Of a DNA stretch of 64,000 nucleotides, positions 1 through 64,000 are shown in pieces (positions within the stretch are counted from its first letter, which is position 1; each line of letters opens with the position of its first letter). The position numbers and the translations under genes were made by a program. The stretch comes from Friedmanniella luteola (lineage in GTDB: Bacteria; Actinomycetota; Actinomycetes; Propionibacteriales; Propionibacteriaceae): positions 1,860,001 through 1,924,000 of the forward strand of contig NZ_LT629749.1 of the NCBI RefSeq assembly GCF_900105065.1. Direction: 5' to 3'. Below the pieces are notes generated by a model that was not told the origin of the DNA, made no database searches, and saw nothing but the letters and a program-made list of their open reading frames with translations.

Positions 1-1054
1 ATCCGCCGCTCAGGGTGTAGAACACCTGCGGCTCGTCGACGAAGCGGCGCATGGTGGCCAGCAGCCAGCTCATGGCGCTGTGGGTCTCCTCGCGCACCCC
101 GAAGCGGAACAGCGCCGTCAGCGAGTAGGCCATGTCGCGGATCCAGGCGTAGCGGTAGTCCCAGTTCTTCCCGCCGGCCAGCGACTCCGGCAGCGACGGG
201 GTGGCCGCGGCCGCCAGCGCCCCGGTGGGGGCGTAGATGAGCTGCTTCAGCACCAGGGCGCTGCGCTCGACCGCGGACGCCCAGGGCCCGTCCCAGCTGA
301 AGGTGCCGCTCCAGCGCTGCCAGTTGGCCACCGTCCGGTCGACGCCCTCGTCGAGGTCGGCGGGAGCCGGCAGGTAGAGCGCCTCGTCGGCGGTGGCCAC
401 CAGGCCCAGCAGGTGCCGCGAGCCCGGGGCGGTGGTGTAGCGCACGGTGACGTCGCGGTCGCCGACCTCCACGCCGTCGTCCTCGAGGGTGCGCGGGGCC
501 AGGGTCAGGCCGTCCAGCCGCAGCACCTTGCCGTGCACGGTGTCGTGCATCCAGGGTGAGGCGGAGTTGAGGCACGTGCCGGGGACGATGCGGCCGGTGA
601 GCGTGACGGTGCCCTCGACCCCGTCCAGCCGGCGGGCCAGCTCGGCCCACGGCAGCCGGCCCGCGATGCCGGTGTTGAGCGAGTCGGTGACCCGGACGAC
701 GCCGCTCGCGGTGCGGAACGTCGTCTCCAGCACGTTGGTGCCCTCGAGGTAGCGCCGGCTGGCCGTGAACTCCTCGTCGGGGCACAGGTCGACGTGGCCA
801 CCGTTGTCCGCGTCCAGCAGCGCTCCGAAGGCCACCGCGCCGTGCAGGTCGGGCAGCGGCAGCCAGTCGATCCGCCCGTCCCGGGCGACGAGGCCGATGG
901 TCCGTCCGTCCCCGATGGTGGCGTAGGTCCGCAGGTCGGCGTAGCCGTCGGCGTCGCGCTCGTCGACGACGGCCTGCACGGGCTCCCCGTCCCGCCACGT
1001 CAGCTGGTCGGTGCCGACCCGGGCGGGTGGCGGCGGGCTCGGTGCGGGGCTCAT
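1..1054 (-). CDS. Glycoside hydrolase family 15 protein (glucoamylase/trehalase-like), C-terminus outside the window
   Basis: About 351 N-terminal residues are visible, reading from the ATG at 1054 to the window edge. The trehalase-like N-terminal domain is clear (IGDGRTIGLVARDGRIDWL near residue 50), followed by the start of the (alpha/alpha)6 catalytic barrel with the hallmark GGKNWDYRYAWIRDMAYSL near residue 310. GH15 enzymes hydrolyse alpha-1,4/1,6-glucans or trehalose from the non-reducing end; without the C-terminal half, including the second catalytic Glu, the substrate cannot be set. No signal peptide is seen, so it is probably cytoplasmic. A TAGGTT box (1069-1064, minus strand) precedes the start by 9 nt and overlaps the stop codon of the DinB gene upstream. 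Confidence 0.85.
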   Translation of the reverse strand, partial: MSPAPSPPPPARVGTDQLTWRDGEPVQAVVDERDADGYADLRTYATIGDGRTIGLVARDGRIDWLPLPDLHGAVAFGALLDADNGGHVDLCPDEEFTASRRYLEGTNVLETTFRTASGVVRVTDSLNTGIAGRLPWAELARRLDGVEGTVTLTGRIVPGTCLNSASPWMHDTVHGKVLRLDGLTLAPRTLEDDGVEVGDRDVTVRYTTAPGSRHLLGLVATADEALYLPAPADLDEGVDRTVANWQRWSGTFSWDGPWASAVERSALVLKQLIYAPTGALAAAATPSLPESLAGGKNWDYRYAWIRDMAYSLTALFRFGVREETHSAMSWLLATMRRFVDEPQVFYTLSGG

Positions 1055-1066
1055 GGTGTGCCCAAC

Positions 1067-1624
1067 CTACGGAGTGGCCGGCGGGGGCGGCGCCGCCGCA
1101 TCGGGCGGGCCCTCCTCGCCGGTCCCCGCGCCGGCCAGCTCGACCACCACGTCGAGGTGGCCGAGATGGCGGGCGTACTCCTGCACCAGGTGCAGGAGGA
1201 CGCGCTCCAGGGTGGGGGGTGCGCCTCCGTCCCACCGCGGACCGGGGGCACCGACCTCGTCCAGCGCGTGCGCGGCCGCGACCGCCCGGGTCACACCGCC
1301 CTGGGCCTCCAGCCGCTCGAGCAGCGCGCCCGCGTCCGTGCCGGGGGCGACCCGCCACACGCCGTCGCCGTCGGCGTCACCCCACGGCTCGTCCACCGGC
1401 CGCCCCTCGAAGCCCCAGACCAGCCAGCGCCGCTCGACGTGCTCGAGGTGCTGCACGAGCTCGAGCGGGGTCCAGCCGGACGGCAGTCGGCTGACGTGGC
1501 GGTGGTCGGCGGGCAGGGAGCGCACCTTCGCCACCACGGTGGTGCGGAAGAAGTCGAGGTAGCCGGTCAGCACGTCGGTGCGGCTCGCCCGCGGCAGCAG
1601 CGGGGACGGGAACGGGAGGGTCAC
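1067..1624 (-). CDS. DinB-family protein (DUF664-like)
   Basis: A 185-residue protein of the DinB/YfiT four-helix-bundle superfamily. The sequence GWTPLELVQHLEHVERRWL (about residues 50-68) and the later HLVQEYARHLGHLDVVVEL carry the spaced histidines that form the usual metal site. Family members include thiol-dependent transferases, but most actinobacterial DUF664 proteins have no assigned substrate. The GTG start is chosen because TAGGCT (1636-1631, minus strand) lies 6 nt before it, which suggests a leaderless transcript. The last 15 or so residues are a Pro/Ala-rich tail. It lies 12 nt before the GH15 gene, but the GH15 gene probably has its own promoter. Confidence 0.75.
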   Translation of the reverse strand: MTLPFPSPLLPRASRTDVLTGYLDFFRTTVVAKVRSLPADHRHVSRLPSGWTPLELVQHLEHVERRWLVWGFEGRPVDEPWGDADGDGVWRVAPGTDAGALLERLEAQGGVTRAVAAAHALDEVGAPGPRWDGGAPPTLERVLLHLVQEYARHLGHLDVVVELAGAGTGEEGPPDAAAPPPPATP

Positions 1625-1680
1625 CGGGGGAGCCTACGGAGGTCTCGACGGGTGCCGGGTACGGGTGGCAGCCTGGCGCC

Positions 1681-2106
1681 ATGACCGCCGAACCTCGTGG
1701 CCCCCGGATCCGTCAGGTGGTGCTGGACACCGACGACGCCCGCTCCCTGGCCGAGTTCTACCGCCGCTTCTTCTTCCTGACCTACCGGGCCGGGGACGAG
1801 CCGCCGCCGCCCGGGGAGGCCGACGAGCGGGGCCGGGACTGGCTGGTGCTGCACGGCGACGACGGCCTCGGGCTGGCGTTCCAGCAGGTCGAGGACGCCC
1901 CGCGCTCGACCTGGCCCGAGCACGGCCAGGCGCAGATGCTGCACCTGGACACGACGGTCGACTCGGCCGCGGAGCTCCTCCGGCAGCGGGACCGCGCCCT
2001 GGAGCTGGGTGCGAGCCTGCTGCTGGACCGCTTCGACGACCCGGAGGAGCCGCTCTACGTGTTCGCGGACCCCGCCGGGCACCCGTTCTGCGTCTTCGTC
2101 GGCTGA
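1681..2106 (+). CDS. VOC-family (glyoxalase/bleomycin resistance-like) protein
   Basis: A 141-residue single-domain VOC protein. It opens with RQVVLDTDDARSLAEFYRRF and ends with LYVFADPAGHPFCVFVG, the two beta-alpha-beta-beta-beta signatures of the fold; the DPAGHPFC segment is typical of the glyoxalase_6 subfamily. The likely metal ligands (the first-strand position and the terminal Asp/His positions) are only partly conserved, so the reaction is unknown; such proteins usually act as small dioxygenases, isomerases or ligand binders. It is divergent from the DinB gene and ends in front of a strong hairpin. Confidence 0.75.
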   Translation: MTAEPRGPRIRQVVLDTDDARSLAEFYRRFFFLTYRAGDEPPPPGEADERGRDWLVLHGDDGLGLAFQQVEDAPRSTWPEHGQAQMLHLDTTVDSAAELLRQRDRALELGASLLLDRFDDPEEPLYVFADPAGHPFCVFVG

Positions 2107-2110
2107 GGAC

Positions 2111-2160
2111 CACGACGCACGACCGCCGGCCCCTGGGAGGGACCGGCGGTCGGCGTCGTG
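2111..2160. terminator. Bidirectional terminator hairpin
   Basis: Arms at 2111-2129 and 2143-2160 pair over 18 bp with a single bulged A, around a 13-nt loop. It sits between the convergent VOC gene and the gene ending at 2173, the expected position for a shared terminator. There is no U-tract, as is common in high-GC actinobacteria. Confidence 0.75.
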
Positions 2161-2172
2161 CTGCGGGCGGGC

Positions 2173-3489
2173 TCAGCGCAGGGCGAGCTCCACCTTGATG
2201 GTGTCCGTGGAGAGGTCGCCGCTGGAGGTGAAGGAGTACAGCCCGATCGGCGGGCCGTCGAAGGTGGCGCGACGGCCGTCGACGCTGCCCTCGGCCTTGA
2301 AGTTGTACCGGGGGTAGAAGGTGCCCTCGACGACGGACGGGTCCTGGTGGTCGAGCGTGACGCGGGCGTTCTTGAAGGGGTCGTTGGTGAGGGACCACCG
2401 CACCGTCTTCTCGTCGACCTTCTGGCCGTCGCGCAGCTGCAGCCGGTTGGGGCAGCCCGACGGCGCCAGCTCGTGCTGGTCGAGGCACTTGTCCAGGGCG
2501 GCCTTGGTGGTCTTCACGAAGGCGGCCTTGGCGTCCTTGGTCAGCGTCGGGGTGAGCCGCGGCGAGGTGTAGTCCGACGGGCCGGTCAGCGTCAGGGTGG
2601 CCTTGTCGCCGTAGCTGACCCACGTCGACGAGGTGGTGAACGCGTAGGTGCCGGGCAGCAGGGAGACCACGTCCTGCTCCAGCTCGACGCCGTTGATCAG
2701 CAGCGGGAGCGTCTCGTCGCGCTGGTAGCTGAGGTCGAACTCGCTGGCGCCGCGGGTGATCTGCCAGAGCCCGCCGGTCTCGCTCACCGAGAACTCCTCG
2801 ACGACGGCGCGCTCGCCCAGGTTGTAGCGGGTGGTGACGCGCGAGGCGTACTCGTCGGTCACCTCGGGGACGTCGATGCCGGTGAGGGGAGCCGCCTTCG
2901 CCGAGGCTTCGAGCACCGGGCGGGTCATGAAGGTGGTGTCCGCCGGCGGGGTCTTCAGGAAGCTGGCGGCCTTCTCGCCGTCACTCGCGGCGACGGCCTC
3001 GAGGAAGCCGCGGACCGCGTCGGAGGGCTTCGCCGCCTCGGCGGGCTCGGAGGAGCTCCCGCCGGACCCCGTGGCGACGGGCTCGTCGTCGCCGCCGCGG
3101 AGGGCGGCGATCGTGATGCCGACCACCAGCAGGAACGCCACGCCGGCGGCGACCAGGATCAGGGGGAGCCGGGACTTCCGGGCGCCGTTCGCCGCCGGGC
3201 CGGTGGCCGCACCCGCTCGGTACGGCCCGTAGGGGCCGGGGCCGCGCGGGCCACCGGGGCCGCCCGGGCCGGGGCCGTAGGGCTGGCCGGGGATCGCGTT
3301 GTCGGAGGCGGGTCCGCCGTACGGACCGGCTGGGTCCAGGCCGCCGTAGGGCTGGCCCTGCGGACCGGGCTGACCGGGGGGGTTCGGCGGCGGTCCGGCC
3401 TGCTGCGGCCCGTTCGGCGAGGCCGGGTCGGGCTGGAACTGCGGGCCGCGCGGCTCGGGCTGGGCGTCGGGGCGCTCGGCGTCGGACAC
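2173..3489 (-). CDS. Membrane-anchored protein with Pro/Gly-rich cytoplasmic N-terminus
   Basis: A 438-residue protein that I cannot name. Residues 1 to about 100 are low-complexity Pro/Gly/Gln-rich (repeats like GPQGQPYGG), followed by a basic patch and one transmembrane segment (LPLILVAAGVAFLLVVGITI, about residues 110-130). The remaining 300 or so residues are extracellular: a NTF2-like stretch beginning at PSDAVRGFLEAVAASDGEKA, then beta-rich sequence with two Cys (CLDQHELAPSGC). This architecture is common in actinobacterial cell-surface proteins of unknown role. GTG start with a GAGGAG ribosome site upstream. It is transcribed alone. Confidence 0.6.
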   Translation of the reverse strand: MSDAERPDAQPEPRGPQFQPDPASPNGPQQAGPPPNPPGQPGPQGQPYGGLDPAGPYGGPASDNAIPGQPYGPGPGGPGGPRGPGPYGPYRAGAATGPAANGARKSRLPLILVAAGVAFLLVVGITIAALRGGDDEPVATGSGGSSSEPAEAAKPSDAVRGFLEAVAASDGEKAASFLKTPPADTTFMTRPVLEASAKAAPLTGIDVPEVTDEYASRVTTRYNLGERAVVEEFSVSETGGLWQITRGASEFDLSYQRDETLPLLINGVELEQDVVSLLPGTYAFTTSSTWVSYGDKATLTLTGPSDYTSPRLTPTLTKDAKAAFVKTTKAALDKCLDQHELAPSGCPNRLQLRDGQKVDEKTVRWSLTNDPFKNARVTLDHQDPSVVEGTFYPRYNFKAEGSVDGRRATFDGPPIGLYSFTSSGDLSTDTIKVELALR

Positions 3490-3693
3490 GGGTTCTCCTC
3501 GGGGCTCAGGACGGGCGGGGCTCGGTGCGAGACCCTAGTCGCCGGTCAGGTCAGGAACGGGGAGTTCGTAGCTTCTTGACCCAACCGTGGCTTGGATAGT
3601 GACTTCCTACCGGAAGCTCCGACCGTGCCCCGTACCCCGTGCCCCGTGCCGGGGTGCCCGCGCCGCGCCGTCCCGGGCGCTAGCGTGCCCACC

Positions 3694-4536
3694 ATGCTGA
3701 CCCGGTCCCGCCTCGCCGTCGCGTCGACCCTGGCCCTCGTGGTCCTCCTGCTGCCCGCCCCCGGGGAGCCTTCGGCGGTCGCGGCGCCGGTCGCGGCCAC
3801 CTCGGCGTCGGCCGCGGACCGCAGCTTCGCCGCCGTCGAGCGCCGGTTGGACGGTCCGGCCGGGGTCGTCGTCTTCGCGGTCGGCGCCGGCGCCCGGACC
3901 CGGCCGCTGCTCGAGGTCGGCGACCTCCGCACCGGGGTGGCGTGGTCGACGGCCAAGGTGCCCGTCACCGTGGCGGCGCTGCAGCGCTCGTCCTCGGCCC
4001 GCACGAAGGCGCGGGCCCGCGCGGCCATCACCCGCTCGGACAACGCCGCCGCCGAGCAGCTGTGGCGCGGCCTCGGCCGCCCCACCACGGCCGCCCGCCG
4101 GACGCAGGCCGTGGTCCGCGCGGCTGGGGACCGCCGGACCAGGGTCCAGCACCGCCGCGTCCGTGCCGGCTTCACGGCCTTCGGCCAGACGCGCTGGGCG
4201 CTCGAGGACCAGGCCCGCTTCGCCGCCGGGCTGAGCTGCCGGAAGGAGGCGCGCGCCACCCTCGCACTCATGCGCAAGGTCGTGCCCGCCCAGTCCTGGG
4301 GTCTCGGCACCCTCGACGAGGTGGCGTTCAAGGGCGGCTGGGGGCCCGTCGGTCGCGGCTACCTGGTGCGGCAGCTGGCCGTCGTCACGCTGTCCGACGG
4401 CCGGCAGGTGGGCGTCGCGATCGCCGTCCACGCCGGCTCCGGCTTCGACCGCGGGACCCGCGACCTGACCCGGATCACCCGCTGGCTCGAGCCCCGGCTC
4501 GACCGCCTCGACGGCGGTCGGTGCCCGAAGCGCTGA
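3694..4536 (+). CDS. Secreted serine beta-lactamase-like hydrolase
   Basis: A 280-residue protein with a Sec signal peptide (hydrophobic stretch about residues 9-22, then Ala-rich) and the three motifs of the class A beta-lactamase/PBP fold in order: SxxK as STAK (WSTAKVPV), SDN as ITRSDNAAAEQL, and KGG as AFKGGWG in place of KTG. It therefore probably acylates a serine outside the cell, on a beta-lactam, a peptide or a cell-wall substrate. It is close to the length of true class A enzymes, but no Omega-loop ExxLN is obvious, so activity on beta-lactams is doubtful. The start at 3694 is preferred over the in-frame upstream codon at 3592 because TAGCGT lies 7 nt before it and the signal peptide begins there. 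Confidence 0.75.
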   Translation: MLTRSRLAVASTLALVVLLLPAPGEPSAVAAPVAATSASAADRSFAAVERRLDGPAGVVVFAVGAGARTRPLLEVGDLRTGVAWSTAKVPVTVAALQRSSSARTKARARAAITRSDNAAAEQLWRGLGRPTTAARRTQAVVRAAGDRRTRVQHRRVRAGFTAFGQTRWALEDQARFAAGLSCRKEARATLALMRKVVPAQSWGLGTLDEVAFKGGWGPVGRGYLVRQLAVVTLSDGRQVGVAIAVHAGSGFDRGTRDLTRITRWLEPRLDRLDGGRCPKR

Positions 4537-5102
4537 GGGGTGCGGGAAGCCTGACCTGCGACGAGTGCTGACGAGCCGCGCGCCGACGGCCCGGTTCGCC
4601 GCAGGTCTCCAGCACTCGCCGCTCCGGGCAGCACGCGCTCAGCCACCCTGCCGGTGACCAGGCTGTAGACCGCCTTGTGCAGCACGTCCACCACCTGCTC
4701 CGACCGGGGCCAGGTGTACGGCGGCGCGCCGGCGCCGGTGGCGTTCTCGACGGTCTGGTCGAAGGCGAGCCGGACGGCGGTGTGCGCGGCCTGGGCCCGC
4801 AGACCGCGCAGCCCGAGGGCGGCCCAGACGCCGGCGATGCTGCCCACCGCCGCACCGGTGCCCCAGTGCATGGCGTGGTTCCACAGCACCGGCTGCTCGC
4901 CGTCACCGGTGGGCCGCCCCAGCAGCGTCCGCAGGGTCCGCCCGGGCACGAAGGAGTCGGGCCTGTGCGTGAGGGCCTGCTCCAGCAGCTCCCCGGCGGT
5001 CATCGCGGCGACGCCGACCAGCCCGGCCAGGGCGCCGCGGCCTGCGGCGGCGGCCAGCAGGGCGGGCCGGGACGCGGTGGCGCGGGTGGGGGCGGGACGC
5101 AT
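4359..5102 (-). CDS. Membrane protein (YagU/DUF1440-like), with a suspect C-terminal extension
   Basis: A 247-residue frame starting at ATG 5102. The first 155 or so residues look real: a hydrophobic start (ALLAAAAGRGALAGLVGVAA), a conserved-looking NHAMHWGTGAAVGSIAGVWA and a second amphipathic region ending near LVTGRVAERVLPG. This resembles small YagU/DUF1440-type membrane proteins of actinobacteria, a loose match. From about residue 162 the sequence turns into Arg/Ser/Pro-rich text that is antisense to the convergent beta-lactamase-like gene and overlaps it by 178 bp. Either the natural stop has been lost or a small indel shifts the frame; the neighbouring frame stops at 4475. Confidence 0.5.
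   Translation of the reverse strand: MRPAPTRATASRPALLAAAAGRGALAGLVGVAAMTAGELLEQALTHRPDSFVPGRTLRTLLGRPTGDGEQPVLWNHAMHWGTGAAVGSIAGVWAALGLRGLRAQAAHTAVRLAFDQTVENATGAGAPPYTWPRSEQVVDVLHKAVYSLVTGRVAERVLPGAASAGDLRRTGPSARGSSALVAGQASRTPQRFGHRPPSRRSSRGSSQRVIRVRSRVPRSKPEPAWTAIATPTCRPSDSVTTASCRTR
4554..4618. other. Two interleaved inverted repeats between convergent genes
   Basis: ACCTGCG (4554-4560) pairs with CGCAGGT (4600-4606), and CGAGTGCTG (4562-4570) pairs with CAGCACTCG (4610-4618). The arms are interleaved (A-B-A'-B'), so both cannot form one simple hairpin; the 9-bp pair alone could be a weak terminator with a long loop. Confidence 0.4.
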
Positions 5103-5261
5103 CACGGCTCCAGGAGGACGAGGCGGTACGGGCCACGACCGGGTACCCGGGCCCGGGCCGGCGAAACGACCGTCGCCCCCCGACCGCCGTGACGCCCGCC
5201 CGGCCCACGGTCTGCGGCGGACCCTGCCATCCCCCGATCTCGGGGTCCACCGCTGACCAGG

Positions 5262-5285
5262 GGATCCCTCCTCGTCGAGGGATCC
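5262..5285. promoter_or_regulatory. 9-bp inverted repeat in a divergent intergenic region
   Basis: GGATCCCTC (5262-5270) and GAGGGATCC (5277-5285) form a perfect stem around a 6-nt loop. It lies in the 316-bp gap between the divergent membrane-protein gene and the MarR gene. It could be an operator or a hairpin; the gap otherwise holds the MarR promoter and a CCCCGA/TCGGGG repeat at 5232-5245. Confidence 0.4.
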
Positions 5286-5320
5286 GTCTCCGCCAGCCTG
5301 GCAGCGGGTCGACGTCTCGT

Positions 5321-5373
5321 CAAGTAGTCGCACGGTCGAGTTACTTGGTCACCGCGCGCGCGGTGGCTACAGT
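5321..5373 (+). promoter_or_regulatory. Probable marR promoter with overlapping inverted-repeat operator
   Basis: TTGGTC (5345-5350) and TACAGT (5368-5373) are spaced by exactly 17 nt and precede the MarR gene. The inverted repeat CAAGTA (5321-5326)/TACTTG (5342-5347) overlaps the -35 box, which would suit autorepression by the MarR dimer. The assignment rests on position and symmetry only. Confidence 0.5.
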
Positions 5374-5418
5374 GCTCTCGCAGCGGGGCGCCCCTGAGCG
5401 GACCGCGGAGGAGTGGAC

Positions 5419-5919
5419 GTGTCCGTGAGCCCGGCCGGCGACGAGGTCGAGGAGGCCATCCGGAGTCTCCGCGCGGTGATCCTCGCGGGTGAGCGGTACC
5501 GGCACGTGCTGGCCGACCGGGTGGGTCTCGGCATCACCGAGACCCAGGCGATCAGCTACCTCACGGTGTTCGGCGACCGTGGCCAGACCGACCTCGCGGC
5601 CGACCTCGGGATCACGACCGGCTCGTCGACGGCCCTCGTCGACCGCCTGGAGCGGCGGGGGATCGCCGAGCGCTACGCGCACCCCAGCGACCGGCGACGG
5701 GCGCTGGTCCGGCTGACCGACAAGGGCCAGGCCGTCGTCCGGTCCAGCCACGACTGGCTGCTGGCCGCCCTGCAGGACGTGCCGGAGGAGCGGATGGGCG
5801 AGGCCGCCGGGTTCCTCCGCTCGATCGCCGACCGCCTCAACGCCCAGTCCCGGCAGATGGCCGGAGGCGCCGACCAGCCCGGGCTCGGCGAGCCCGAGCC
5901 GGAGCCGACGGCGGGCTGA
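5419..5919 (+). CDS. MarR-family transcriptional regulator
   Basis: A 166-residue winged-helix regulator. The recognition region is QTDLAADLGITTGSSTALVDRLERRG (read in two parts, about residues 55-80), followed by the wing with the family's D-R-R (HPSDRRRALVRLT). The dimerisation helices flank it, and the last 20 residues are an acidic Pro/Gly tail. The GTG at 5419 is chosen over 5413 because GGAGGAG (5407-5413) then sits 5 nt upstream. MarR proteins sense phenolics, oxidants or drugs and usually control themselves and a neighbour; which neighbour is not clear here, since the downstream gene is convergent. Confidence 0.85.
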   Translation: MSVSPAGDEVEEAIRSLRAVILAGERYRHVLADRVGLGITETQAISYLTVFGDRGQTDLAADLGITTGSSTALVDRLERRGIAERYAHPSDRRRALVRLTDKGQAVVRSSHDWLLAALQDVPEERMGEAAGFLRSIADRLNAQSRQMAGGADQPGLGEPEPEPTAG

Positions 5920-5937
5920 CCGCCGTCCCGCCTGCCG

Positions 5938-6843
5938 TCAGCCCACCAGGGCGGGCAGCACGCGCTGGGCCCAGGCGAAGGACAGGGCGTGCGACTCGTA
6001 CCGCGAGTCCACGCTGGGCACGTCGACCTCGATCATGTAGTCGCCGTCGTAGTCCGCCGGCAGCGCGGCCATCACGCCGTCGAGGTCGACCACCCCGAGC
6101 CCCGGCTCCGCCCACAGCCGCTGGGTGGAGCCGATGTCGCGGTAGCTGAGACCCTCCCGCGACGCCGGGTCCAGGTAGTCGGGGAAGACGTCCTTGAGGT
6201 GGATGCCGCCCACCCGGTCCGCGTACCGGCGGACCAGGGCGACGGGGTCGGCGCCGGCCCAGGCCAGGTGGCCGGTGTCGGGTCCGAACCCGATGACGTC
6301 GGGGCCGAGGGTGTCGAGCAGCTCGGTGACCTCCGCCTCGGTCTCGAACACCCCGCCGACGTGGCTGTGGTGCAGCGGACGCAGGCCCTGGCTCTGCAGC
6401 ACCTGGCAGACGATGCCCACGTTCTCGATCGCCAGCGCCAGCCGGTCCTTGTCGAAGTCGGCGCCGACGGCCGGCCGTTCCATCCGGGCCGGGACCGCCA
6501 TCGAGGAGACCATCGTGCGGTCGAGGCCGAGGGCGACCTGGTCGGCGGCGAACCGCTTCGCGCGCTCCATCTCGTCGGCGATGTCGATCGTCTCGTCGAA
6601 GGGCGAGCTGAACAGGCTGAGCGACGGCCGCAGGCCGTAGCCGGCGATCCAGCCGGCGTACTCCTCGGCCGTCATGCCCTCCGGGACGTCGGCCTTGACC
6701 GCGGTGAAGCCGATCTTCTGGAAGTCGGCGAAGGCGGTCTCGAAGACCTCCCGCGTCTTGCCGTCGCGCGCCCAGTAGGGGATGGGGTTGGCGGCCAGCT
6801 GCGGCTGGCGCCGTCCGCTGCCGGTGCTCGTCGTGTCGCTCAT
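5938..6843 (-). CDS. Sugar phosphate isomerase/epimerase family protein (xylose isomerase-like TIM barrel)
   Basis: A 301-residue AP_endonuc_2/xylose isomerase-like TIM barrel, similar in layout to IolE/IolI-type enzymes. Likely divalent-metal ligands are in GFGPDTGHLAWAG (Asp, His), GGIHLKDVFPDY (His) and the terminal DGDYMIEVDVPS (Glu); WARDGKTREV lies at the N-terminus. Such proteins isomerise, epimerise, dehydrate or, in 3-keto-glycoside systems, cleave sugars by enolisation. It follows the sister gene at 6873-7700 by 29 nt on the same strand, divergent from a LacI-type regulator, so the pair is probably co-transcribed under that regulator. The ATG at 6843 gives a normal family N-terminus. 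Confidence 0.8.
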   Translation of the reverse strand: MSDTTSTGSGRRQPQLAANPIPYWARDGKTREVFETAFADFQKIGFTAVKADVPEGMTAEEYAGWIAGYGLRPSLSLFSSPFDETIDIADEMERAKRFAADQVALGLDRTMVSSMAVPARMERPAVGADFDKDRLALAIENVGIVCQVLQSQGLRPLHHSHVGGVFETEAEVTELLDTLGPDVIGFGPDTGHLAWAGADPVALVRRYADRVGGIHLKDVFPDYLDPASREGLSYRDIGSTQRLWAEPGLGVVDLDGVMAALPADYDGDYMIEVDVPSVDSRYESHALSFAWAQRVLPALVG

Positions 6844-6872
6844 GGTGGGCCCTTCGGGTCGGGTGGCGTCGG

Positions 6873-7700
6873 TCAGGCGAACGGGATGTGCTCGGCGCGG
6901 AGGAGGTCGGTGAAGGCCCGCCACGCCTCGGTGAAGAGAGCGGGGCCGGAGAACCCGCCCAGCGCGTGGGTCTGGCTGAGGTGCGGCTCGAGGGAGAAGA
7001 AGCCGTCGAAGCCGTCGGCGTGCAGCGCCCGCATCGTCTCGGCGACCTCGCCGTCGCCCCGACCCGCCGGCACGACCTCGCCGCTGGCCAGCAGCGCGTC
7101 CTTGATCTGCACGTACGCCAGGTGCGGGCGCAGCTGCGCGTAGCCGTCGGTGAAGGGCCGGACCCCCACCTGCACGAAGTTGGCGGCGTCCCAGGCCAGC
7201 CGGAGGTAGGGGGACCCCACCGACTCGACGACGTCGAGGCAGCGTCGCGGGATGTCGCCGTAGATCTCCTTCTCGTTCTCGTGCAGCAGCACCACGTCGC
7301 CGTCCGCGGCCACCCGGGCCAGGGCGCTCATCCGGGTGAGCACCTCGTCCCGGACGCTGTCGGGGTCGACACCGGCGGGGACGAAGAAGGAGAAGATGCG
7401 GACGTACGGCGCCCCGAAGTGGTGGGCGACCTCGACGGCGTGCCGGGCCCGCTCCAGGTGCGGGCCGAAGTCGTCACCGATGCCGATCTTGCCGATCGGC
7501 GAGCCGATGCTGGAGACGGCCAGGTCGTGCTGGGTGAGCAGGGCGGACGCCCGGGCGAGCTGGTCGGCGTCGAGGTCGAGGACGTTGGTGCCCCAGGCGC
7601 TGCGGAGCTCCAGGTGGGTCAGCCCCAGCTCGGCGACGAGGGCGCACTGCTCGGCGAAGTCGGGGGAGATCTCGTCGGAGAATCCGGACAGGGTCCACAT
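6873..7700 (-). CDS. Sugar phosphate isomerase/epimerase family protein (xylose isomerase-like TIM barrel)
   Basis: A 275-residue TIM-barrel protein of the same superfamily as its downstream neighbour but clearly diverged from it. It begins with GFSDEISPDFAEQCALVAEL and shows metal-site positions in HENEKEIYGDIP (Glu), LRLAWDAANFVQVG (Asp), YVQIKDALLAS and GFFSLEPHLS (Glu). The HENEKEIYGD motif is characteristic of a subgroup often found beside Gfo/Idh oxidoreductases in sugar-utilisation loci. It is the first gene of the minus-strand unit; its start is 121 bp from the LacI gene, with the shared operator at 7770-7790 between them. Confidence 0.8.
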   Translation of the reverse strand: MWTLSGFSDEISPDFAEQCALVAELGLTHLELRSAWGTNVLDLDADQLARASALLTQHDLAVSSIGSPIGKIGIGDDFGPHLERARHAVEVAHHFGAPYVRIFSFFVPAGVDPDSVRDEVLTRMSALARVAADGDVVLLHENEKEIYGDIPRRCLDVVESVGSPYLRLAWDAANFVQVGVRPFTDGYAQLRPHLAYVQIKDALLASGEVVPAGRGDGEVAETMRALHADGFDGFFSLEPHLSQTHALGGFSGPALFTEAWRAFTDLLRAEHIPFA

Positions 7701-7769
7701 GGCAGGTCGTCTCGTTCCGGTGCTGGGGCGGGCGGTCCCCCCATCCAGCCACCCGGCCGGCGGTCACGA

Positions 7770-7790
7770 CCAGTTGTTGCCGTTTGTTGC
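7770..7790 (-). promoter_or_regulatory. Operator copy 1 for the hexuronate LacI-type regulator
   Basis: On the minus strand this reads GCAACAAACGGCAACAACTG plus one more G, matching the sites at 10102 and 14528 (consensus near GCAACWWMCGGCAACWWSTKG). It lies between the divergent TIM-barrel and LacI genes. For the LacI gene, TTGCTC (7787-7792) and CAGGGT (7810-7815) are 17 nt apart and the ATG follows 6 nt later, so a repressor bound here would cover the -35 box. Confidence 0.7.
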
Positions 7791-7821
7791 TCATCGGCCC
7801 CGGCCGGGGCAGGGTGGCGGC

Positions 7822-8859
7822 ATGGGCGACGGCGCGGGGGGCGGGGCGTCGCGAGAGCCGTCGAGACCGACCATCTACGACGTCGCCGAGGCCGCCGGGG
7901 TGGCCACCTCGACGGTGTCGCGGGCGCTGGCGCACCCCGGCCGGGTCAGCTTCGCCACCGCCGAGCGCATCCGGCAGGTGGCCGACCAGCTCGGCTACCG
8001 GGCCACCCGCATCTCCCGGGCGGCGACCCGGCGGACGTCGCTGCTGGCCGTCGTCGTCGCCGACATCACCAACCCGGTCTACTTCGGGATGATCCGCGGC
8101 GCCGAGCGGACCGCGGCGCACGCGGGCTACACCGCGGTGGTGGTCGAGACCCAGGAGTCCGAGACGACCGAGCGCGCCGCGCTGGCCCGCGTCCAGCCGC
8201 TGGTCGACGGCGTCGTGCTCACCTCCTCCCGGATGCCTGACGCGGCCATCCGGGAGGCGGCCAAGCAGGGCCCGCTGGTGGTGCTGAACCGGATGGTCGG
8301 CCAGGTGCCCTCGGTGACCAGCGACAACGTCCGGGCCGTCAAGCGCGCGACGGAGCACCTCGCGGGGACCGGCGTCGACTCGATCACCTACCTCCCCGGG
8401 CCGGAGGCGTCCTGGTCGGACGGGATGCGCTGGCGGGGGCTGCGGGAGGCGGGGCTGGAGCTGGGGATGAGGGTCCGCCGCGTCGGGTCGCAGGACCCGA
8501 CGATGCGGGGCGGGGCGGCGGCCGCCGAGGAGTGGCTGGCGCACCGGACGCCCGGCGTCATCGCCTACAACGACCTGCTGGCCATCGGCTTCATCCGCGC
8601 CGTGACCGCCGCCGGGGTGGTCGTGCCGGACGACGTCCGCGTGGTGGGCTTCGACAACATCGTCGACGCCGAGCTGGTGCAGCCCGGGCTGACGACGCTG
8701 GCCTCGCCGCTGGTCAGCCTCGGCTCCGCCGCGGTGAACCACCTGCTGAAGAGCACCGGTCGTCACCGCCCGGAGGAGCTGGAACCCATGCTGCTGCCGG
8801 CCCGGCTGGTGGTGCGGGGCTCCACCGGCCCGCACCCCGTCCGGCCCGTCGGCGGATGA
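7822..8859 (+). CDS. LacI-family transcriptional regulator (hexuronate locus)
   Basis: A 345-residue LacI/GalR regulator. The N-terminal helix-turn-helix is textbook (TIYDVAEAAGVATSTVSRAL, about residues 18-37, then the hinge around AERIRQVADQLGY), followed by the periplasmic-binding-like effector domain (LLAVVVADITNPVYFGMIRG to VVGFDNIVDAELVQPGLTTL). It is divergent from the two TIM-barrel genes. Repeats of one operator in front of this gene, uxaC and the Gfo/Idh operon make it the likely local repressor, with a sugar acid or a pathway intermediate as inducer. The start at 7822 follows a CAGGGT box by 6 nt, suggesting a leaderless mRNA. Confidence 0.85.
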   Translation: MGDGAGGGASREPSRPTIYDVAEAAGVATSTVSRALAHPGRVSFATAERIRQVADQLGYRATRISRAATRRTSLLAVVVADITNPVYFGMIRGAERTAAHAGYTAVVVETQESETTERAALARVQPLVDGVVLTSSRMPDAAIREAAKQGPLVVLNRMVGQVPSVTSDNVRAVKRATEHLAGTGVDSITYLPGPEASWSDGMRWRGLREAGLELGMRVRRVGSQDPTMRGGAAAAEEWLAHRTPGVIAYNDLLAIGFIRAVTAAGVVVPDDVRVVGFDNIVDAELVQPGLTTLASPLVSLGSAAVNHLLKSTGRHRPEELEPMLLPARLVVRGSTGPHPVRPVGG

Positions 8860-8941
8860 CGGCGGTCACACCGGGTCCCGCCGGCCCGTCAGGGACACGA
8901 GCGCGCCCAGCCGGGAGGCGCCGGAGGAGAGGAGCGCGCTG

Positions 8942-9856
8942 GTGACGTCGACGGAGGAGTTCGAGGCGGAGCGGCCGCGGCTGCGCCGGCTGGCCGCGCG
9001 GGTGCTGGGGGACCCGAGCGGGGCCGAGGACGTCGTCCAGCAGGCCTGGCTCCGCCTGCACGCGACGGACGAGCCGGTCGTCAACCTGCCGGCCTGGCTG
9101 ACCACCGTCACCACCCGGCTCTGCCTGGACCGGCTGCGCGCCCGGGTGCCCGCGCCCGTCGAGGCGGTGGAGGAGGCGGGCAGCGCGCCCGACCCGGCGG
9201 ACGAGGTCGCGCTCGCCGACACCGTCGGCGTCGCCCTGCAGGTGGTGCTGGAACGCCTCTCGCCGGCCGAGCGGGTGGCCTTCGTGCTGCACGACTCCTT
9301 CGGCTTCGAGTTCGCCACCATCGCGACCGCCCTCGACACCACCCCGGCGGCCGCCCGCAAGCTGGCCTCCCGCGCCCGCGCCAAGGTCCGGCAGCCGGCG
9401 GCGGAGGACCGGCTGGCCGCCTGGGAGGTCGTCGACGCCTTCATGGCCGCCGCCCGCGAGGGCGACTTCGACCGCCTGCTGGAGCTGCTCGCCCCGGACG
9501 CCGTGGTGACCGCGGACCTCGCCGCGGTGAGCGCGGGCACGCCGGGACGCCTCGAGGGCCGGCGGGAGATCGCCAGCTTCTTCAACGGCAGCGCCCAGTC
9601 CGCGATGGCGGTGTTCGCGGGCGACCGGCCCGCGGCCGCCTGGTACCACCGCGGCCGCCCGGCGGTGCTGTTCGACTTCGCCGTCGTCGACGGCGTGGTC
9701 GCCCACATCACCTTCCGCGCCGAGGCCGACGCGCTGGCCGCGGTGGAGCGGCGGGACGGCGCGTCCCGCCGGGCGCGCCCGGCCGTCGGTCACACCGCCT
9801 CCGTCCCGGACGTCGTCCCCGGTGAGGACGACCACCACGACCAGGAGGAGCAGTGA
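8942..9856 (+). CDS. ECF RNA polymerase sigma factor with SnoaL-like C-terminal domain (SigJ/ECF41-like)
   Basis: A 304-residue sigma factor. Sigma region 2 covers about residues 8-70 (GAEDVVQQAWLRL, LTTVTTRLCLDRLRAR), region 4 about residues 100-155 (LSPAERVAFVLHDSFGFEF, ATALDTTPAAARKLASRARAK), and a SnoaL/NTF2-like domain follows (VVDAFMAAAREGDFDRLLEL to GVVAHITFRAEADAL). ECF41-like factors use this C-terminal domain instead of a separate anti-sigma factor. GTG start with a GGAGGAGAGGAG ribosome site. The stop overlaps the DUF1059 start by 1 nt, so the two are translationally coupled. It lies between the LacI gene and uxaC without an obvious link to sugar metabolism. Confidence 0.85.
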   Translation: MTSTEEFEAERPRLRRLAARVLGDPSGAEDVVQQAWLRLHATDEPVVNLPAWLTTVTTRLCLDRLRARVPAPVEAVEEAGSAPDPADEVALADTVGVALQVVLERLSPAERVAFVLHDSFGFEFATIATALDTTPAAARKLASRARAKVRQPAAEDRLAAWEVVDAFMAAAREGDFDRLLELLAPDAVVTADLAAVSAGTPGRLEGRREIASFFNGSAQSAMAVFAGDRPAAAWYHRGRPAVLFDFAVVDGVVAHITFRAEADALAAVERRDGASRRARPAVGHTASVPDVVPGEDDHHDQEEQ

Positions 9857-10095
9857 TGGTGAAGACGATGTCGTGCCGCCAGCTCGGCGGCGCGTGCGAG
9901 CTGGAGCACCGGGGCGGGACGGCCGACGAGATCATCGTCGCCCAGGACCGCCACCTCGAGGAGGCGGAGCAGGCGGGCGACGCGACCCACCAGGAGGCGC
10001 GGGACGCGATGAGGGGCCGGTGGCGGCGGCCCAGGAAGTCGCTCGACTGGTACAACGGCGTCAAGCGGACCTTCGCCGAGCTGCCCGAGGGCTGA
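9856..10095 (+). CDS. DUF1059 small protein
   Basis: A 79-residue protein carrying the whole of the DUF1059 pattern: an N-terminal Cys (MSCRQLGGACELEHRG), then TADEIIVAQDRHLEEA and the basic-aromatic end MRGRWRRPRKSLDWYNGVKR. Function is unknown; the two Cys and His suggest metal or redox chemistry. The ATG at 9856 overlaps the sigma-factor stop (TGATG) and has AGGAGGA 6 nt upstream, so the two genes form one unit; DUF1059 may be the effector or target of that sigma factor. Confidence 0.8.
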   Translation: MVKTMSCRQLGGACELEHRGGTADEIIVAQDRHLEEAEQAGDATHQEARDAMRGRWRRPRKSLDWYNGVKRTFAELPEG

Positions 10096-10101
10096 GCGCG
10101 G

Positions 10102-10126
10102 GGCAACAACCGGCAACTTGTTGCCG
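10102..10126 (+). promoter_or_regulatory. Operator copy 2, upstream of uxaC
   Basis: GGCAACAAC (10102-10110) is followed by CGGCAACTTGTTGCCG (10111-10126), a 16-bp palindrome broken only at its two central bases. This is the most symmetric of the three copies. A possible uxaC -10 (GAGGAT, 10146-10151) lies 6 nt before the ATG, so the palindrome would overlap the -35 region and block initiation. Confidence 0.7.
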
Positions 10127-10157
10127 ACGGGGCGTCGGCGACGGTGAGGATGGCGGC

Positions 10158-11579
10158 ATGCCTCCCGCCACCGCCGTCCTGCAGCTCCACCCCGACCGGC
10201 TGCTGCCCGCCGACCCGGAGGTGCGGGCGATCGCACGCCGCCTGCACGCGTCGGTGGCGGACCTGCCGGTGGTCTCCCCGCACGGGCACGTGCCGGCGGC
10301 CTGGCTCGCGGACGACACCCCGTTCGTCGACCCGACCTCGCTGCTGGTCACCCCCGACCACTACGTCAACCGGCTGCTGCACGCCCACGGCGTCGAGCTC
10401 TCGGCGCTGGGCGTCGGCCAGGGCCCGTTGGAGGAGGAGCAGTCGCGGGCGGCGTTCCGCACCGTCTGCGCGCACTGGGACGTCTTCCGGGGCACCCCGG
10501 TGCGGTACTGGTTCGAGTCGCAGCTCGCCGACATCTTCGGCGTCGAGGTGCGGCCGAGCGCCGCGACCGCGGACGCCGTCTACGACCAGGTCGCCGCCTG
10601 CCTGGTCCGGCCGGAGTTCCGGCCCCGCGCCCTCCACGACCGCTTCGGCATCACGGTGCTGGCCACCACCGACGACCCCTGCGACGACCTCGCCGCGCAC
10701 CGCCGGCTCACCGACGACCCGAGCTGGACCGGCCGGGTGGTCCCGACCTTCCGGCCCGACCGCTACCTGGAGGCGGCCGGCCCCACCTGGAACGCCGACC
10801 TCGACCGGCTGGCCGCCGTGTCCGGCGTCGACACCGGCGACTACGCCGGCTTCATCGAGGCGCTGGAGGACCGCCGTCGCCACTTCCGGGCGCACGGGGC
10901 CGTCTCCACCGACCACAGCCACCCCGACGTCCGCACCGACGTGCTGGAGCCGGCCGAGGCCGCCCGGCTGTTCACCCTCGGCCGCCGCGGTGAGATCACG
11001 GCCGAGGAGGCGACGGCCCTGCGCCGCCACCTGCTCGCGGAGATGGCCCGGATGTCGGTCGAGGACGGCCTGGTGATGACGCTGCACCCCGGCATCCGCC
11101 GCAACCACCACACCCCGACCTTCGAGCGCTACGGCGCCGACGTCGGTAGCGACATCCCGGTCGCCCTCGAGCTCACCGACGCCCTCCGGCCGCTGCTGAG
11201 CCGCTACGGCACCGCCGCGGGGTTCCACCTCGTGCTGTTCACCGTCGACGAGACGGTGTTCTCCCGCGAGATCGCCCCGCTGGCCGGGTTCTACCCGTCG
11301 GTCTTCGCGGGAGCGCCGTGGTGGTTCCTCGACGCCCCGGAGGCCATCCGCCGCTACCGTGGGGCGGTCACCGAGTCGGCCGGCTTCGCCAAGACGTCCG
11401 GCTTCATCGACGACACGCGCGCCTTCTGCTCCATCCCGGCCCGGCACGACATGTCCCGGCGGCTCGACGCCGGCTACCTGGCCGGTCTGGTCGCCGAGCA
11501 CCGGCTGGACGAGGACGAGGCGCTGGAGACGGCCCACGACCTGGTCGTCACGATCCCCGAGAGGACCTTCAAGCTGTGA
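10158..11579 (+). CDS. uxaC: Glucuronate isomerase
   Basis: A 473-residue UxaC (EC 5.3.1.12), normal length for the family. It converts D-glucuronate to D-fructuronate (and galacturonate to tagaturonate) in the cytoplasm. The metal-binding SPHGHVPAAWLADD is near residue 40, and the family signatures LATTDDPCDDLAAH, VPTFRPDRYL, DHSHPDVRTD, LHPGIRRNH and FTVDETVFSREIAPLAGFYP follow in order. It is first in an operon with uxuB and the FGGY kinase (4-nt overlaps at each junction), behind a LacI-type operator. No uronate transporter is nearby. Confidence 0.93.
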   Translation: MPPATAVLQLHPDRLLPADPEVRAIARRLHASVADLPVVSPHGHVPAAWLADDTPFVDPTSLLVTPDHYVNRLLHAHGVELSALGVGQGPLEEEQSRAAFRTVCAHWDVFRGTPVRYWFESQLADIFGVEVRPSAATADAVYDQVAACLVRPEFRPRALHDRFGITVLATTDDPCDDLAAHRRLTDDPSWTGRVVPTFRPDRYLEAAGPTWNADLDRLAAVSGVDTGDYAGFIEALEDRRRHFRAHGAVSTDHSHPDVRTDVLEPAEAARLFTLGRRGEITAEEATALRRHLLAEMARMSVEDGLVMTLHPGIRRNHHTPTFERYGADVGSDIPVALELTDALRPLLSRYGTAAGFHLVLFTVDETVFSREIAPLAGFYPSVFAGAPWWFLDAPEAIRRYRGAVTESAGFAKTSGFIDDTRAFCSIPARHDMSRRLDAGYLAGLVAEHRLDEDEALETAHDLVVTIPERTFKL

Positions 11580-12982
11580 GCAGCACCCCCGCGGCGACGT
11601 CGCCGCCCCGGCTGTCCCGTGCGCTGCCGGGCACCCCGCCGGCGCCGCCCGTCCGGCTGGTGCACCTCGGCCTCGGCAGCTTCCACCGCGCCCACCAGGC
11701 CTGGTACACCGCCGCCGCCCCCGACGCGGCGGAGTGGGGGATCGCCGCCTTCACCGGCCGGCGGCCGGGGGTCGCCGAGGCGCTGGCCCCGCAGGACGGG
11801 CTCTACACGCTGATCACCCGCAGCGCGGACGGCGACGCCTTCGAGGTCGTCGGCCAGGTGGCCGCCGTGCACGCGGCCGACGAGCACGAGGTCTACCTCG
11901 CCCACCTGGCCCGGCCCGAGGTCGCGGTCGTCACCATCACCGTCACCGAGCCCGGCTACCTGACCGGCCCCGACGGCCGGCTGGACGCCGGTCGGGAGGC
12001 GGTGGTCGCCGACACCGCCGCCCTGCGGGCCGACCCGCGGGCTCTGGTCACGTCGCTGCCCGCACGCCTGGTGGCCGGGCTGCTCGCGCGGCGCGCCGCG
12101 GCCGCCGGACCGGTCACCCTGCTCTCCTGCGACAACCTGCCCGAGAACGGCGAGGTCACCCGTGCCGTCGTCACCGACCTGGCCGCGCTCGTCGACCCGG
12201 CCCTGGTCGGCTGGCTGGACGCGCACGTCGACTTCGCCACCTCCATGGTCGACCGGATCACCCCCGCGACCACCGACGAGGACCGGGTCCTCGTGCGGCA
12301 GCACCAGGGCTACGTCGACGCCGAGCCGGTGCCCACGGAGCCGTTCAGCGAGTGGGTCGTGGCGGGCCGGTTCCCCGCCGGCCGGCCGCGCTGGGAGGAC
12401 GCCGGGGTGCGGGTCGTCGACGACGTCCGGCCCTTCGAGCAGCGCAAGCTCTGGCTGCTCAACGGGTCGCACTCCCTGCTGGCCTACGCCGGCAGCATCC
12501 GCGGGCACGCCACCATCGACGAGGCCGTCGCCGATCCCGCCTGCCGGGCCGAGGTGGAGGCCTTCTGGGACGAGGCCGGCCGGCACCTCGAGCTGGGCGG
12601 GGACGCCGTCACCGGCTACCGGACAGCGCTCCTCGAGCGGTTCGCGAACCCGCGGGTCCGCCACCGGCTGGCCCAGATCGCCGGCGACGGCTCCACGAAG
12701 CTGCGGGTCAGGACGCTGCCCCCGCTGCGCGCCGAGCGGGCGGCCGGCCGGCTGCCGGCCGGCTGCGCCAGCACCCTCGCCGCCTGGGTGCTGCACCTGC
12801 GCGGTCACGGCGCCCCCGTCAACGACCCCGGGGCCGACGCCGCCCGGGCGGCCGCGAGCGCGGGCGAGCTGGCCGCCGCCGTGCCCGCGGTGCTGGACTC
12901 CCTCGAGCCGGGGCTGGGCGCCGACACCGCGCTGGTCGCCCTCGTCCTCGAGCGCGCCACGCTGCTGGTGCCCGGCGCATGA
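11576..12982 (+). CDS. Fructuronate reductase / mannitol dehydrogenase family protein
   Basis: A 468-residue polyol/uronate dehydrogenase of the UxuB/MtlD family. The Rossmann start VRLVHLGLGSFHRAHQAWYT (about residues 23-42), the central ITVTEPGYL, LLSCDNLPENG and VDRITPAT, and the catalytic segment QRKLWLLNGSHSLLAYAG with the Lys and Asn/His residues are all present. In this context it most likely reduces D-fructuronate to D-mannonate with NADH (EC 1.1.1.57); mannitol or altronate dehydrogenase activity cannot be excluded from sequence. The GTG start lies inside the uxaC stop (GTGA), giving tight translational coupling. Confidence 0.88.
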   Translation: MSSTPAATSPPRLSRALPGTPPAPPVRLVHLGLGSFHRAHQAWYTAAAPDAAEWGIAAFTGRRPGVAEALAPQDGLYTLITRSADGDAFEVVGQVAAVHAADEHEVYLAHLARPEVAVVTITVTEPGYLTGPDGRLDAGREAVVADTAALRADPRALVTSLPARLVAGLLARRAAAAGPVTLLSCDNLPENGEVTRAVVTDLAALVDPALVGWLDAHVDFATSMVDRITPATTDEDRVLVRQHQGYVDAEPVPTEPFSEWVVAGRFPAGRPRWEDAGVRVVDDVRPFEQRKLWLLNGSHSLLAYAGSIRGHATIDEAVADPACRAEVEAFWDEAGRHLELGGDAVTGYRTALLERFANPRVRHRLAQIAGDGSTKLRVRTLPPLRAERAAGRLPAGCASTLAAWVLHLRGHGAPVNDPGADAARAAASAGELAAAVPAVLDSLEPGLGADTALVALVLERATLLVPGA

Positions 12983-14526
12983 CCGGCCCCGGCGAGGTCC
13001 TGCTCGGCCTCGACGTGGGCACGACCGCGGTGAAGGTGGCCGCCTTCTCCACCGCCGGCGGCGGGCAGGTGGCCGGCGCGCAGCGGGAGTACCCCCTGAC
13101 CCAGCCCCGCCCCGGCTGGCACGTGCAGGACCCGGCCACCGTGCTGGCCGCGGTCGACACGGCGCTCGCGGAGTGCGTGGCCGCGCTGGGCGCGACCCGG
13201 GTGGCCGGCCTGGCGGTGGCGTCGGCGCAGCACGGCCTGCTGGGCCTGGACGAGCGGCGCGAGCCGGTCACCCCGCTGGTCACCTGGGCCGACGCCCGCT
13301 CCACCGCCGAGGCGCGGGAGCTGCGGTCGGGTGGCCTCGCCGCGGACCTGCTGCGCCGCACCGGCACCCCGGTCCACCCGATGAGCCCGCTGGTCAAGCT
13401 GGTGTGGTTCGCCCGGCACGACCCGGAGACCGCGGCCGCGGTGCGCTGGTGGCTGGGCCTGAAGGACCTGCTCCTGCTGCACCTCACCGGTCAGCTGGTC
13501 ACGGAGCTGTCGAGCGCCTCCGCGACCGGGCTGCTGGGCAGCGTCGCGCGCGACTGGGACGCCGACGCGCTGGCCGTCGCCGGCATCCGGCGCGAGCAGC
13601 TGCCACCGGTGCTGCCCACCACCACCGTGCTGGAGCTGACCGCCGACGCCGCCCGCCGCTCGGGGCTGCCCGCCGGGCTGCCGGTGGTCGTCGGCGCCGC
13701 GGACGGCCCGCTGGGCAACCTCGGCACCGGAGCCATCGAGCCGGGCGTGGCCGGGCTGTCGCTGGGCACCAGCGGGGCGGTCCGGATGGCCGTCGACGGC
13801 CCGCGCGCCGACCCGCGCGGCTCGCTGTTCTGCTACGCGCTCACCGACGACCTCTGGGTGGTCGGCGGCGCGGTCAGCAACGGCGGCATCGCCATGCGCT
13901 GGGCCGGCGCGACCTTCGCCGCCGAGCTGACGGGGAAGGGGCTGACGGGGGAGGAGCACGCCGACAGCCAGCTGCTGGCCCTGGCCGCCGAGGCGCCACC
14001 GGGCAGCGACGGGCTGGTCATGCTGCCCTACCTGCTGAGCGAGCGAGCGCCCGTGTGGGACCCCGAGCTGGCCGGGGCCTACTTCGGCATCCGGCACCGG
14101 CACACCCGCCAGCACTTCCTGCGCGCGGCCCTGGAGGGCGTCTGCCTGCAGGTCAGCACCATCGCCGACGCCCTCGAGCAGGTGGGGCCGGTGCGGGAGG
14201 TGCGGGCGACCGGCGGGACCTTCCGCTCACCGCTGTGGCGGACGGTGATGGCCGGGGTGCTGGCGCGGCCGCTGGTCGTGGAGGCCGGCGCCGGCGGCAC
14301 GGCGCTGGGGGCCACGGCGCTCGGCTGGTACGCCCTCGGCGGCGCGGCCGACCTGCCGTCGGCGCTGGTCGCCCTCCGGGGTCCGGTGGCCGACCCGACC
14401 CCGGTCGCGGTGACCCGGGACGACCTGGACACCTACGCACGGCTGCGGGCCGGCTTCCCCGCCCTGGTGCGGTCCTACACCGCGGTGGCCGACGCGTTCG
14501 AGGTCCCGGCCGCTGCCCGGGCCTGA
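12979..14526 (+). CDS. FGGY-family carbohydrate kinase, gluconokinase-like
   Basis: A 515-residue sugar kinase with both FGGY actin-like domains: phosphate-1 loop LLGLDVGTTAVKVAAF at residues 8-23, catalytic-Asp region VVGAADGPLGNLGTG, adenosine region GVAGLSLGTSGAVRM, and late GTFRSPLWRTVMAGVL. The segment MLPYLLSERAPVWDPELAGA is typical of gluconokinases and not of xylulokinases or glycerol kinases. It should phosphorylate an open-chain sugar acid, most plausibly gluconate to 6-phosphogluconate. It overlaps the upstream dehydrogenase by 4 nt (ATGA) and ends just before the third operator. A 2-keto-3-deoxygluconate kinase role is less likely, since those are usually PfkB-type. Confidence 0.8.
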   Translation: MTGPGEVLLGLDVGTTAVKVAAFSTAGGGQVAGAQREYPLTQPRPGWHVQDPATVLAAVDTALAECVAALGATRVAGLAVASAQHGLLGLDERREPVTPLVTWADARSTAEARELRSGGLAADLLRRTGTPVHPMSPLVKLVWFARHDPETAAAVRWWLGLKDLLLLHLTGQLVTELSSASATGLLGSVARDWDADALAVAGIRREQLPPVLPTTTVLELTADAARRSGLPAGLPVVVGAADGPLGNLGTGAIEPGVAGLSLGTSGAVRMAVDGPRADPRGSLFCYALTDDLWVVGGAVSNGGIAMRWAGATFAAELTGKGLTGEEHADSQLLALAAEAPPGSDGLVMLPYLLSERAPVWDPELAGAYFGIRHRHTRQHFLRAALEGVCLQVSTIADALEQVGPVREVRATGGTFRSPLWRTVMAGVLARPLVVEAGAGGTALGATALGWYALGGAADLPSALVALRGPVADPTPVAVTRDDLDTYARLRAGFPALVRSYTAVADAFEVPAAARA

Positions 14527-14527
14527 C

Positions 14528-14552
14528 GGCAACTTCCGGCAACTTGTTGGCC
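14528..14552 (+). promoter_or_regulatory. Operator copy 3, upstream of the Gfo/Idh-LarA operon
   Basis: CGGCAACTT occurs twice in tandem (14527-14535 and 14537-14545), the second continuing as CGGCAACTTGTTGGCC. Aligned with copies 1 and 2 it shares the central CGGCAAC and the left GCAAC half. It lies in the 120-bp gap between the kinase stop and the first oxidoreductase gene, so this downstream unit has its own regulated promoter. Confidence 0.7.
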
Positions 14553-14646
14553 GGCGACGGGCCAGCGACGACGGTGGTGGGCGGGCCGGTCGCGGCCCCG
14601 GTCCCCGGCTCCGGGGGCTGCGCGCAGCGAGGACGAGGAGACGTCG

Positions 14647-15813
14647 ATGACGGACAAGGTGAGGCTGGGCATCGTGGGCCTGGGCGCCCAGGGGTCGATG
14701 TACGGTCGCCTGATCGCCGACGGCCGGGTGCCCAACATCGAGATCGGCGCCCTCTGCGACAGCGACCCGGCGGCCCTCGCGGCCGCGCAGGAGCGCCACC
14801 CCGGCGTCCCGGCCCACCCCGACTACGCCGGCGTGCTGAGCAGCGGGGACGTGGACGCCGTCGTCACCTGCGTCCCGCACTTCCTGCACCCCGAGATGGG
14901 CATCGCGGCACTCGAGGCCGGCGTGCACGCCCTCGTCGAGAAGCCGGCCGGCGTCTACACCCGCCAGGTCGCCGAGCTCAACGCCGTCGCCGACAAGCAC
15001 CCCGAGCTCACCTTCGCGATCATGTTCAACCAGCGCAACAACCCGCTGTACCAGGCGATCAAGAAGATCGTGGACAGCGGCGAGCTGGGCGCGATCCGGC
15101 ACACCAGCTGGATCATCACCACCTGGTGGCGGCCGCAGGGCTACTACGACCAGAGCGCCTGGCGGGCCACCTGGGGCGGCGAGGGCGGCGGTGTGCTGGT
15201 CAACCAGGCCCCGCACCAGCTGGACCTGTGGCAGTGGATCTGCGGTCGCCCGCAGTCGGTCTACGCCAAGCTCGGCTTCGGCTTCCGCCGCGACATCGCC
15301 GTCGAGGACGAGGTCAGCGTGATGGTCGACTACGGCGGCGGCGCGACGGGCGTGCTGGTCACCGCGACGCACGACCTCGCCGGCACCGACCGGTTCGAGA
15401 TCCTGGGCGACAACGGCAAGATCGTGGTCGACGGCAGCAAGCGGGCCACCGTCACCCGGCTCAGCAAGCCCGAGCGCGAGATCAGCGACTCGATCGACGC
15501 CGCCGGCGCGAAGCTGCTGTTCAGCGGCGGCCTCAAGACCGACCAGTACCTCAGCACCGAGGTGCTCGAGTTCGAGTCCGTCTGGGGCGGTCAGCACGCC
15601 GGGGTGCTGGAGAACTTCGCGGCCAACATCCTGGACGGCACCCCGCTGATCGCCCCCGGCGCGGACGGCATCCACGGCGTCCGGCTGGCCAACGCCATCC
15701 ACCTCTCCGGCTGGACCGGCCAGGAGATCCCGCTGGACCTCGACGAGGACCTCTACCTGAGCGAGCTCAACGCCCGGATCCGCGCCGAGGGCAGCTTCCC
15801 CGAGCGTTCCTGA
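14647..15813 (+). CDS. Gfo/Idh/MocA-family oxidoreductase
   Basis: A 388-residue NAD(P)-dependent sugar dehydrogenase. The Rossmann motif RLGIVGLGAQGSMYG is at residues 6-20, the EKP catalytic lysine is in HALVEKPAGVYTRQV (about residue 99), and the second-domain signature GEGGGVLVNQAPHQLDLWQW carries the catalytic His/Asp pair. Members oxidise or reduce hydroxyls of sugars, inositols and glycosides, including C3 oxidation of intact glycosides. The ATG has GAGGAG 6 nt upstream. It leads an operon with a second Gfo/Idh gene and larA, under operator copy 3. Confidence 0.9.
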   Translation: MTDKVRLGIVGLGAQGSMYGRLIADGRVPNIEIGALCDSDPAALAAAQERHPGVPAHPDYAGVLSSGDVDAVVTCVPHFLHPEMGIAALEAGVHALVEKPAGVYTRQVAELNAVADKHPELTFAIMFNQRNNPLYQAIKKIVDSGELGAIRHTSWIITTWWRPQGYYDQSAWRATWGGEGGGVLVNQAPHQLDLWQWICGRPQSVYAKLGFGFRRDIAVEDEVSVMVDYGGGATGVLVTATHDLAGTDRFEILGDNGKIVVDGSKRATVTRLSKPEREISDSIDAAGAKLLFSGGLKTDQYLSTEVLEFESVWGGQHAGVLENFAANILDGTPLIAPGADGIHGVRLANAIHLSGWTGQEIPLDLDEDLYLSELNARIRAEGSFPERS

Positions 15814-15860
15814 CGCCCGCCGCCCCGCCGCCCACCCCTCAGCCCCCACCAGGAGCCCGC

Positions 15861-16868
15861 ATGCCCACCGCAGCCGTGATCGGGTGCGGCGACGTCTCCG
15901 TCGTCCACCTCGACGCCCTCGCCTCCCTGCCCGACGTCGAGCTGGTCGGGGTGGTCGAGCCGGACCGCGACCGCCGGGAGGCGGCCGCGCAGAAGTACGG
16001 CGTGCCCGGCTTCCCCGACCAGGCCGCGCTGCTGGCGCAGGCGCGACCAGACGTCGTGCACGTCACCACCCCGCACCACACCCACGTCGAGCTCGCCCTG
16101 GCCTGCCTGGAGCAGGGCGTGCACGTGGTGCTGGAGAAGCCCCTCGCGTCGACGGTCGCCGACGGTGAGCGACTGGCCGCCGCCGCCGACGCGGGCTCGG
16201 CGAAGATCGCCGTCTGCTTCCAGAACCGCTACAACGCGGCGGTCCGGGGGCTGCACGAGCGGCTCACCTCCGGCGAGCTGGGCACCGTCCTCGGCGCGGC
16301 CGCGACCGTCGTCTGGCACCGGGAGGCGAGCTACTACGAGAACCGGCCCTGGCGCTCCACCTGGGCGGGCAGCGGCGGCGGGCTGCTGATGAACCAGGCC
16401 ATCCACACGGTCGACCTGGTGCAGTGGCTGGTGGGCGACGTCACCGGCGTCGAGGGCCACGCCAGCACCCGGGCGCTCGCCGGCGCGATCGAGGTCGAGG
16501 ACACCGCCGAGATCGCCCTGCAGCACGCGTCCGGGGCGCGCAGCGTCTTCTACGCGACCCTCGCGCACGCCGCGAACGCCCCCGTGACCCTCGACGTGGT
16601 CACCGAGCAGGCCACGCTGAGCCTGCGCGGCGACCTCACCATCACCCACGCCGACGGCCGCAGCGAGACGGTGCGGGAGCGGACGGCCGCCACGGGCGGC
16701 CGCTCCTACTGGGGCGTGTCGCACGAGCTGCTGCTCGCCGACTTCTACGCCCGGCTGGGCGATCCTGAGCCGTTCTGGATCAGCCCGCGGGAGGCGCTCA
16801 AGTCGCTGCGGATCGTCAAGGACGTCTACCGGCAGAGCTACCCCGGGCTGGGCGACGCCGTTGCCTGA
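15861..16868 (+). CDS. Gfo/Idh/MocA-family oxidoreductase
   Basis: A 335-residue paralogue of the preceding gene, shorter and clearly diverged. The nucleotide-binding start is AAVIGCGDVSVVHLDAL, the EKP lysine lies in HVVLEKPLASTVADG (about residue 95), and the active-site segment is GGLLMNQAIHTVDLVQWLVG. The substrate is unknown; with two such enzymes and two TIM-barrel proteins in one regulon, an oxidise-rearrange-reduce sequence on a sugar or glycoside is plausible. An AGGAG box precedes the ATG, and the gene ends inside the larA start region (8-nt overlap). Confidence 0.88.
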   Translation: MPTAAVIGCGDVSVVHLDALASLPDVELVGVVEPDRDRREAAAQKYGVPGFPDQAALLAQARPDVVHVTTPHHTHVELALACLEQGVHVVLEKPLASTVADGERLAAAADAGSAKIAVCFQNRYNAAVRGLHERLTSGELGTVLGAAATVVWHREASYYENRPWRSTWAGSGGGLLMNQAIHTVDLVQWLVGDVTGVEGHASTRALAGAIEVEDTAEIALQHASGARSVFYATLAHAANAPVTLDVVTEQATLSLRGDLTITHADGRSETVRERTAATGGRSYWGVSHELLLADFYARLGDPEPFWISPREALKSLRIVKDVYRQSYPGLGDAVA

Positions 16869-18222
16869 GCACGCCTACGGGACCGAGCCCGGGGACCCGG
16901 CCCGGGCGCTGCAGGTCGGAGGTCCGGGGGTCCGGCTGAGCGAGCAGCAGGTGACGGCGTTCGTCGCCGACGCCTTCGCGGGCGCCGACGTCGACGGCGC
17001 CTCGGTCTGCCTCGTCGTCCCCGACGGCACCCGCACCTGCCCGCTGCCCCTGCTGCTCGGCACCGTCCGCGACGCGCTCGCGGGCCGGGCCCGCGAGGTC
17101 ACCGTCGTCGTCGCCCTCGGCACCCACCAGGCGATGAGCGAGGAGCACCTCGCCCGGCACCTCGGCTTCGCGCCGGGGGACAGCGGCGCCACCTACCCGG
17201 GCTGGCGGATCCTCAACCACGCCTCCGGGCTCCCCGAGACGTTCACCGACCTGGGGACGATCGGACCCGGGCGGATGGCCGAGCTCACCGGCGGGCTGAT
17301 GACCGACCTGTCCGTCGACGTCCGGATCAACCGGCACGTGGCCGAGGCCGACGTCGCCGTCGTCGTCGGACCCGTCTTCCCGCACGAGGTGGTCGGCTTC
17401 TCCGGTGGCAACAAGTACTTCTTCCCCGGCGTGTCCGGCCAGGAGCTGATCGACCTGTCGCACTGGGTCGGCGCCCTGATCACCAGCGCCGAGATGATCG
17501 GCACCCGCGGCGTCACGCCGGTCCGGGCCCTGGTCAACGAGGCGGCGGGCATGATCCCGGCGCGCCGGCTGGCGCTCTGCCTGGTCGTCGCGTCGGGGAC
17601 CGACACGCTGCACGCGGCCGCCTTCGGCACCCCCGAGGACGCCTGGGCCGCCTGCGCGGCGGTGTCGGCGGAGACCCACGTGTCCTACCGCGACGCCCCG
17701 GTCCGGCGGGTGCTGTCGGTGATGCCGGCGAAGTACGAGGACATCTGGACCGCGGCCAAGGGGTTCTACAAGCTGGAGCCGATCGTGGCCGACGGCGGCG
17801 AGGTGATCATCTACGCCCCCCACATCACCGAGGTGTCGGTGATGCACCCGCACATCACCGAGATCGGCTACCACAACCGGGACTACTTCCTGGGGCAGTG
17901 GGAGCGGTTCCGGGACACCCCGTGGGGCGACCTCGCCCACTCCACCCACCTGCGCGGCCAGGGCACCTGGGACCCCGAGCACGGGGAGCGGAACCGGGTC
18001 ACCGTCACCCTGGCCACCGGCATCCCCGAGGACGTCGTCCGGGCCGTCAACCTGAACTACCTCGACCCGGCGGACGTGGACGTCGACGCCTACGCCGCCG
18101 ACCCGGACACCTTCGTCGAGCCACACGCGGGCGAGGTGCTCTACCGGCTGCGCCCGGGCGGAGCGGGTGGCGCGGGGGAGCCCGACGGTCGGCAGACCCC
18201 CGCGGCGGGGCTCGACGGCTGA
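16861..18222 (+). CDS. LarA-family nickel-dependent racemase/epimerase (lactate racemase homologue)
   Basis: A 453-residue LarA superfamily protein (DUF2088). The N-terminal domain carries CLVVPDGTRTCP and VVVALGTHQAMSEEHL, and the conserved VVGPVFPHEVVGFSGGNKY plus FFPGVSG supplies the His and Lys positions that in LarA contact the nickel-pincer nucleotide. LarA proteins move a hydride at the C2 hydroxyl of 2-hydroxy acids; the superfamily extends beyond lactate to sugar acids. Beside uxaC, a fructuronate reductase and a gluconokinase-like kinase, mannonate/gluconate C2 epimerisation is an attractive role. The cofactor genes larB, larC and larE are not in the window. The TTG start overlaps the previous gene by 8 nt and lacks a clear ribosome site, so it is uncertain; GTG 16951 is the next in-frame alternative considered. 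Confidence 0.8.
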   Translation: MPEHAYGTEPGDPARALQVGGPGVRLSEQQVTAFVADAFAGADVDGASVCLVVPDGTRTCPLPLLLGTVRDALAGRAREVTVVVALGTHQAMSEEHLARHLGFAPGDSGATYPGWRILNHASGLPETFTDLGTIGPGRMAELTGGLMTDLSVDVRINRHVAEADVAVVVGPVFPHEVVGFSGGNKYFFPGVSGQELIDLSHWVGALITSAEMIGTRGVTPVRALVNEAAGMIPARRLALCLVVASGTDTLHAAAFGTPEDAWAACAAVSAETHVSYRDAPVRRVLSVMPAKYEDIWTAAKGFYKLEPIVADGGEVIIYAPHITEVSVMHPHITEIGYHNRDYFLGQWERFRDTPWGDLAHSTHLRGQGTWDPEHGERNRVTVTLATGIPEDVVRAVNLNYLDPADVDVDAYAADPDTFVEPHAGEVLYRLRPGGAGGAGEPDGRQTPAAGLDG

Positions 18223-18363
18223 GCAGGGGCCTCGACCGCCACCCGATCCGGCGGCAGCGGGACCTCGTGCTCTGAGGCTGTCGACGGGCGTCCTTCGACG
18301 AGCTGAGGGGGCGCACGTGCTCACCCGCGTCAAGGAGGTGCGCACCCGGCGCCCGCAGGGGCC

Positions 18364-19017
18364 TCAGGGCTCGATCAGCCCCGCGCGGATGGCGTAGCGG
18401 GTGAGCTCGGTCCGGTCCCGCATGCCCAGCTTGTGCAGCACGTTGGCCCGGTGGTGCTCGACGGTCTTGGGGCTGATCGTGAGCGCCTCGGCGATCTCGC
18501 GGGAGGACCGGCCCTCCGCGATCAGCTTGAGCACCTCGTCCTCGCGCGGGGTGAGCGGGTTTGCCTTCGGCTCCACCCCGCGGCGCAGCTGCTCCAGGTG
18601 GCTGCGCATCAGCGACGCCATGGCCGCCGGGTAGAGGAAGGGCTCACCGCGCAGAGCGGCGTCGCAGGCCTGCAGCAGGTCCTGGTCCGCCGCCGACTTG
18701 AGCACGTAGCCGGACGCGCCGGCCCGCAGCGACTCGTAGAAGTACTGGTCGTGGTCGTACATCGACAGCATGAGGATGCGCGGCGCCGGGTCGAGCCGGG
18801 CGATCTCCCGCGCGGCCTGCAGGCCGGTCATCCGGGGCATCGACACGTCGAGCACCGCGAGGTCGACGGGCTCCCGGCGGGCCAGCGCGACGGCCTCGGC
18901 ACCGTCGCCGGCCTCGGCCACCACCCGGGTGCCCGGCCGCGTCTCGAGGATCAGCCGCACCCCGCGCCGGACCAGGGCGTGGTCGTCGGCCAGCAGGATC
19001 CGCACCTCGGCGCTCAC
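18364..19017 (-). CDS. NarL/FixJ-family response regulator
   Basis: A 217-residue response regulator. The receiver domain has the acidic pocket in ILLADDHALVRRG, the phosphoacceptor Asp in VDLAVLDVSMPRMTG (about residue 56) and the switch Lys in GYVLKSA. A LuxR-type helix-turn-helix follows (LTPREDEVLKLIAEG, SREIAEALTISPKTVEHHRA). It is the partner of the histidine kinase whose stop codon overlaps its GTG start by 4 nt. The 141-bp gap towards larA holds only a short GCAGGGGCCTC direct repeat (18223 and 18355). Confidence 0.92.
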   Translation of the reverse strand: MSAEVRILLADDHALVRRGVRLILETRPGTRVVAEAGDGAEAVALARREPVDLAVLDVSMPRMTGLQAAREIARLDPAPRILMLSMYDHDQYFYESLRAGASGYVLKSAADQDLLQACDAALRGEPFLYPAAMASLMRSHLEQLRRGVEPKANPLTPREDEVLKLIAEGRSSREIAEALTISPKTVEHHRANVLHKLGMRDRTELTRYAIRAGLIEP

Positions 19018-20009
19018 GCGTCGACCGCCGCCCGCACGGGCACCCGCAGCCGGACCTCGGTGCCGCCGGCGGAGCCGGGGGAGCGGACCGAGAGCCGACC
19101 GCCCACCAGCAGGGCGCGCTCCCGCATCCCGCGCAGGCCCGAACCCTCCGGCGCCCGGCCCAGCCCGCGGCCGTCGTCGGCGACCACCAGCTCGACGCCC
19201 TCGGGGTCGGCGAGCAGCCGCAGCCGCACCGTGCGGGCGTCGGCGTGCCGCGCGACGTTGGTCAGCGCCTCCTGGGCGACGCGGTAGAGCACCAGCTCCT
19301 GCTCCTCCGTCAGCGGCGGCAGGTGGGCGTCGAAGCCCCGCTCCACGGTCCCGCCGGAGTGCGTGGTGAAGTCCGAGGCCAGGGCGGCCAGCGCGCTGAC
19401 CAGGCCGAGGTCCTGCAGCACGCCCGGGCGCAGCCGGCGGGCCACCTCGCGCACCTCGTGCAGGCTGGTCCGGGCCGTCTCCTGCACCGCCCGCAGCTCC
19501 TCGGCCAGCTCCGGCGGGGCGGTGGCGACCGCCCGCTGCAGGCCCAGCAGCACCACCGTCAGGCCCTGGCCGACCTCGTCGTGCAGCTCGCGGGCGATCC
19601 GGTGCCGCTCGACCTCCTGGGCGGCCAGCGCCTGCGCGTTGCTGCGGGCCCGCTCCAGCTCCAGCCGCGTCGACATCCGGTTGAAGCTCGCCACCAGCGG
19701 CTGGAGCGACCCGTCCTCGGTCTCGGGCAGCTTCTGGCCCAGCCCCTCGAGGTCCATCCGCTGCATCTGCGCGACCAGCCGGTCCAGCGGCACCAGGCTG
19801 CTGCGCAGCAGCAGGGCGTTCGCGACCATGATCGCGCCGAGGCCCAGGGCCAGCCCGCCGAGCTGACCGAGGGACATGTCGCGCCCGACCGTCGCCGGGC
19901 TGACGACCAGGATGACCGCGGACAGCAGGAAGACGGCGGCGTTGATCAGGCAGACCCGCCAGTAGACGGGCAGGGAGGAGAAGGACGCCACGGGACCAAC
20001 GTGCGGCAT
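19014..20009 (-). CDS. Sensor histidine kinase (NarL-type, HisKA_3)
   Basis: A 331-residue membrane kinase. Two hydrophobic segments (ACLINAAVFLLSAVILVVSP-like at about 17-35 and a second near LGLGAIMVANALLL) bracket a very short extracellular loop, followed by a HAMP-like linker, the HisKA_3 phosphoacceptor HRIARELHDEVGQGL and an HATPase domain (VAQEALTNVARHA, VADDGRGLG, GLRGMRERA). The short loop suggests it senses membrane or intracellular state. The start at 20009 gives a normal N-terminus; upstream in-frame codons would add unrelated sequence. The 208-bp divergent gap to the GlsB gene shows no obvious operator. Confidence 0.88.
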   Translation of the reverse strand: MPHVGPVASFSSLPVYWRVCLINAAVFLLSAVILVVSPATVGRDMSLGQLGGLALGLGAIMVANALLLRSSLVPLDRLVAQMQRMDLEGLGQKLPETEDGSLQPLVASFNRMSTRLELERARSNAQALAAQEVERHRIARELHDEVGQGLTVVLLGLQRAVATAPPELAEELRAVQETARTSLHEVREVARRLRPGVLQDLGLVSALAALASDFTTHSGGTVERGFDAHLPPLTEEQELVLYRVAQEALTNVARHADARTVRLRLLADPEGVELVVADDGRGLGRAPEGSGLRGMRERALLVGGRLSVRSPGSAGGTEVRLRVPVRAAVDA

Positions 20010-20217
20010 GGGCGCTGCGGTGTCCACCGGGACACGTCCCACGAGCCCCACCCGTCCCGAAGATAGGTGGTAGCCCCGATGGTCCCGGGGGCGCGCAGCG
20101 ACCACACTGGTGCCCGGCGGTCGACGCAAGCCTGCACTCGTCCGGCCTTCCCCACCGGGGAGGCCCGGGCGACGGCCGCCGAACGGGAGCACCACCACCA
20201 CTTCCTCAGGAGGCACC

Positions 20218-20502
20218 ATGCTCGGCACCATCATCGGGCTCATCATCATCGGTCTCATCGCCGGCTTCATCGCGCGGGCGGTCGTCCCCGGACGCCAGTC
20301 CCTCAGCATCCTGCAGACCATCCTGCTGGGCATCGTCGGCTCGTTCGTCGGCGGCTTCCTCGGCAAGCTGATCTTCGGTCGCGACAGCGGCGAGGGCTTC
20401 GTCCAGCCGTCCAGCTGGATCGGCTCCATCATCGGCGCGATCATCGTGCTCGTGATCTACCTGGCCATCAAGCGTCGCTCCGGCGGCACCCGCACGGTCT
20501 GA
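20218..20502 (+). CDS. GlsB/YeaQ/YmgE-family stress response membrane protein
   Basis: A 94-residue, almost wholly hydrophobic protein with three transmembrane segments and Gly-rich packing (LIIIGLIAGFIARAVVPG, ILLGIVGSFVGGFLGKLIFG, SIIGAIIVLVIYLAIKRR). This is the transglycosylase-associated (Transgly_assoc) family, induced by envelope or acid stress in several bacteria, biochemical role unknown. A strong AGGAGG ribosome site precedes the ATG. The 14 bp that include its stop codon are duplicated in tandem, and a perfect terminator follows. Confidence 0.9.
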   Translation: MLGTIIGLIIIGLIAGFIARAVVPGRQSLSILQTILLGIVGSFVGGFLGKLIFGRDSGEGFVQPSSWIGSIIGAIIVLVIYLAIKRRSGGTRTV

Positions 20503-20520
20503 CCAGCACGGTCTGACCAG
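20493..20520 (+). repeat. 14-bp tandem duplication across the glsB-like stop codon
   Basis: CACGGTCTGACCAG occurs at 20493-20506 and again at 20507-20520. The first copy contains the last codons and the TGA stop (20500-20502), so the second is untranslated. It abuts the terminator stem. Confidence 0.8.
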
Positions 20521-20558
20521 CAGCAGGACCCGGGACCACGAGGTCCCGGGTCCTGCTG
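20521..20558 (+). terminator. Perfect 17-bp terminator hairpin
   Basis: CAGCAGGACCCGGGACC (20521-20537) pairs without mismatch with 20542-20558 around the tetraloop ACGA, 18 nt after the GlsB-like stop. No U-tract follows. Confidence 0.85.
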
Positions 20559-20609
20559 CGTCCGGGCCCGGGGCTGCGGGCCGCCCGCAGGCCGGTGGAC
20601 ACTGGGGCC

Positions 20610-21836
20610 GTGGCAGAGCGGCTGGAGCGGGTGCGGGCGCGGGCCCGCTCGACGGCGCGCCGGGTGCTGTGGTGGGCCTGGCCCTCCTACCCCACGTCCT
20701 GGGCGGCCGTGCCCGGTCGGCTCCGGCCGCCGGTCACCCAGATCGTCCGGCTCACCGTCGCCGCGGTCGTCGCCTACGTCATCGCCGACACCGTCTCGCC
20801 CGGCATCCTCGACCTCACGGCCCCCCTCACCGCGCTGCTCGTCGTCCAGGCCACCACCGTCGGCACGTTGCAGATGGGGCTGGTCCGGGTCGGGGCCGTG
20901 CTGACCGGCGTGCTGGTCGCCGTCGGCATCTCCACCTGGATCGGGCTGTCCTGGTGGAGCCTGGCCGCCGTCATCGCCACCTCGCTGGGGCTGGCCAAGC
21001 TCTTCCGGCTGGGCGACCAGTCGCTGGAGGCTCCCATCAGCGCGATGCTCATCCTCGCCGTCTCGGCGCCCGGGCTGGCCGCCGAGGTGCGGGTGGTGAA
21101 CACCCTGATCGGCACGGTCGTCGGGATCGCCTTCAGCCTGCTCGTGCCGGTGTCCATCCCGAGCGCGCGCGCCACCGGTGCCGTCCGTCAGGTGGCCCGG
21201 TCGCAGGCGGCGCTGCTGGACGAGATGGCGCTCAGCCTCACCGACCGGGCGCCGCACCCGGAGGAGGTCGCGGCCTGGTCCGCCTGGACCGAGGACATCG
21301 GGCGCGACGTCGACGCCGCCGCCGCGGCCGTCCGGACCGTCGAGGAGAGCCGGCGGCTCAACCCGCGCGCCCTGGCCGCCGACGTCGTGCACCCGGGCCT
21401 GCGGGACGCCCTCGACCGGCTGGAGCGGTGCCTGGCGGCCGAGCGGGCCCTGCTGGTGGTGATCGGCCGCGAGGCCCCGGCGCCGGGCGGGGACGCCGAC
21501 CAGTCGTTCTCGCCCGAGCTGCGGCGCGCCTTCGCCGTCGTCCTGGACGACGTGGCCGACGCCCTGCGCGGGTTCGGCGAGCTGGTCAGCGCGGAGTTCG
21601 GCCGGGGCCCCGTGGACCGCGTCGACGACCTCGTCAGCCGCACCCTCGACCTGGTCCGGGAGACCCGGGCCAGGCTCACCGAGCTGGTGCTGCTGGACGT
21701 CGACCCCCGGCAGCAGACCGGGCTCTGGATGCTGCAGGGGTCGGTGCTGTCGGCCGTCGAGGAGGTGCTGCGGCAGCTCGACCTCGAGCACATCGAACGG
21801 CGCAGCGCCGCCTGGCTGCAGCGGCTCCAGGGCTGA
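20610..21836 (+). CDS. Aromatic acid exporter/FUSC-family membrane protein
   Basis: A 408-residue protein. The first half holds about six closely spaced transmembrane helices (QIVRLTVAAVVAYVIADTVS, APLTALLVVQATTVGTLQMG, VGAVLTGVLVAVGISTWIGL, then LVNTLIGTVVGIAF-like segments), matching the FUSC/ArAE_1 efflux family. The second half is an alpha-helical, charged cytoplasmic domain, as in actinobacterial members. It would export small aromatic or amphipathic acids, but the substrate is not predictable. The GTG at 20610 is preferred over 20595 because GACACT (20598-20603) lies 6 nt before it, suggesting a leaderless start. Confidence 0.75.
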   Translation: MAERLERVRARARSTARRVLWWAWPSYPTSWAAVPGRLRPPVTQIVRLTVAAVVAYVIADTVSPGILDLTAPLTALLVVQATTVGTLQMGLVRVGAVLTGVLVAVGISTWIGLSWWSLAAVIATSLGLAKLFRLGDQSLEAPISAMLILAVSAPGLAAEVRVVNTLIGTVVGIAFSLLVPVSIPSARATGAVRQVARSQAALLDEMALSLTDRAPHPEEVAAWSAWTEDIGRDVDAAAAAVRTVEESRRLNPRALAADVVHPGLRDALDRLERCLAAERALLVVIGREAPAPGGDADQSFSPELRRAFAVVLDDVADALRGFGELVSAEFGRGPVDRVDDLVSRTLDLVRETRARLTELVLLDVDPRQQTGLWMLQGSVLSAVEEVLRQLDLEHIERRSAAWLQRLQG

Positions 21837-21952
21837 CCCCCCGGCCACGACCGCCCGCGGAGGTGCCGGCGGCGACGGCCGACCGGCCACCCCTAGGCTG
21901 GGGCGTTCCCGGCGCCGTCGGGTCGAGAGCGCACCGACAGGAGACCGACACC

Positions 21953-22708
21953 GTGGCCAAGCCGCAGGAGATCACCGAAGAGGACGTCGTCACCGCGCTC
22001 GACCTCTACGCCCGGATGGTCGGCCACGTGCTGGCCGACCCCCAGCGCTGGCTCGGTCTGGACGACGAGCCGCCGCCCTCGGCGCCGTTCCCGGCCAAGG
22101 TGCTGGACGCGCTGCGGGACCGCGCCCTGGGCGACACCACGCCGGCCTCGCCGGCCTGGACCGACCAGCCGCTCCAGCGCCGCGTCGACTGGTGGGTCAC
22201 CCGGATCGGCGTCAGCGCGGGGCTGGCGGCCGCCGCACCGCGGCTGGCCGGGGCGCTGGCCGACCGGATCCCGCTGCAGCCGGCGCTCGGGGCCTGCGCC
22301 GCCGGGCTCGCCGTCTGCGCCACTGCCCGCGAGCACGGCCTGACCGACCCCGACGACTGGGTGCCGCTGCTGGCCCGCGTCCTGTTCGACCGCGGGCTGG
22401 CCGCCCCCGTGACGTCGCCCGCGGACGACGCCGAGGCCGAACGGCGGCTGGCCGACGAGAGCGGGGAGGAGCCGGACCGCCGCGTGCTGGCCACGCTCGG
22501 CCGGGGTGCCGCCCGCGCCGCCCTCACCCTGTGGCGGCTGGCCAGCACCCTGTGGCAGCTCAGCGACCTGCTCGACGAGCGCCCGCGCGGCGGGTTCTTC
22601 TCCCGCGCGCTGGGCAAGGTGCCGGTGATCGGGGTGGCCGGCGGCTGGCTGGACGAGCGGGGCGGCATCCGCAAGGCCGCCCAGCAGACCGCCGCCCTGC
22701 TCAGCTGA
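21953..22708 (+). CDS. Hypothetical protein with weakly hydrophobic centre
   Basis: A 251-residue protein I do not recognise. The N-terminal half is helical and acidic; a central Ala-rich stretch (SAGLAAAAPRLAGALADRI, then ACAAGLAVCATAREHGL) could insert in or lie on the membrane; the C-terminus has GKVPVIGVAGGWLDERGG, which recalls the EcsC family's glycine-rich end, a tentative match only. GTG start with an AGGAG box. A TAGGCT box lies at 21894-21899. It follows the FUSC gene by 116 nt. Confidence 0.55.
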   Translation: MAKPQEITEEDVVTALDLYARMVGHVLADPQRWLGLDDEPPPSAPFPAKVLDALRDRALGDTTPASPAWTDQPLQRRVDWWVTRIGVSAGLAAAAPRLAGALADRIPLQPALGACAAGLAVCATAREHGLTDPDDWVPLLARVLFDRGLAAPVTSPADDAEAERRLADESGEEPDRRVLATLGRGAARAALTLWRLASTLWQLSDLLDERPRGGFFSRALGKVPVIGVAGGWLDERGGIRKAAQQTAALLS

Positions 22709-22798
22709 GGCCGCACCCCCGGGCGGCGGAACCGACGGCGCCCGTAGCCTGAGCGCGGCGGCTGGCCGGCCGCGCGGACGGCAGAAGGCGGGACAGCA

Positions 22799-23512
22799 GT
22801 GGGGCAGCACGAGGAGCGGGACGGTCGCGGGTCGCCGGGGCTGAGCCGGACGCTGGTCGTCCAGGCCGCTCTGGACCTGATCGACGAGGACGGCCTGCAG
22901 AACCTCAGCATGCGGGCCGTCGGCCAGCAGCTGGGCGTCGGGGCGATGGCCCTGTACCGCTACGTGAGCGGCCGCGAGGACCTGCTGGAGGCGGTCGTCG
23001 CGTCGCTGGTCGACGGGCTGCGGGCGCAGCTGGACCCCGACCTCACCGGCACCTGGCAGGGCTACCTGCAGACGCTGGCCCACGCCGTCCGCCGGGTCGC
23101 CGTCGAGCACGCCGCCGCGTTCCCGTTGATCGCCACCCGGCACCCCGCCGCGCCGTGGCTCCGGCCGCCGCTGCGCAGCCCCGAGCTCGTCGAGGACCTC
23201 CTCACGAACCTGTCGGGGCACGGCTTCACCGACGAGCAGGTCGCGGACGCCTACCGGGCCTTCAGCAGCTTCCTGCTCGGCCACCTGCTGCTCGAGTCCG
23301 CGGCCCGGGGCGCCGACACCGCCCCGGTCGAGGAGCCCTTCGACGAGGGTGACGCGCAGATCCCGCAACGGGACGGCCGGCGTGACCTCAGCCAGACCAC
23401 GCCCACCACCAACCGGCTGCGTCCGCTGCTCAGCGAGGACCGCGGCGACGAGGAGTTCGAGGTTGGCCTGGAGACGTTGCTGGACCGCCTGGAGATGGTC
23501 CTCTCGCAGTAG
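22799..23512 (+). CDS. TetR-family transcriptional regulator
   Basis: A 237-residue TetR regulator. The DNA-binding domain is in the first 70 residues (RTLVVQAALDLIDEDGLQNL, then the recognition helix RAVGQQLGVGAMALYRYVSG). The ligand/dimerisation domain resembles TetR_C_1 (PLIATRHPAAPWLRPPLRSP, FSSFLLGHLLLESA). An unusual polar insert (residues about 175-210) precedes the last helix. GTG start; its TAG stop (23510-23512) forms part of a TAGCCT box just ahead of the next gene. The regulated gene is probably a neighbour. Confidence 0.85.
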   Translation: MGQHEERDGRGSPGLSRTLVVQAALDLIDEDGLQNLSMRAVGQQLGVGAMALYRYVSGREDLLEAVVASLVDGLRAQLDPDLTGTWQGYLQTLAHAVRRVAVEHAAAFPLIATRHPAAPWLRPPLRSPELVEDLLTNLSGHGFTDEQVADAYRAFSSFLLGHLLLESAARGADTAPVEEPFDEGDAQIPQRDGRRDLSQTTPTTNRLRPLLSEDRGDEEFEVGLETLLDRLEMVLSQ

Positions 23513-23520
23513 CCTGGGGC

Positions 23521-23991
23521 ATGGCCGACACCTACACCGTGAGCCGCACCCTGGTCGTCGACGCGCCGCCGGAGCGCGTCCACGCGCAGCTGGCCGACTT
23601 CCACCGCTGGGCCGCCTGGTCCCCCTGGGAGGACGTCGACCCGGCCCTGGAGCGCTCCTACGAGGGGGCCGGCTCAGGGGTCGGGGCGGTCTACCGCTGG
23701 TCGGGCAACCGGCGCGCCGGCCGGGGCCGGATGGAGATCACCGAGTCGCGGCCACCGGCGCTGGTCCGCGTCGACCTGACCTTCGAGAAGCCGTTCAAGG
23801 CGCACAACGACACCTGGTTCGAGGTGGTGCCCGAGGGCGCCGGGTCCCGGGTCACCTGGACGATGACCGGTCGGCTCACGGTCGTGACCCGGCTCATGGG
23901 GCTGTTCAGCTCGATGGACAAGTTCCTCGGGCCGGACTTCGAGAAGGGCCTGCAGCGGCTGAAGACCGTGAGCGAGTCGGCCGCGGCCTGA
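23521..23991 (+). CDS. SRPBCC-family protein (polyketide cyclase/dehydrase-like)
   Basis: A 156-residue START-like domain protein. It begins with the conserved strand YTVSRTLVVDAPPERVHAQL, then FHRWAAWSPWEDVDPALE, and ends with FSSMDKFLGPDFEKGLQRLK, the long C-terminal helix of the polyketide_cyc2 group. Members bind hydrophobic ligands; many have no known enzyme activity. It starts 8 nt after the TetR gene and may be co-expressed. It converges on a DUF1905 gene only 7 nt away. Confidence 0.8.
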   Translation: MADTYTVSRTLVVDAPPERVHAQLADFHRWAAWSPWEDVDPALERSYEGAGSGVGAVYRWSGNRRAGRGRMEITESRPPALVRVDLTFEKPFKAHNDTWFEVVPEGAGSRVTWTMTGRLTVVTRLMGLFSSMDKFLGPDFEKGLQRLKTVSESAAA

Positions 23992-23998
23992 GGCGGCG

Positions 23999-24433
23999 CT
24001 ACGGCGCCAGGGCGGTGACGACGGCGGCGACCCGGCGGGCCCGCGTCGCCTCGGCCCTGGCCCCCTCGACCGCGAGCACGTGCCGGCGCTGGTGGCTGTA
24101 GGAGAGCCCGGCGAACGCCGCGGCCACGCCCGCGGCGGCCAGGGCCGCCGCGAGGTCGTCGGGGACCGCGACCTCCCGAGGGGCGTCGTCGACCACGACC
24201 TCCACCTCGAGCTCGTCGCCGGCGGCGACGCCGCTGGCCGCGCGGACCTCCGCGCTGACCGGGATCAGCGACCGGCCGCCCATCAGGCCGACGCTGGTCC
24301 GGTAGGTGTGGCCGTTCAGCGTCACGGCGACCTTGGGGCGCTTCCCGGCGCCCAGGGCCTCGACGACCTCCGGCGGCACCTCCAGCCCGGTGGCGGTCCG
24401 GCCGGCGGCCTCGACGGTGGCGGTGAACTTCAC
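23999..24433 (-). CDS. DUF1905/YdeI-like protein
   Basis: A 144-residue protein with an N-terminal DUF1905 beta-barrel (GLEVPPEVVEALGAGKRPKV, VGLMGGRSLIPVSAEVRAAS, GDELEVEVVVDD) and a C-terminal YdeI/OmpD-associated helical part (VPDDLAAALAAAGVAAAFAG, YSHQRRHV). Cytoplasmic, function unknown. GTG start. It converges on an SRPBCC gene, a pairing that recurs at 55.1-56.0 kb. Confidence 0.8.
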   Translation of the reverse strand: MKFTATVEAAGRTATGLEVPPEVVEALGAGKRPKVAVTLNGHTYRTSVGLMGGRSLIPVSAEVRAASGVAAGDELEVEVVVDDAPREVAVPDDLAAALAAAGVAAAFAGLSYSHQRRHVLAVEGARAEATRARRVAAVVTALAP

Positions 24434-24457
24434 GGGCTCAGCATGCCCGCTGGACGC

Positions 24458-24507
24458 AGAACGCGTGACCGGATGGCGGGTCGACCCACCATCCGTTCAC
24501 GCGTTCT
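24458..24507 (-). terminator. Long terminator hairpin after the second sugar operon
   Basis: Arms 24458-24480 and 24485-24507 pair at 21 of 23 positions around a TCGA loop, one of the longest inverted repeats in the window. It lies between the stop of the TIM-barrel gene at 24540 and the DUF1905 gene on the same strand, so it should terminate the minus-strand sugar operon. Confidence 0.8.
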
Positions 24508-24539
24508 CCTGCGGGGAGCGGGGCCGGGGCCCCGGGTGC

Positions 24540-25379
24540 TCAGCGCAGGCCGTGCTCGTTGAAGTAGCGCACGCTCGCCTCGATGCCGTCGAAGATGTGC
24601 CCGCCGGCGTAGTGGTCGAACTCGATCACGCCGAACTCCGTCCTCGGGGCGGCCGCGAGGTAGTCGAGCAGCGGCAGCTCGCCCTCGCCGGCCGGGCGCT
24701 GGTCCAGCTTCTCCGGGTCCATCCGGGCGGCACCGGGCTCGAACGGGTTGGCGCCCACGACGCCGTCCTTGAGGTGGAGGGCGCGGACCCGCTCGCCGAC
24801 GCGGCCCAGCAGCGCCGTGACGTCCTGGCGGCCGGTGGCGGCCCAGTAGAGGTCCACCTCCAGCACGACGTCGTCGCGCAGCTGCTCGGCGAAGAACTCG
24901 TACGCGGTGAGGCCCCGGAAGGTGGACAGGAACTCCTGGGCGTGGTTGTGGTAGCCGACGCGGAGGCCGTGGTCGGCCGCCTTCTCGGCGGCGTCGTTGA
25001 GCCGCTTGGCGTTGTCGAGCACCGCCTCCTCGGTCAGCCAGCGTTCGGTCTCGACGAACGGGTCGATGACGATCTCGAGCCCGACGGTCCTGGCAGCCTC
25101 GAAGACGGCCTGCTGGGTGGGCGGGCCGGACCTGGCCCCCTCCTTGAACGCCGGGTCGTCCAGTCCGAGGCCCTCCGACATCAGCGAGGCGTGGCCGGTG
25201 CGGGCGCGCAGCCCGGCCTTCTTGAAGGCCTCGTCGAGCGCCGGGGCCTTGTCGACGAAGTCGAACGCCTCGACCTCGCGCAGGCCCATCCCGGCCAGGC
25301 GGGCCAGGGTCCCGTCGAGGTCGGTGGCGAGCTGGTCGCGGACGGCGTAGAGCTGGACGGAGAGCACGGGGCTGGTCAA
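24540..25379 (-). CDS. Sugar phosphate isomerase/epimerase family protein (xylose isomerase-like TIM barrel)
   Basis: A 279-residue TIM-barrel protein (LSVQLYAVRDQLATDLDGTL at the start; metal-site segments RVGYHNHAQEFLSTFRG, VVLEVDLYWAATG, RALHLKDGVVG and FGVIEFDHYAGG). The YHNHxxEF motif is typical of the subgroup found with Gfo/Idh dehydrogenases, some of which act on 3-keto-glycosides or inositols. The start is a TTG with AGGAAGG about 8 nt upstream; GTG 25367 is an alternative. It is last in the minus-strand operon, 56 nt after the second TIM-barrel gene. Confidence 0.8.
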   Translation of the reverse strand: MTSPVLSVQLYAVRDQLATDLDGTLARLAGMGLREVEAFDFVDKAPALDEAFKKAGLRARTGHASLMSEGLGLDDPAFKEGARSGPPTQQAVFEAARTVGLEIVIDPFVETERWLTEEAVLDNAKRLNDAAEKAADHGLRVGYHNHAQEFLSTFRGLTAYEFFAEQLRDDVVLEVDLYWAATGRQDVTALLGRVGERVRALHLKDGVVGANPFEPGAARMDPEKLDQRPAGEGELPLLDYLAAAPRTEFGVIEFDHYAGGHIFDGIEASVRYFNEHGLR

Positions 25380-25435
25380 CGTCAGGTCCTTCCTCGGTGA
25401 AGTGTGGTCGTGGTCACCCTAGCGACGTGGCGCGC

Positions 25436-26323
25436 TCAGGCGGCGGCCGACCCCGGCCGCTCCAGGGCGGGCAGGACCAGCGCGGCGAACCGCTCCTGCA
25501 TGGTGGCCAGCACCTGGACGGCCGGCGCGGCCCAGATCTCGGCGTTGAAGATCTCCACCTCGACGGGGCCGTCGTAGCCGGCCGCCGCGACGAGCCGGCT
25601 CACGGCCGCGAAGTCGACCACGCCGTCGCCCATCATGCCGCGCGACAGCAGGGCGTCGGCGGCGATCGGCAGGTTGAAGTCGCACACCTGGTAGGCGGCG
25701 ATCCGCTGCTCGCGGCCGGCGCGCGCGACCTGCTCGGCCAGCTGCGGGTCCCAGAAGACGTGGAACGTGTCGACGCAGACGCCGACTGCGGCGGACGGGT
25801 ACGGGGCGGCCAGGTCCAGGGCCTGGCCGAGCGTGGAGAGCACCGCACGGTCGGCGACGTACATCGGGTGCAGCGGTTCCAGCGCCAGCCGGACCCCGTG
25901 CTCGCGGGCGAACGGGACGAGGTCCGCGAGCCGGTCGGCCACCCGGGTGCGGGCGGCGGCCAGGTCGGTGTCGCCCGGCGGCAGCCCGCCGACCACGAGC
26001 ACGAGCTCGGTGGTGCCCAGCGCCGCGGCCTGGCGGATGGCGGTGCGGTTGTCCTCGAGCGCGTGCGCCCTACCGGCCGGGTCCGCCGCGGTCAGGAAGC
26101 CGCCCCGGCACAGCGTCGAGACCTGCAGCCCGGAGGCGCGGACCAGCGCGACGGCCGCCTCCAGCCCGACCTCCTCGACGCGGTCGCGCCACAGGCCGAC
26201 GTGCCGGAGCCCGGCGTCCTGTGCCGCCCGCAGGGCCTCGGCCAGGGTGAGGGCCTTGGTGGTGGCGGTGTTGAGGGAGAGCCGGTCCATCCCCGGGGCC
26301 TGCGGGGTGGCCACCTCAGGCAC
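25436..26323 (-). CDS. Sugar phosphate isomerase/epimerase family protein (xylose isomerase-like TIM barrel)
   Basis: A 295-residue TIM-barrel protein. Segments with likely metal ligands are RLALEPLHPMYVADRAVLST (Glu, His), GVCVDTFHVFWDP (Asp, His), YQVCDFNLP and DGPVEVEIFNAEIWAAP (Glu). The EPLHPM and DTFHVFWDP motifs mark a subgroup that usually accompanies DUF993 and Gfo/Idh genes, as here. The GTG start overlaps the DUF993 stop by 8 nt, so the genes are coupled. Substrate unknown. Confidence 0.82.
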   Translation of the reverse strand: MPEVATPQAPGMDRLSLNTATTKALTLAEALRAAQDAGLRHVGLWRDRVEEVGLEAAVALVRASGLQVSTLCRGGFLTAADPAGRAHALEDNRTAIRQAAALGTTELVLVVGGLPPGDTDLAAARTRVADRLADLVPFAREHGVRLALEPLHPMYVADRAVLSTLGQALDLAAPYPSAAVGVCVDTFHVFWDPQLAEQVARAGREQRIAAYQVCDFNLPIAADALLSRGMMGDGVVDFAAVSRLVAAAGYDGPVEVEIFNAEIWAAPAVQVLATMQERFAALVLPALERPGSAAA

Positions 26324-27500
26324 CCATCCCGTGCACCGCCAGCAGGCTGCGCATCCGGGCGGCGGCCAGCTCGGGGTCGCGCAGCAGTCCGGCGCCGTCG
26401 GCCAGCCGGAAGGTCTGCACGAGATGGGGGAGCGAGCGGCCGGCCTGCTGCCCGCCGACCATGACGAAGCCGGGCTGCTGGCCGTTCAGCCAGGCCAGGA
26501 AGGCGACGCCGGTCTTGTAGTGCGGGGTGGGTGCGCTGAAGATGTGCCGGCCCAGCGCCTCGGTGGAGGCGAGCAGGGCGTGCCCGCGGTCCGCGTCGCC
26601 GGCGTCGTAGGCCTGCAGCGCCGTGGAGGCCAGCGGGGCGATGGCGGCGAAGATCCCCAGCAGCGCGTCGGAGTGGTGGGTGCCGTCGCCGTGGATCAGC
26701 TCGGGGTAGTGGAAGTCGTCGCCGGTGTAGAGCCGGACGCGGGGGGTGACGCCGGCGAGCCGGGCGCGCAGCGCGGTCTCGTGGGCCGCGTCGAGCAGCG
26801 AGACCTTGACCCCGTCCACCGTGCCCGGGTGCGCCTCGATCAGCTCGAGGAAGGTCGCGGTGGCGGCGGCCACGTCGCCGCTGCCCCAGTAGCCGGCCAG
26901 CGCCGGGTCGAACATCGGGCCGAGCCAGTGCAGGATGACGGGCCGGTCGACCTCGTCGAGCAGGGTGCCGTAGACGTCGAGGTAGTCCTGAGGCCCGTCG
27001 GCCACCGCCGCCAGCGCCCGGGACGCCATCAGGATGACGGTGGCGCCGGAGCCGGCCACCAGCTCGACCTGCTCGCGGTAGGCGCCGAGCACGGCGTCCA
27101 GGCCCCGACGACCGGTCGGCAGGCTGGTGAGGTCCAGCTGGTCGGTGCCCGCCCCGCAGGCCAGCCGCCCCCCGACGGCGGTGGCCTCGGCGGCCGACCG
27201 CTTCACCAGCTCCTGGGTGGCGGCCCAGTCGAGGCCCATCCCGCGCTGCGCGGTGTCCATGGCGTCGGCGACGCCCAGGCCGTAGGACCAGAGCTCGTGG
27301 CGGAAGGCCAGCGTCGCGTCCCAGTCGAGCACCGCCGGCGCCCCGGGGCTGTTGTCGGCCCAGCGCTCGGGCACGACGTGCGCCGCCGCGTAGACCACCC
27401 GGGAGGTGAGGGGGCCGGACGGCCGGGTCCACGCGCCGGGCGCGCCCAGGGTGTGCTCGGCGAGCAGGCCGTCGGCGGCGGGCAGCAGCAGCGCCGTCAC
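26316..27500 (-). CDS. DUF993 family protein (aldolase-like TIM barrel)
   Basis: A 394-residue DUF993 protein. Family-type segments include DWDATLAFRHELWSYGLGVA, ARAQRGMGLDW-like AMDTAQRGMGLDWAATQELV, VILHWLGPMFDPALAGYWGS, GVKVSLLDAAHE and RLYTGDDFHYPEL, with a central Lys (VDGVKVS) placed as the Schiff-base Lys of dihydrodipicolinate synthase/KDPG aldolase-type barrels. It could be a sugar-acid aldolase or dehydratase, not proven. The GTG start lies inside the stop of the upstream Gfo/Idh gene (GTGA). A much longer open frame continues upstream but is antisense-like and is not counted. Confidence 0.78.
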   Translation of the reverse strand: MTALLLPAADGLLAEHTLGAPGAWTRPSGPLTSRVVYAAAHVVPERWADNSPGAPAVLDWDATLAFRHELWSYGLGVADAMDTAQRGMGLDWAATQELVKRSAAEATAVGGRLACGAGTDQLDLTSLPTGRRGLDAVLGAYREQVELVAGSGATVILMASRALAAVADGPQDYLDVYGTLLDEVDRPVILHWLGPMFDPALAGYWGSGDVAAATATFLELIEAHPGTVDGVKVSLLDAAHETALRARLAGVTPRVRLYTGDDFHYPELIHGDGTHHSDALLGIFAAIAPLASTALQAYDAGDADRGHALLASTEALGRHIFSAPTPHYKTGVAFLAWLNGQQPGFVMVGGQQAGRSLPHLVQTFRLADGAGLLRDPELAAARMRSLLAVHGMGA

Positions 27501-28675
27501 AGCGAGAGCTCGGGGACGTCGAGGGTCCGACGCTCGGCCGAGGAGCGCAGGCCGAGCTCGGCGAGCTGCACCCCGCGGGCGGCGGACTCGAGGCCGAAGC
27601 GGTGCGGCCGGCCGGCGACGACGTCGCGGAGGAACTCCTCCCACTGCCGCTTGAAGCCGTTCTCGAGCTCGGCGTTGGCGGGCACGTCCAGCCACTGGTC
27701 CCGGAACGGGTCGGTGACGGGCAGATCGGGGTTCCAGACCGGCTTCGGGGTGTGGGCCCGCTGCTGGGCGACGCAGCTCTGCAGCCCGGCGACGGCCGAG
27801 CCGTGGGTGCCGTCGACCTGGAACTCCACCAGCTCGTCGCGGTGCACCCGGACCGCCCAGGAGGAGTTGATCTGGCCGACGACCGGATCGCCCGCCGGGG
27901 TCTCCAGCTCGAACACGGCGTAGGCGGCGTCGTCGGCGGTCGCGTCGTAGGGGCGCCCCTGCTCGTCCCAGCGCTGCGGGATGTGGGTGACGCTGAGCGC
28001 GCTCACGCTGCGGACGCGGCCGATGATGCCCTCGAGCACGTAGGACCAGTGGCAGAACATGTCGGTGGTGATGCCGCCACCCTCCGCGGTGCGGTAGTTC
28101 CAGGAGGGGCGCTGGGCGGCCTGCTGGTCGCCCTCGAACACCCAGTAGCCGAACTCGCCGCGGATCGAGAGGATGCGGCCGAAGAAGCCCTCGTCGACCA
28201 GCCGGCGCAGCTTCACCAGGCCGGGGAGGTAGAGCTTGTCGTGCACGACGCCGGCGGTGATGCCGGTCTGGGCGGCCAGTGCCGCCAGGGCGACGGCGTC
28301 CTCGAGGGTCTCGGCGACCGGCTTCTCGGTGAAGACGTGCTTGCCGGCGCGCATCGCGCGCTGCAGCAGCGCGGAGCGGTGGCTGGTCATGCCGGCGTCG
28401 AAGAAGACGTCCACCGTCGGGTCGGCGAGCACGCCCTCCACGTCCGTGGTCCACTGCTCGACCTTGTGCTGCTGGGCCAGGTCGACGAGCTTGCGCTCGT
28501 TCCGTCCCACCAGGATCGGCTCGACCTGCACGCGGGAGCCGTCCGGCAGGGTCACGCCGCCCGCCTCGCGGAGCGGCAGGATGGAGCGGAGCAGGTGCTG
28601 CCGGTAGCCCATCCGCCCGGTCACGCCGTTCATGGCGATGCGGAGGACGCGCGGTCGGTCGACGGCTGAGGTCAT
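27497..28675 (-). CDS. Gfo/Idh/MocA-family oxidoreductase
   Basis: A 392-residue dehydrogenase, first gene of the minus-strand sugar operon. The N-terminal IAMNGVTGRMGYRQHL is an unusual Rossmann start with Asn and Thr in place of two glycines, typical of a subgroup adjoining DUF993. The catalytic EKP is in HVFTEKPVAETLEDA (about residue 118), and GGGITTDMFCHWSYVLEGII takes the position of the usual active-site His segment. It probably oxidises a sugar or polyol so the barrel enzymes can act. ATG start with an AGGAG box; the LacI-type operator lies 25 nt upstream. Confidence 0.85.
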   Translation of the reverse strand: MTSAVDRPRVLRIAMNGVTGRMGYRQHLLRSILPLREAGGVTLPDGSRVQVEPILVGRNERKLVDLAQQHKVEQWTTDVEGVLADPTVDVFFDAGMTSHRSALLQRAMRAGKHVFTEKPVAETLEDAVALAALAAQTGITAGVVHDKLYLPGLVKLRRLVDEGFFGRILSIRGEFGYWVFEGDQQAAQRPSWNYRTAEGGGITTDMFCHWSYVLEGIIGRVRSVSALSVTHIPQRWDEQGRPYDATADDAAYAVFELETPAGDPVVGQINSSWAVRVHRDELVEFQVDGTHGSAVAGLQSCVAQQRAHTPKPVWNPDLPVTDPFRDQWLDVPANAELENGFKRQWEEFLRDVVAGRPHRFGLESAARGVQLAELGLRSSAERRTLDVPELSL

Positions 28676-28699
28676 GGAGACTCCTGGTCGGTGCGGAGA

Positions 28700-28711
28700 G
28701 AAAGCGCTTTC
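28700..28711. promoter_or_regulatory. LacI-type operator, perfect 12-bp palindrome
   Basis: GAAAGCGCTTTC (28700-28711) is a perfect palindrome with the central CG common to LacI/GalR operators. It sits in the 95-bp gap between the divergent Gfo/Idh operon and the second LacI gene. TAGCGT (28720-28715, minus strand), a possible -10 for the operon, directly abuts it, and TACACT (28719-28724) could be the -10 of the LacI gene. Confidence 0.78.
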
Positions 28712-28770
28712 CGCACGCTACACTCCTGGTCACGAGGCCGTCAAAGGTCTCCCGGAGGGCTGGAGAACAG

Positions 28771-29796
28771 GTGCCTGCGGTACGACTGACCGACGTCGCG
28801 GTGCGCGCCGGCGTCTCCCTGGCCACGGCGTCCCGGGTGCTCAACGGCTCTCTCCGCAGCCCGGCCGAGGCGATCGCCGTCCGCGTCCGGGCGGCCGCCG
28901 ACGAGCTCGGCTACGTCGCCAACGCGCAGGCCCAGGCGCTGGCCCGCTCGTCCACCGGGCTGGTGGGCGTCGTCGTCCACGACATCAGCGACCCCTACTT
29001 CTCGAGCATCGTCCGCGGCGCCCAGCACGCCGCGCGGGAGCGGCGCAGCCAGGTCCTGCTGGCCAGCACCGACCGCCACGAGCAGAGCGAGGTCGACGCG
29101 GTCAAGGCCTTCGCGACCTACCGCACCGACGCGATCATCCTGGCCGGCTCCCGGGGCGCGCACTCGGACCAGGCCCTCACCCGCGAGCTGGTGCGCTACA
29201 CCGCCAACGGCGGCCGCCTGGTCACCTTCGGGCACACCGGGTTCGCCGGGGCCCGCGTCGTCGAGGTGGCGAACGAGGACGGGGCGGCCCGCTTGGTGAC
29301 CGCCCTCGTGGCGCGGGGCCGGCGTCGCTTCGCCGTCCTGGGCGGACCGGAGGAGCTGGTCACCACCCAGCACCGGGTCGCCGGGTTCCGCCGGGCCCTG
29401 GCCGCCGCGGGGCTGGAGCCCCTGCTCGTGGTCCGCGGTGAGTTCACCAGCGAGGGCGGCCGCAGCGCGGCCGAGGCCTGCCTCGAGGCGGCCGGCCCGG
29501 GGACCGAGGGCTCCGACCAGCCGCTCTGCCTGCTGGCGGTCAACGACGTGATGGCCCTGGGGGCGCTCGCCGCCGTCCGGGCCCGCGGCCTGCGGGTCCC
29601 CGCCGACGTCGAGGTGGCGGGGTTCGACGACATCCCGACCCTGCGCGACTTCGACCCGCCGATGACCACGTTCCGGCTGCCGCTGGAGGAGATGGGTCGC
29701 CGGGCGGCCGAGCTGGCCCTGGCCGCCGACGACCCCGGCGCCGCGCACATCGAGGGCGAGGTCGTCCTCCGGCTGAGCGCCGGCGCCGAGCGCTGA
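28771..29796 (+). CDS. LacI-family transcriptional regulator (second sugar operon)
   Basis: A 341-residue LacI/GalR regulator: helix-turn-helix [20 protein letters not shown] at residues 4-23, hinge region [20 protein letters not shown], and a sugar-binding-like domain ([20 protein letters not shown] to [20 protein letters not shown]). GTG start. It is divergent from the Gfo/Idh-DUF993-TIM-TIM operon and is its obvious repressor through the GAAAGCGCTTTC site. It differs clearly in sequence from the regulator at 7.8 kb, so the two sugar loci answer to different inducers. Confidence 0.88.
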
Positions 29797-29946
29797 TCCG
29801 CCGCGCTCGGGGACGGGCGGGCATCCTGGCGGCCGTCGGGTGCGAGGACCAGTGGCGTCTTCTGGTACCTGGCCGGTCGCTGGAGCCGTCGCTACGGTCC
29901 GAGGCGGCCGGCAACGGGGCCGGCCTCCCACCGTTCAGGAGCGACC

Positions 29947-31062
29947 ATGGTTCTGTCCCGACCCGGCTGGCGTGCTGCCGCCGTCTCCCTCTCCCTGCTC
30001 ACCGCCGTCGGCACGGTCGGGCTCGCCCCCGCCGCCACGGCGCACGAGCGCGACCACCGCGACCGCGACCGCGTCCGGGTCGTCGCCACCGGACTCGACA
30101 ACCCGCGCCAGATGAGCTTCAGCGGGGGTGCCCTCTACGTGGCCGAGGCCGGCGAGGGGGGCACGGCCGACTGCGCCGCCGGTCCCGAGGGTCGCGTCTG
30201 CTTCGGGAAGAGCGGGTCGATCACGCGGGTGACGGCCCGCGGTCAGCGTCGGGTCGTGACCGGCCTGCCCTCGCTCGCGGGCGAGACGACCGGGGCCAAC
30301 GCGATCGGCGCGGGCGACGTGAAGGTCTACGGCCACCGCTACGCGGTGCTGCTGGGGCTCGGCGCCGACCCGACCTCGCGCGTCGGCAAGACGCCGGGCT
30401 ACGAGAAGCTCGCCACCCTCTCCACCGGTCGGCTGGGCAGCTCCCGGCTGCGCGTGGTCGCCGACATCGGGGCGAAGGAGATCAGGTCCAACCCGGAGCC
30501 GACGGACCTCGACAGCAACCCGGTGGGCCTGCTCAGCACCGGCCGGTCGACCTACGTCGCCGACGCCGGGGGCAACACCGTGTACAAGGTCGGACGGCAC
30601 GGCAAGGTGCGCACGGTGGCCGTGCTCCCCAGCGTGCCGGCGGCAGGGTTCCCCGACGCCGACGCCGTCCCCACCTCCGTGGCGCAAGGTCCCGACGGTG
30701 CGCTCTACGTCAGCCAGCTGACCGGCTTCCCCTTCCCGGTCGGGGGATCGAGCATCTGGCGGGTCGTGCCGGGTCACGCGCCGACCAGGTACGCCACCGG
30801 CCTGACCAACGTCACCGACCTGGCCTTCGACCGGCACGGCCACCTCTACGCCGTCCAGATCGCCGCCAACGGGCTGCTCGCCGGCGAGGCCGCGCGCGGC
30901 TCCGTCGTCCGGGTGCGACCGGGTCACTCGACGCACACGACGATCCTGGGCGGGCTGATCGCCCCCTACGGCATCGCCCTGCACGACGGCGCGGCGTACG
31001 TCACGATCCACGCCACCGAGAAGAATGCCGGACAGGTGCTGCGCATCCCGCTGCACCACTGA
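29947..31062 (+). CDS. Secreted ScyD/ScyE-family (NHL-like beta-propeller) protein
   Basis: A 371-residue protein with a clear Sec signal peptide ([20 protein letters not shown], cleavage after AATAHA-like TAHE). The mature part is a series of propeller repeats ([92 protein letters not shown]). The family takes its name from cyanobacterial scytonemin genes, but in actinobacteria it is an extracellular protein of unknown function. The first residues after the signal are His/Asp/Arg-rich. Monocistronic, followed by a terminator. Confidence 0.82.
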
Positions 31063-31086
31063 GTCCTGCCCTTCCCGCCCACCCAG

Positions 31087-31115
31087 ACGCCACCGGTGCC
31101 CCGCACCGGTGGCGT
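31087..31115. terminator. 13-bp terminator hairpin
   Basis: ACGCCACCGGTGC (31087-31099) pairs perfectly with 31103-31115 around a CCC loop, 24 nt after the ScyD/E-like stop; TTCT follows. Confidence 0.8.
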
Positions 31116-31176
31116 TCTGCGTGTGCCGGGCCCTGGAGCGCCCGTCTGAGACGACAGTCCACCATCCGGACAGCCC

Positions 31177-31206
31177 TTGTGGGCCACGTCGCCAATTCCC
31201 TACTGT
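31177..31206 (+). promoter_or_regulatory. Promoter of the leader-tauD-ABC operon
   Basis: TTGTGG (31177-31182) and TACTGT (31201-31206) are 18 nt apart. The first ATG (31213) follows the -10 box by 6 nt, the spacing expected when transcription starts on the A of the ATG, so the message would begin with the leader ORF. Confidence 0.55.
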
Positions 31207-31212
31207 CACACC

Positions 31213-31293
31213 ATGCTTACTCGGCAACTAGACCCGCGCAGGCCCGGTCCGGGCCCCGCCGGTTGTTGTCGTCGCCCCCGCCGGGTCTCCTGA
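31213..31293 (+). CDS. Short leader ORF with Cys-Cys (putative cysteine-attenuation leader peptide)
   Basis: A 26-codon ORF, ATG CTT ACT CGG at its start and TGA at 31291-31293. Residues 2-6 are LTRQL, recalling the LTxRL start of annotated actinobacterial sulfur-gene leaders; residues 18-19 are Cys-Cys (TGT TGT at 31264-31269) followed by four Arg among the next five residues. In mycobacteria, Cys-rich upstream ORFs attenuate downstream sulfur genes in response to charged tRNA-Cys. Here it precedes a TauD-type dioxygenase and an ABC importer, and a 10-bp hairpin lies between. Translation has not been shown; the call rests on promoter spacing, codon content and context. Confidence 0.5.
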
Positions 31294-31352
31294 CCCCTCG
31301 GGCCGCGCCTCGCGCGCCCACGCACGCCTCTGCCGTGCCGCTCCACCACCCC

Positions 31353-31381
31353 CGCCTGGTCCTCCCCGACTGGACCAGGCG
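31353..31381 (+). promoter_or_regulatory. Attenuator-like hairpin between leader and tauD
   Basis: CGCCTGGTCC (31353-31362) pairs perfectly with 31372-31381 around a 9-nt loop. It ends 28 nt before the TauD start. A second potential pairing, GACCCG (31231-31236) with CGGGTC (31282-31287), brackets the Cys codons of the leader, so ribosome stalling there could switch structures. Confidence 0.5.
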
Positions 31382-31409
31382 CCACCACCCGTCCCGAAAG
31401 GACACCCGC

Positions 31410-32354
31410 ATGACCCTCCTCCAGGACCGTCTAAGCACCACCGACGACGGCTACGCCCGCATCACCGTCCGCCCGCTGGGCGAGAGCATCGGGGCCACCG
31501 TCGGCGGCGTCCGGCTCGGCGGCGACGTCGACCCGGCGGCCGTCGCGGAGATCCGCCGCGCCCTGCTCGCGCACAAGGTCGTCTTCTTCTCCGGCCAGGA
31601 CCACCTCGACGACGCCGGACAGCACGAGTTCGCCTCGCTCCTCGGCACGCCCACCTCGCCGCACCCGACCGTGCGCGGCAACGACAACGGGGTGCTGGCC
31701 ATCGACTCGGAGCGCGGCAAGGCCAACAGCTGGCACACCGACGTCACCTTCGTCGACCGCATCCCGGCCATCAGCCTGCTCCGGCCGCTCATCCTGCCCA
31801 GCCACGGCGGGACCACCGTCTGGGCCAACACCGCGACCGCCTACGAGCGGCTGCACCCGGCGCTGCAGGCCCTCGTCGACCGGCTGTGGGCCGTGCACAC
31901 CAACCTGTACGACTACGTGGCCGAGCGCGACGAGAAGCGCATCGGCGGCATCGACATCGAGGAGCAGGCCTACCGCGACGAGTTCGCCTCGCAGGTCTTC
32001 GAGACCGAGCACCCGGTCGTCCGCGTGCACCCGGAGACGGGGGAGCGGACCCTGCTGCTCGGTCACTTCGTCAAGCGGTTCGTCGGGCTGAGCAGCCACG
32101 ACTCGGCCGACCTGTTCACCCTGCTGCAGCGCCACGTCACCCGGCTGGAGAACACCGTCCGCTGGCACTGGTCCTCGGGCGACCTGGCCATCTGGGACAA
32201 CCGCGCCACCCAGCACTACGGCGTCGCCGACTACGGCGACCAGAAGCGGCTGCTGCACCGCATCACCCTCGCCGGCGACGTCCCGGTGAGCGTCGACGGC
32301 GTCAGCTCCACCCCACGCCAGGGCGACGCCTCCGCGTTCTCCGCCCTGGTCTGA
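31410..32354 (+). CDS. TauD/TfdA-family Fe(II)/2-oxoglutarate dioxygenase
   Basis: A 314-residue dioxygenase. The iron-binding facial triad is seen as HxD in [15 protein letters not shown] (about residue 110) and the distal His in [19 protein letters not shown], with the 2-oxoglutarate-binding Arg in [11 protein letters not shown]. Closest by eye to the taurine/alkylsulfate (AtsK-type) branch, which releases sulfite or sulfate from organosulfur compounds. The Cys-containing leader and the following ABC importer support a sulfur-scavenging role. The ATG at 31410 has AAAGGA upstream; in-frame codons before it are leader region. Confidence 0.85.
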
Positions 32355-32386
32355 CCCCTCCCTCCCTCCCTCCCCCCTCGCGCCGA

Positions 32387-32429
32387 GTTGTCAGCGCGGG
32401 TGGTCCGAGCGACCACCGCGGCTGACAAC
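32387..32429 (+). terminator. Intercistronic hairpin between tauD and the substrate-binding protein gene
   Basis: Arms 32387-32405 and 32411-32429 pair at 16 of 19 positions (a 3-bp internal mismatch) around CGAGC. It follows a CCCT/CCTC-type pyrimidine run (32355-32377) and precedes the next start by 32 nt. It may be a partial terminator or an mRNA-stabilising element that sets tauD and transporter levels apart. Confidence 0.55.
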
Positions 32430-32461
32430 CCGGTCCGAGGTGCGCCCGAAAGGCCACGCCC

Positions 32462-34042
32462 GTGCTCCCTCCTGTCCTCGACCGCCGCCGCCTGCTCCAG
32501 GGCGTGGCCGCGCTCGGCCTCGCCGCCACCGTGGGAGGGGCCGCGGCCTGCGAGTCCGCCGTCAGCCAGGCGAGCAGCGCCGGCGACGCGGTCGGCGAGC
32601 CCGTCCGCGGTGGCACCATCGCCGCTGGCATCGTCGCCGACCTGATCCCCGGCAACCTGCTGACCAACTCCAACACCGGCATCACCACGGTCGTCGGGCT
32701 GGTCTTCGACTCCCTGATCCGCTACCCGAACGACCAGGTCGAGCCGGCCCCGCGGCTGGCCACGGCGTGGGAGCTGGCACCGGACGGCCGCTCGCTGAGC
32801 CTCGACCTCCGCGACGACGTCGTCTTCCACTCGGGCCGGCCGTTCACGTCGAAGGACGTCGAGTTCTCGCTGAAGGCCTACGCCGACCCGCTGTGGACGG
32901 CCCAGCTGCGCAGCACCGCCGCGGCCATCACCTCCTACGACACCACGGAGCCGCACCGGGTCGTGCTGGGCTTCGACCACCCGCTGGGCAACGTCTTCGA
33001 CCTGCTGGACACGGCACCGGTCCTCGACTCCGAGACCGTCGAGCAGCTGCGCACGGGCGAGCAGATCATCGGCACGGGGCCGTTCAGGCTGACCTCGTGG
33101 TCGCCGAACTCCGGCCTCCGCCTCGACCGGAACCCCGACTACTGGGTGCCCGGGCGGCCCTACGCCGACGCGGTGGACGTGAGCGTCATCACCGACCCCA
33201 AGGCCCTGCTGGCCGCGCTCCGCAGCGGCCAGGTGCAGTTCGCCAACGGCCTCGGCTCCCTGGACGTCGAGAACCTCGCCCGGGGCGACGGCTTCGACGA
33301 GATCCGACTCGAGGGCGCCGAGCAGCAGCTCTACGTCGGCTCCAACGTGACGGCGAAGCCGCTGGACGACGTCCGGCTGCGGAAGGCGATCGCGTTCGCC
33401 CTCGACCGCGACCGGGTGGTCGCGGAGGTGCTGCGTGGGGCCGGCTACCCGGTCAACCTGCCCTGGCCGACGTACTCACCGGCCTACGACGAAGCCGGGA
33501 ACTCGACCTACGCCCGCGACCTCGACCGGGCGAGGTCGCTGGTGGCCGAGGTCGGGAACATCCCGGCCCTGCCGCTCACCTACACCCCGACGCCGACGCA
33601 GACCGCGACCGCCGCCATCGTCCAGGCCGACCTGGCCGAAGTGGGCATCACCGTCACCCTCGACCCGGTCGACGGCGCCCAGTTCGTCAAGCAGCTCATC
33701 GGCGCGAAGTTCCGGGGGCTGTGGCTGGCGACGCACTCGTGGGCGCAGTACACACCTTCGACGCTGACGGTGAGCGCCTACCCCTTCAACGCCCGCAAGA
33801 ACGCGTCGCAGTACGCCGACGACGACTACGTGGCCGACGCCGACGCCGCCTGGAGCGTGGCCGACGGCACCAGCGCGGCGGCGGTGGCGGCGTACGCGAA
33901 GGTCTCCGAGGACCTGCTCGACGCGGCCTTCCTGGCCGAGATCGCCGTCCTGCTCCCGCAGTGGGTGACCTCGTCGAGGCTGCGGGGCGTCTCCTACACC
34001 AAGCGCGCGGAACTCCAGCTGACCGACGCCTGGCTGGCCTGA
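32462..34042 (+). CDS. ABC transporter substrate-binding lipoprotein (SBP_bac_5, peptide/nickel type)
   Basis: A 526-residue periplasmic-type binding protein. The N-terminus has a twin-arginine (LDRRRLLQGVAALGL) and a lipobox ending in Cys at GGAAAC (about residue 30), so it is likely a Tat-exported lipoprotein. The SBP_bac_5 body is shown by LATAWELAPDGRSLSLDLRD, VVFHSGRPFTSKDVEFSLKA, LRLDRNPDYWVPGRPYADAV and DVRLRKAIAFALDRDRVVAE. This family imports oligopeptides, nickel, glutathione and oligosaccharides. Linked to TauD it may bring in an organosulfur substrate. GTG start with AAAGG upstream. Confidence 0.88.
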   Translation: MLPPVLDRRRLLQGVAALGLAATVGGAAACESAVSQASSAGDAVGEPVRGGTIAAGIVADLIPGNLLTNSNTGITTVVGLVFDSLIRYPNDQVEPAPRLATAWELAPDGRSLSLDLRDDVVFHSGRPFTSKDVEFSLKAYADPLWTAQLRSTAAAITSYDTTEPHRVVLGFDHPLGNVFDLLDTAPVLDSETVEQLRTGEQIIGTGPFRLTSWSPNSGLRLDRNPDYWVPGRPYADAVDVSVITDPKALLAALRSGQVQFANGLGSLDVENLARGDGFDEIRLEGAEQQLYVGSNVTAKPLDDVRLRKAIAFALDRDRVVAEVLRGAGYPVNLPWPTYSPAYDEAGNSTYARDLDRARSLVAEVGNIPALPLTYTPTPTQTATAAIVQADLAEVGITVTLDPVDGAQFVKQLIGAKFRGLWLATHSWAQYTPSTLTVSAYPFNARKNASQYADDDYVADADAAWSVADGTSAAAVAAYAKVSEDLLDAAFLAEIAVLLPQWVTSSRLRGVSYTKRAELQLTDAWLA

Positions 34043-34052
34043 GGAGACGACG

Positions 34053-35012
34053 ATGCTGCGCTACCTGCTGCGCCGGCTGCCCTCGGCACTCGCGGTGCTG
34101 CTGCTGGCCTCTGCGGCCATCTTCGGGATGCTCCGGCTGGTCCCGGGCGACCCGGCCACGATGCTGGCCGGGCCCGACGCCCCGCCCGAGGCCGTCGACG
34201 CGATCCGCGCCGAGCTGGGCCTCGACCAGCCGCTGGTGCGCCAGTACCTCAGCTGGCTGGGCCACGTGCTGCGGTTCGACCTCGGCCGCTCGTACCTGAT
34301 CGGAGGCGACATCGCCGACCTGGTGCGCGCCGGGCTGAGCAACACGCTGGTGCTGACGGGTGCGGCGGTCGGGATCACCGTGGTCGTCAGCCTGGGGCTG
34401 TCGCTGCTGTGGGCCCGGACCCGGAGCCCGCTCCTGGACGGCCTGCTCACCACGACCAACGCCCTCGCGCTGGCCCTGCCCACCTTCGTCACCGGCGTCC
34501 TGCTGGTGCTGGCGTTCGGCCTGTGGCTCCCGGTGCTGCCCACCGGGGGCACCCCGCCCGACGGCTTCGTCGCCCGGCCCGACCTGGCGGTGCAGTACCT
34601 GCTGCTGCCGGCGGTCTGCCTGGCGCTGCCGGCCACGGCCGGGCTGACCCGCTTCCTCACCGAGGCGCTCCGCACCGAGCTGGCGTCGCCGTACGTCGTC
34701 ACCGCCCGTGCGGCGGGGGTCCGGCCGCGTCGGCTGCTGGTCGGGCACGCCCTGCCCGCGGCACTGCCCACCTACCTCACAGCCCTCGGCCTGCAGGCGG
34801 GCGGGCTGCTCGGCGGCGCCGTGCTGGTCGAGGCCGTCTTCACCTGGCCCGGCCTCGGTCAGCTGGCCGCCCGGGCGATCGACAGCCGGGACTACCCGGT
34901 GGTGCAGGTGCTGCTGCTGCTCTCGGTCGCCGTGTTCGTGGCCGTCCAGCTGCTCACCGACGTCGTGCACGCCTGGCTGGACCCCCGCGTCCGGATCGGC
35001 GGTCTGACGTGA
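34053..35012 (+). CDS. ABC transporter permease (DppB-like)
   Basis: A 319-residue inner-membrane permease. It has the N-terminal DppB signature (YLLRRLPSALAVLLLASAAI, RLVPGDPATMLAGPDA), six transmembrane segments, and the EAA loop ELASPYVVTARAAGVRPRRL that docks the ATPase. It starts 10 nt after the substrate-binding gene and overlaps the next permease by 4 nt (GTGA). Confidence 0.9.
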   Translation: MLRYLLRRLPSALAVLLLASAAIFGMLRLVPGDPATMLAGPDAPPEAVDAIRAELGLDQPLVRQYLSWLGHVLRFDLGRSYLIGGDIADLVRAGLSNTLVLTGAAVGITVVVSLGLSLLWARTRSPLLDGLLTTTNALALALPTFVTGVLLVLAFGLWLPVLPTGGTPPDGFVARPDLAVQYLLLPAVCLALPATAGLTRFLTEALRTELASPYVVTARAAGVRPRRLLVGHALPAALPTYLTALGLQAGGLLGGAVLVEAVFTWPGLGQLAARAIDSRDYPVVQVLLLLSVAVFVAVQLLTDVVHAWLDPRVRIGGLT

Positions 35013-35890
35013 GCGCCCTCACCGACGCGGTCACCGGCACCGCCCTCGTCGGCGGGGCCGGCCGACGTCGTCGCCGGCCTGCGCTGGTCGCGCTGACCCG
35101 CGGGTCGGGGCTGGCCGGGGCCGTCCTGCTCGGGCTCGTCGTCGCCGCCGGCCTCCTGGCCCCCGTCCTCGCCCCGTACGCCCCGGAGGCGCAGCTGGCC
35201 GGGGCCAACCTGCTGCCGCCCGGTGCGGCGCACCTGCTGGGCACCGACGAGGTGAACCGCGACGTGCTGTCCCGGACCCTCTTCGGCATCCGCACCGACC
35301 TCGTCATCGTCTTCGTGGCGGTGCCGCTCGGAGCGCTCCTGGGGACGGCGGCGGCCCTGCTCGGGACGCTCGCCACCCCCCTCGACGTCGGCCTGCAGCG
35401 GCTGTTCGACCTGTTGCTGGCGTTCCCGACGCTGATCTTCGCGATCGGGCTCACCGCGGTGGCGGGGCCCGGGACACTGACGGTCATCACCGTCATCGCA
35501 GCGGTCGAGACGCCGGTGTTCGCCCGGGTGCTGCGCAGCGCCGTGCTCCGGGTGCAGGAGCTGCCCTACGTCGAGGCGGCCCGGACGATGGGCGCCGGCC
35601 GCTGGTGGCTGCTCCGGCGGCACGTGCTGCCCAACGCCGCCGAACCGCTCGGTGTGCAGCTGGCCCTCTCGCTGTCCCTGGCCGTGTTCGTCGAGTCCGC
35701 GATGAGCTTCCTCGGCATCGGGGTCCGGCCACCGGCGCCGTCGCTGGGCGGGCTGGTCAGCGACGGCATCGGCTACGCCGAGACGAACGCCGCCTACGTG
35801 CTGGGCCCGCTGGCCGTCGTGGTCGTCCTGGTGCTCGCCCTGCAGCTGCTGGCCCAGGCCGTGGCCGGGGCCCGACGGGTGGGCCGATGA
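35009..35890 (+). CDS. ABC transporter permease (DppC-like)
   Basis: A 293-residue permease pairing with the upstream DppB-like protein. It has the family's N-terminal helix and periplasmic stretch (PYAPEAQLAGANLLPPGAAH, HLLGTDEVNRDVLSRTLFGI), six helices in all, and the ATPase-docking EAA loop VEAARTMGAGRWWLLRRHVL. GTG start within the upstream stop; ATGA overlap with the ATPase gene. Confidence 0.9.
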   Translation: MSALTDAVTGTALVGGAGRRRRRPALVALTRGSGLAGAVLLGLVVAAGLLAPVLAPYAPEAQLAGANLLPPGAAHLLGTDEVNRDVLSRTLFGIRTDLVIVFVAVPLGALLGTAAALLGTLATPLDVGLQRLFDLLLAFPTLIFAIGLTAVAGPGTLTVITVIAAVETPVFARVLRSAVLRVQELPYVEAARTMGAGRWWLLRRHVLPNAAEPLGVQLALSLSLAVFVESAMSFLGIGVRPPAPSLGGLVSDGIGYAETNAAYVLGPLAVVVVLVLALQLLAQAVAGARRVGR

Positions 35891-37668
35891 CCGCCCCGAC
35901 GCGGACCCCGTCTGCTGGTCCCGCCACGACCGGGCGCCCGGCTCCCCGCCCGGTGCGTGGGGGCGCGGTGCTCCGCGTCGACGGCCTGCGGGTCGAGTTC
36001 TCGGGGGTCGAGGGCCCGCCGGCCGTCGACGACGTCTCCTTCTCGGTGCGGCGGGGGGAGGTGCTGGCCCTGGTCGGTGAGTCGGGCTCGGGCAAGAGCG
36101 TGACCGCGCAGGCGGTCCTGGGGCTGCTGCCCGCGGCGGCGCGCACGTCGGGCTCCGTCCGGCTCACCGCGACCCCCGACGAGCGTCCGGCGCACGAGCA
36201 GCCCAACCTCCTCGGGGCTCCCGAGCCCGCCTGGCGGGGGGTGCGCGGCCGGGTGGCGGCCCTGGTGTTCCAGGAGCCGCAGACCGCCCTCAACCCGGTC
36301 CGGACGATCGGCTGGCAGCTGGCCGAGGCGGTGCACGCCCACCGGCGGGTGTCCCGTGGGGCCGCCCGCGCCCGAGCCGTCGAGCTGCTGGCGACCGTCG
36401 GGGTGCCCGACCCGGAGCGGCGGGCGCGCGCCTACCCGCACCAGCTCTCGGGCGGGCAGAAGCAGCGGGTCGTGATCGCGCTCGCCCTGGCCAACGACCC
36501 GGCGCTGCTGATCGCCGACGAGCCGACGACCGCCCTCGACGTGACCGTGCAGGCCGAGATCCTCCAGCTGCTGGGGGAGCTGCGGGTCCGGCTGGGCACC
36601 GCGGTGCTGCTGATCACCCACGACATGGGCGTGGTGGCCGACCTGGCCGACCGGGTGCTGGTCATGCGGGGCGGCCGGATGGTGGAGCGGGGCGAGGTGG
36701 TGTCGCTGTTCGCCGCACCCTGCACCGAGTACGCCCGGGAGCTGCTGGGGGCGGTGCCGCGGCTGCCGGCCCCGGCCGCCGCCCGGGTGGGGGTGACCGA
36801 ACCCGTGCGGGCCGAGCGCCCCGCGCCGGTCGGCCCGGCCGCCCTGGAGGTCGTCGACCTCGCCGTCGACCTCGCCGGGCGCGGCCGGGCCCGGGACTTC
36901 CGGGCCCTGGAGGGTGTGTCCCTGCGGCTCGATCCCGGCCGCGTCCTCGGGGTGGTGGGGGAGTCGGGGTCGGGCAAGACGACCCTGGCGCGCGCGGTCA
37001 GCGGTCAGCTGCCGGCCGCCCGCGGGCGCGTCCGGGTGGAGGGCGTCGACCTGGCCCGGGCGCCGACCTCCGAGCTGCGCCGGCTGCGCGGCCGTCTGGG
37101 CGTGGTCCACCAGGACCCGGCGACCACGCTCGACCCGCTGCTCACCGTCGGCGAGAGCGTCGCCGAGCCCCTGCTGCTGCACCCTGCGGCGCTCCGGGCC
37201 AGGAGGACCCGCGGGTCGGCCCTGCGGGCGCGGGTCCGGGCGCTGCTGGAGGAGGTCGCGCTGCCGGCCGGCACCGAGCACCGGCAGCCGCACGAGCTGA
37301 GCGGGGGTCAGCGGCAGCGGGTCGCGCTGGCCCGAGCGCTGGCGCTGCGGCCGGCCCTGCTGCTCGCCGACGAGCCCACCAGCGCGCTCGACGTCACGGT
37401 GCAGGCGGGCATCTTGCGGCTCTTCGCCGAGCTGCAGGCCCAGCACGGTTTCGCCTGCCTCTTCATCAGCCACGACCTGGCCGTGGTCCACCAGGTGAGC
37501 GACGACGTCCTCGTGCTCCAGTCCGGTCGGGTGGTGGAACAGGGCCCGACGTCGGAGGTGCTGACCCGGCCGACCGCCGCCTACACCCAGCGGCTGCTCG
37601 CCGCGGTCCCGGTGCCGGACCCCGTCGAGCAGCGGGTCCGCCGCTCCGCCGGGGGTGCTGCGGGCTGA
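35887..37668 (+). CDS. Dual ATP-binding protein of a peptide-type ABC importer (DppD-DppF fusion)
   Basis: A 593-residue protein with two complete nucleotide-binding domains. Domain 1: Walker A GESGSGKS (about residue 70), signature LSGGQKQR, Walker [17 protein letters not shown]-loop ITHDMG. Domain 2: Walker A GESGSGKT (about residue 360), signature LSGGQRQR, Walker [21 protein letters not shown]. Each is followed by the oligopeptide-type C-terminal extension ([30 protein letters not shown]). DppD and DppF are separate in most bacteria; this single-chain form is common in actinobacteria. It completes the five-gene leader-tauD-importer operon. Confidence 0.9.
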
Positions 37669-37713
37669 GCGGGACGGTCCCCGGGTCGACACGCCCAGGA
37701 CACCCAGCAGCCC

Positions 37714-38433
37714 GTGCGGAGAGGAGTCGCGCGGCAGAGTATCGTGCGCTACAGAACGACGTCCCGGCTCCGGCCGGGAGGTCCGGGGGCGCACGGTGTC
37801 CTGTTCTGCCGGCTCGGGGTCGAACCGGAGGTACGACCCCTGAGCACGTTGCTGACCCGTCCGCGGCAGGCCGACGACGACCTGGTCGAGGCCTCCCTGG
37901 TCGACCTCCTGGCCGCCTCCGGGGCCGGGGACGAGCAGGCGTTCCGGGTGTTCTACGGACGCACCCGCGGGCACGTCCGGGTCCTCGTCCACAGCCTGGT
38001 GCGGTCACCCGAGACCACGGCGGACGTGGTCCAGGACGTCTACGCCGCCGCCTGGCAGAACGCGGCCCGCTACGACCCGGCTCGGGGCGCCGTGCTGGCC
38101 TGGCTCGGCACGCTGGCCCGGCGCAAGGCGATCGACCGGATCCGCCAGCTCACCCGGCAGGCGAGCCGCGACCTCGCGCACGCCCGGCAGCACGCGTCGG
38201 ACGAGCCGGTCGACGAGGTGTGGGAGGGGGTGCTGCGCCGCGTCGAGGCCGTCCGGGTGCTCGCGGCCCTCGAGACGCTGACGCCGGGCAAGCGCGAGGT
38301 GCTGCGGATGACCTACCTCGAGGGCTGCACGGCGGTGCAGATCGCGGAGCGGCTCGGCCTGCCGGTCGGCACGGTGAAGACCCGGCGGCGCGACGGCCTG
38401 CTGATGCTGAGGACCCTCCTGCAGGGGGCGTGA
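37714..38433 (+). CDS. ECF RNA polymerase sigma factor (SigK-like)
   Basis: The frame gives 239 residues. The certain part begins near DDDLVEASLVDLLAASGAGD; sigma region 2 is EQAFRVFYGRTRGHVRVLVH with VVQDVYAAAWQNAARYDPAR and LAWLGTLARRKAIDRIRQL, and region 4 is LTPGKREVLRMTYLEGCTAV, AERLGLPVGTVKTRRRDGLL. The start is unclear: GTG 37714 and GTG 37744 would add 35-45 unusual residues; GGAGG (37827-37831) points to a CTG at 37840, not a normal start. No anti-sigma gene follows, unlike sigK loci of mycobacteria. Confidence 0.8.
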   Translation: MRRGVARQSIVRYRTTSRLRPGGPGAHGVLFCRLGVEPEVRPLSTLLTRPRQADDDLVEASLVDLLAASGAGDEQAFRVFYGRTRGHVRVLVHSLVRSPETTADVVQDVYAAAWQNAARYDPARGAVLAWLGTLARRKAIDRIRQLTRQASRDLAHARQHASDEPVDEVWEGVLRRVEAVRVLAALETLTPGKREVLRMTYLEGCTAVQIAERLGLPVGTVKTRRRDGLLMLRTLLQGA

Positions 38434-38444
38434 GACCCTGACGG

Positions 38445-39056
38445 GTGTTCCTCGCCCTGTTGACCTACGTCGGCATCGTCGTGTTCGCGGCCTCCGGAGC
38501 CCTCGCGGGGGTCCGGCGCCGGCTCGAGCTGTTCGGCGTCTGCGTCGTCGGCCTGACCGCCGGTCTGGGCGGCGGGATCGTGCGCGACCTGCTGCTGGGC
38601 GTCACCCCGCCGGTCTCGTTCGACCGGTGGACCAACGCCACGGTCGCCCTCGGGGCCTCGCTGCTGGTCTTCTACGTCCACCCTCACCTGGGCCGGCTGC
38701 GCGGGGTGATCGGGGTCTACGACGCGGTCGGCCTCGGGCTCTTCGCCACCACCAGCGCCTCCTACGCCCTCGACCTCGGCGCCAGCCACTTCGCGGCGGT
38801 GCTCATCGGGGCGGTCGGAGCGGTGGGCGGCGGGGTGCTCCGCGACGTGCTGGTGAACGAGGTGCCCCTGCTGCTGCGCCGCGACCTCTACGCCGTGCCG
38901 GCTCTGCTCGGCGCGCTCGTGGTCGTCGTGTGGGCCGCGCTCGGTGGCCCCGGGGACCTGGGGCTGCTGGTGGGCACCGTGGCGGCGACCGGTCTGCGGC
39001 TGCTGGGGATGTGGCGGGACTGGAACTTCCCCGTGTCGGCGGTGGAGCCCACCTGA
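38445..39056 (+). CDS. Trimeric intracellular cation channel (TRIC/YicG) family protein
   Basis: A 203-residue membrane protein with seven hydrophobic segments in two repeats. The two TRIC glycine-rich signatures are present: GLTAGLGGGIVRDLLLGVTP in the first half and IGAVGAVGGGVLRDVLVNEV in the second, each with the conserved GGG-RD core. The prokaryotic family forms trimeric monovalent-cation channels. GTG start 11 nt after the sigma-factor stop, so the two may be co-transcribed. Confidence 0.9.
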   Translation: MFLALLTYVGIVVFAASGALAGVRRRLELFGVCVVGLTAGLGGGIVRDLLLGVTPPVSFDRWTNATVALGASLLVFYVHPHLGRLRGVIGVYDAVGLGLFATTSASYALDLGASHFAAVLIGAVGAVGGGVLRDVLVNEVPLLLRRDLYAVPALLGALVVVVWAALGGPGDLGLLVGTVAATGLRLLGMWRDWNFPVSAVEPT

Positions 39057-39069
39057 CCCGGTCCGGTGC

Positions 39070-40128
39070 TCAGGCGGCAGCCTGTCGCAGCCGGGCCAGC
39101 ACGGCGACCGCCGCGGCCCGTCCCGCCCGGTTGGCCCCGATCGTGCTGGCGGAGGGCCCGTAGCCCACGAGCTGCACCCGGGGGTCCCGGACGGCCGTCG
39201 TCCCGTCCAGCTGGATGCCGCCGGCGGCCGAGCGCAGGTGCAGCGGCGCCAGGTGGGTCACGTCGGGCCGGAAGCCGGTGGCCCACAGCACGGCGTCGGC
39301 GCGCTGCTCCCGGCCGTCGGGCCAGGCCACCCCGGTGGGGGTGAGCCGGGCGAACATCGGCTCCCGCACGTAGACCCCGCGCTCGCGGGCCCCCTGCTCC
39401 TGAGCGCGCAGGGCCAGGCCGGTGACGCTGACGACGCTGGCCGGCGGCAGGCCCTGGCGGACCCGCTCCTCGACCAGGGCGACGGCGGCTCGCCCGGCCT
39501 CGGGGGTGAAGTCGGCGTCGCGCCACACCGGCGGCCGCCGGGTGACCCACGTGGTGCTCGCCACCGCGCTGAGCTCGGCGAGCAGCTGGACGGCCGACGC
39601 CCCGCCCCCGACCACGACGACGTGCTGCCCGGCGAAGTCGCCAGGTCCGCGGTAGTCGTGGGTGTGCAGCTGGCGGCCGCGGAAGCCCGCGGCACCGGGG
39701 TAGACCGGGATGAAGGGCCGCTGCCAGGTGCCGGTGGCGTTCACCAGGGTGCGGGTCAGCCACGCCTGCTCGCCGGCGCGCACCCGCAGCAGCGGACCGG
39801 CGGGCTCCACCCGGTCCACCCGCACCGGGCGCCGGACGGCCAGCCGGTACCGCCGCTCGTAGTCGGCGAAGTAGGCCGGGACGACCACGTTGGCGGGCTG
39901 GTCGTCCGTGAAGGAGGGCAGGGCCTGGTCCGGCAGCGTCGCGATGCCGTGCACGTCGGCCATGGTCAGGGTGTCCCAGCGGTGCTGCCAGGCCCCGCCG
40001 GGCGCGGTGTCGGCGTCGAGGACCAGGAGGTCGCGACCGGGGCTCAGCCCCAGCCGCGCGAGGTGGTGGGCGGTCGAGAGCCCGGCCTGGCCGGCGCCCA
40101 GCACGACCGTCGAGAGCACTGCGTCCAC
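39070..40128 (-). CDS. FAD-dependent oxidoreductase (flavin-containing monooxygenase-like)
   Basis: A 352-residue flavoprotein with two dinucleotide folds: FAD-binding VVLGAGQAGLSTAHHLARLG at the N-terminus (with LVLDADTAPGGAWQHRWD) and NADPH-binding VVVVGGGASAVQLLAELSAV near residue 165. ADAVLWATGFRPD is the third FMO/thioredoxin-reductase-like signature. It probably oxidises a small thiol, amine or ketone; the substrate is unknown. The GTG at 40128 is chosen because it starts just before the fold; GTG 40119 is close behind. It converges on the TRIC gene. Confidence 0.8.
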   Translation of the reverse strand: MDAVLSTVVLGAGQAGLSTAHHLARLGLSPGRDLLVLDADTAPGGAWQHRWDTLTMADVHGIATLPDQALPSFTDDQPANVVVPAYFADYERRYRLAVRRPVRVDRVEPAGPLLRVRAGEQAWLTRTLVNATGTWQRPFIPVYPGAAGFRGRQLHTHDYRGPGDFAGQHVVVVGGGASAVQLLAELSAVASTTWVTRRPPVWRDADFTPEAGRAAVALVEERVRQGLPPASVVSVTGLALRAQEQGARERGVYVREPMFARLTPTGVAWPDGREQRADAVLWATGFRPDVTHLAPLHLRSAAGGIQLDGTTAVRDPRVQLVGYGPSASTIGANRAGRAAAVAVLARLRQAAA

Positions 40129-40183
40129 GGGGGCACAACACCGGCGGGGCGGGCTTCCTTCCGCCGGGCCGGACCCGGGCCGG

Positions 40184-40483
40184 TCAGGCGTCCGGCCCGG
40201 TCCAGACCACGACCAGGGCGTCGCGCCGGCCGAAGCGCTCCAGGTGCGAGCCGACCACGTGCTGCACCCCCGCGAGGGACTCCGGCGAGGAGGCCTCCGC
40301 GCGGAGCTCGAGCCCGGCACCGCCGGGGACGAGCAGGCAGCTGCCGTCGCCCAGCACGACGCGGCGGCCCTCGGCCTCCTCCCGGACCTCGGCCTTGTGG
40401 CCGAGGTGGGAGGCCAGCTGCTTGGCGTACCGCTCGCCGACGCTGGTCGCGACCGCCGCCCGGGCGGTCCAGCGCTCAGCCAC
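40184..40483 (-). CDS. DUF2218 small protein
   Basis: A 99-residue protein of the DUF2218 family: TARAAVATSVGERYAKQLAS, HLGHKAEVREEAEGRRV, GLELRAEASSPESLAGVQHV and VVGSHLERFGRRD follow the family order. Function unknown; relatives sit near iron-siderophore or PadR genes. The GTG start overlaps the PadR stop by 8 nt, so it is translated with the regulator and probably shares its control. Confidence 0.8.
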   Translation of the reverse strand: MAERWTARAAVATSVGERYAKQLASHLGHKAEVREEAEGRRVVLGDGSCLLVPGGAGLELRAEASSPESLAGVQHVVGSHLERFGRRDALVVVWTGPDA

Positions 40484-41117
40484 GGTCACCCTCGGCCTCG
40501 CCCGCCAGGATGAGGTAGAGCGAGCGGCGCGCCTCGGCGAGCACCGCGGTCGCCGCCTGCACCTGGGCCGGTGTGCCGGAGACGGCCACCTGTCGGGCCG
40601 CGGCGTGCAGCTCGTGCAGCGGCCCGCGGAGGTCCGGACCCGGGGCGGCCCCCTCGACCTGCCCGAACGGGTCGCCCCACCCGGCACGTTGCTCCTCGAC
40701 GTGGCCACGGCCCGCCTCGGTGAGCGTGACCAGCTTGCGCCCGCCGTCGACCGCCGTGGTCACCAGCCCATCGTCCTCGAGCTGGGCGATCGTCGGGTAG
40801 ACGGCGCCGGGGCTCGGGCGCCAGGCGCCGTCGGTGCGGTCGGCCATGGCCTGCATCAGCTGGTAGCCGTGCATGGGGCTCTCGCTCAGCAGCAGCAGGG
40901 TGGCGATCCGCACGTCACCGCGCCCCGCGCGCCCCCGGCCGCCGCCGCGGCGTCCGCCGCGCGGACCTCCGCCGTCGGGCCGGGGACCTCCGCGGCCGTG
41001 ACGGCCGCGCTCGTCATCGGGACCACCGTGGTGGCCCCGCCGTCCCGGTCCGTGGCGCCCCTCGGGGCCGGGTCCGGGCTGTCCGTCGTGGGGACGGAAC
41101 TCGTCGCTGTAGAACAT
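40476..41117 (-). CDS. PadR-family transcriptional regulator with Gly/Arg/His-rich N-terminus
   Basis: A 213-residue regulator. The first 65 or so residues are low-complexity Gly/Arg/Pro/His (for example GRGGPRPDGGGPRGGRRGG), unlike the compact PadR norm. The winged helix follows: VRIATLLLLSESPMHGYQLM, SPGAVYPTIAQLEDDGLVTT and GGRKLVTLTEAGRGHV, then a dimerisation helix (QVQAATAVLAEARRSLYLIL). PadR proteins usually repress their own operon; the 22-bp palindrome 32 nt upstream is the likely site. The extended N-terminus may bind nucleic acid or metal. Confidence 0.88.
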   Translation of the reverse strand: MFYSDEFRPHDGQPGPGPEGRHGPGRRGHHGGPDDERGRHGRGGPRPDGGGPRGGRRGGGRGRAGRGDVRIATLLLLSESPMHGYQLMQAMADRTDGAWRPSPGAVYPTIAQLEDDGLVTTAVDGGRKLVTLTEAGRGHVEEQRAGWGDPFGQVEGAAPGPDLRGPLHELHAAARQVAVSGTPAQVQAATAVLAEARRSLYLILAGEAEGDRG

Positions 41118-41148
41118 GGCGTTCTCCTTCTCATCGGTTGCTGTGAGC

Positions 41149-41170
41149 GTATCACGATATATCGCGATAC
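41149..41170. promoter_or_regulatory. PadR operator palindrome
   Basis: GTATCACGATA (41149-41159) and TATCGCGATAC (41160-41170) form a 22-bp palindrome with one asymmetric pair; the AT-rich core CGATATATCG stands out in this GC-rich region. It lies just upstream of the PadR start, as autoregulatory PadR sites do. Confidence 0.8.
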
Positions 41171-41219
41171 AACATCAACGACGAGCGGTGGGGAGCGACC
41201 AGGGGGCGTGGACGTGCAG

Positions 41220-41283
41220 CGAGGCACCCCTGGCGTGCCGGCGCCCCGCTGCCGGGGTGCCGGGCGACCGGAGGGGTGCCTCG
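41220..41283 (-). terminator. Terminator downstream of the DUF3099 gene
   Basis: CGAGGCACCCCT (41220-41231) pairs perfectly with 41272-41283; the 40-nt loop can itself fold (GCCCCG with CGGGGT-type pairs). It begins 18 nt beyond the DUF3099 stop on the minus strand. Confidence 0.65.
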
Positions 41284-41301
41284 TGGAGGTGTGAGGAGCC
41301 G

Positions 41302-41691
41302 TCAGGCGGCGGGGCGCAGCGGCTCGTCCTCGACGACGTCACCCTCGATGACCTCGGCGTGGTCGCCGACGGTGAGCTGGGGCAGCGGCTCGGGGGTGGC
41401 GTGCTCGACCTGGCTCGGCGTGGTGCGCTCGTCCGACTGGTTCGCGAGCACCACGGCGACGTAGGGCAGGAAGACCGCGAACGCGAGGAGGGTCCAGCGC
41501 AGCCACCCCTCGACGAACACCATGGAGACGAAGCAGGCCATCCGGAACGCCATCGCCAGGGTGTAGCGCCGCACCCGGCGGCTCAGCTCGACGCTGGAGG
41601 CGCCCCGGGCGTCGGTGATCACGGCGGCCTCGGGGGGCTGGTGCCGGAGGTGGGGACGGTCGCCCTTCGGTGCGCTGACCTGTGTGGACAT
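41302..41691 (-). CDS. DUF3099 membrane protein
   Basis: A 129-residue actinobacterial DUF3099 protein: AAVITDARGASSVELSRRVR leads into RRYTLAMAFRMACFVSMVFV and RWTLLAFAVFLPYVAVVLAN, two transmembrane helices, with a polar C-terminal tail. Function unknown. ATG start with TAGGTT (41703-41698, minus strand) 6 nt upstream, so probably leaderless and monocistronic. Confidence 0.85.
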   Translation of the reverse strand: MSTQVSAPKGDRPHLRHQPPEAAVITDARGASSVELSRRVRRYTLAMAFRMACFVSMVFVEGWLRWTLLAFAVFLPYVAVVLANQSDERTTPSQVEHATPEPLPQLTVGDHAEVIEGDVVEDEPLRPAA

Positions 41692-41760
41692 GGTCCCAAC
41701 CTAGGTCGCGCGCGACCCGATCGGGGGGACCGGGGGCGTCGGGAGGATCACGCATCCACC

Positions 41761-41790
41761 GGCGGCCCAGCACAGAAGGGTGGGGCCGCC
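41761..41790 (-). terminator. Terminator downstream of the methyltransferase gene
   Basis: GGCGGCCC (41761-41768) and GGGCCGCC (41783-41790) form an 8-bp stem, 18 nt past the methyltransferase stop on the minus strand. Confidence 0.5.
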
Positions 41791-41808
41791 GCTGGTGTCC
41801 GGCGCCAC

Positions 41809-42696
41809 TCAGACCCGGCGCGCCAGCCAACCGGTGCGGCTGCCCTGCACCCGGAGGTCGCCCCGGCGCAGCAGGCCGTGGGGCGAGGTGTCGTCGAGCA
41901 GCAGGTCCAGCGTAGCCAGGTCGTCGGCGGCCAGGTCGTCGGCGAGCCGCGGCCGGAGCCGGCTGAGGTAGGACCGCGCGTAGCGGGCGGTGGCCGGCTC
42001 GGGCTGGGGCGGTGTCACCGAGAAGGTCCGCCGCTCCACCGTGACGAAGCCGGCGCGCTCGAGCGCCTCGTCCCAGTCCGGGTACCGGTCGAACGGGGCC
42101 GGCTGGGCGTCGAGCGCCGCGTGGCAGCGCAGCTCCAGGCCGGGGCGGCCGACGCCGAGGTCGTCGGGCAGGAAGCGCGAGGCCGAGGTCATCTCGGTCA
42201 CGGCCAGCAGGCCACCGGGCCGCAGCGCGTCGTGCACCTGGCCGAGCAGCCGGCCGGGGTCGGCGACGTGGTGCAGCGAGAGCGCCGCCCAGGCGAGGTC
42301 GAGGTCGGCGAGACCCGGCCAGCCCGCGTCCAGGTCGGCGCAGACGGTCCGCACCCGGTCGCCCAGGTCGGCATCGGTGGCGGCGGCGGAGAGCCGGCTG
42401 AGCATGGTGGCCGACGCGTCCACCGCGACCACCTGGGCGGCGGGGAAGCGGCGGGCGAGGGCGAGGGTTCCGGTGCCCGTCCCGGCACCGAGGTCCACCA
42501 CCCGCTGCACGTCCGGGCCGGTCGCGCCGGCCACCCAGCCGACGACGTCGTCGAGGTAGGCGTGCAGCACCTCCCCGTCGAGGTCGAGGATCTCGGCCAG
42601 CCCGGCCTCGTCCGTCTCGCCGTGGGCGTGGCCCTCGCCGGCGTGGTCGTGGTGGTGGGCGTGCGGGGTGTCCCGCTGGTGGTGTCCGTGGTCCAT
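41809..42696 (-). CDS. Class I SAM-dependent methyltransferase with His-rich N-terminus
   Basis: A 295-residue protein. Residues 1-27 are striking: 10 His (in MDHGHHQRDTPHAHHHDHAG and just after), a probable metal-binding tail. The methyltransferase fold follows: motif I VVDLGAGTGTGTLALARRFP (about residue 68), acidic VVAVDASATMLSRL, VCADLDAGWPGLADLDLAWA and LRPGGLLAVTEMTSASRF. The substrate is unknown. The ATG at 42696 has AGCCTA (TAGGCT on the minus strand, 42709-42704) 7 nt upstream. It is divergent from an XRE-cupin regulator, 48 bp away, a likely regulator-target pair. Confidence 0.85.
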   Translation of the reverse strand: MDHGHHQRDTPHAHHHDHAGEGHAHGETDEAGLAEILDLDGEVLHAYLDDVVGWVAGATGPDVQRVVDLGAGTGTGTLALARRFPAAQVVAVDASATMLSRLSAAATDADLGDRVRTVCADLDAGWPGLADLDLAWAALSLHHVADPGRLLGQVHDALRPGGLLAVTEMTSASRFLPDDLGVGRPGLELRCHAALDAQPAPFDRYPDWDEALERAGFVTVERRTFSVTPPQPEPATARYARSYLSRLRPRLADDLAADDLATLDLLLDDTSPHGLLRRGDLRVQGSRTGWLARRV

Positions 42697-42708
42697 GACG
42701 ACGAGCCT

Positions 42709-42719
42709 AGGAGACTCCT
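42709..42719. promoter_or_regulatory. Small palindrome between methyltransferase and XRE-cupin genes
   Basis: AGGAGACTCCT (42709-42719) is an 11-bp palindrome overlapping the end of the methyltransferase -10-like box, in the only 48 bp between the two divergent genes; a candidate site for the XRE-cupin protein. Confidence 0.35.
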
Positions 42720-42744
42720 GCCGCTTACGCATACCCTCTTGCTC

Positions 42745-43335
42745 ATGACGCAAGAACTCGTGCTCGACGCCGTCGTCCGGCAACGCATCCGCAGCCTCCG
42801 GCTGGCGCGGGGGTGGTCACTGGACGTGCTGGCCGCCCGCTGCTACCTCAGCCCCTCGACGCTGAGCCGCCTGGAGACCGGGCACCGCCGGATCGCCCTC
42901 GACCAGCTGGTGCCGATCGCCCGGGCCCTCGGCACGACGCTCGACCAGCTGGTGGAGCCCGTCGACGACGAGGACGTGGTCATCCGCCCGCAGCGAGACG
43001 AGGCGCGCGGGACGACCACCTGGACGCTGACCCGCGCCGACGCCGCCCACGGACTAACGGTGGCCCGCATCCGCCTCGACCCCGGGCCGGTCGACGACGA
43101 CGGCCCGCTCGGCGTGCACCCGGGCCGGGACTGGTTCACCGTGCTGTCGGGGACCGCGCGGCTGCGGCTGGGGGAGCGGACGATCCTCGTCGAGGCCGGG
43201 CAGGCGGCGGAGTTCTCGACGATGGTGCCGCACGCGGTGCGGGCGCACGGCGGGCCGGTCGAGGTGCTGGTCATCCTCGACGCGGACGGCGGTCGCAGCC
43301 ACCTGCTGCCCACGGCGGCGGGTGGCGAGGGCTGA
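42745..43335 (+). CDS. XRE-family regulator with cupin domain
   Basis: A 196-residue protein: helix-turn-helix QRIRSLRLARGWSLDVLAAR and YLSPSTLSRLETGHRRIALD (residues 12-60), then a C-terminal cupin barrel (HPGRDWFTVLSGTARLRLGE to EAGQAAEFSTMVPHAVRAHG). Such regulators sense small ligands or metals through the cupin. The ATG at 42745 is the first codon that gives a complete HTH. It is divergent from the His-rich methyltransferase, which it probably controls. Confidence 0.88.
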   Translation: MTQELVLDAVVRQRIRSLRLARGWSLDVLAARCYLSPSTLSRLETGHRRIALDQLVPIARALGTTLDQLVEPVDDEDVVIRPQRDEARGTTTWTLTRADAAHGLTVARIRLDPGPVDDDGPLGVHPGRDWFTVLSGTARLRLGERTILVEAGQAAEFSTMVPHAVRAHGGPVEVLVILDADGGRSHLLPTAAGGEG

Positions 43336-43340
43336 GCGCG

Positions 43341-44549
43341 TCAAGGGCCCAGGGCGACCAGCCGCGCCGCCCGTGCGTTCAGGTAGCGCTGCTCCGGCCG
43401 GCTGGCGGTGAGCCGGGCGGCCTCCCGGTAGTCGGTCAGCGCCCCCTGGTCGTCACCCGCCAGCTCCCGCAGGTGGGCCCGGACGGCGAAGAGCCGGTGG
43501 TGGCGGCGCAGCGCCGGGGCGTCGGCGACCGTGGCCAGCAGGGCCAGCCCGTGCTCGGGACCCAGCGCCATCCCCGCCGCGACGGCCCGGTTCAGGGTCA
43601 CCGCCGGTGCCGGGGCGACCCGCTCCAGGTCGGTGTAGAGCAGCAGCACCTGGGCCCAGTCGGTCGCCGCGGCCGTGGCCGCCTCGGCGTGCACCGCGGC
43701 GATGGCCGCCTCCAGCTGGTAGCGGCCGACGTGGCCGTGGGGCAGCACCTCCTCCAGGATCTGCAGCCCCTCCGCGATCGTCACCCGGTCCCAGCGCCGG
43801 CGGTCCTGCTCCGCGAGCGGCACCAGGTCCCCCCGGGCGTCGGCGCGGGCCGCGTGCCGGGCGCCGGTCAGCAGCATCAGGGCCAGCGCCCCGGCGACCT
43901 CGTCGTGGTCGGGCAGCAGGGCCCGCAGCCGGCGGGTCAACCGGACCGCCTCCGCCGTCAGCGTCGCGTCGACCAGCGCGGCGCCGCTGCTCCGGGTGGA
44001 ACCCTCGGTGAACACCACGTGCAGCACGTCCAGCACCGCCGCCACCCGGTCGGGCAGCTCGTCGGGACCCGGCCGCTCGAAGCGGGCACCGGCCGACCGC
44101 AGGGTGGCGCGGGCGCGGCTCAGCCGCTGGGCCATCGTCGCCTCGGGGACCAGGAACGCGGTCGCCACCTCGGCCGTGCTCAGCCCGGACACCGCCCGCA
44201 GCGTGAGGGCGACCTGCGAGACCCGGCTCAGCGCCGGGTGGCAGCACAGCAGCAGCAGCTCCAGCGGGTCGTCCGTCGACGGCGCCGCGACGTCCGGCAT
44301 CACCGCCTGCCGCTGCTCCCGGGCGGTCCGCGCCTGCTCGGCCCGCACCTGGTCGACCAGGCGCCGGGAGGCGACCCGCACCAGCCAGCCCCGGGGGGAG
44401 TCCGGCCGGCCGTCCCGGGGCCACTGCCGCGCCGCCGCCTCCTGGGCGGCGTCCTCGCAGTCGGCGAGGTCGCCGTGCCGGCGGAGCAGGGCGCCGAGGA
44501 CGTGGGCGGACTCCTGGCGCCACACGTCCTCGAGGTCCGTCGTGCTCAC
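43341..44549 (-). CDS. ECF sigma factor with TPR-like C-terminal domain (ECF42/DUF6596 type)
   Basis: A 402-residue sigma factor, the size expected for ECF42. Sigma region 2: LEDVWRQESAHVLGALLRRH, ADCEDAAQEAAARQWPRDG, GWLVRVASRRLVDQVRAEQA. Region 4: LTLRAVSGLSTAEVATAFLV with MAQRLSRARATLR. The long C-terminal part (DEVAGALALMLLTGARHAAR to QRYLNARAARLVALGP) is the DUF6596/TPR-like domain that replaces an anti-sigma factor. GTG start; it follows the YCII gene by 10 nt, the diagnostic partner of this family. Confidence 0.9.
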   Translation of the reverse strand: MSTTDLEDVWRQESAHVLGALLRRHGDLADCEDAAQEAAARQWPRDGRPDSPRGWLVRVASRRLVDQVRAEQARTAREQRQAVMPDVAAPSTDDPLELLLLCCHPALSRVSQVALTLRAVSGLSTAEVATAFLVPEATMAQRLSRARATLRSAGARFERPGPDELPDRVAAVLDVLHVVFTEGSTRSSGAALVDATLTAEAVRLTRRLRALLPDHDEVAGALALMLLTGARHAARADARGDLVPLAEQDRRRWDRVTIAEGLQILEEVLPHGHVGRYQLEAAIAAVHAEAATAAATDWAQVLLLYTDLERVAPAPAVTLNRAVAAGMALGPEHGLALLATVADAPALRRHHRLFAVRAHLRELAGDDQGALTDYREAARLTASRPEQRYLNARAARLVALGP

Positions 44550-44559
44550 GGTCGAGGCG

Positions 44560-44952
44560 TCACTGGTCGTCGGCCCCCGGGTGCATCGTGGCCCGCAGCT
44601 CGACGGTCTCGCCCGGGCCGGCGAAGACGGCGGCGATCTCCTCCGCCCGCTGCCGGCTCTCCACGTCGACCAGGAAGAACCCGGCCAGGTGCTCCCGGGC
44701 CTCGGAGTAGGGGCCGTCGGTGGCGACCGGGCGCCCCGTCTCCCAGCGGTAGAGCCGGGCGTCGGCCGCGTCGCCCAGCGCCTCGCCGCCCACCAGCTCA
44801 CCCGAGGCGGAGAGCTCGCTGAGCAGCTTCTCGAAGTCGGCGTTCAGCCGGTCGCGCTGCTCGGCCGGCAACGCCTGGTGCTCGGGCAGGAAGTCGCTCG
44901 TCGGATGCCCCCAGGGGCGGGGGTTCGAGTGGATCATGATCACGTACTTCAC
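44560..44952 (-). CDS. YCII/DGPF-domain protein
   Basis: A 130-residue YCII-related protein. It shows KYVIMIHSNPRPWGHP at the start, GELVGGEALGDAADARLYRW, and the motif ATDGPYSEAREHLAGFFLVD, in which the family's DGPF reads DGPY. These proteins accompany ECF42 sigma factors; their activity is unknown. GTG start at 44952, first gene of the two-gene unit, with AGGAGCA-like sequence upstream. Confidence 0.88.
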   Translation of the reverse strand: MKYVIMIHSNPRPWGHPTSDFLPEHQALPAEQRDRLNADFEKLLSELSASGELVGGEALGDAADARLYRWETGRPVATDGPYSEAREHLAGFFLVDVESRQRAEEIAAVFAGPGETVELRATMHPGADDQ

Positions 44953-45113
44953 GGGTGCTCCTTCGGTCTGGACGGGGCCGCTCGACCCTCGCACCGCTAC
45001 GTCGGAGCCGCCACCCCCGTTCTCGACATCCCGCCGCACGGGCCCGGGACCCCGGCGATGAGTTCTCGTCGGTGCCCCGGTCTACCGTGCGGACGACGAG
45101 CTGAGGAGGACCC

Positions 45114-46007
45114 ATGACCAGCACCACCACGACCGTGGACGCCGGACGTCTCGCGGTGCCCGGCGGCGAGCTCTACCACGAGGTCAGGGGGAGTGGGCCG
45201 CTCGTGCTGGTGATCGGCCAGCCGATGACCGCCGAGCCCTTCACCCCGCTGGCCGAGCTGCTCGCCGCGGACCACACGGTCGTCACCTACGACCCGCACG
45301 GCCTCGGCCGGAGCACCGTCGAGGACCCGTCCCTGCCGGTCACCCCGGAGGTGCAGGCCGACGACCTGGCGCTGCTGGTCGCCCACCTGGGCGGCGGGCC
45401 GGCCGACGTCGTCGCCAGCAGCGGCGGCGCCGTCACCGGACTGGCGCTCGCGGCCCGGCACCCGCAGCTCGTCCGCACGCTGGTGGCGCACGAGCCGCCG
45501 GTCTGCGACCTGCTGCCGGACGCCGCGCACGTCCGCGCCGTCACCGACGGCATCGTCGAGGCCTTCGAGCAGCACGGTTCCGGGGCGGCCTGGGGCGGCT
45601 TCGTGGCGCTCGTCGTGCACGACGGGGAGCTGACCGGGCCGTCGGTGCCCCCGGCGGCGTGGTCGCCACCCGGGCCGGCGGACGGAGCGGCCGGTGACAC
45701 GGCCCCGCCGCAGCCGCCCGAGCCGTCCGCCAAGCAGCAGGCCGACGACGCCCTCTTCTTCCTGCGCATGCTCAAGCCGTTCACCCGCTACGCCCCCGAC
45801 GAGGCGGCGCTCCGCTCGGGCGGTCCCCGGGTGCTGGTCGGGGTCGGCGCGACCAGCGGGGCCGGCGTCGCCGTCCGCTCCGCCCGGGCCCTCGCCGACC
45901 GCCTCGGCGTGACGCCGACCGTCTTCCCCGGCGACCACGGTGGCTTCATGGCCGACCCGCAGGGCTTCGCCGCGGTCCTGCGACCGCTGCTCGCCGACCC
46001 CTCCTGA
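45114..46007 (+). CDS. Alpha/beta hydrolase
   Basis: A 297-residue alpha/beta-hydrolase. The oxyanion region is GPLVLVIGQPMTAEPFTPLA, the early GLGRS turn is in TYDPHGLGRSTVED, the nucleophile elbow is ADVVASSGGAVTGLALA (S in SSGG) and the catalytic His lies in VFPGDHGGFMADPQGF. A Pro/Ala-rich insert (about residues 180-210) forms the cap region. Probably a cytoplasmic esterase or lactonase of unknown substrate. AGGAGG precedes the ATG. It is divergent from the ECF42/YCII pair. Confidence 0.85.
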   Translation: MTSTTTTVDAGRLAVPGGELYHEVRGSGPLVLVIGQPMTAEPFTPLAELLAADHTVVTYDPHGLGRSTVEDPSLPVTPEVQADDLALLVAHLGGGPADVVASSGGAVTGLALAARHPQLVRTLVAHEPPVCDLLPDAAHVRAVTDGIVEAFEQHGSGAAWGGFVALVVHDGELTGPSVPPAAWSPPGPADGAAGDTAPPQPPEPSAKQQADDALFFLRMLKPFTRYAPDEAALRSGGPRVLVGVGATSGAGVAVRSARALADRLGVTPTVFPGDHGGFMADPQGFAAVLRPLLADPS

Positions 46008-46066
46008 CCGCCAGCCCGACCGTCCTGCCCGGTCCGCGGGCGGGACCACCACCGAGAGGAGCTCCC

Positions 46067-46615
46067 GTGGGAGCCGTGCACGTCCATGAGTTCATCAGCC
46101 TGGACGGGGTCATCGACACCCCCAGCTGGACCTTCGACTACGGGTTCGACGAGCGGATGGGTGAGGCGATCGGCGCGGTCACCGCGCGCTGCGGGGGCAT
46201 CCTCCTCGGCCGGACCACCTACGCGATGTTCGAGCAGGGCTGGGCGGACCGGACCGTCGAGGACGACCCCGGCGCCCCGTTCTTCAACGACACCACCAAG
46301 TACGTCGTCTCCTCGACCCTCACCGGACCCACCTGGCGCAACTCGGAGGTGGTCGGCGGCTACGACCCGGAGACGATCCGCGCGCTCAAGGCGTCGGTCG
46401 AGGGGGACCTCTACGTGAGCGGCAGCGGGACGCTGGTCCGCGCGATGCTCGCCGACGGGCTGGTCGACGAGCTGCACCTGTTCGTGTTCCCGACCGCCCG
46501 CGGCGACGGGCCGCGGCTCTTCACCCAGCTGATCGAGCCGGGCACCCTCGAGCTGGCCCGCAGCGACGCCTACGCCAACGGCGTCGTCTACCTCTGCTAC
46601 CGCCGGGTCGGCTGA
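46067..46615 (+). CDS. Dihydrofolate reductase family protein (RibD C-terminal-like)
   Basis: A 182-residue protein: HVHEFISLDGVIDTPSWTFD, CGGILLGRTTYAMFEQGWAD, FFNDTTKYVVSSTLTGPTWR, GDLYVSGSGTLVRAMLADGL and DELHLFVFPTARGDGPRLFT, the order and spacing of the RibD-C/YyaP family. It binds NAD(P)H and a pterin- or flavin-like substrate, exact activity unknown. GTG start with GAGAGGAG upstream. It may be co-expressed with the hydrolase 59 nt before it. Confidence 0.88.
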   Translation: MGAVHVHEFISLDGVIDTPSWTFDYGFDERMGEAIGAVTARCGGILLGRTTYAMFEQGWADRTVEDDPGAPFFNDTTKYVVSSTLTGPTWRNSEVVGGYDPETIRALKASVEGDLYVSGSGTLVRAMLADGLVDELHLFVFPTARGDGPRLFTQLIEPGTLELARSDAYANGVVYLCYRRVG

Positions 46616-46793
46616 GGCCGGGCGGGCACCTCGGAGCCGTCGGGACCGGGGTCGGGACGGGCCGGCGTGCTCGCCCACCTCCGCTGCTCCGTCCGGGGGC
46701 CCGGAGGTACCGGCAGGGCCTCCCGGCGGCGGTGCCGGACGCCGTAGCGTCAGGGGGCACGCACCGGGCGTGCTCCCGACGGAAGGACCCCTC

Positions 46794-47624
46794 ATGTCCA
46801 CCTGGCTGATCACCGGCTGCTCCACCGGCCTGGGCCGCGACCTGGCCCGGGCGGTGCTCGAGCACGGCGACCAGGTCGTGGTCACCGCCCGCGACGCCGC
46901 CCGCGTGCAGGACCTCGCCGACACCTTCCCCGAGACCGCGCTCGCGGTGGCGCTCGACGTCACCGACGCGGCTCAGGTCGCCGCGGCGGTGCGGGCCGCG
47001 GAGGAGCGCTTCGGCGCGGTCGACGTGCTCGTCAACAACGCCGGCTACGGCTACCGGGCCGCCGTCGAGGAGGGCGAGGACGACGCCGTCGCCCAGCTCT
47101 TCGCCACGAACTTCTTCGGCGCGGTCGCCATGACCAAGGCCGTGCTGCCCGGGATGCGCGCCCGCCGGTCCGGCACCGTCGTCAACATCTCCTCCATCGG
47201 CGCGCAGATCTCGCCCGCCGGCTCCGGCTACTACGCGGCCAGCAAGGCGGCGCTGGAGGCGGTGTCGGCCTCGCTGGTCAAGGAGGTCCAGCCGCTGGGC
47301 ATCGCCGTCGTCGTCGTCGAACCCGGCGGGTTCCGCACCGACTTCGCCGGACGCTCGCTCACCCAGGCCGCCGAGCCGATCGCGGACTACGCCGAGACGG
47401 CCGGTCGCCGACGCAAGGAGCACGACACGGTCCACGGCACCCAGCCGGGTGACCCGGCCAAGGCAGCGGCGGCGATCATCGCAGCGGTCGAGGCGGACGA
47501 ACCGCCGACGCTGCTGGTGCTCGGCCAGGACGCCCTGAACGGCTACCGGGCCGTCCTCGACGCGCAGCGGGCGCAGCTCGACGCGTGGGAGGGGACCAGC
47601 GCGAGCACCGGCTACGACGCCTGA
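46794..47624 (+). CDS. Short-chain dehydrogenase/reductase
   Basis: A 276-residue classical SDR. Cofactor motif TWLITGCSTGLGRDLARAVL (TGxxxGxG), structural VLVNNAGYGYRA (NNAG), catalytic Ser in VVNISSIGAQISPAG and YxxxK in GSGYYAASKAALEAV. The C-terminus (AAGRRRKEHDTVHGTQPGDP) resembles the retinol-dehydrogenase-like group. An oxidoreductase for a hydroxyl or carbonyl substrate, not identifiable further. ATG with GGAAGGA upstream. The 178-bp gap before it has no clear signals beyond TAGCGT at 46745. Confidence 0.9.
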   Translation: MSTWLITGCSTGLGRDLARAVLEHGDQVVVTARDAARVQDLADTFPETALAVALDVTDAAQVAAAVRAAEERFGAVDVLVNNAGYGYRAAVEEGEDDAVAQLFATNFFGAVAMTKAVLPGMRARRSGTVVNISSIGAQISPAGSGYYAASKAALEAVSASLVKEVQPLGIAVVVVEPGGFRTDFAGRSLTQAAEPIADYAETAGRRRKEHDTVHGTQPGDPAKAAAAIIAAVEADEPPTLLVLGQDALNGYRAVLDAQRAQLDAWEGTSASTGYDA

Positions 47625-47666
47625 CCGCGGACCCGGCCGGCCGGCCGCGGCGGTAGCGTCTCGGGC

Positions 47667-48590
47667 ATGGTGACCACGGTGGCGCTGGACCTCGACCTGG
47701 CGATGGGCGCCCCGGGCAGCGACATCGACGACGGCTTCGCCCTCGCCCTCGCCGTCGCCGACCCCGCGATCGACCTGGCGCTGGTCACGACCGTCAACGG
47801 CAACACCGACGTGGCCACCGCGACCACCCTGACGCTGGAGCTCCTGGAGCGGCTGGGTGCCGAGCACCTGCCCGTGCACCGCGGGGCCGCCCGGGCGCTG
47901 CTGCACCCGGCGGAGCGGTTCGGCACCGTGCCCGAGGGGATCACGGCCCGGTCCCCGCGGGCCGGCCACGCCGTGCCGGCGCTGACCGGACTGGTCCGCG
48001 ACCACCCGGGCGAGGTCACCGTGGTCGCGGTCGGGCCGCTGACCAACGTCGCCCTGGCGATGGCGCTCGACCCGGACTTCGCGGGGGCCCTGGGCGGGCT
48101 GGTGGTGATGGGCGGGGTGTTCGCCGGCAGCACCGGCGCCCGCGGCATGCCGGGGGAGTTCAACGTGTGGAGCGACCCCGAGGCCGCCCGCATCGTGCTG
48201 CAGAGCGGCGTCGTCGCCCGGTGGGTGGGGCTCGACGTCACCCGCCAGGTCCGCCTCCACCGGACCGAGGCGCAGGCGATGGCGGACGACCCGCACCCGT
48301 TCACGGTCTTCGCCGGCCGGTACTCGCTGGCCTGGATCGACCACCTCGCCGCCACCTCCGAGCCGGGCACCGGCTCCTGCGCCCTGCACGACCCGTTGGC
48401 CGTGGCCGCCGTCTCCCGGCCAGACCTGCTGGACTTCGTCGACGCCCACGTCGAGGTGCAGCTGGACGGGGTGGCCCGGGGCGTCGTGGTCGCCGACCGG
48501 CTCGACGCCGACGTCAACGCCCGGGTCGCACTCGGCGTGGACCCCGCCGGCTTCCGGGAGCACCTCACCACCAGCCTGCGCCGGCTCTAG
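47667..48590 (+). CDS. Nucleoside hydrolase (IUNH family)
   Basis: A 307-residue nucleoside hydrolase that would cut the N-glycosidic bond of ribonucleosides for salvage. The calcium-binding Asp cluster is present in modified form (APGSDIDDGFALALAVADPA), with VTTVNGNTDVATATTLTLEL, EVTVVAVGPLTNVALAMALD, VMGGVFAGSTGARGMPGEFN (the FN-W region EFNVWSDPEAA) and the late His/Asp in CALHDPLAVAAV. TAGCGT (47654-47659) lies 7 nt before the ATG, suggesting a leaderless message. Confidence 0.88.
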   Translation: MVTTVALDLDLAMGAPGSDIDDGFALALAVADPAIDLALVTTVNGNTDVATATTLTLELLERLGAEHLPVHRGAARALLHPAERFGTVPEGITARSPRAGHAVPALTGLVRDHPGEVTVVAVGPLTNVALAMALDPDFAGALGGLVVMGGVFAGSTGARGMPGEFNVWSDPEAARIVLQSGVVARWVGLDVTRQVRLHRTEAQAMADDPHPFTVFAGRYSLAWIDHLAATSEPGTGSCALHDPLAVAAVSRPDLLDFVDAHVEVQLDGVARGVVVADRLDADVNARVALGVDPAGFREHLTTSLRRL

Positions 48591-48634
48591 TCCACCGTCG
48601 CCGGGGCACGGGCGCCCGCCGGCGGTCGCAGCGG

Positions 48635-49768
48635 TCAGGGGTCTGCGGTGGCCGCGAACCGGGTGGGGGCCAGGAACCCGAGGTCGAAGGGGGTGGTGCC
48701 CTCGACCACCAGGTCGGCGACGACCTCCCCGACCACCGGCACGAACTTGAAGCCGTGCCCGGAGAAGCCGGCCGCGACCACGACCCGGTCGTCCAGCCCC
48801 GGGACGAGTCCCAGCACGAAGTCCTCGTCGGGGGTGCTCGCGTACAGGCAGCCGGTGCTGCGGACCAGCCGCCCCGCTGCGCCGGGCAGGTGCCGGTCGA
48901 GGACGGCGCGCATCTCGTCGACCTCCTCCGCGGAGCCGTCGGGCTGGAGCCGGTCCGGGTCGATGACCGGCCCGCGGTTGTGGAAGCCCACCTTCACGCC
49001 GTCGGCCCCGTCGAGCGGGAAACCGTAGAGGGAGTCCCCGGCGGCCAGGTCCCAGATGAAGGTCGGCATGCGGGCCGGTGCGAAGCGGCCGGGCTCCGAC
49101 GGGGTGAAGAAGTGCATCACCCGGCGCTCGACGCGGATCGGGATCCCGAGCGACCCGGCGAGCGCCGGCGTCCAGGCCCCGGCGGCCAGCACCAGCCGCG
49201 CGGCCCGGTGCACGGCGTCCCGCGTCCGCACGGCGACACCGTCACCGGTGACCTCCCAGGCCAGCACCCGCTGGTCGGTGAGGACCCGCGCGCCGCGCTG
49301 CCGGGCGCGGCCGGCCAGGTGGGCGACCGTCAGCTCGGGACGCACGAAGCCGGCGTCGGGTTCCAGCAGCGCGGCCTCGTCGTCGCCGGGACGGAAGGCG
49401 GGGAAGCGGCGGCGCACCTCCGCGGCCGTGAGGGTCTGCACGGCGACGCCGCAGCGGGCCGCCGTCGCCGCGGCCCCCGTGAGCACCGGTGAGTCGGCGT
49501 GGCCCAGCACCAGGCAGCCCACGCGGTGCAGCGCCAGAGCCGGCGGCAGGGCGTCCCACAGCTGGTAGGCGCGCCGGAGCAGCGGCAGGTAGTCGGGGCT
49601 CTCGAAGTAGGCCTGGCGGACGATCCGGGTGCTGCCGTGGCTGGACCCACGGGCGTGCGCCAGGCCGAACTGCTCGAGGGCGAGGACCCGCTGGCCGCGC
49701 CCGGCCAGGGCGTCCGCCGCGGCCGCCCCCATCCCGCCGACCCCGACCACGATGACGTCGTGCTCCAC
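48635..49768 (-). CDS. FAD-dependent N-methyl amino acid oxidase (SolA/MSOX-like)
   Basis: A 377-residue DAO-family flavoenzyme. FAD-binding EHDVIVVGVGGMGAAAADAL at the N-terminus, SSHGSTRIVRQAYFESPDYL (the family's flavin-contact Arg region), RLVLAAGAWTPALAGSLGIP and VVVAAGFSGHGFKFVPVVGE at the end. Sarcosine/N-methyltryptophan oxidases use a covalent Cys-FAD link; the Cys in GCLYASTPDEDFVLG fits. It oxidises an N-methyl amino acid to the amine plus formaldehyde. GTG start with GAGGAGG upstream. Confidence 0.85.
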   Translation of the reverse strand: MEHDVIVVGVGGMGAAAADALAGRGQRVLALEQFGLAHARGSSHGSTRIVRQAYFESPDYLPLLRRAYQLWDALPPALALHRVGCLVLGHADSPVLTGAAATAARCGVAVQTLTAAEVRRRFPAFRPGDDEAALLEPDAGFVRPELTVAHLAGRARQRGARVLTDQRVLAWEVTGDGVAVRTRDAVHRAARLVLAAGAWTPALAGSLGIPIRVERRVMHFFTPSEPGRFAPARMPTFIWDLAAGDSLYGFPLDGADGVKVGFHNRGPVIDPDRLQPDGSAEEVDEMRAVLDRHLPGAAGRLVRSTGCLYASTPDEDFVLGLVPGLDDRVVVAAGFSGHGFKFVPVVGEVVADLVVEGTTPFDLGFLAPTRFAATADP

Positions 49769-49919
49769 CGGTCACCTCCTCGTCCGGCCGGCGCCGCCAG
49801 GAGCGCTGGCCCCGCCACCGTACGGCGAGGGTCGGCTGAGCGGCGCCGTTGCACCGGGCGCCCCGTCGGCACGGCCGGTCGGCATCCCCGGTCGGGCCCG
49901 TGACGCCTAGGCTGGCCGG

Positions 49920-50678
49920 GTGACGTTCGCCGTCGCGGCCGAGGCCTACGGCCGCTTCATGGGGCGCTGGTCGGAGCCGTTGGCGGTCCGGTCGGAGCCC
50001 CATCTCGGTCTGGCGCCGGGCCAGCGGGCGCTGGACGTCGGCAGCGGGCCGGGTGCCCTCACCGCCGTGCTGGTCGCCGCCCTCGGAGCCGGGGCCGTCA
50101 CCGCCGTCGACCCCTCGCCGCCCTTCGTCGAGGCGCTGCGGGCCCGGCTGCCCGGGGTCACCGTGCAGCGGGCGTCGGCCGAGGCCCTGCCGTTCCCCGA
50201 CGCGACCTACGACCTCACCGCGGCCCAGCTGGTCGTGCACTTCCTGACCGACCCGGTCCGCGGGCTCGCCGAGATGCGCCGGGTCACCCGTCCCGGCGGC
50301 CGGGTGGTGACCACCGTCTGGGACCACGCCGGGGGCGGCGGGCCGCTCGCCCTGTTCTGGCGGGCCGTGAGCGACCTCGACCCCGCCGCCCGCGGCGAGT
50401 CCGACCTCCCCGGGACCCGCGAGGGACACCTCGTGGAGCTCGCCGGGTCCGCCGGGCTGGTCGACGTGCAGCCGTTCAGCGTGACCGTCGCCCGGACGTT
50501 CGTCGACGCGGAGGAGTGGTGGGAGCCCTTCACGCTCGGGGTGGGGCCGGCGGGCGCGCACGTCGCACGCCTGGACGGGGTCGCCCGGGCGACGCTGCGC
50601 GACCGCTGCCGGCAGCTCCTGCCGCCGGCGCCGTTCACCCTCGAGGCGACCGCGTGGGGGGCCGTCGGCCGGGTCTGA
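49920..50678 (+). CDS. Class I SAM-dependent methyltransferase
   Basis: A 252-residue methyltransferase: AAEAYGRFMGRWSEPLAVRS leader, motif I RALDVGSGPGALTAVLVAAL, acidic VTAVDPSPPFVEALRARLPG, EALPFPDATYDLTAAQLVVH and RVTRPGGRVVTTVWDHAGGG. It belongs to the UbiE/Methyltransf_11 group; substrate unknown. The GTG start follows TAGGCT (49908-49913) by 6 nt. Confidence 0.85.
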   Translation: MTFAVAAEAYGRFMGRWSEPLAVRSEPHLGLAPGQRALDVGSGPGALTAVLVAALGAGAVTAVDPSPPFVEALRARLPGVTVQRASAEALPFPDATYDLTAAQLVVHFLTDPVRGLAEMRRVTRPGGRVVTTVWDHAGGGGPLALFWRAVSDLDPAARGESDLPGTREGHLVELAGSAGLVDVQPFSVTVARTFVDAEEWWEPFTLGVGPAGAHVARLDGVARATLRDRCRQLLPPAPFTLEATAWGAVGRV

Positions 50679-50687
50679 CGCCGGTCG

Positions 50688-52532
50688 TCAGCGACCCAGC
50701 CGTGCCACCAGGAAGCCGATCGCCGCCGGGTAGGCGTCCTTCCGGTTGGCCCGCTTGGCGAGCCCGTGACCCTCGTCGGCGTAGACCTTGAGCTCGTGCG
50801 GGATGCCCCGGGCGGCGAGGGCCTCGACGATCTGCTCGGCCTCGGACAGGGGCACCCGCGGGTCGTTGGCGCCGTGGATGACGAACAGCGGGGCCCGCAG
50901 CTGGTCGAGGTAGGTCAGCGGCGAGGCGCGGACCAGCAGCTCGCGGTCGTGCGCCAGGCTGCCGTACTCCCGCTCCCGGTACGCCCGCCGGTAGCCCGAG
51001 GTGTTCTCCAGGAACGTGACCAGCGACGAGATGCCGACGATGTCGACCCCGGCTGCCCACAGGTCCGGCTGCATGGTGGTGCCGGCCAGCACCATGTAGC
51101 CGCCGTACGAACCGCCCCAGAGCGCCGCCCGCGCCGGGTCCAGGCCGAGCGCGGGCAGCCAGGCGTGCAGCGCCGCCAGGTCGGCCACCGAGTCCAGCCG
51201 CAGGTCGACGTCGTCCAGGCTGTACCACCGCTTGCCGTAGCCGACCGAGCCCCGGACGTTGGGCACCAGGACGGTGAAGCCGCTGCCGACCAGCGCCTGG
51301 ACGACCGGGGAGAACAGCAGCGTCGACGCGCCCTCGGGGCCGCCGTGCACCAGCACCACCGCGGCACCCGCCAGCGCGGGCGCCGCCGCCCGGGGGGTGT
51401 AGACGAAGCACGGGACCCGCTCCCCGTCCGGCGTCGGCACCCGGTGCGCGGTGGGCTCCACCAGCCCGGCGGCGAGCTCGGCGGGCACGCCCTCCCGGCC
51501 GTCCACGACGGTGCTCACCGCACCCGTCGCCGCGTCGACGGTGAGCAGCGAGCCCGGCACCGTCGGGCTGGAGAACGTCAGGACGAAGCGGGAGGAGTCG
51601 GTGGCCCACACCACGTCCGCCACCCCGCGCTGCTCCAGGAGGACGGGGCAGCGCAGCGTCCCGTCCGCCTCGTGCACGGCCAGCTCGGTGGCCCCGTCGA
51701 CCAGCCGGCCGACCACCAGCGCCGTCCCGTCGGGCGAGGGCCGGACCTCGAGGTCGTGCTCGTCGTCCGCGACGAGCGTGCTCCAGGTGGAGCCGTCCAG
51801 CGCCACCCGGACGACGGCGCTGAACTCGCGCCCGTGGTTGGAGGACAGCACCAGACCCTCGTCGTCGGCGGTCCAGCCGCCGCAGTGGTGCGCCGCGTGC
51901 TCGTCCGGGTCGGTCACCTGGCCGTCGCCGACCGCCCGGGGACCGGCGAGGAACACCAGCGTCGAGGCCGGTTGCAGGCTGAGGGCGGTCACCGCCACCG
52001 AGCGGCCGTCGTGGGCGACCACCGTGTCGGCGACGTAGCCGCCGCCGTCCCAGACGGTCTCCTCCTGCCCCGTGTCCCAGGACCGCACCACCACGTCCAT
52101 GTCGACGGCGTTGCGGCGGTTGGTCGAGTAGACGAGATGCTCCGGGGTGACGTCGCGGAGCACGTGCATGAAGGCGGGGTCGGCGACCAGCGGCGTCAGC
52201 TGCTCCAGGGTCCGCGGCGTCGTGGGGCGGGTCGCGAGGTCCAGCAGCGAGAGCTGCATGTTCTCGTCCCCGCCCTGGTCGTGCTGCACCACGACCTGAC
52301 GACGACCCGGCACGTAGCGGCCGGTGCAGCGCGACGGCAGGTCGGTCAGCGCGGTGCGGGTGCCGTCGGGGTCGATCTCCACGAGTTGCACGCTGCCCCG
52401 CTCGTCGTGCCCGGCCAGCACCCGGCCGTCCGCGTCGACGTCGAAGGCCTGCCACGTCCGGAGATCCAGCAGCGCGCCGACGAGGGCGGTGACGGCGCCG
52501 GGCGTGGGGCTGGGCAGGGTCGGGGAGGCCAT
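50688..52532 (-). CDS. S9-family (prolyl oligopeptidase/acylaminoacyl) peptidase
   Basis: A 614-residue peptidase. The first 360 or so residues form a seven-bladed propeller (RLVDGATELAVHEADGTLRC, DEHAAHHCGGWTADDEGLVL), the rest an alpha/beta-hydrolase: nucleophile ALWGGSYGGYMVLAGT (GGSYGG), oxyanion VVLVHGGPEGASTLLFSPVV, catalytic Asp GANDPRVPLSEAEQIV and His YADEGHGLAKRANRK. It trims short peptides in the cytoplasm, no signal peptide being present. AACCTA (52539-52544; TAGGTT on the minus strand) lies 6 nt before the ATG and overlaps the stop of the VOC gene. Confidence 0.9.
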   Translation of the reverse strand: MASPTLPSPTPGAVTALVGALLDLRTWQAFDVDADGRVLAGHDERGSVQLVEIDPDGTRTALTDLPSRCTGRYVPGRRQVVVQHDQGGDENMQLSLLDLATRPTTPRTLEQLTPLVADPAFMHVLRDVTPEHLVYSTNRRNAVDMDVVVRSWDTGQEETVWDGGGYVADTVVAHDGRSVAVTALSLQPASTLVFLAGPRAVGDGQVTDPDEHAAHHCGGWTADDEGLVLSSNHGREFSAVVRVALDGSTWSTLVADDEHDLEVRPSPDGTALVVGRLVDGATELAVHEADGTLRCPVLLEQRGVADVVWATDSSRFVLTFSSPTVPGSLLTVDAATGAVSTVVDGREGVPAELAAGLVEPTAHRVPTPDGERVPCFVYTPRAAAPALAGAAVVLVHGGPEGASTLLFSPVVQALVGSGFTVLVPNVRGSVGYGKRWYSLDDVDLRLDSVADLAALHAWLPALGLDPARAALWGGSYGGYMVLAGTTMQPDLWAAGVDIVGISSLVTFLENTSGYRRAYREREYGSLAHDRELLVRASPLTYLDQLRAPLFVIHGANDPRVPLSEAEQIVEALAARGIPHELKVYADEGHGLAKRANRKDAYPAAIGFLVARLGR

Positions 52533-52541
52533 CGCGCCAAC

Positions 52542-53381
52542 CTAGTCCGGCGGCGTGAGCTGGCTGAGGGTGAGGGTGGCGCCCTGGGGGTCGCGGATCC
52601 GGGCCCGCCGCGTCCAGGCCGACTCCCCGGTGCCGAGCAGCACCCCCCCGAGCTCGACCGCCCGAGCCGCCGCCCGGTCCCGGTCCTCGACCGAGAACAC
52701 CACGTGCCAGTGGGGTGGCTCGTCCGGCTCCCGACCCGTCATCCCGGCGACGACGTCGGCGAAGCCGGGTGGTGCGGCGGCCTGCCGCCTCCGGATGCCC
52801 GGGTCGCTGGTGGCCGCCAGGTGGTCGCCGTAGCCGTCCACCAGGACCGAGGTGGCGCCGGGCCCGGCCGGCTGGAACCGCCAGCCGAAGCCGGCTCCGT
52901 AGAAGCGCTGGGCGCCGTCGGGATCATCCGTGTGCAGGTCGCTGAAGTTCCAGGCCCCGGGCACGTTGGCCAGCTGCACCCCGAGCCGCCGCCGGGCCTG
53001 CCAGAGCCGGAGCTCGGCGCCCTCCGGGTCGGCCAGGACGGCCAGCCGCCCGCCGGGTCCGGCGTCGGCCGGGTGGCTGAGCACGTCGGCACCGAGCCCG
53101 GCCAGCCTTGCCGTCGTGGCGTCGGCGTCGGCCGTCGCGACGTAGGTGTGCCAGGCGGCCGGTCCGACCCCCTCCCCGGCCTGGCCCACGGCCGCGACGT
53201 CGCGCCCGTCGAGGGCGGCGATGACGTACCGGCTGGGCGCGCCCGGCGGGGTGGCGTCGGTGAAGGACCAGCCCAGCAGGCCGGCGTAGAAGTCGAGCGC
53301 GGCCGGCACGTCGGGCTGCTCGGTGTCGACCCAGCTGGGCACGCCCGGCGGGTAGGTCCGGGGGACGGCGGCGGCGGTCAT
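52542..53381 (-). CDS. VOC-family protein with two tandem domains
   Basis: A 279-residue protein with two glyoxalase-like repeats: GVPSWVDTEQPDVPAALDFY to ADPEGAELRLWQARRRLG, and NVPGAWNFSDLHTDDPDGAQ to RDPQGATLTLSQLTP. This tandem layout (CFP30/27 kDa antigen type) is common in actinobacteria, function mostly unknown. ATG with GAGGAG upstream. Its last codon overlaps the probable S9 peptidase promoter. Confidence 0.85.
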   Translation of the reverse strand: MTAAAVPRTYPPGVPSWVDTEQPDVPAALDFYAGLLGWSFTDATPPGAPSRYVIAALDGRDVAAVGQAGEGVGPAAWHTYVATADADATTARLAGLGADVLSHPADAGPGGRLAVLADPEGAELRLWQARRRLGVQLANVPGAWNFSDLHTDDPDGAQRFYGAGFGWRFQPAGPGATSVLVDGYGDHLAATSDPGIRRRQAAAPPGFADVVAGMTGREPDEPPHWHVVFSVEDRDRAAARAVELGGVLLGTGESAWTRRARIRDPQGATLTLSQLTPPD

Positions 53382-53449
53382 GGCGGGCTCCTCGCTGCGG
53401 GGCGATCAGTTGCCCCGACGCTAGGCGCGACCACTGACAGTTCCGGCCG

Positions 53450-55021
53450 TCACCCCTGCAGGGTCAGCTGCACCGTCGCGAAGGAGTGGGCCGGCAGCTG
53501 CACCGTGAGGGTCCCGTCCTCCAGCCGGAGGTCGGTCAGCGGCGCCGGGCGGACGCTCTCGGGGGCCTCCGGCGTGTTGTGCGCGCTCAGCCGCGGGGCG
53601 GCCAGCAGCTGGCCGACGGCCTCGCCGACCCCCGCCCCGCGCAGGTCCAGCGCCACGGTGACGGGCTCGTCGGCGTCCAGGTTCGTCAGCGACACGAGCA
53701 CGCTCGAACCCTTGCGGCTGGCGGAGGCCGACACCAGCTCGACCGCCGCCTCGCCCTCCCCGCGGGAACCGACACCCCGCAGGGCCAGGGGCAGCCGTGC
53801 GGCGTCGTGGTGGCCCTGGTTCATCGCGAAGACGTGGTACGTCGGGGTGAGCACCATGGCCTCGCCGTCGGTGAGGATCATCGCCTGCAGCACGTTGACC
53901 GTCTGCGCGATGTTGGCCATCACCAACCGCTCCGCGTGGTCGTGGAAGGCGTCGAAGTGCACGCCGGCGACCAGGGCGTCGCGCAGGGTGTTCTGCTGGA
54001 ACAGGAAGCCGGGGTTGGTGCCCGGCTCGACGTCGAACCAGGTGCCCCACTCGTCGAGCACCAGCCCGACGGTCCGCTGCGGGTCGTAGGCGTCCATGAC
54101 CGCGGCGTGCCCCGCCAGGGTGCCGCGCAGCCGCTGGGCCTGGTGCAGGGTCCGGTAGTACTCCTCGGTGTCGAACTCGGTGGCGCTGCCCTTGTGCTGC
54201 CAGGGCCCGGGCACCGTGTAGTAGTGGAAGGAGACCGCCTGGTAGAGGCCGGACCCGTGCCGCGGCCCCGAGCGGCCGCCGAGCTGGTGGCCGAGACCCC
54301 TCATCAGCGTCTCGGTCCAGTGGTAGTCGGCGTCGGCCGCCCCGGCGGCGATCCGGTACAGCCGGTTGTCCCCGTGGTCGCGGCTGTAGGTGCCGAACTG
54401 GCGGGCCAGGTCGGCGTAGAACTCGGCGCGCATGCCGCCCCCGCAGCCCCACGGCTCGTTGCCCAGCCCCCAGTAGGTCACCGGCCACGGCTCCTCGCGG
54501 CCGTTCTGCCGCCGCAGCCGCGCCATCGGGCTGTCGTCGGCCCGGGTCAGGTACTCCACCCAGTCGCTGGTCTCGTGCACGGTGCCGCTGCCGACGTTGG
54601 CCGACACGTAGGGCTCGGCGCCGAGCAGCTCGCACAGGGCCATGAACTCGTGGGTCCCGAAGCTGTTGTCCTCGACGACGTCGCCCCAGTGGCTGTTCAC
54701 CATCGTCGGCCGCTGGTCGCGGGGACCCACGCCGTCGCGCCAGTGGTACTCGTCGGCGAAGCAGCCGCCCGGCCAGCGCAGGTTGGGGATCGCCAGGGCC
54801 TTGAGGGCCTCGACGACGTCGAGCCGGATCCCGCCCTCGTTCGGCAGCGGGGAGTCCTCGCCGACGAAGAACCCCCCGTAGATGCAGCGGCCGAGGTGCT
54901 CGGCGAAGTGGCCGTAGAGGTGCCGGCTGATGGTGGGGCCGGGGAGGTCGAGGTCGAGGACGCCGCGCACCGGGCCGTCGGGCGTGGTGGTGGCGGGGGC
55001 GGACTCCTGGTTCACGGTCAT
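53450..55021 (-). CDS. Alpha-N-arabinofuranosidase (GH51)
   Basis: A 523-residue GH51 enzyme of usual length. It removes alpha-L-arabinofuranosyl units from arabinan/arabinoxylan oligosaccharides. Typical segments: [40 protein letters not shown], acid/base Glu in [15 protein letters not shown] (about residue 170), nucleophile Glu in [15 protein letters not shown] (about residue 305), and [20 protein letters not shown]. No signal peptide, so intracellular, acting on imported oligosaccharides. ATG start. It is not in an operon but lies 2.2 kb from the GH3/GH35 unit. Confidence 0.93.
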
Positions 55022-55127
55022 CGTGCTCCTGGTCGAGGGCGGTCACGGGCGTCGGCTGACGGGGCCGAGCCTGCCAGGGCCGGCCCGCCGGCCCGCGTCG
55101 GGGTGGCCGGTTGCCTAGGCTGACCCC

Positions 55128-55409
55128 GTGACCTGGGAGATCACCGGCGAGCTCTGGTACTGGCGCGGACCGGCGCCCTGGTTCTTCGTCACGGTGCCCG
55201 AGGAGGAGAGCCTCGACCTGCGGGAGGCCGCGGCCTCGCTGAGCTACGGCTGGGGCATGGTGCCGGTCACCGCCACCGTCGGGGGCACCACCTGGACGAC
55301 GTCCCTGTGGCCGCAGGAGGACCGCTACGTCGTGCCCGTCAAGGCGGACGTCCGGCGGGCCGAGGGGTTGGCCGAGGGTGACGTGGTGACGGTGCTGCTG
55401 AGCGTCTGA
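55128..55409 (+). CDS. DUF1905 protein
   Basis: A 93-residue stand-alone DUF1905 barrel: GELWYWRGPAPWFFVTVPEE, LSYGWGMVPVTATVGGTTW, TSLWPQEDRYVVPVKADVRR and GDVVTVLLSV. Function unknown. The GTG start has TAGGCT (55116-55121) 6 nt upstream. It converges on an SRPBCC gene 7 nt away, mirroring the pair at 23.5-24.4 kb. Confidence 0.8.
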   Translation: MTWEITGELWYWRGPAPWFFVTVPEEESLDLREAAASLSYGWGMVPVTATVGGTTWTTSLWPQEDRYVVPVKADVRRAEGLAEGDVVTVLLSV

Positions 55410-55416
55410 GCGGGGT

Positions 55417-56031
55417 TCAGCCCACCGGGTCGGGCGCGTACTGGGCCGCGGCCACCGCCGCCGCCTCCTCGACCTCCTCGCTCGTCGCGGTCCCCGAGGC
55501 GCGGACCACCTCGACCCAGGCCGGGACGCTGCGCCGGCCCAGCTCCGCGTCCTGCTCCGGGGTGGCGCGGACCGGTGGGTCCTGCTCCAGCAGCAGCCCG
55601 AGGTGCAGCAGTGCCTCGTCCCAGCCCGGGCCGGCGTAGAGGGCGCCGGCCCCGCTGCCGGCCAGCGCCCGCGGCACCGTGTGCTGCACCTCGACGAGCG
55701 TGGCCCCCGGCTCGTCGGCCGGTCGCAGGCGCACCTCGACGACGCTGGTCGGGCCGCCGAAGGTGACCCGGAAGCGGTGCGGCGGCTCGCAGGCCAGCAC
55801 GTCGCCGCCGGCGTTCCCCTCCAGCTGGAACGAGCCGCCGACGGTGAGGTCGCCGGTCACCGGCAGGAACCACCGCGCGAGCCGGTCGGGGGTGGTGAGG
55901 GCGTCCCAGATGTCCGGGACGGCGCCCCGGTAGCGGCGGCGGAGGAGGACGCGGACGTCCTCCCCGTCCGGGCCGTCCACGAGGTTGACCTCGCGGGTGG
56001 TGGCGGCGATGGCGTGCTGCAGGTCGATCAT
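55417..56031 (-). CDS. SRPBCC-family (AHSA1-like) protein
   Basis: A 204-residue START-like protein. AHSA1 features: LRRRYRGAVPDIWDALTTPD, LARWFLPVTGDLTVGGSFQL, EVRLRPADEPGATLVEVQHT and GPGWDEALLHLGLLLEQ. Such proteins are commonly encoded beside an ArsR-type repressor, as here: the ATG at 56031 overlaps the ArsR stop by 4 nt. Ligand unknown. Confidence 0.85.
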   Translation of the reverse strand: MIDLQHAIAATTREVNLVDGPDGEDVRVLLRRRYRGAVPDIWDALTTPDRLARWFLPVTGDLTVGGSFQLEGNAGGDVLACEPPHRFRVTFGGPTSVVEVRLRPADEPGATLVEVQHTVPRALAGSGAGALYAGPGWDEALLHLGLLLEQDPPVRATPEQDAELGRRSVPAWVEVVRASGTATSEEVEEAAAVAAAQYAPDPVG

Positions 56032-56408
56032 GCCGTGTCCTTCCGGGCCGGTGAGGGGGACTGCTGCGGGGTGGTGGTCGTCCGGCGCTCGCGCCGTCCC
56101 CGGGCCAGCTCGGTCTCCAGGGCGTCCAGGCCCCGGCCGAGGTCGCCGGCGAACTGGGCGAGCCACCGGCCGACCTCGTCGAGCGGCGCGGTCCGGACGG
56201 TGTAGACACGCCGGGTGCCGAGCGGCTGGACCGTGACCAGCCCGCTCTCCCGCAGCACGCGCAGGTGCTGGGAGGCGGCGGGCCGGGTGATCCCGAACTC
56301 GGTCCCGACGGCGTCGGTCAGCGCCCCGGCCGTCTGGGCGCCGGCGGTGAGCAGCTCCAGCAGCCGGCGGCGCACCGGGTCGGCGAGCACCTCGAACGGG
56401 TTCACCAC
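56028..56408 (-). CDS. ArsR-family transcriptional regulator
   Basis: A 126-residue winged-helix regulator: VLADPVRRRLLELLTAGAQT, GITRPAASQHLRVLRESGLV (recognition helix) and VQPLGTRRVYTVRTAPLDEV (wing), then a basic Thr-rich tail. No Cys metal site of the classical ArsR type, so it belongs to the group paired with AHSA1-like genes. GTG start; two adjacent GTG codons (56408 and 56405) are possible. It probably represses its own two-gene operon. Confidence 0.85.
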   Translation of the reverse strand: MVNPFEVLADPVRRRLLELLTAGAQTAGALTDAVGTEFGITRPAASQHLRVLRESGLVTVQPLGTRRVYTVRTAPLDEVGRWLAQFAGDLGRGLDALETELARGRRERRTTTTPQQSPSPARKDTA

Positions 56409-56424
56409 CCCAATGTGTCAGATC

Positions 56425-56440
56425 TTGCTTACGAAAGCAA
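56425..56440 (-). promoter_or_regulatory. ArsR operator/promoter element
   Basis: TTGCTT (56425-56430) and AAGCAA (56435-56440) form an inverted repeat 16 nt before the ArsR start. On the minus strand TTGCTT can serve as -35, with CACATT 17 nt further as a weak -10. The element overlaps the stop codon (56431-56429) of the CDP-alcohol phosphatidyltransferase gene. Confidence 0.55.
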
Positions 56441-57145
56441 CGCCTTACTCACCAGAGCTGGTCGGTGCCGGTGGAGCCAGAGGGCATCGCGGCCGAACGA
56501 CTCGGCGAGCAGCAGCAGGGCGAGGGCGACGACGGCGCCGGCCGCGAGCGGCGGCACCAGCCCGCTGGCGGCGAGCAGCAGGGCGGCGGCCTGGCCCACC
56601 CCCACCACCTTCCGCCAGGGGCGGGGTGGCAGCGCCGCCCCCAGCCAGGGCAGCAGCCAGCCCGCCAGCACGAACAGGTAGCGGGCGGCGCCGATGAGGA
56701 GCACCCAGGCCCCGAGGTCGCGGGCCACGTGCAGGCTGAGCACGAGGACGAGCAGGGCGTCGGCCTCCACGTCGAAGCGCGCCCCGAAGGCGGAGGCGGT
56801 CCCGGTCCGCCGGGCGACCCGGCCGTCGACGCCGTCGAGCACCAGTCCCAGCACCGCCAGCCCGACGAGGGCACCCGGCGCCGGCGGTCCGACCAGGGCG
56901 TCGGCTGCCAGGGCGGCGACACCGCCCGTGAGCACCACCCGGACCAGGGTGACCCGGTCCGCCGGACCCAGCCGCGGGGTCGCGGTCCTCTCGAGCCCCG
57001 TCGTCAGGGCCAGCACGGTGACCAGCCCGACCACCAGGCCGACCACCCAGCCCGCCGCGCCCAGCCCGACGGTCCGGTCGAGCCCGACGAGCAGGGCCTC
57101 CTGACCCGCCAGCCCCAGCAGCGGCCCCCGTCGCAGCACCCTCAT
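56429..57145 (-). CDS. CDP-alcohol phosphatidyltransferase family membrane protein
   Basis: A 238-residue integral membrane enzyme with about six helices. The CDP-alcohol motif is intact: DGVDGRVARRTGTASAFG then ARFDVEAD, giving D-G-x2-A-R-x8-G-x3-D-x3-D. It transfers a phosphatidyl-type group from a CDP-alcohol to an acceptor alcohol in phospholipid or polar-lipid synthesis; the alcohol is not predictable. The ATG at 57145 is preferred over GTG 57151 because GGAGG then lies 5 nt upstream. Its TAA stop lies in the ArsR promoter. Confidence 0.85.
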   Translation of the reverse strand: MRVLRRGPLLGLAGQEALLVGLDRTVGLGAAGWVVGLVVGLVTVLALTTGLERTATPRLGPADRVTLVRVVLTGGVAALAADALVGPPAPGALVGLAVLGLVLDGVDGRVARRTGTASAFGARFDVEADALLVLVLSLHVARDLGAWVLLIGAARYLFVLAGWLLPWLGAALPPRPWRKVVGVGQAAALLLAASGLVPPLAAGAVVALALLLLAESFGRDALWLHRHRPALVSKALLS

Positions 57146-57210
57146 GGCCACCTCCGCCTCGCGCCCCCGTGCGCCCCTCGCCCGCTAGACGAGACGGACG
57201 TCGGCGACGT

Positions 57211-59619
57211 TCAGGACGACCGCGGGCGGAGACCCCGCGCCGGGCCGAACCTGACCAGGAGGTCGGCGTCGGCCGGGCCGCTCACGACGACCGACCCGTC
57301 GACCGTGCGGACCTCGGACGCCTGGACCACCCGGTCGGTCCGCAACCAGACCTCCGTGCGGTCCTGGAGCCCGGGACGGAACCGCACCCGGTCGGGACCG
57401 ACCTCGGCGACCTCCGCGTTGCTCGCGACGACGGTGGCGAGGCCCGGCAGCTCGAGCCCGAGGGGCAGCATCCAGCCGGTGCGCGGCGGCAGCCGGAGCG
57501 GCTGGTCGAGCAGTCCGGTCGGATCGCCGGCGTCCAGCCGCACGGTCGCGGCGTACCCGGTGGGGTTGAGCAGGTGCAGCAGCCGGCCGCCTCCCGGCCG
57601 CGCACCGCTGAGGGCCAGCACACCGGGCACGTCCGTGCGCAGCCGCAGGGCGGGCGGGGAGCCCAGCCAGGTCAGCAGGGCCGTGACGAGCTCGGGCCGG
57701 GCGGGCAGCTCCGCGGTGATGACGACGGCCCGGCCGGTGCCCGCGGTCAGGGTGGCGCCGCAGACCCGGCCCTCGACGTCGGTGAACAGGGGTGAGCCGG
57801 CCGGCGCGACGAGCTCGTCCAGCCAGCCCACCCGCGTCTCGGGCAGGCCCGCCGCCGCCCCGTGCCCGACCAGCGAGGGGTGGTGCGACGCGTCGTCGGT
57901 CGACCGCACCCCTGGCGTCAGGCCCAGCGCGTCGGCCAGCACCGTGCAGGCCCGGTCCTCGGGGTCGCGCTGCGGCAGGCGGCCCAGCAGGAGCAGCGAC
58001 CCGCCGCCGAGCACGTGGTCGGCCAGTCGTCGCTGGACCGCGGCGTCGAGCACCCGGCCGGAGGCCAGCGCCACCGTGCGCGGCAGCCGGCGGGCCGGGT
58101 CCTGGAGGTCCGTGGCCCCGAACCGGACGCCGGCGAGCAGCAGGGAACGCCAGAGCGCTCCGCGGGGTCCGGGGCCGCGGTGGGCGGTCAGGTCGTCGAC
58201 GAGGGCCCTCATGACCGCGCTGCCGGGGTGGGTGTGCTCGGTGAGGAAGGCGTCGGGCCAGAACCCGACGGCGACGTCGTCGTGCTCCTCGTCGAGGTCG
58301 GCCAGCCAGTCGCCGTGCGTCCGGACGGCCGCGGCGACGGCGGCCGTGGCGGCGAAGGTGAGCCCGCGCTCGCCGCGGGGACCGATGGGAGCGGCGCTGC
58401 CGTGCCGCTCCCCGGTGAAGGAGAGCCGGTCGTCGCCGTCACCGACGGGCAGGTCGAGCGGCGGGTTCACCCCGCCGGCCAGCAGGTAGTAGTTGACCAG
58501 CCGGTGTCCCTGGGCGAGGCAGAGCCGGGTCTTCAGGTCAACGGTGGCCGGGTCGTGCAGCTGCTCCAGGCCGCCGCCGTAGTCGCCGGTCCCGGCCTCG
58601 AACTCCAGGGAGGTCAGCGGCTGGTCGACGCCGTTCACCGCGGCCATGGTGGCGCCGATGAAGTGCAGGTCGGCCAGGACGCCGGCCGACAGGTCGCCGA
58701 GGTAGTGGTCGGAGCCGGCGGCGAACCCGGGGCGGCCGGCGTAGGAGCGGTAGAGCTGGCTGACCCCGAGGGCGAACGGCACCCCGTTGCCCCCCTCGGT
58801 GCCGTGGATGTTGACGAGGAAGGGGACGCCGTCGATGCCGTACCGCCGGGCCAGTCCGGCCAGCACGTCGACGTAGCGGGCGAAGCGCTCGCGCAGGAAC
58901 CAGCCCAGGTCGACGCGCAGCGCGGCGGCCCAGGTCTCCTGCGGGGAGCGGACGGCGGCGGCCCAGCCGTCGTCGTCGACCCCCGGGTAGCGCCCCGCGA
59001 GCCCGGCACCGTAGCGGTCGGCGCACCAGCGCCGCAGCTCTCCGAGCAGGTGGTCGGTGAGATCGGGGGAGCCGCTCACCCAGGCCAGCATGCCCACCTC
59101 GTTGTCGAGCTGGACCGCCAGGACCGGTCCGCCGGCCGGCTGCAGCCGGGCGGCCAGCACGGGCATGACGCCGGCGTACCAGTGCTCGACCTCGGCCAGG
59201 AAGGCGGGGGCGAGGTAGTCGACCGTCCGGGTGGGGGCCGGGACACCGTCCCAGCCGACGGGGACGATCTCGGGGTGCTCGGTGTAGAGCCGGTAGGGGA
59301 GCCCCTCGTTCTTGAGCTCGGCCATGACGAAGGGGCCGGGGCGGGCCAGGAAGGTCAGCCCCCGCTCCGCGCACAGGTCGACGAACGCGCCGAGGTCGCG
59401 TTCGGGCCGGGTGCGACCGGTCAGGTCGAGGCTGCCGTCGGGCAGCTCGTGGAACAGCCAGGGGATGTAGGAGGAGACGCAGCTGCAGCCCGCCTCGACC
59501 AGCAGGTCCAGCCGGCTCGACCACTCCGCCCGCCGCAGGCGGAAGTAGTGCACCTCACCGGCCACGACGACCACCGGGCGACCGTCGACCAGGATCCGGT
59601 GGTCCCGCAGCTCGATCAC
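57211..59619 (-). CDS. Glycoside hydrolase family 35 beta-galactosidase-like protein
   Basis: An 802-residue GH35 enzyme. The catalytic barrel starts with HRILVDGRPVVVVAGEVHYF, continues ARPGPFVMAELKNEGLPYRL, and has the acid/base Glu in VLAVQLDNEVGMLAWV (about residue 155) and the likely nucleophile in LTSLEFEAGTGDYGGG (about residue 330). C-terminal beta domains follow (AATVRLDAGDPTGLLDQPLR). It would release terminal beta-galactosyl or related residues from oligosaccharides, inside the cell as no signal peptide is present. The GTG start overlaps the GH3 stop (GTGA), so the two glycosidases are co-translated. Confidence 0.88.
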   Translation of the reverse strand: MIELRDHRILVDGRPVVVVAGEVHYFRLRRAEWSSRLDLLVEAGCSCVSSYIPWLFHELPDGSLDLTGRTRPERDLGAFVDLCAERGLTFLARPGPFVMAELKNEGLPYRLYTEHPEIVPVGWDGVPAPTRTVDYLAPAFLAEVEHWYAGVMPVLAARLQPAGGPVLAVQLDNEVGMLAWVSGSPDLTDHLLGELRRWCADRYGAGLAGRYPGVDDDGWAAAVRSPQETWAAALRVDLGWFLRERFARYVDVLAGLARRYGIDGVPFLVNIHGTEGGNGVPFALGVSQLYRSYAGRPGFAAGSDHYLGDLSAGVLADLHFIGATMAAVNGVDQPLTSLEFEAGTGDYGGGLEQLHDPATVDLKTRLCLAQGHRLVNYYLLAGGVNPPLDLPVGDGDDRLSFTGERHGSAAPIGPRGERGLTFAATAAVAAAVRTHGDWLADLDEEHDDVAVGFWPDAFLTEHTHPGSAVMRALVDDLTAHRGPGPRGALWRSLLLAGVRFGATDLQDPARRLPRTVALASGRVLDAAVQRRLADHVLGGGSLLLLGRLPQRDPEDRACTVLADALGLTPGVRSTDDASHHPSLVGHGAAAGLPETRVGWLDELVAPAGSPLFTDVEGRVCGATLTAGTGRAVVITAELPARPELVTALLTWLGSPPALRLRTDVPGVLALSGARPGGGRLLHLLNPTGYAATVRLDAGDPTGLLDQPLRLPPRTGWMLPLGLELPGLATVVASNAEVAEVGPDRVRFRPGLQDRTEVWLRTDRVVQASEVRTVDGSVVVSGPADADLLVRFGPARGLRPRSS

Positions 59620-61778
59620 GCGATCACCAGACGGGCGCTGCTGCCCCGGGCGGCGTTGGGCCCGACGACCAGCTCGACCTCCCCGGGGTCGACGCGGCGA
59701 CGGAGGTCGCGGTCCCAGTAGGCGAAGGCGTCCGCGGTGACCCGGAACGTGACCTTGGTGGACTCGCCCGGCCCCAGCTCGACGGCCTGCCAGTCGCACA
59801 GCTCGAGCAGCGGCCGCACGACGTCGGCCACCAGGTCGCGCAGGTACAGCTGGACCACCTCCCGGCCGGCCCGGGCGCCGGTGTTGGCCACCTCGACCGT
59901 GGCCCGGACCGCTCCACCACCGCGGATCGGCAGCACGTCGCGGCTGAGCTCCAGGCCGGAGTGGACGAACGTGGTGTAGGTCAGGCCGAAGCCGAGCGAG
60001 AGCTCGGGGGACCCGAGGGCGTTCAGGTAGTGGCCGAACTTGGCGTCGCGGGAGCGACCCATCCGGCGCCCGGTCGTCCGCTCGAACGTGCCGCTGGCCC
60101 CCTGCGGCTCCATCCGCGGCAGGTTCACCGGCAGCCGGCCCGTGGGCGCGGACGCGCCGAACAGCACGTCGGCCAGCGCCGGGCCGGCCTGGCCGCCGGG
60201 GTGCCAGGCCAGCAGCACGGCGTCGGCCAGCCTCAGCACCGGCCGCAGGTCCAGCGGCCGGGCGGTCACGACGACGACCACCACGGGTTTGCCCACCGCC
60301 GCCAGGGCCTGGAGCAGCTCGAGCTGGCCCACCGGCAGGTCGGCGGTGGGCAGGCAACGGTCCTCGCCGCTGCGGCTGGGGTGCTCGCCGACCACGGCCA
60401 CCGTCAGGTCCGCCGTCTCGGCCCGCCGGACGGCCAGGTCGCTGAACCGGCCGTCGGACACCACCAGGGTGCCGGTCCCCAGCCGCTCGGCGGCGGCGTC
60501 CGCCAGGGTCGGTCCGGCGCCGGCCTGCCCGGGCTGCGGCACCCAGGCGCCGAGCAGGGCCTGCGCGTCCTCGACGAAGGGGCCGCAGAGGTGGACGCTG
60601 CCCACGTTGCCGTGCAGGGGCAGCACCCCGCTGTTCTTCAGCAGCACCGTCGACGACGCCGCGACCCGCCGGGCGAGGGCGGTCGCCTCCGGGGTGGCGG
60701 CGCCGGCCGCCGGATCCGGCGGGCTCCCGCCCTGGGGGTCCAGCAGCCCGGCGCGCAGCTTGAGGCGGAGCACCCGCCGTACGGCGTCGTCGAGCAGGGC
60801 GAGGTCGACGGCCCCGCTGCTCACCAGCTCCGGCAGGTGCGCGCGGTAGGCGCCCGAGGCCATGTCGAGGTCGATCCCGGCGAGGATCGCCTGCCGCGCG
60901 GCGTCCCGGAGGTCGACGGCCACCCCCTGGTGGACCAGCTGCCCGATGCCGTCCCAGTCGCTGACCACCACCCCGGCGAACCCCCAGCCGTCCTTGAGCA
61001 GGTCGCGGACCAGCGACCGGTGGGCGTGCATCGGGACGCCGTCGACGTCGTGGAAGCCGACCATCACGGCGGTGACGCCCGCCTCGTGCGCGGCGCGGAA
61101 GGGACGGAGGTGCAGGTTGTGCAGGGCGCCGGGCCCGACGGGCAGCGTCTCGTGGTCGCGCTCGGCCTGCACCAGGCCGTAGCCGCAGAAGTGCTTGGCC
61201 GCCGCGGCGAACCGTCCGCCCCGCTGGAAGCCGGCGACGGCCGCGGCACCCATCCGGCTGGCCAGCAGCGGCTCGTCGCCCGCGGTCTCCCCGATCCGGC
61301 CCCAGCGGTGCTCCGAGGCCAGGTCGACCATCGGGGCGAAGGTCAGGTGCAGCCCCTCGGCGCCGGCCTCGGCCGCCGCGCTGGCCGCGCAGGCGGCGAC
61401 GAGCTCGGGGTCCCAGGTGGACGCCAGCCCGAGCGGGATCGGGAAGGTGGTCCGCAGCCCGTGCACGACATCACTGCCCAGCAGCAGCGGGACGCCCAGC
61501 CGCGACTCCTCCCGGGCCACCTGCTGGCAGGCGGCGGCCGTCCGGGCCAGGGAGGAGCCCCGGCCGGTCCCGTCCGGGTGCGCGCCGTCGGAGAGGATGC
61601 CGGCTCCCACCCGTCCGGCGGCGATCTCCGCCCGGGACGTGTCGGCGTCGAGGTCCCCGGCCAGGTGCAGCTGGCCGGCCTTCTCCTCCAGCGTCAGCGC
61701 GGCCAGCAGCCGCTCCACGCGCTCGGCTGCGGGCCGGGTCAGCTCCAGCCAGTCGCGGCCGGCCAGCGTGGTCGTCAT
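59616..61778 (-). CDS. Glycoside hydrolase family 3 beta-glycosidase
   Basis: A 720-residue GH3 enzyme, domain order normal: barrel (AALTLEEKAGQLHLAGDLDA, LLLGSDVVHGLRTTFPIPLG, FAAAAKHFCGYGLVQAERDH with the KHF motif, catalytic nucleophile Asp in AGVVVSDWDGIGQLVHQG near residue 285), alpha/beta sandwich (VAVVGEHPSRSGEDRCLPTA) and a C-terminal fibronectin-III-like domain (VEVANTGARAGREVVQLYLR). Likely a beta-glucosidase or beta-xylosidase acting on imported oligosaccharides; no signal peptide. AGGAG precedes the ATG. It leads the GH3-GH35 operon and is divergent from an ABC importer. Confidence 0.92.
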   Translation of the reverse strand: MTTTLAGRDWLELTRPAAERVERLLAALTLEEKAGQLHLAGDLDADTSRAEIAAGRVGAGILSDGAHPDGTGRGSSLARTAAACQQVAREESRLGVPLLLGSDVVHGLRTTFPIPLGLASTWDPELVAACAASAAAEAGAEGLHLTFAPMVDLASEHRWGRIGETAGDEPLLASRMGAAAVAGFQRGGRFAAAAKHFCGYGLVQAERDHETLPVGPGALHNLHLRPFRAAHEAGVTAVMVGFHDVDGVPMHAHRSLVRDLLKDGWGFAGVVVSDWDGIGQLVHQGVAVDLRDAARQAILAGIDLDMASGAYRAHLPELVSSGAVDLALLDDAVRRVLRLKLRAGLLDPQGGSPPDPAAGAATPEATALARRVAASSTVLLKNSGVLPLHGNVGSVHLCGPFVEDAQALLGAWVPQPGQAGAGPTLADAAAERLGTGTLVVSDGRFSDLAVRRAETADLTVAVVGEHPSRSGEDRCLPTADLPVGQLELLQALAAVGKPVVVVVVTARPLDLRPVLRLADAVLLAWHPGGQAGPALADVLFGASAPTGRLPVNLPRMEPQGASGTFERTTGRRMGRSRDAKFGHYLNALGSPELSLGFGLTYTTFVHSGLELSRDVLPIRGGGAVRATVEVANTGARAGREVVQLYLRDLVADVVRPLLELCDWQAVELGPGESTKVTFRVTADAFAYWDRDLRRRVDPGEVELVVGPNAARGSSARLVIA

Positions 61779-61807
61779 CGCGTCTCCTGGTCGGGACGAG
61801 GGCTCTG

Positions 61808-61834
61808 TGTCCCGCGCACTGAGACCACGGGACA
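61808..61834. promoter_or_regulatory. Inverted repeat in the GH3/transporter divergent region
   Basis: TGTCCCG (61808-61814) and CGGGACA (61828-61834) are separated by 13 nt in the 226-bp gap between the GH3 operon and the substrate-binding gene; a candidate operator for joint control. No regulator gene is adjacent in the window. Confidence 0.4.
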
Positions 61835-62004
61835 CGGTCATTCGAGCACAGGCGGTGGGATCGCCGCCAGAGGGGAGCCTGCCCGTTCCCCGCGTCTCAT
61901 CCCCTGGGACGAGCGGGCGTGGGGTGCTCGACATCGAGGGCCCGGACCGCTTGAGTGTCGTCCGGACGAGGACGTCCGACCCCGACCCCCGCGGAGGAGC
62001 GGCC

Positions 62005-63690
62005 ATGGTGCAGCGGAAGGCGCTGGTCGCGTTGGCCGTCGCCCTGCTCCTGCTGCTCCCGGGGTGCGCCGGCAGCCGGGTGGCCAACGAGCGGAAGCTG
62101 CAGCGCGCCGGCCCGGTCGGCTCCGGTGGTGACGTCGCCCAGCTGAACCTGGCCGCCGAGTCGGACGCCTCGATCGGCGGGCTGGTCAACTACAACCCCT
62201 TCGCCCCGAAGCAGCTGACCAAGACGTGGCTCTACGAGCCGCTGATGATCCAGAACAGCCTCGACTGCACCGTCACGCCGTGGCTGGCCACCGCGTACCG
62301 GTGGCAGGGTGCCACCCGGCTGACCTTCGACATCCGGCAGGGCGTCACGTGGAGCGACGGTTCCCCCTTCACCGCGGCGGACGTCGCCTTCACCTTCAAC
62401 CTGGCGAAGAAGTACCCGGCCATGGACACCGCCGGGGTCTGGACGGACATCTTCGGTGCCAAGGCCGTGTCGGTGGCCGCCACGGGGGAGCAGGTGGTCT
62501 TCGAGTTCAGCGGGGACGCCGCGTCGAAGTTCCCCTCGATCATCAGCCAGCTGATCGTCTCCGAGCGGCAGTACGGCAGCGTGGGCGACCCCACGAAGTA
62601 CGTCGACGAGGCGCCGGTCGCCACGGGGCCGTTCACGGTCGACCGCTACAACGGTCGCCGCCTGGAGCTGGTCCGCCGTCCCGACTACTGGCAGGCCGAC
62701 AAGATCAAGGTCCAGCGGCTCGTGCTGGAGGGCAACTACGACGCCAACCAGGCCGCGCTCAAGCTGCGGACGGGCGCCCTCGACTTCTACACCGGTGAGC
62801 TGCCGAACCCGCAGAAGACCTTCGTCGACGCCGATCCCGCCACCAACCACTTCTGGTACCCGCCCAACGGCTTGACCGTGCTGGCCCCCAACCTCACCGC
62901 CGAGCCGTTCAGCGACGTCAGGTTCCGCGAGGCGTTGGCCTACGGCGTCGACAAGACGACGGTCTCCCTCAAGGCGACCTACGGGATCATGGACGTGGCC
63001 AGCCAGTCGGGCCTCACGCTGCCGGCCAAGAAGGCCCTGCTGCCGCCGGGGTACCCGGCTGACCGGACCGTGATCCCCTTCGACCCGGCCAGGGCGAACC
63101 AGCTGCTGGACGCCGCCGGCTACGCCAAGGGCGCGGACGGGTTCCGCACCGACCCGGACGGGTCGCCGATCTCGATCATCATGTCGGTGCAGGCCGGCTT
63201 CATCGACTACGAGGCAGCGGCCGACGAGGTCGTGGCGAACCTGCGGCAGCTGGGCCTGGACATCAGGGCCAACAAGGCGTCGCCCGACTCGGTCGACCAG
63301 CAGAAGAAGACCGGCGACTTCCAGCTCATGATCAACTTCATGGCCGCCGGCTGCGACTACGCGAACGGCATGGGCGCGACCCTCAGCACCAGCACCATCC
63401 CGACCAAGACTGAGGTCAAGGGCAACGTCGGCCGCTATTCGAGCCCGGCCGTCGACGCGGCCGTCCAGCAGCTGACCGGCAGCACCGACCCGGCGAAGAC
63501 CAAGGAGCTGGTCGGCGTGCTCGTCACGACGATGATGACCCAGTTCCCCGTCCTGCCGATCTTCTACGCCCCGGCCCGCGGCGTCTACCGGACCGACAAG
63601 GCGGTCGGCTGGCCCAGCGCCGACGACCCCTACGCCAACCCGCAGGACAACGCCCGGCTGTGGATGACCCACCTGAGCGCGCCGAGGTGA
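62005..63690 (+). CDS. ABC transporter substrate-binding lipoprotein (SBP_bac_5)
   Basis: A 561-residue extracellular binding lipoprotein: signal ALVALAVALLLLLPGCAGSR with the lipobox Cys at residue 21. SBP_bac_5 segments include LTFDIRQGVTWSDGSPFTAA, ATGPFTVDRYNGRRLELVRR and FSDVRFREALAYGVDKTTVS. Besides peptides, members of this family import plant oligosaccharides in several bacteria; divergence from GH3-GH35 supports a sugar role here. The ATG at 62005 has GGAGGAG upstream; the longer open frame before it is antisense to GH3. A DppB-like permease follows 16 nt later. Confidence 0.9.
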   Translation: MVQRKALVALAVALLLLLPGCAGSRVANERKLQRAGPVGSGGDVAQLNLAAESDASIGGLVNYNPFAPKQLTKTWLYEPLMIQNSLDCTVTPWLATAYRWQGATRLTFDIRQGVTWSDGSPFTAADVAFTFNLAKKYPAMDTAGVWTDIFGAKAVSVAATGEQVVFEFSGDAASKFPSIISQLIVSERQYGSVGDPTKYVDEAPVATGPFTVDRYNGRRLELVRRPDYWQADKIKVQRLVLEGNYDANQAALKLRTGALDFYTGELPNPQKTFVDADPATNHFWYPPNGLTVLAPNLTAEPFSDVRFREALAYGVDKTTVSLKATYGIMDVASQSGLTLPAKKALLPPGYPADRTVIPFDPARANQLLDAAGYAKGADGFRTDPDGSPISIIMSVQAGFIDYEAAADEVVANLRQLGLDIRANKASPDSVDQQKKTGDFQLMINFMAAGCDYANGMGATLSTSTIPTKTEVKGNVGRYSSPAVDAAVQQLTGSTDPAKTKELVGVLVTTMMTQFPVLPIFYAPARGVYRTDKAVGWPSADDPYANPQDNARLWMTHLSAPR

Positions 63691-63706
63691 AGGGCAGGGA
63701 GGTCGG

Positions 63707-64000
63707 ATGAGGTACTACCTGCGCAAGCTCGGGTTCTTCCTGCTCACCCTGTGGGCCGTCGTCACGCTCAACTTCGTGATCCCCCGGATCGCCCCCGGCG
63801 ACCCGGCCGAGATCATGGTCCAGCGCCTCGCCGGCAAGAACGCGCAGCTGGACCAGGCCCAGGTGCAGGCCATGCGCGACCTGCTGGGCACCCCGACGGG
63901 CTCCCTGCCGGCGCAGTACCTCCAGTACCTGGGGCAGCTGTTCCGCGGTGATCTCGGGTTGTCCTACAACTACTACCCGTTCAAGGTCACCGAGGTGATC
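63707..64000 (+). CDS. ABC transporter permease (DppB-like), truncated by the window end
   Basis: The first 98 codons of a DppB-type permease: YYLRKLGFFLLTLWAVVTLN (first transmembrane helix), RIAPGDPAEIMVQRLAGKN, and GQLFRGDLGLSYNYYPFKVT, all matching the family N-terminus. It continues the importer operon begun by the substrate-binding gene; the second permease and ATPases should lie beyond the window. AGGGAGG upstream of the ATG. Confidence 0.88.
   Translation, partial: MRYYLRKLGFFLLTLWAVVTLNFVIPRIAPGDPAEIMVQRLAGKNAQLDQAQVQAMRDLLGTPTGSLPAQYLQYLGQLFRGDLGLSYNYYPFKVTEVI

Follow-up and report, generated by a model that had tools for sequence, protein, structure and literature searches.

A putative LacI-controlled regulon for glucuronide and glucuronate catabolism through a LarA-type epimerase in Friedmanniella luteola

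Introduction

Within a 64,000-nucleotide stretch of the genome of the soil actinobacterium Friedmanniella luteola (the window; NZ_LT629749.1, positions 1,860,001 to 1,924,000), one locus encodes enzymes that would turn glucuronate into D-mannonate and lacks genes for mannonate dehydratase, KDG kinase and KDPG aldolase. By which route would the mannonate then be used? The first-pass annotation proposed that a LarA-superfamily protein epimerises it to gluconate, which a kinase converts to 6-phosphogluconate. As an idea this route has precedents: Rodionova et al. put forward the GntE shortcut in 2012 for Thermotoga maritima, as told in three later papers (PMC6978723, PMC3750489, PMC7583248), and a 2020 study demonstrated GntE activity and tied a GntE group of actinobacteria to uronate genes (PMC7583248). 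The excerpted text of two reviews (PMC12076931, PMC6353982) contains no mannonate-to-gluconate step.

Results

Profile and PDB matches confirmed the genes on which the proposal was built: UxaC, fructuronate-reductase-family, LarA-superfamily and gluconokinase-like FGGY genes are all present at 10158..18222 (Table 1). They lie in two tandem, presumably co-transcribed units, one of UxaC, the UxuB-family reductase and the FGGY kinase, the other of two Gfo/Idh oxidoreductases and the LarA-superfamily protein.

Table 1. Features of the locus, with positions counted from the first nucleotide of the window.
Feature	Position	Strand	Evidence
TIM1, xylose-isomerase-like, IolE-like, candidate eliminase/hydratase	5938..6924	-	PF01261 58 bits; TIGR04379 92.8 bits, cut-off 290; IolE 3cny 47.7 bits
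TIM2, xylose-isomerase-like TIM barrel, candidate eliminase/hydratase	6873..7700	-	PF01261 87.5 bits; model pLDDT 92
LacI-family regulator, presumed palindrome binder	7822..8859	+	LacI and Peripla_BP domains (Pfam)
Palindrome CGGCAACTTGTTGCCG, upstream of uxaC	10111..10126	.	Motif scan
uxaC, glucuronate isomerase	10158..11579	+	NF002794 529.7 bits, cut-off 387
uxuB-family reductase (putatively fructuronate > mannonate)	11576..12982	+	PF01232 129 bits, PF08125 113 bits
FGGY gluconokinase-like kinase	12979..14526	+	TIGR01314 361 bits, cut-off 648.55; 3gbt 278 bits
Second palindrome copy, upstream of gfoA (differs at 2 of its 16 bases and at 1 of the inner 14)	14537..14552	.	Motif scan
gfoA, glucuronide-3-dehydrogenase-like Gfo/Idh oxidoreductase	14647..15813	+	PDB 8tdi 469 bits, E 1.3e-139; next 134.5 bits
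gfoB, Gfo/Idh oxidoreductase, candidate 3-keto-glucuronate reductase	15861..16868	+	GFO_IDH_MocA 93.7 bits; 3q2i 146, 8tdi 112 bits
larA homologue, predicted D-mannonate/D-gluconate 2-epimerase (GntE)	16861..18222	+	4nar E 2.1e-55; Foldseek 4nar TMt 0.89

The reductase, whose GTG start overlaps the uxaC stop, contains both mannitol-dehydrogenase-family domains and scores almost equally, and below the cut-off in each case, on the arabinitol dehydrogenase (253 bits, cut-off 600) and fructuronate reductase (248 bits, cut-off 603) profiles. The kinase falls below the curated cut-offs for both gluconokinase and xylulokinase (282 bits for the latter, cut-off 380.25); among solved structures its top match is the gluconate kinase 3gbt, followed by an unassigned FGGY kinase (199 bits) and a xylulokinase (176 bits). 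With the substrates, order and direction that we infer, UxaC would isomerise glucuronate to fructuronate, the UxuB-type enzyme would reduce fructuronate to D-mannonate, an NPN-dependent LarA homologue would epimerise D-mannonate at C2 to D-gluconate, and the FGGY kinase would phosphorylate D-gluconate to 6-phosphogluconate, which could enter the pentose phosphate pathway through gnd, located at C1:3867068 and unlinked to the locus. Inference lends good support to this predicted route for F. luteola (glucuronate > fructuronate > mannonate > gluconate > 6-phosphogluconate); at the sequence level it is backed by the closeness of LarA to GntE2, a conserved active site, a shared palindrome and recurring actinobacterial neighbours.

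The larA gene starts with TTG and overlaps the end of gfoB. Its product scores 82.6 bits on Pfam Lar_N (cut-off 23.3). In a sequence search of the PDB, 4nar (GntE2, a proven gluconate 2-epimerase from Thermotoga) came first with 191.6 bits and a lactate racemase second with 33.5 bits; Foldseek with the predicted fold likewise placed 4nar at the top (E 5.7e-40, TMt 0.89; 31% identity in the structural match), ahead of a lactate racemase (TMt 0.75). On the profile scores, the 4nar sequence match and the fold match, a reading of LarA as a lactate or malate racemase was rejected. A separate lactate-racemase-like LarA is encoded in the genome (320.6 bits, cut-off 460). The clade of the locus LarA exceeds no curated NCBI cut-off; on NF052594 (LarAH group 18 putative hexonate epimerase, cut-off 500) it scores 134 bits, and one relative 178 bits.

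The catalytic and cofactor residues D55, R58, H89, H175, K185, H201 and K300 are identical in 18 of 18 aligned sequences, in which E176-V177 and A299-K300 are also invariant. D55 and R58 were located by alignment with lactate racemases; H89, H175-E176-V177, K185, H201 and A299-K300 were located by alignment with 4nar, where H154-E155-S156 of GntE2 corresponds to H175-E176-V177. Since the catalytic and cofactor residues are also found in a lactate-racemase-type paralogue, they mark superfamily membership and not substrate. The pair E,V is given as the usual GntE loop pair in excerpts of PMC11770544. Within the GntE signature E, V, A, H (positions F175, F176, W358 and T359 of LarA1), E176-V177 match the first two residues, and the invariant A359-H360 match the last two if they are the equivalents of W358-T359, which the alignments leave unfixed. 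Genes for larE, larB and larC, all above curated cut-offs, lie adjacent to each other elsewhere in the genome (L020:4916-7766).

Published KM values of typical GntEs for mannonate are high (9.4, 17 and 120 mM). The 2020 authors doubted mannonate as the native substrate of the 120-mM enzyme, and noted that GntE activity is sometimes unpredicted by gene context (PMC7583248). Weak binding of free mannonate would fit a pathway in which the kinase acts first, D-mannonate being phosphorylated and LarA serving as a 6-phosphomannonate 2-epimerase that yields 6-phosphogluconate directly. Extracts of Lactobacillus suebicus behave in this manner, according to the excerpted text of PMC6978723: mannonate with ATP gave 6-phosphomannonate and some 6-phosphogluconate, and mannonate alone gave no gluconate. 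We nevertheless consider a kinase-first order unlikely for F. luteola, given that GntE2, the closest solved relative of LarA, is active on free mannonate (PMC7583248) and that the FGGY kinase most resembles gluconate kinases.

The neighbourhoods of LarA were compared by tblastn in 126 loci, with manually chosen score thresholds that were lowered, for certain genes, in the final count. Sixty were family neighbourhoods, taken from 60 of the 82 family genomes with a LarA match and many of them cut by contig ends; the other 66 came from outside Propionibacteriaceae or were named at higher rank only, 14 of 80 named loci having been excluded as apparent duplicates (13 equal in length to a family contig already included, and L114 from the same assembly as L113). 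The lowered thresholds raised UxuB from 33 to 34 of the 60 family loci and gave L095 both kinase types. UxaC was found in 74 of the 126 loci, UxuB in 73 and the two together in 68; in 56, UxaC and LarA were divergent and less than 400 bp apart. Counted once per cluster at 85% identity, UxaC accompanied LarA in 54 of 85 clusters. At least one of larB, larC and larE occurred in 45 loci, gnd adjoined LarA in 36, and an FGGY or PfkB kinase was present in 36, whereas 35 loci, some of them short contigs, had no UxaC, UxuB, FGGY, PfkB, gnd or GH2 gene nearby. The FGGY kinase seems to be replaced by a PfkB-type gluconokinase in some relatives, a replacement of which we know of no description. Arrangements of the type gnd-PfkB-larA give no pointer to the substrate of the kinase. 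A phylum-wide sample of 396 genomes added few distant LarAs: at E 1e-60, 6 genomes had a match, F. luteola included.

The units containing the isomerase, reductase, epimerase and kinase genes each have a putative common operator upstream. The exact 14-base pattern GGCAACnnGTTGSC has just two sites in the 4.7 Mb of the genome, one ahead of uxaC and the other ahead of gfoA-gfoB-larA, and the reversed control pattern has none. In the 126 loci of relatives, 15 of 17 exact palindromes preceded a core gene; among 89 permuted palindromes used as a control, the best had 2 such sites. With up to 2 mismatches allowed, the palindrome was found neither in the 8 kb surrounding gnd nor in the scanned stretches of the unlinked larEBC genes. 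Both units are probably controlled by a LacI-type repressor through the GGCAACnnGTTGCC operator. The candidate regulator gene, whose start was picked by eye, has relatives in 68 of the 126 LarA loci.

Genes of a KDG branch are nevertheless present elsewhere in the genome. Searches for uxuA, kdgK and a KDPG aldolase gave 0 matches to UxuA (PF03786) across the genome, and found a ManD at C1:4574910 (690 bits, curated cut-off 550), a KDG-kinase-like PfkB gene beside it (129 bits, cut-off 400) and two KDPG-aldolase-family genes at other sites. A genome devoid of the KDG branch is ruled out by these genes. The ManD and the KDG-kinase-like gene could draw off mannonate. The reported absence of mannonate dehydratase, KDG kinase and KDPG aldolase holds at the locus and fails genome-wide; the route to 6-phosphogluconate keeps the support of the LarA/GntE2 likeness, the palindrome and the neighbourhoods, but the lack of a KDG branch in the organism as a whole is unsupported. 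The first-pass annotation had also held that a uxuA/kdgK set elsewhere under the same regulator would refute the route. A ManD/KDG-kinase-like pair does exist; since its 18-kb neighbourhood contains no 14-base palindrome at up to 2 mismatches, such shared control has so far not appeared, with the LacI-palindrome pairing itself putative.

LarA and ManD were compared across the family in a set of 73 genomes with LarA, 9 of the 82 LarA matches having been dropped as weak. ManD was commoner with LarA (29 of 73 genomes) than without it (19 of 125; Fisher p 0.00015), and UxuA showed no significant association (14 of 73 with, 34 of 125 without; p 0.23). LarA as a family-wide substitute for mannonate dehydratases is rejected on these two results. 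Reactions of LarA-family epimerases are reversible. Together with this reversibility, the co-occurrence with ManD and the KDG-branch genes of F. luteola fit a scheme in which the unlinked ManD, PfkB and KDPG aldolases consume most of the mannonate, and LarA provides gluconate entry (gluconate > mannonate > KDG) or overflow. Several observations make this scheme distinctly unlikely: 39 of the 73 genomes, incomplete ones counted, have neither ManD nor UxuA above cut-off, including four single-contig genomes that are rated 99 to 100% complete and carry UxaC and UxuB beside larA (G072, G129, G168, G171); the shared palindrome is absent at the ManD locus; and ManD adjoins LarA in 1 of 126 loci, where gnd and gluconokinase-like genes recur.

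The text of the first-pass annotation omitted the two Gfo/Idh genes between the kinase and larA, and their inclusion alters the view of the pathway's input. By its sequence GfoA is clearly of the kind of 8tdi, a glucuronide-3-dehydrogenase according to its PDB name. Among the 126 LarA loci GfoA is present in 9, of which 8 also have GfoB and 8 at least one of TIM2 and TIM23; relatives of TIM1, whose start is uncertain and perhaps at 6843, were found in 2 loci and those of TIM2 in 9. The Gfo/Idh genes, in an apparent operon with larA, and the TIM barrels probably supply glucuronate by oxidative glucuronide cleavage: GfoA would oxidise the glucuronide at C3, the TIM barrels (5938-7700) would eliminate the aglycone and then rehydrate the product, and GfoB would reduce the 3-keto group to yield glucuronate. 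The eliminase and hydratase roles are guesses; the TIM2 model and fold searches returned a common fold that singled out neither activity.

These genes also bear on the identity of the acid. UxaC-type isomerases accept galacturonate as well (excerpts of PMC6353982), the reductase is without a curated-model assignment, and uronic or aldaric acids were suggested for GntE1 by the 2020 authors (PMC7583248), so that LarA might epimerise a product of galacturonate, formed via tagaturonate and altronate, or a hexarate. We regard another acid as very improbable, however, in view of the match of GfoA to 8tdi and of the genes recurring around LarA: GH2 is found in 24 of the 126 loci, the two examples scanned reaching 852 and 890 bits on a beta-glucuronidase model (cut-off 544), and GPH-family symporters recur, one example scoring 488 bits on a glucuronide transporter model (cut-off 528).

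Discussion

We put at roughly 0.78 the probability that this locus is a catabolic regulon for glucuronides and glucuronate, combining the UxaC, UxuB-type, LarA and FGGY route with a Gfo/TIM-barrel supply and LacI control. More tentatively, and with somewhat less than an even chance of being right, several actinobacterial lineages may have a self-contained glucuronide-to-pentose-phosphate system in which conjugates are opened not by hydrolysis but by C3 oxidation and elimination, a nickel-pincer epimerase takes the place of a dehydratase in the use of glucuronate, and one operator ties both halves. The epimerase step is already known from other bacteria; the novelty seems to lie in having the full gene set under a single control signal. 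In a literature search mostly limited to papers outside subscription, we found no report that combines glucuronide-3-dehydrogenase, 3-keto cleavage and LarA with glucuronate genes in Actinobacteria.

If correct, this reading gives a recurrent actinobacterial LarA clade a testable role and extends the GntE shortcut to bacteria among which 39 of 73 LarA-containing family genomes show neither UxuA nor ManD above cut-off. It would also join nickel-pincer chemistry to oxidative glucuronide cleavage, with carbon entering the pentose phosphate pathway through the shortcut rather than being split into pyruvate and glyceraldehyde phosphate.

The nearest known system is that of T. maritima (gnd, uxaRED, gntEK), which likewise leads from mannonate to gluconate and 6-phosphogluconate by means of a GntE from the LarA superfamily together with a gluconate kinase and gnd, in a genome that, like the present one, also has a KDG branch (kdgAK-uxuBA; excerpts of PMC3750489). 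There the genes belong to a pectin/galacturonate regulon with the GntR-type UxaR, whereas in F. luteola the regulator that accompanies UxaC and UxuB is presumed to be of the LacI type, gnd is unlinked and a Gfo/TIM-barrel glucuronide module is attached. The isomerase-phosphoketolase hybrid pathway of L. suebicus also takes mannonate to 6-phosphogluconate and avoids KDG, but phosphorylation precedes epimerisation and its genes are unidentified in the excerpted account (PMC6978723), in contrast to the epimerisation-first order proposed here. For the glucuronide module, the closest parallel is the AtOGE/AtHYD operon of Agrobacterium, which, as described in excerpts of PMC10628242, encodes a glycoside 3-dehydrogenase, a second oxidoreductase and two sugar-phosphate isomerase/epimerase-type proteins, one an eliminase and the other, on preliminary evidence, a hydratase. 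The F. luteola locus likewise pairs two oxidoreductases with two TIM barrels of the xylose-isomerase-like type; unlike the Agrobacterium glucoside system, it would act on a glucuronide, as the GfoA match suggests, and is joined to the UxaC/GntE route. Finally, GntE1 of Corynebacterium glutamicum belongs to LarAH group 19 and group 18 is a hypothesised hexonate epimerase, the E-V/S loop pair being common to groups 18 to 20; compared with GntE1 and group 18, the partner genes, the putative operator and the glucuronide module are here spelled out for F. luteola.

LarA resembles gluconate 2-epimerase

The gene families from which the first-pass annotation had built a route from glucuronate via mannonate and gluconate to 6-phosphogluconate (UxaC, a UxuB-family reductase, an FGGY kinase and LarA) were all found at the locus, in two units within which neighbouring genes overlap or lie at most 50 bases apart. 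Domain matches placed two xylose-isomerase-like TIM barrels (TIM1, TIM2; minus strand) and a LacI regulator upstream of uxaC. We consider the route through a LarA epimerase to be right with a probability of about 0.78. Compared with solved structures, LarA matched the Thermotoga gluconate 2-epimerase 4nar with 191.6 bits, the next chain, a lactate racemase, reaching 33.5, and its predicted model (pLDDT 88.5) also fitted 4nar best (TMt 0.89, versus 0.75 for lactate racemase). The catalytic and cofactor-binding residues given in PMC7583248 are all kept and invariant in 18 aligned sequences; they are also common to a lactate-type paralogue. Directly after the catalytic histidine stands E-V, described as the usual GntE pair in PMC11770544. 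In a profile search LarA scored below the cut-off curated for hexonate epimerases (group 18) and is thus termed GntE-like and kept out of that group. Genes for LarE, LarB and LarC were found in the genome, unlinked to the larA locus.

Features of the larA locus and of related stretches of the same genome (window positions unless stated)
Feature	Position	Strand	Remark
ECF-type sigma factor	8942-9856		SnoaL-like domain; between LacI gene and uxaC
uxaC	10158-11579	+	first gene of unit 1
UxuB-family reductase	11576-12982	+	unit 1
FGGY kinase	12979-14526	+	end of unit 1
gfoA	14647-15813	+	starts unit 2, 120 bases after FGGY kinase
gfoB	15861-16868	+	unit 2
larA	16861-18222	+	unit 2
Two further xylose-isomerase-like TIM barrels, Gfo/Idh gene	24540-28675		possibly another sugar-oxidation cluster; ORF at 28771 nearby, LacI-like by eye
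Second LarA homologue	L005:9840-11198 (C1:3.05 Mb)		resembles lactate racemases; NF033504 score 320.6 bits, cut-off 460
ManD cluster	L021:5965-10418 (C1:4.57 Mb)		ManD, KDG-kinase-like PfkB, zinc-type dehydrogenase by eye

The neighbourhood recurs, with alternating kinases

LarA was detected at E 1e-20 in 82 of 198 Propionibacteriaceae genomes, strongly in 73; among the 60 family neighbourhoods fetched, 38 contained UxaC and 29 the 6-phosphogluconate dehydrogenase gene gnd. A further 66 loci, whose record titles point outside the family or give just a higher rank (Kribbella, Streptomyces, Geodermatophilus, Cellulomonas, Actinoplanes, others), contained UxaC in 36 cases, UxaC with UxuB in 34, at least one of larB, larC and larE in 31 and GH2 in 17; two of the GH2 proteins, each from a family locus, were scanned and scored above the beta-glucuronidase cut-off. 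Over all 126 loci, UxaC was present in 74, UxaC with UxuB in 68 and no pathway gene nearby in 35. Simple arithmetic gives a chance below 1% of meeting a given gene within 20 kb when the genome measures 3 to 8 Mb. The UxaC count is not an effect of near-identical genomes: when LarA was clustered at 85% identity, 54 of 85 clusters had one or more members with UxaC. Also recurring beside LarA, in L063-L066, L079, L082, L091 and others, are a protein with a GH3 domain (11 loci) and one that is weakly HAD-like (8 loci).

FGGY and PfkB kinases alternate across these loci (22 and 15, respectively, with both in one). PfkB occupies the FGGY place in L064, L065, L066, L091, L094, L096 and others, and adjoins gnd on the same strand in seven. 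Its best model was a KDPG aldolase/sugar kinase fusion, below cut-off; we regard it as a candidate PfkB-type gluconokinase.

A palindrome is shared by both units

The palindrome GGCAACTTGTTGCC ends 32 bases from the start of uxaC, and a second copy with one base changed ends approximately 95 bases from gfoA. When the search pattern had N for both central bases and S for the changed one, the whole genome contained no further site, and the reversed control pattern had no occurrence. Among the relatives' 126 LarA loci, 15 of 17 exact GGCAACnnGTTGCC sites lay close to a core gene or upstream of it by no more than 350 bases, whereas the best of 89 permuted control palindromes reached two such sites in the same loci; by this test the majority, 111 of 126, thus have no exact site. 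With up to two mismatches, the palindrome was not found in the surroundings scanned for larEBC, for gnd, for the second LarA gene and for the two KDPG-aldolase-family genes of the genome.

Other exits from mannonate

The lack of mannonate dehydratase and KDG kinase noted at the locus extends to the whole genome (one contig, C1, 4,717,514 bases, completeness rating 100%; the window is C1:1860001-1924000) for UxuA, which had no match there in a profile search, but not for ManD and a KDG-kinase-like PfkB, located about 2.7 Mb by coordinate from larA. As to a KDG set under the same regulator, the ManD pair exists, and its surrounding 18 kb hold no palindrome copy with two or fewer mismatches. With a 6-phosphogluconate-dehydrogenase-like gene on the opposite strand, it is a separate sugar-acid cluster, which may serve L-gulonate. 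Neither UxuA nor ManD exceeded the cut-off in 39 of 73 LarA-bearing family genomes, a count covering these two families only and including some incomplete genomes. LarA and ManD occurred together more often than expected among family genomes, which rules out LarA as a simple replacement of the dehydratase. L115 is the sole locus of the 126 with ManD beside LarA, and also carries RspB-like dehydrogenase and KDPG-aldolase-like genes.

Comparison with known systems

The first-pass annotation had not mentioned the two Gfo genes. GfoA matched 8tdi, the solved P2B11 glucuronide-3-dehydrogenase, with 469 bits (next best, 134.5), and a sequence search assigned GfoB to the same superfamily. GfoA was present in 9 of 126 LarA loci, eight of them with GfoB and eight with one or both TIM types. 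No published account of the regulatory tie, of a probable oxidative glucuronide module joined to the epimerase route, or of PfkB as alternative to the FGGY kinase at LarA loci was found in a literature search covering mostly papers available without subscription. The epimerase route itself is no new idea, because the year 2012 saw it put forward for Thermotoga, and a 2020 study assayed C. glutamicum GntE1, which belongs to a group found in uronate context (PMC7583248). Thermotoga keeps both mannonate branches (PMC3750489), as does the source genome. PMC10628242 describes an operon of Agrobacterium that encodes an eliminase of the TIM-barrel type, a protein assigned on preliminary evidence as hydratase, and a Gfo protein reducing 3-keto-glucose; the window set is similar in combining a pair of oxidoreductases with a pair of such TIM barrels, and would carry out an Agrobacterium-type oxidative cleavage acting on glucuronides.
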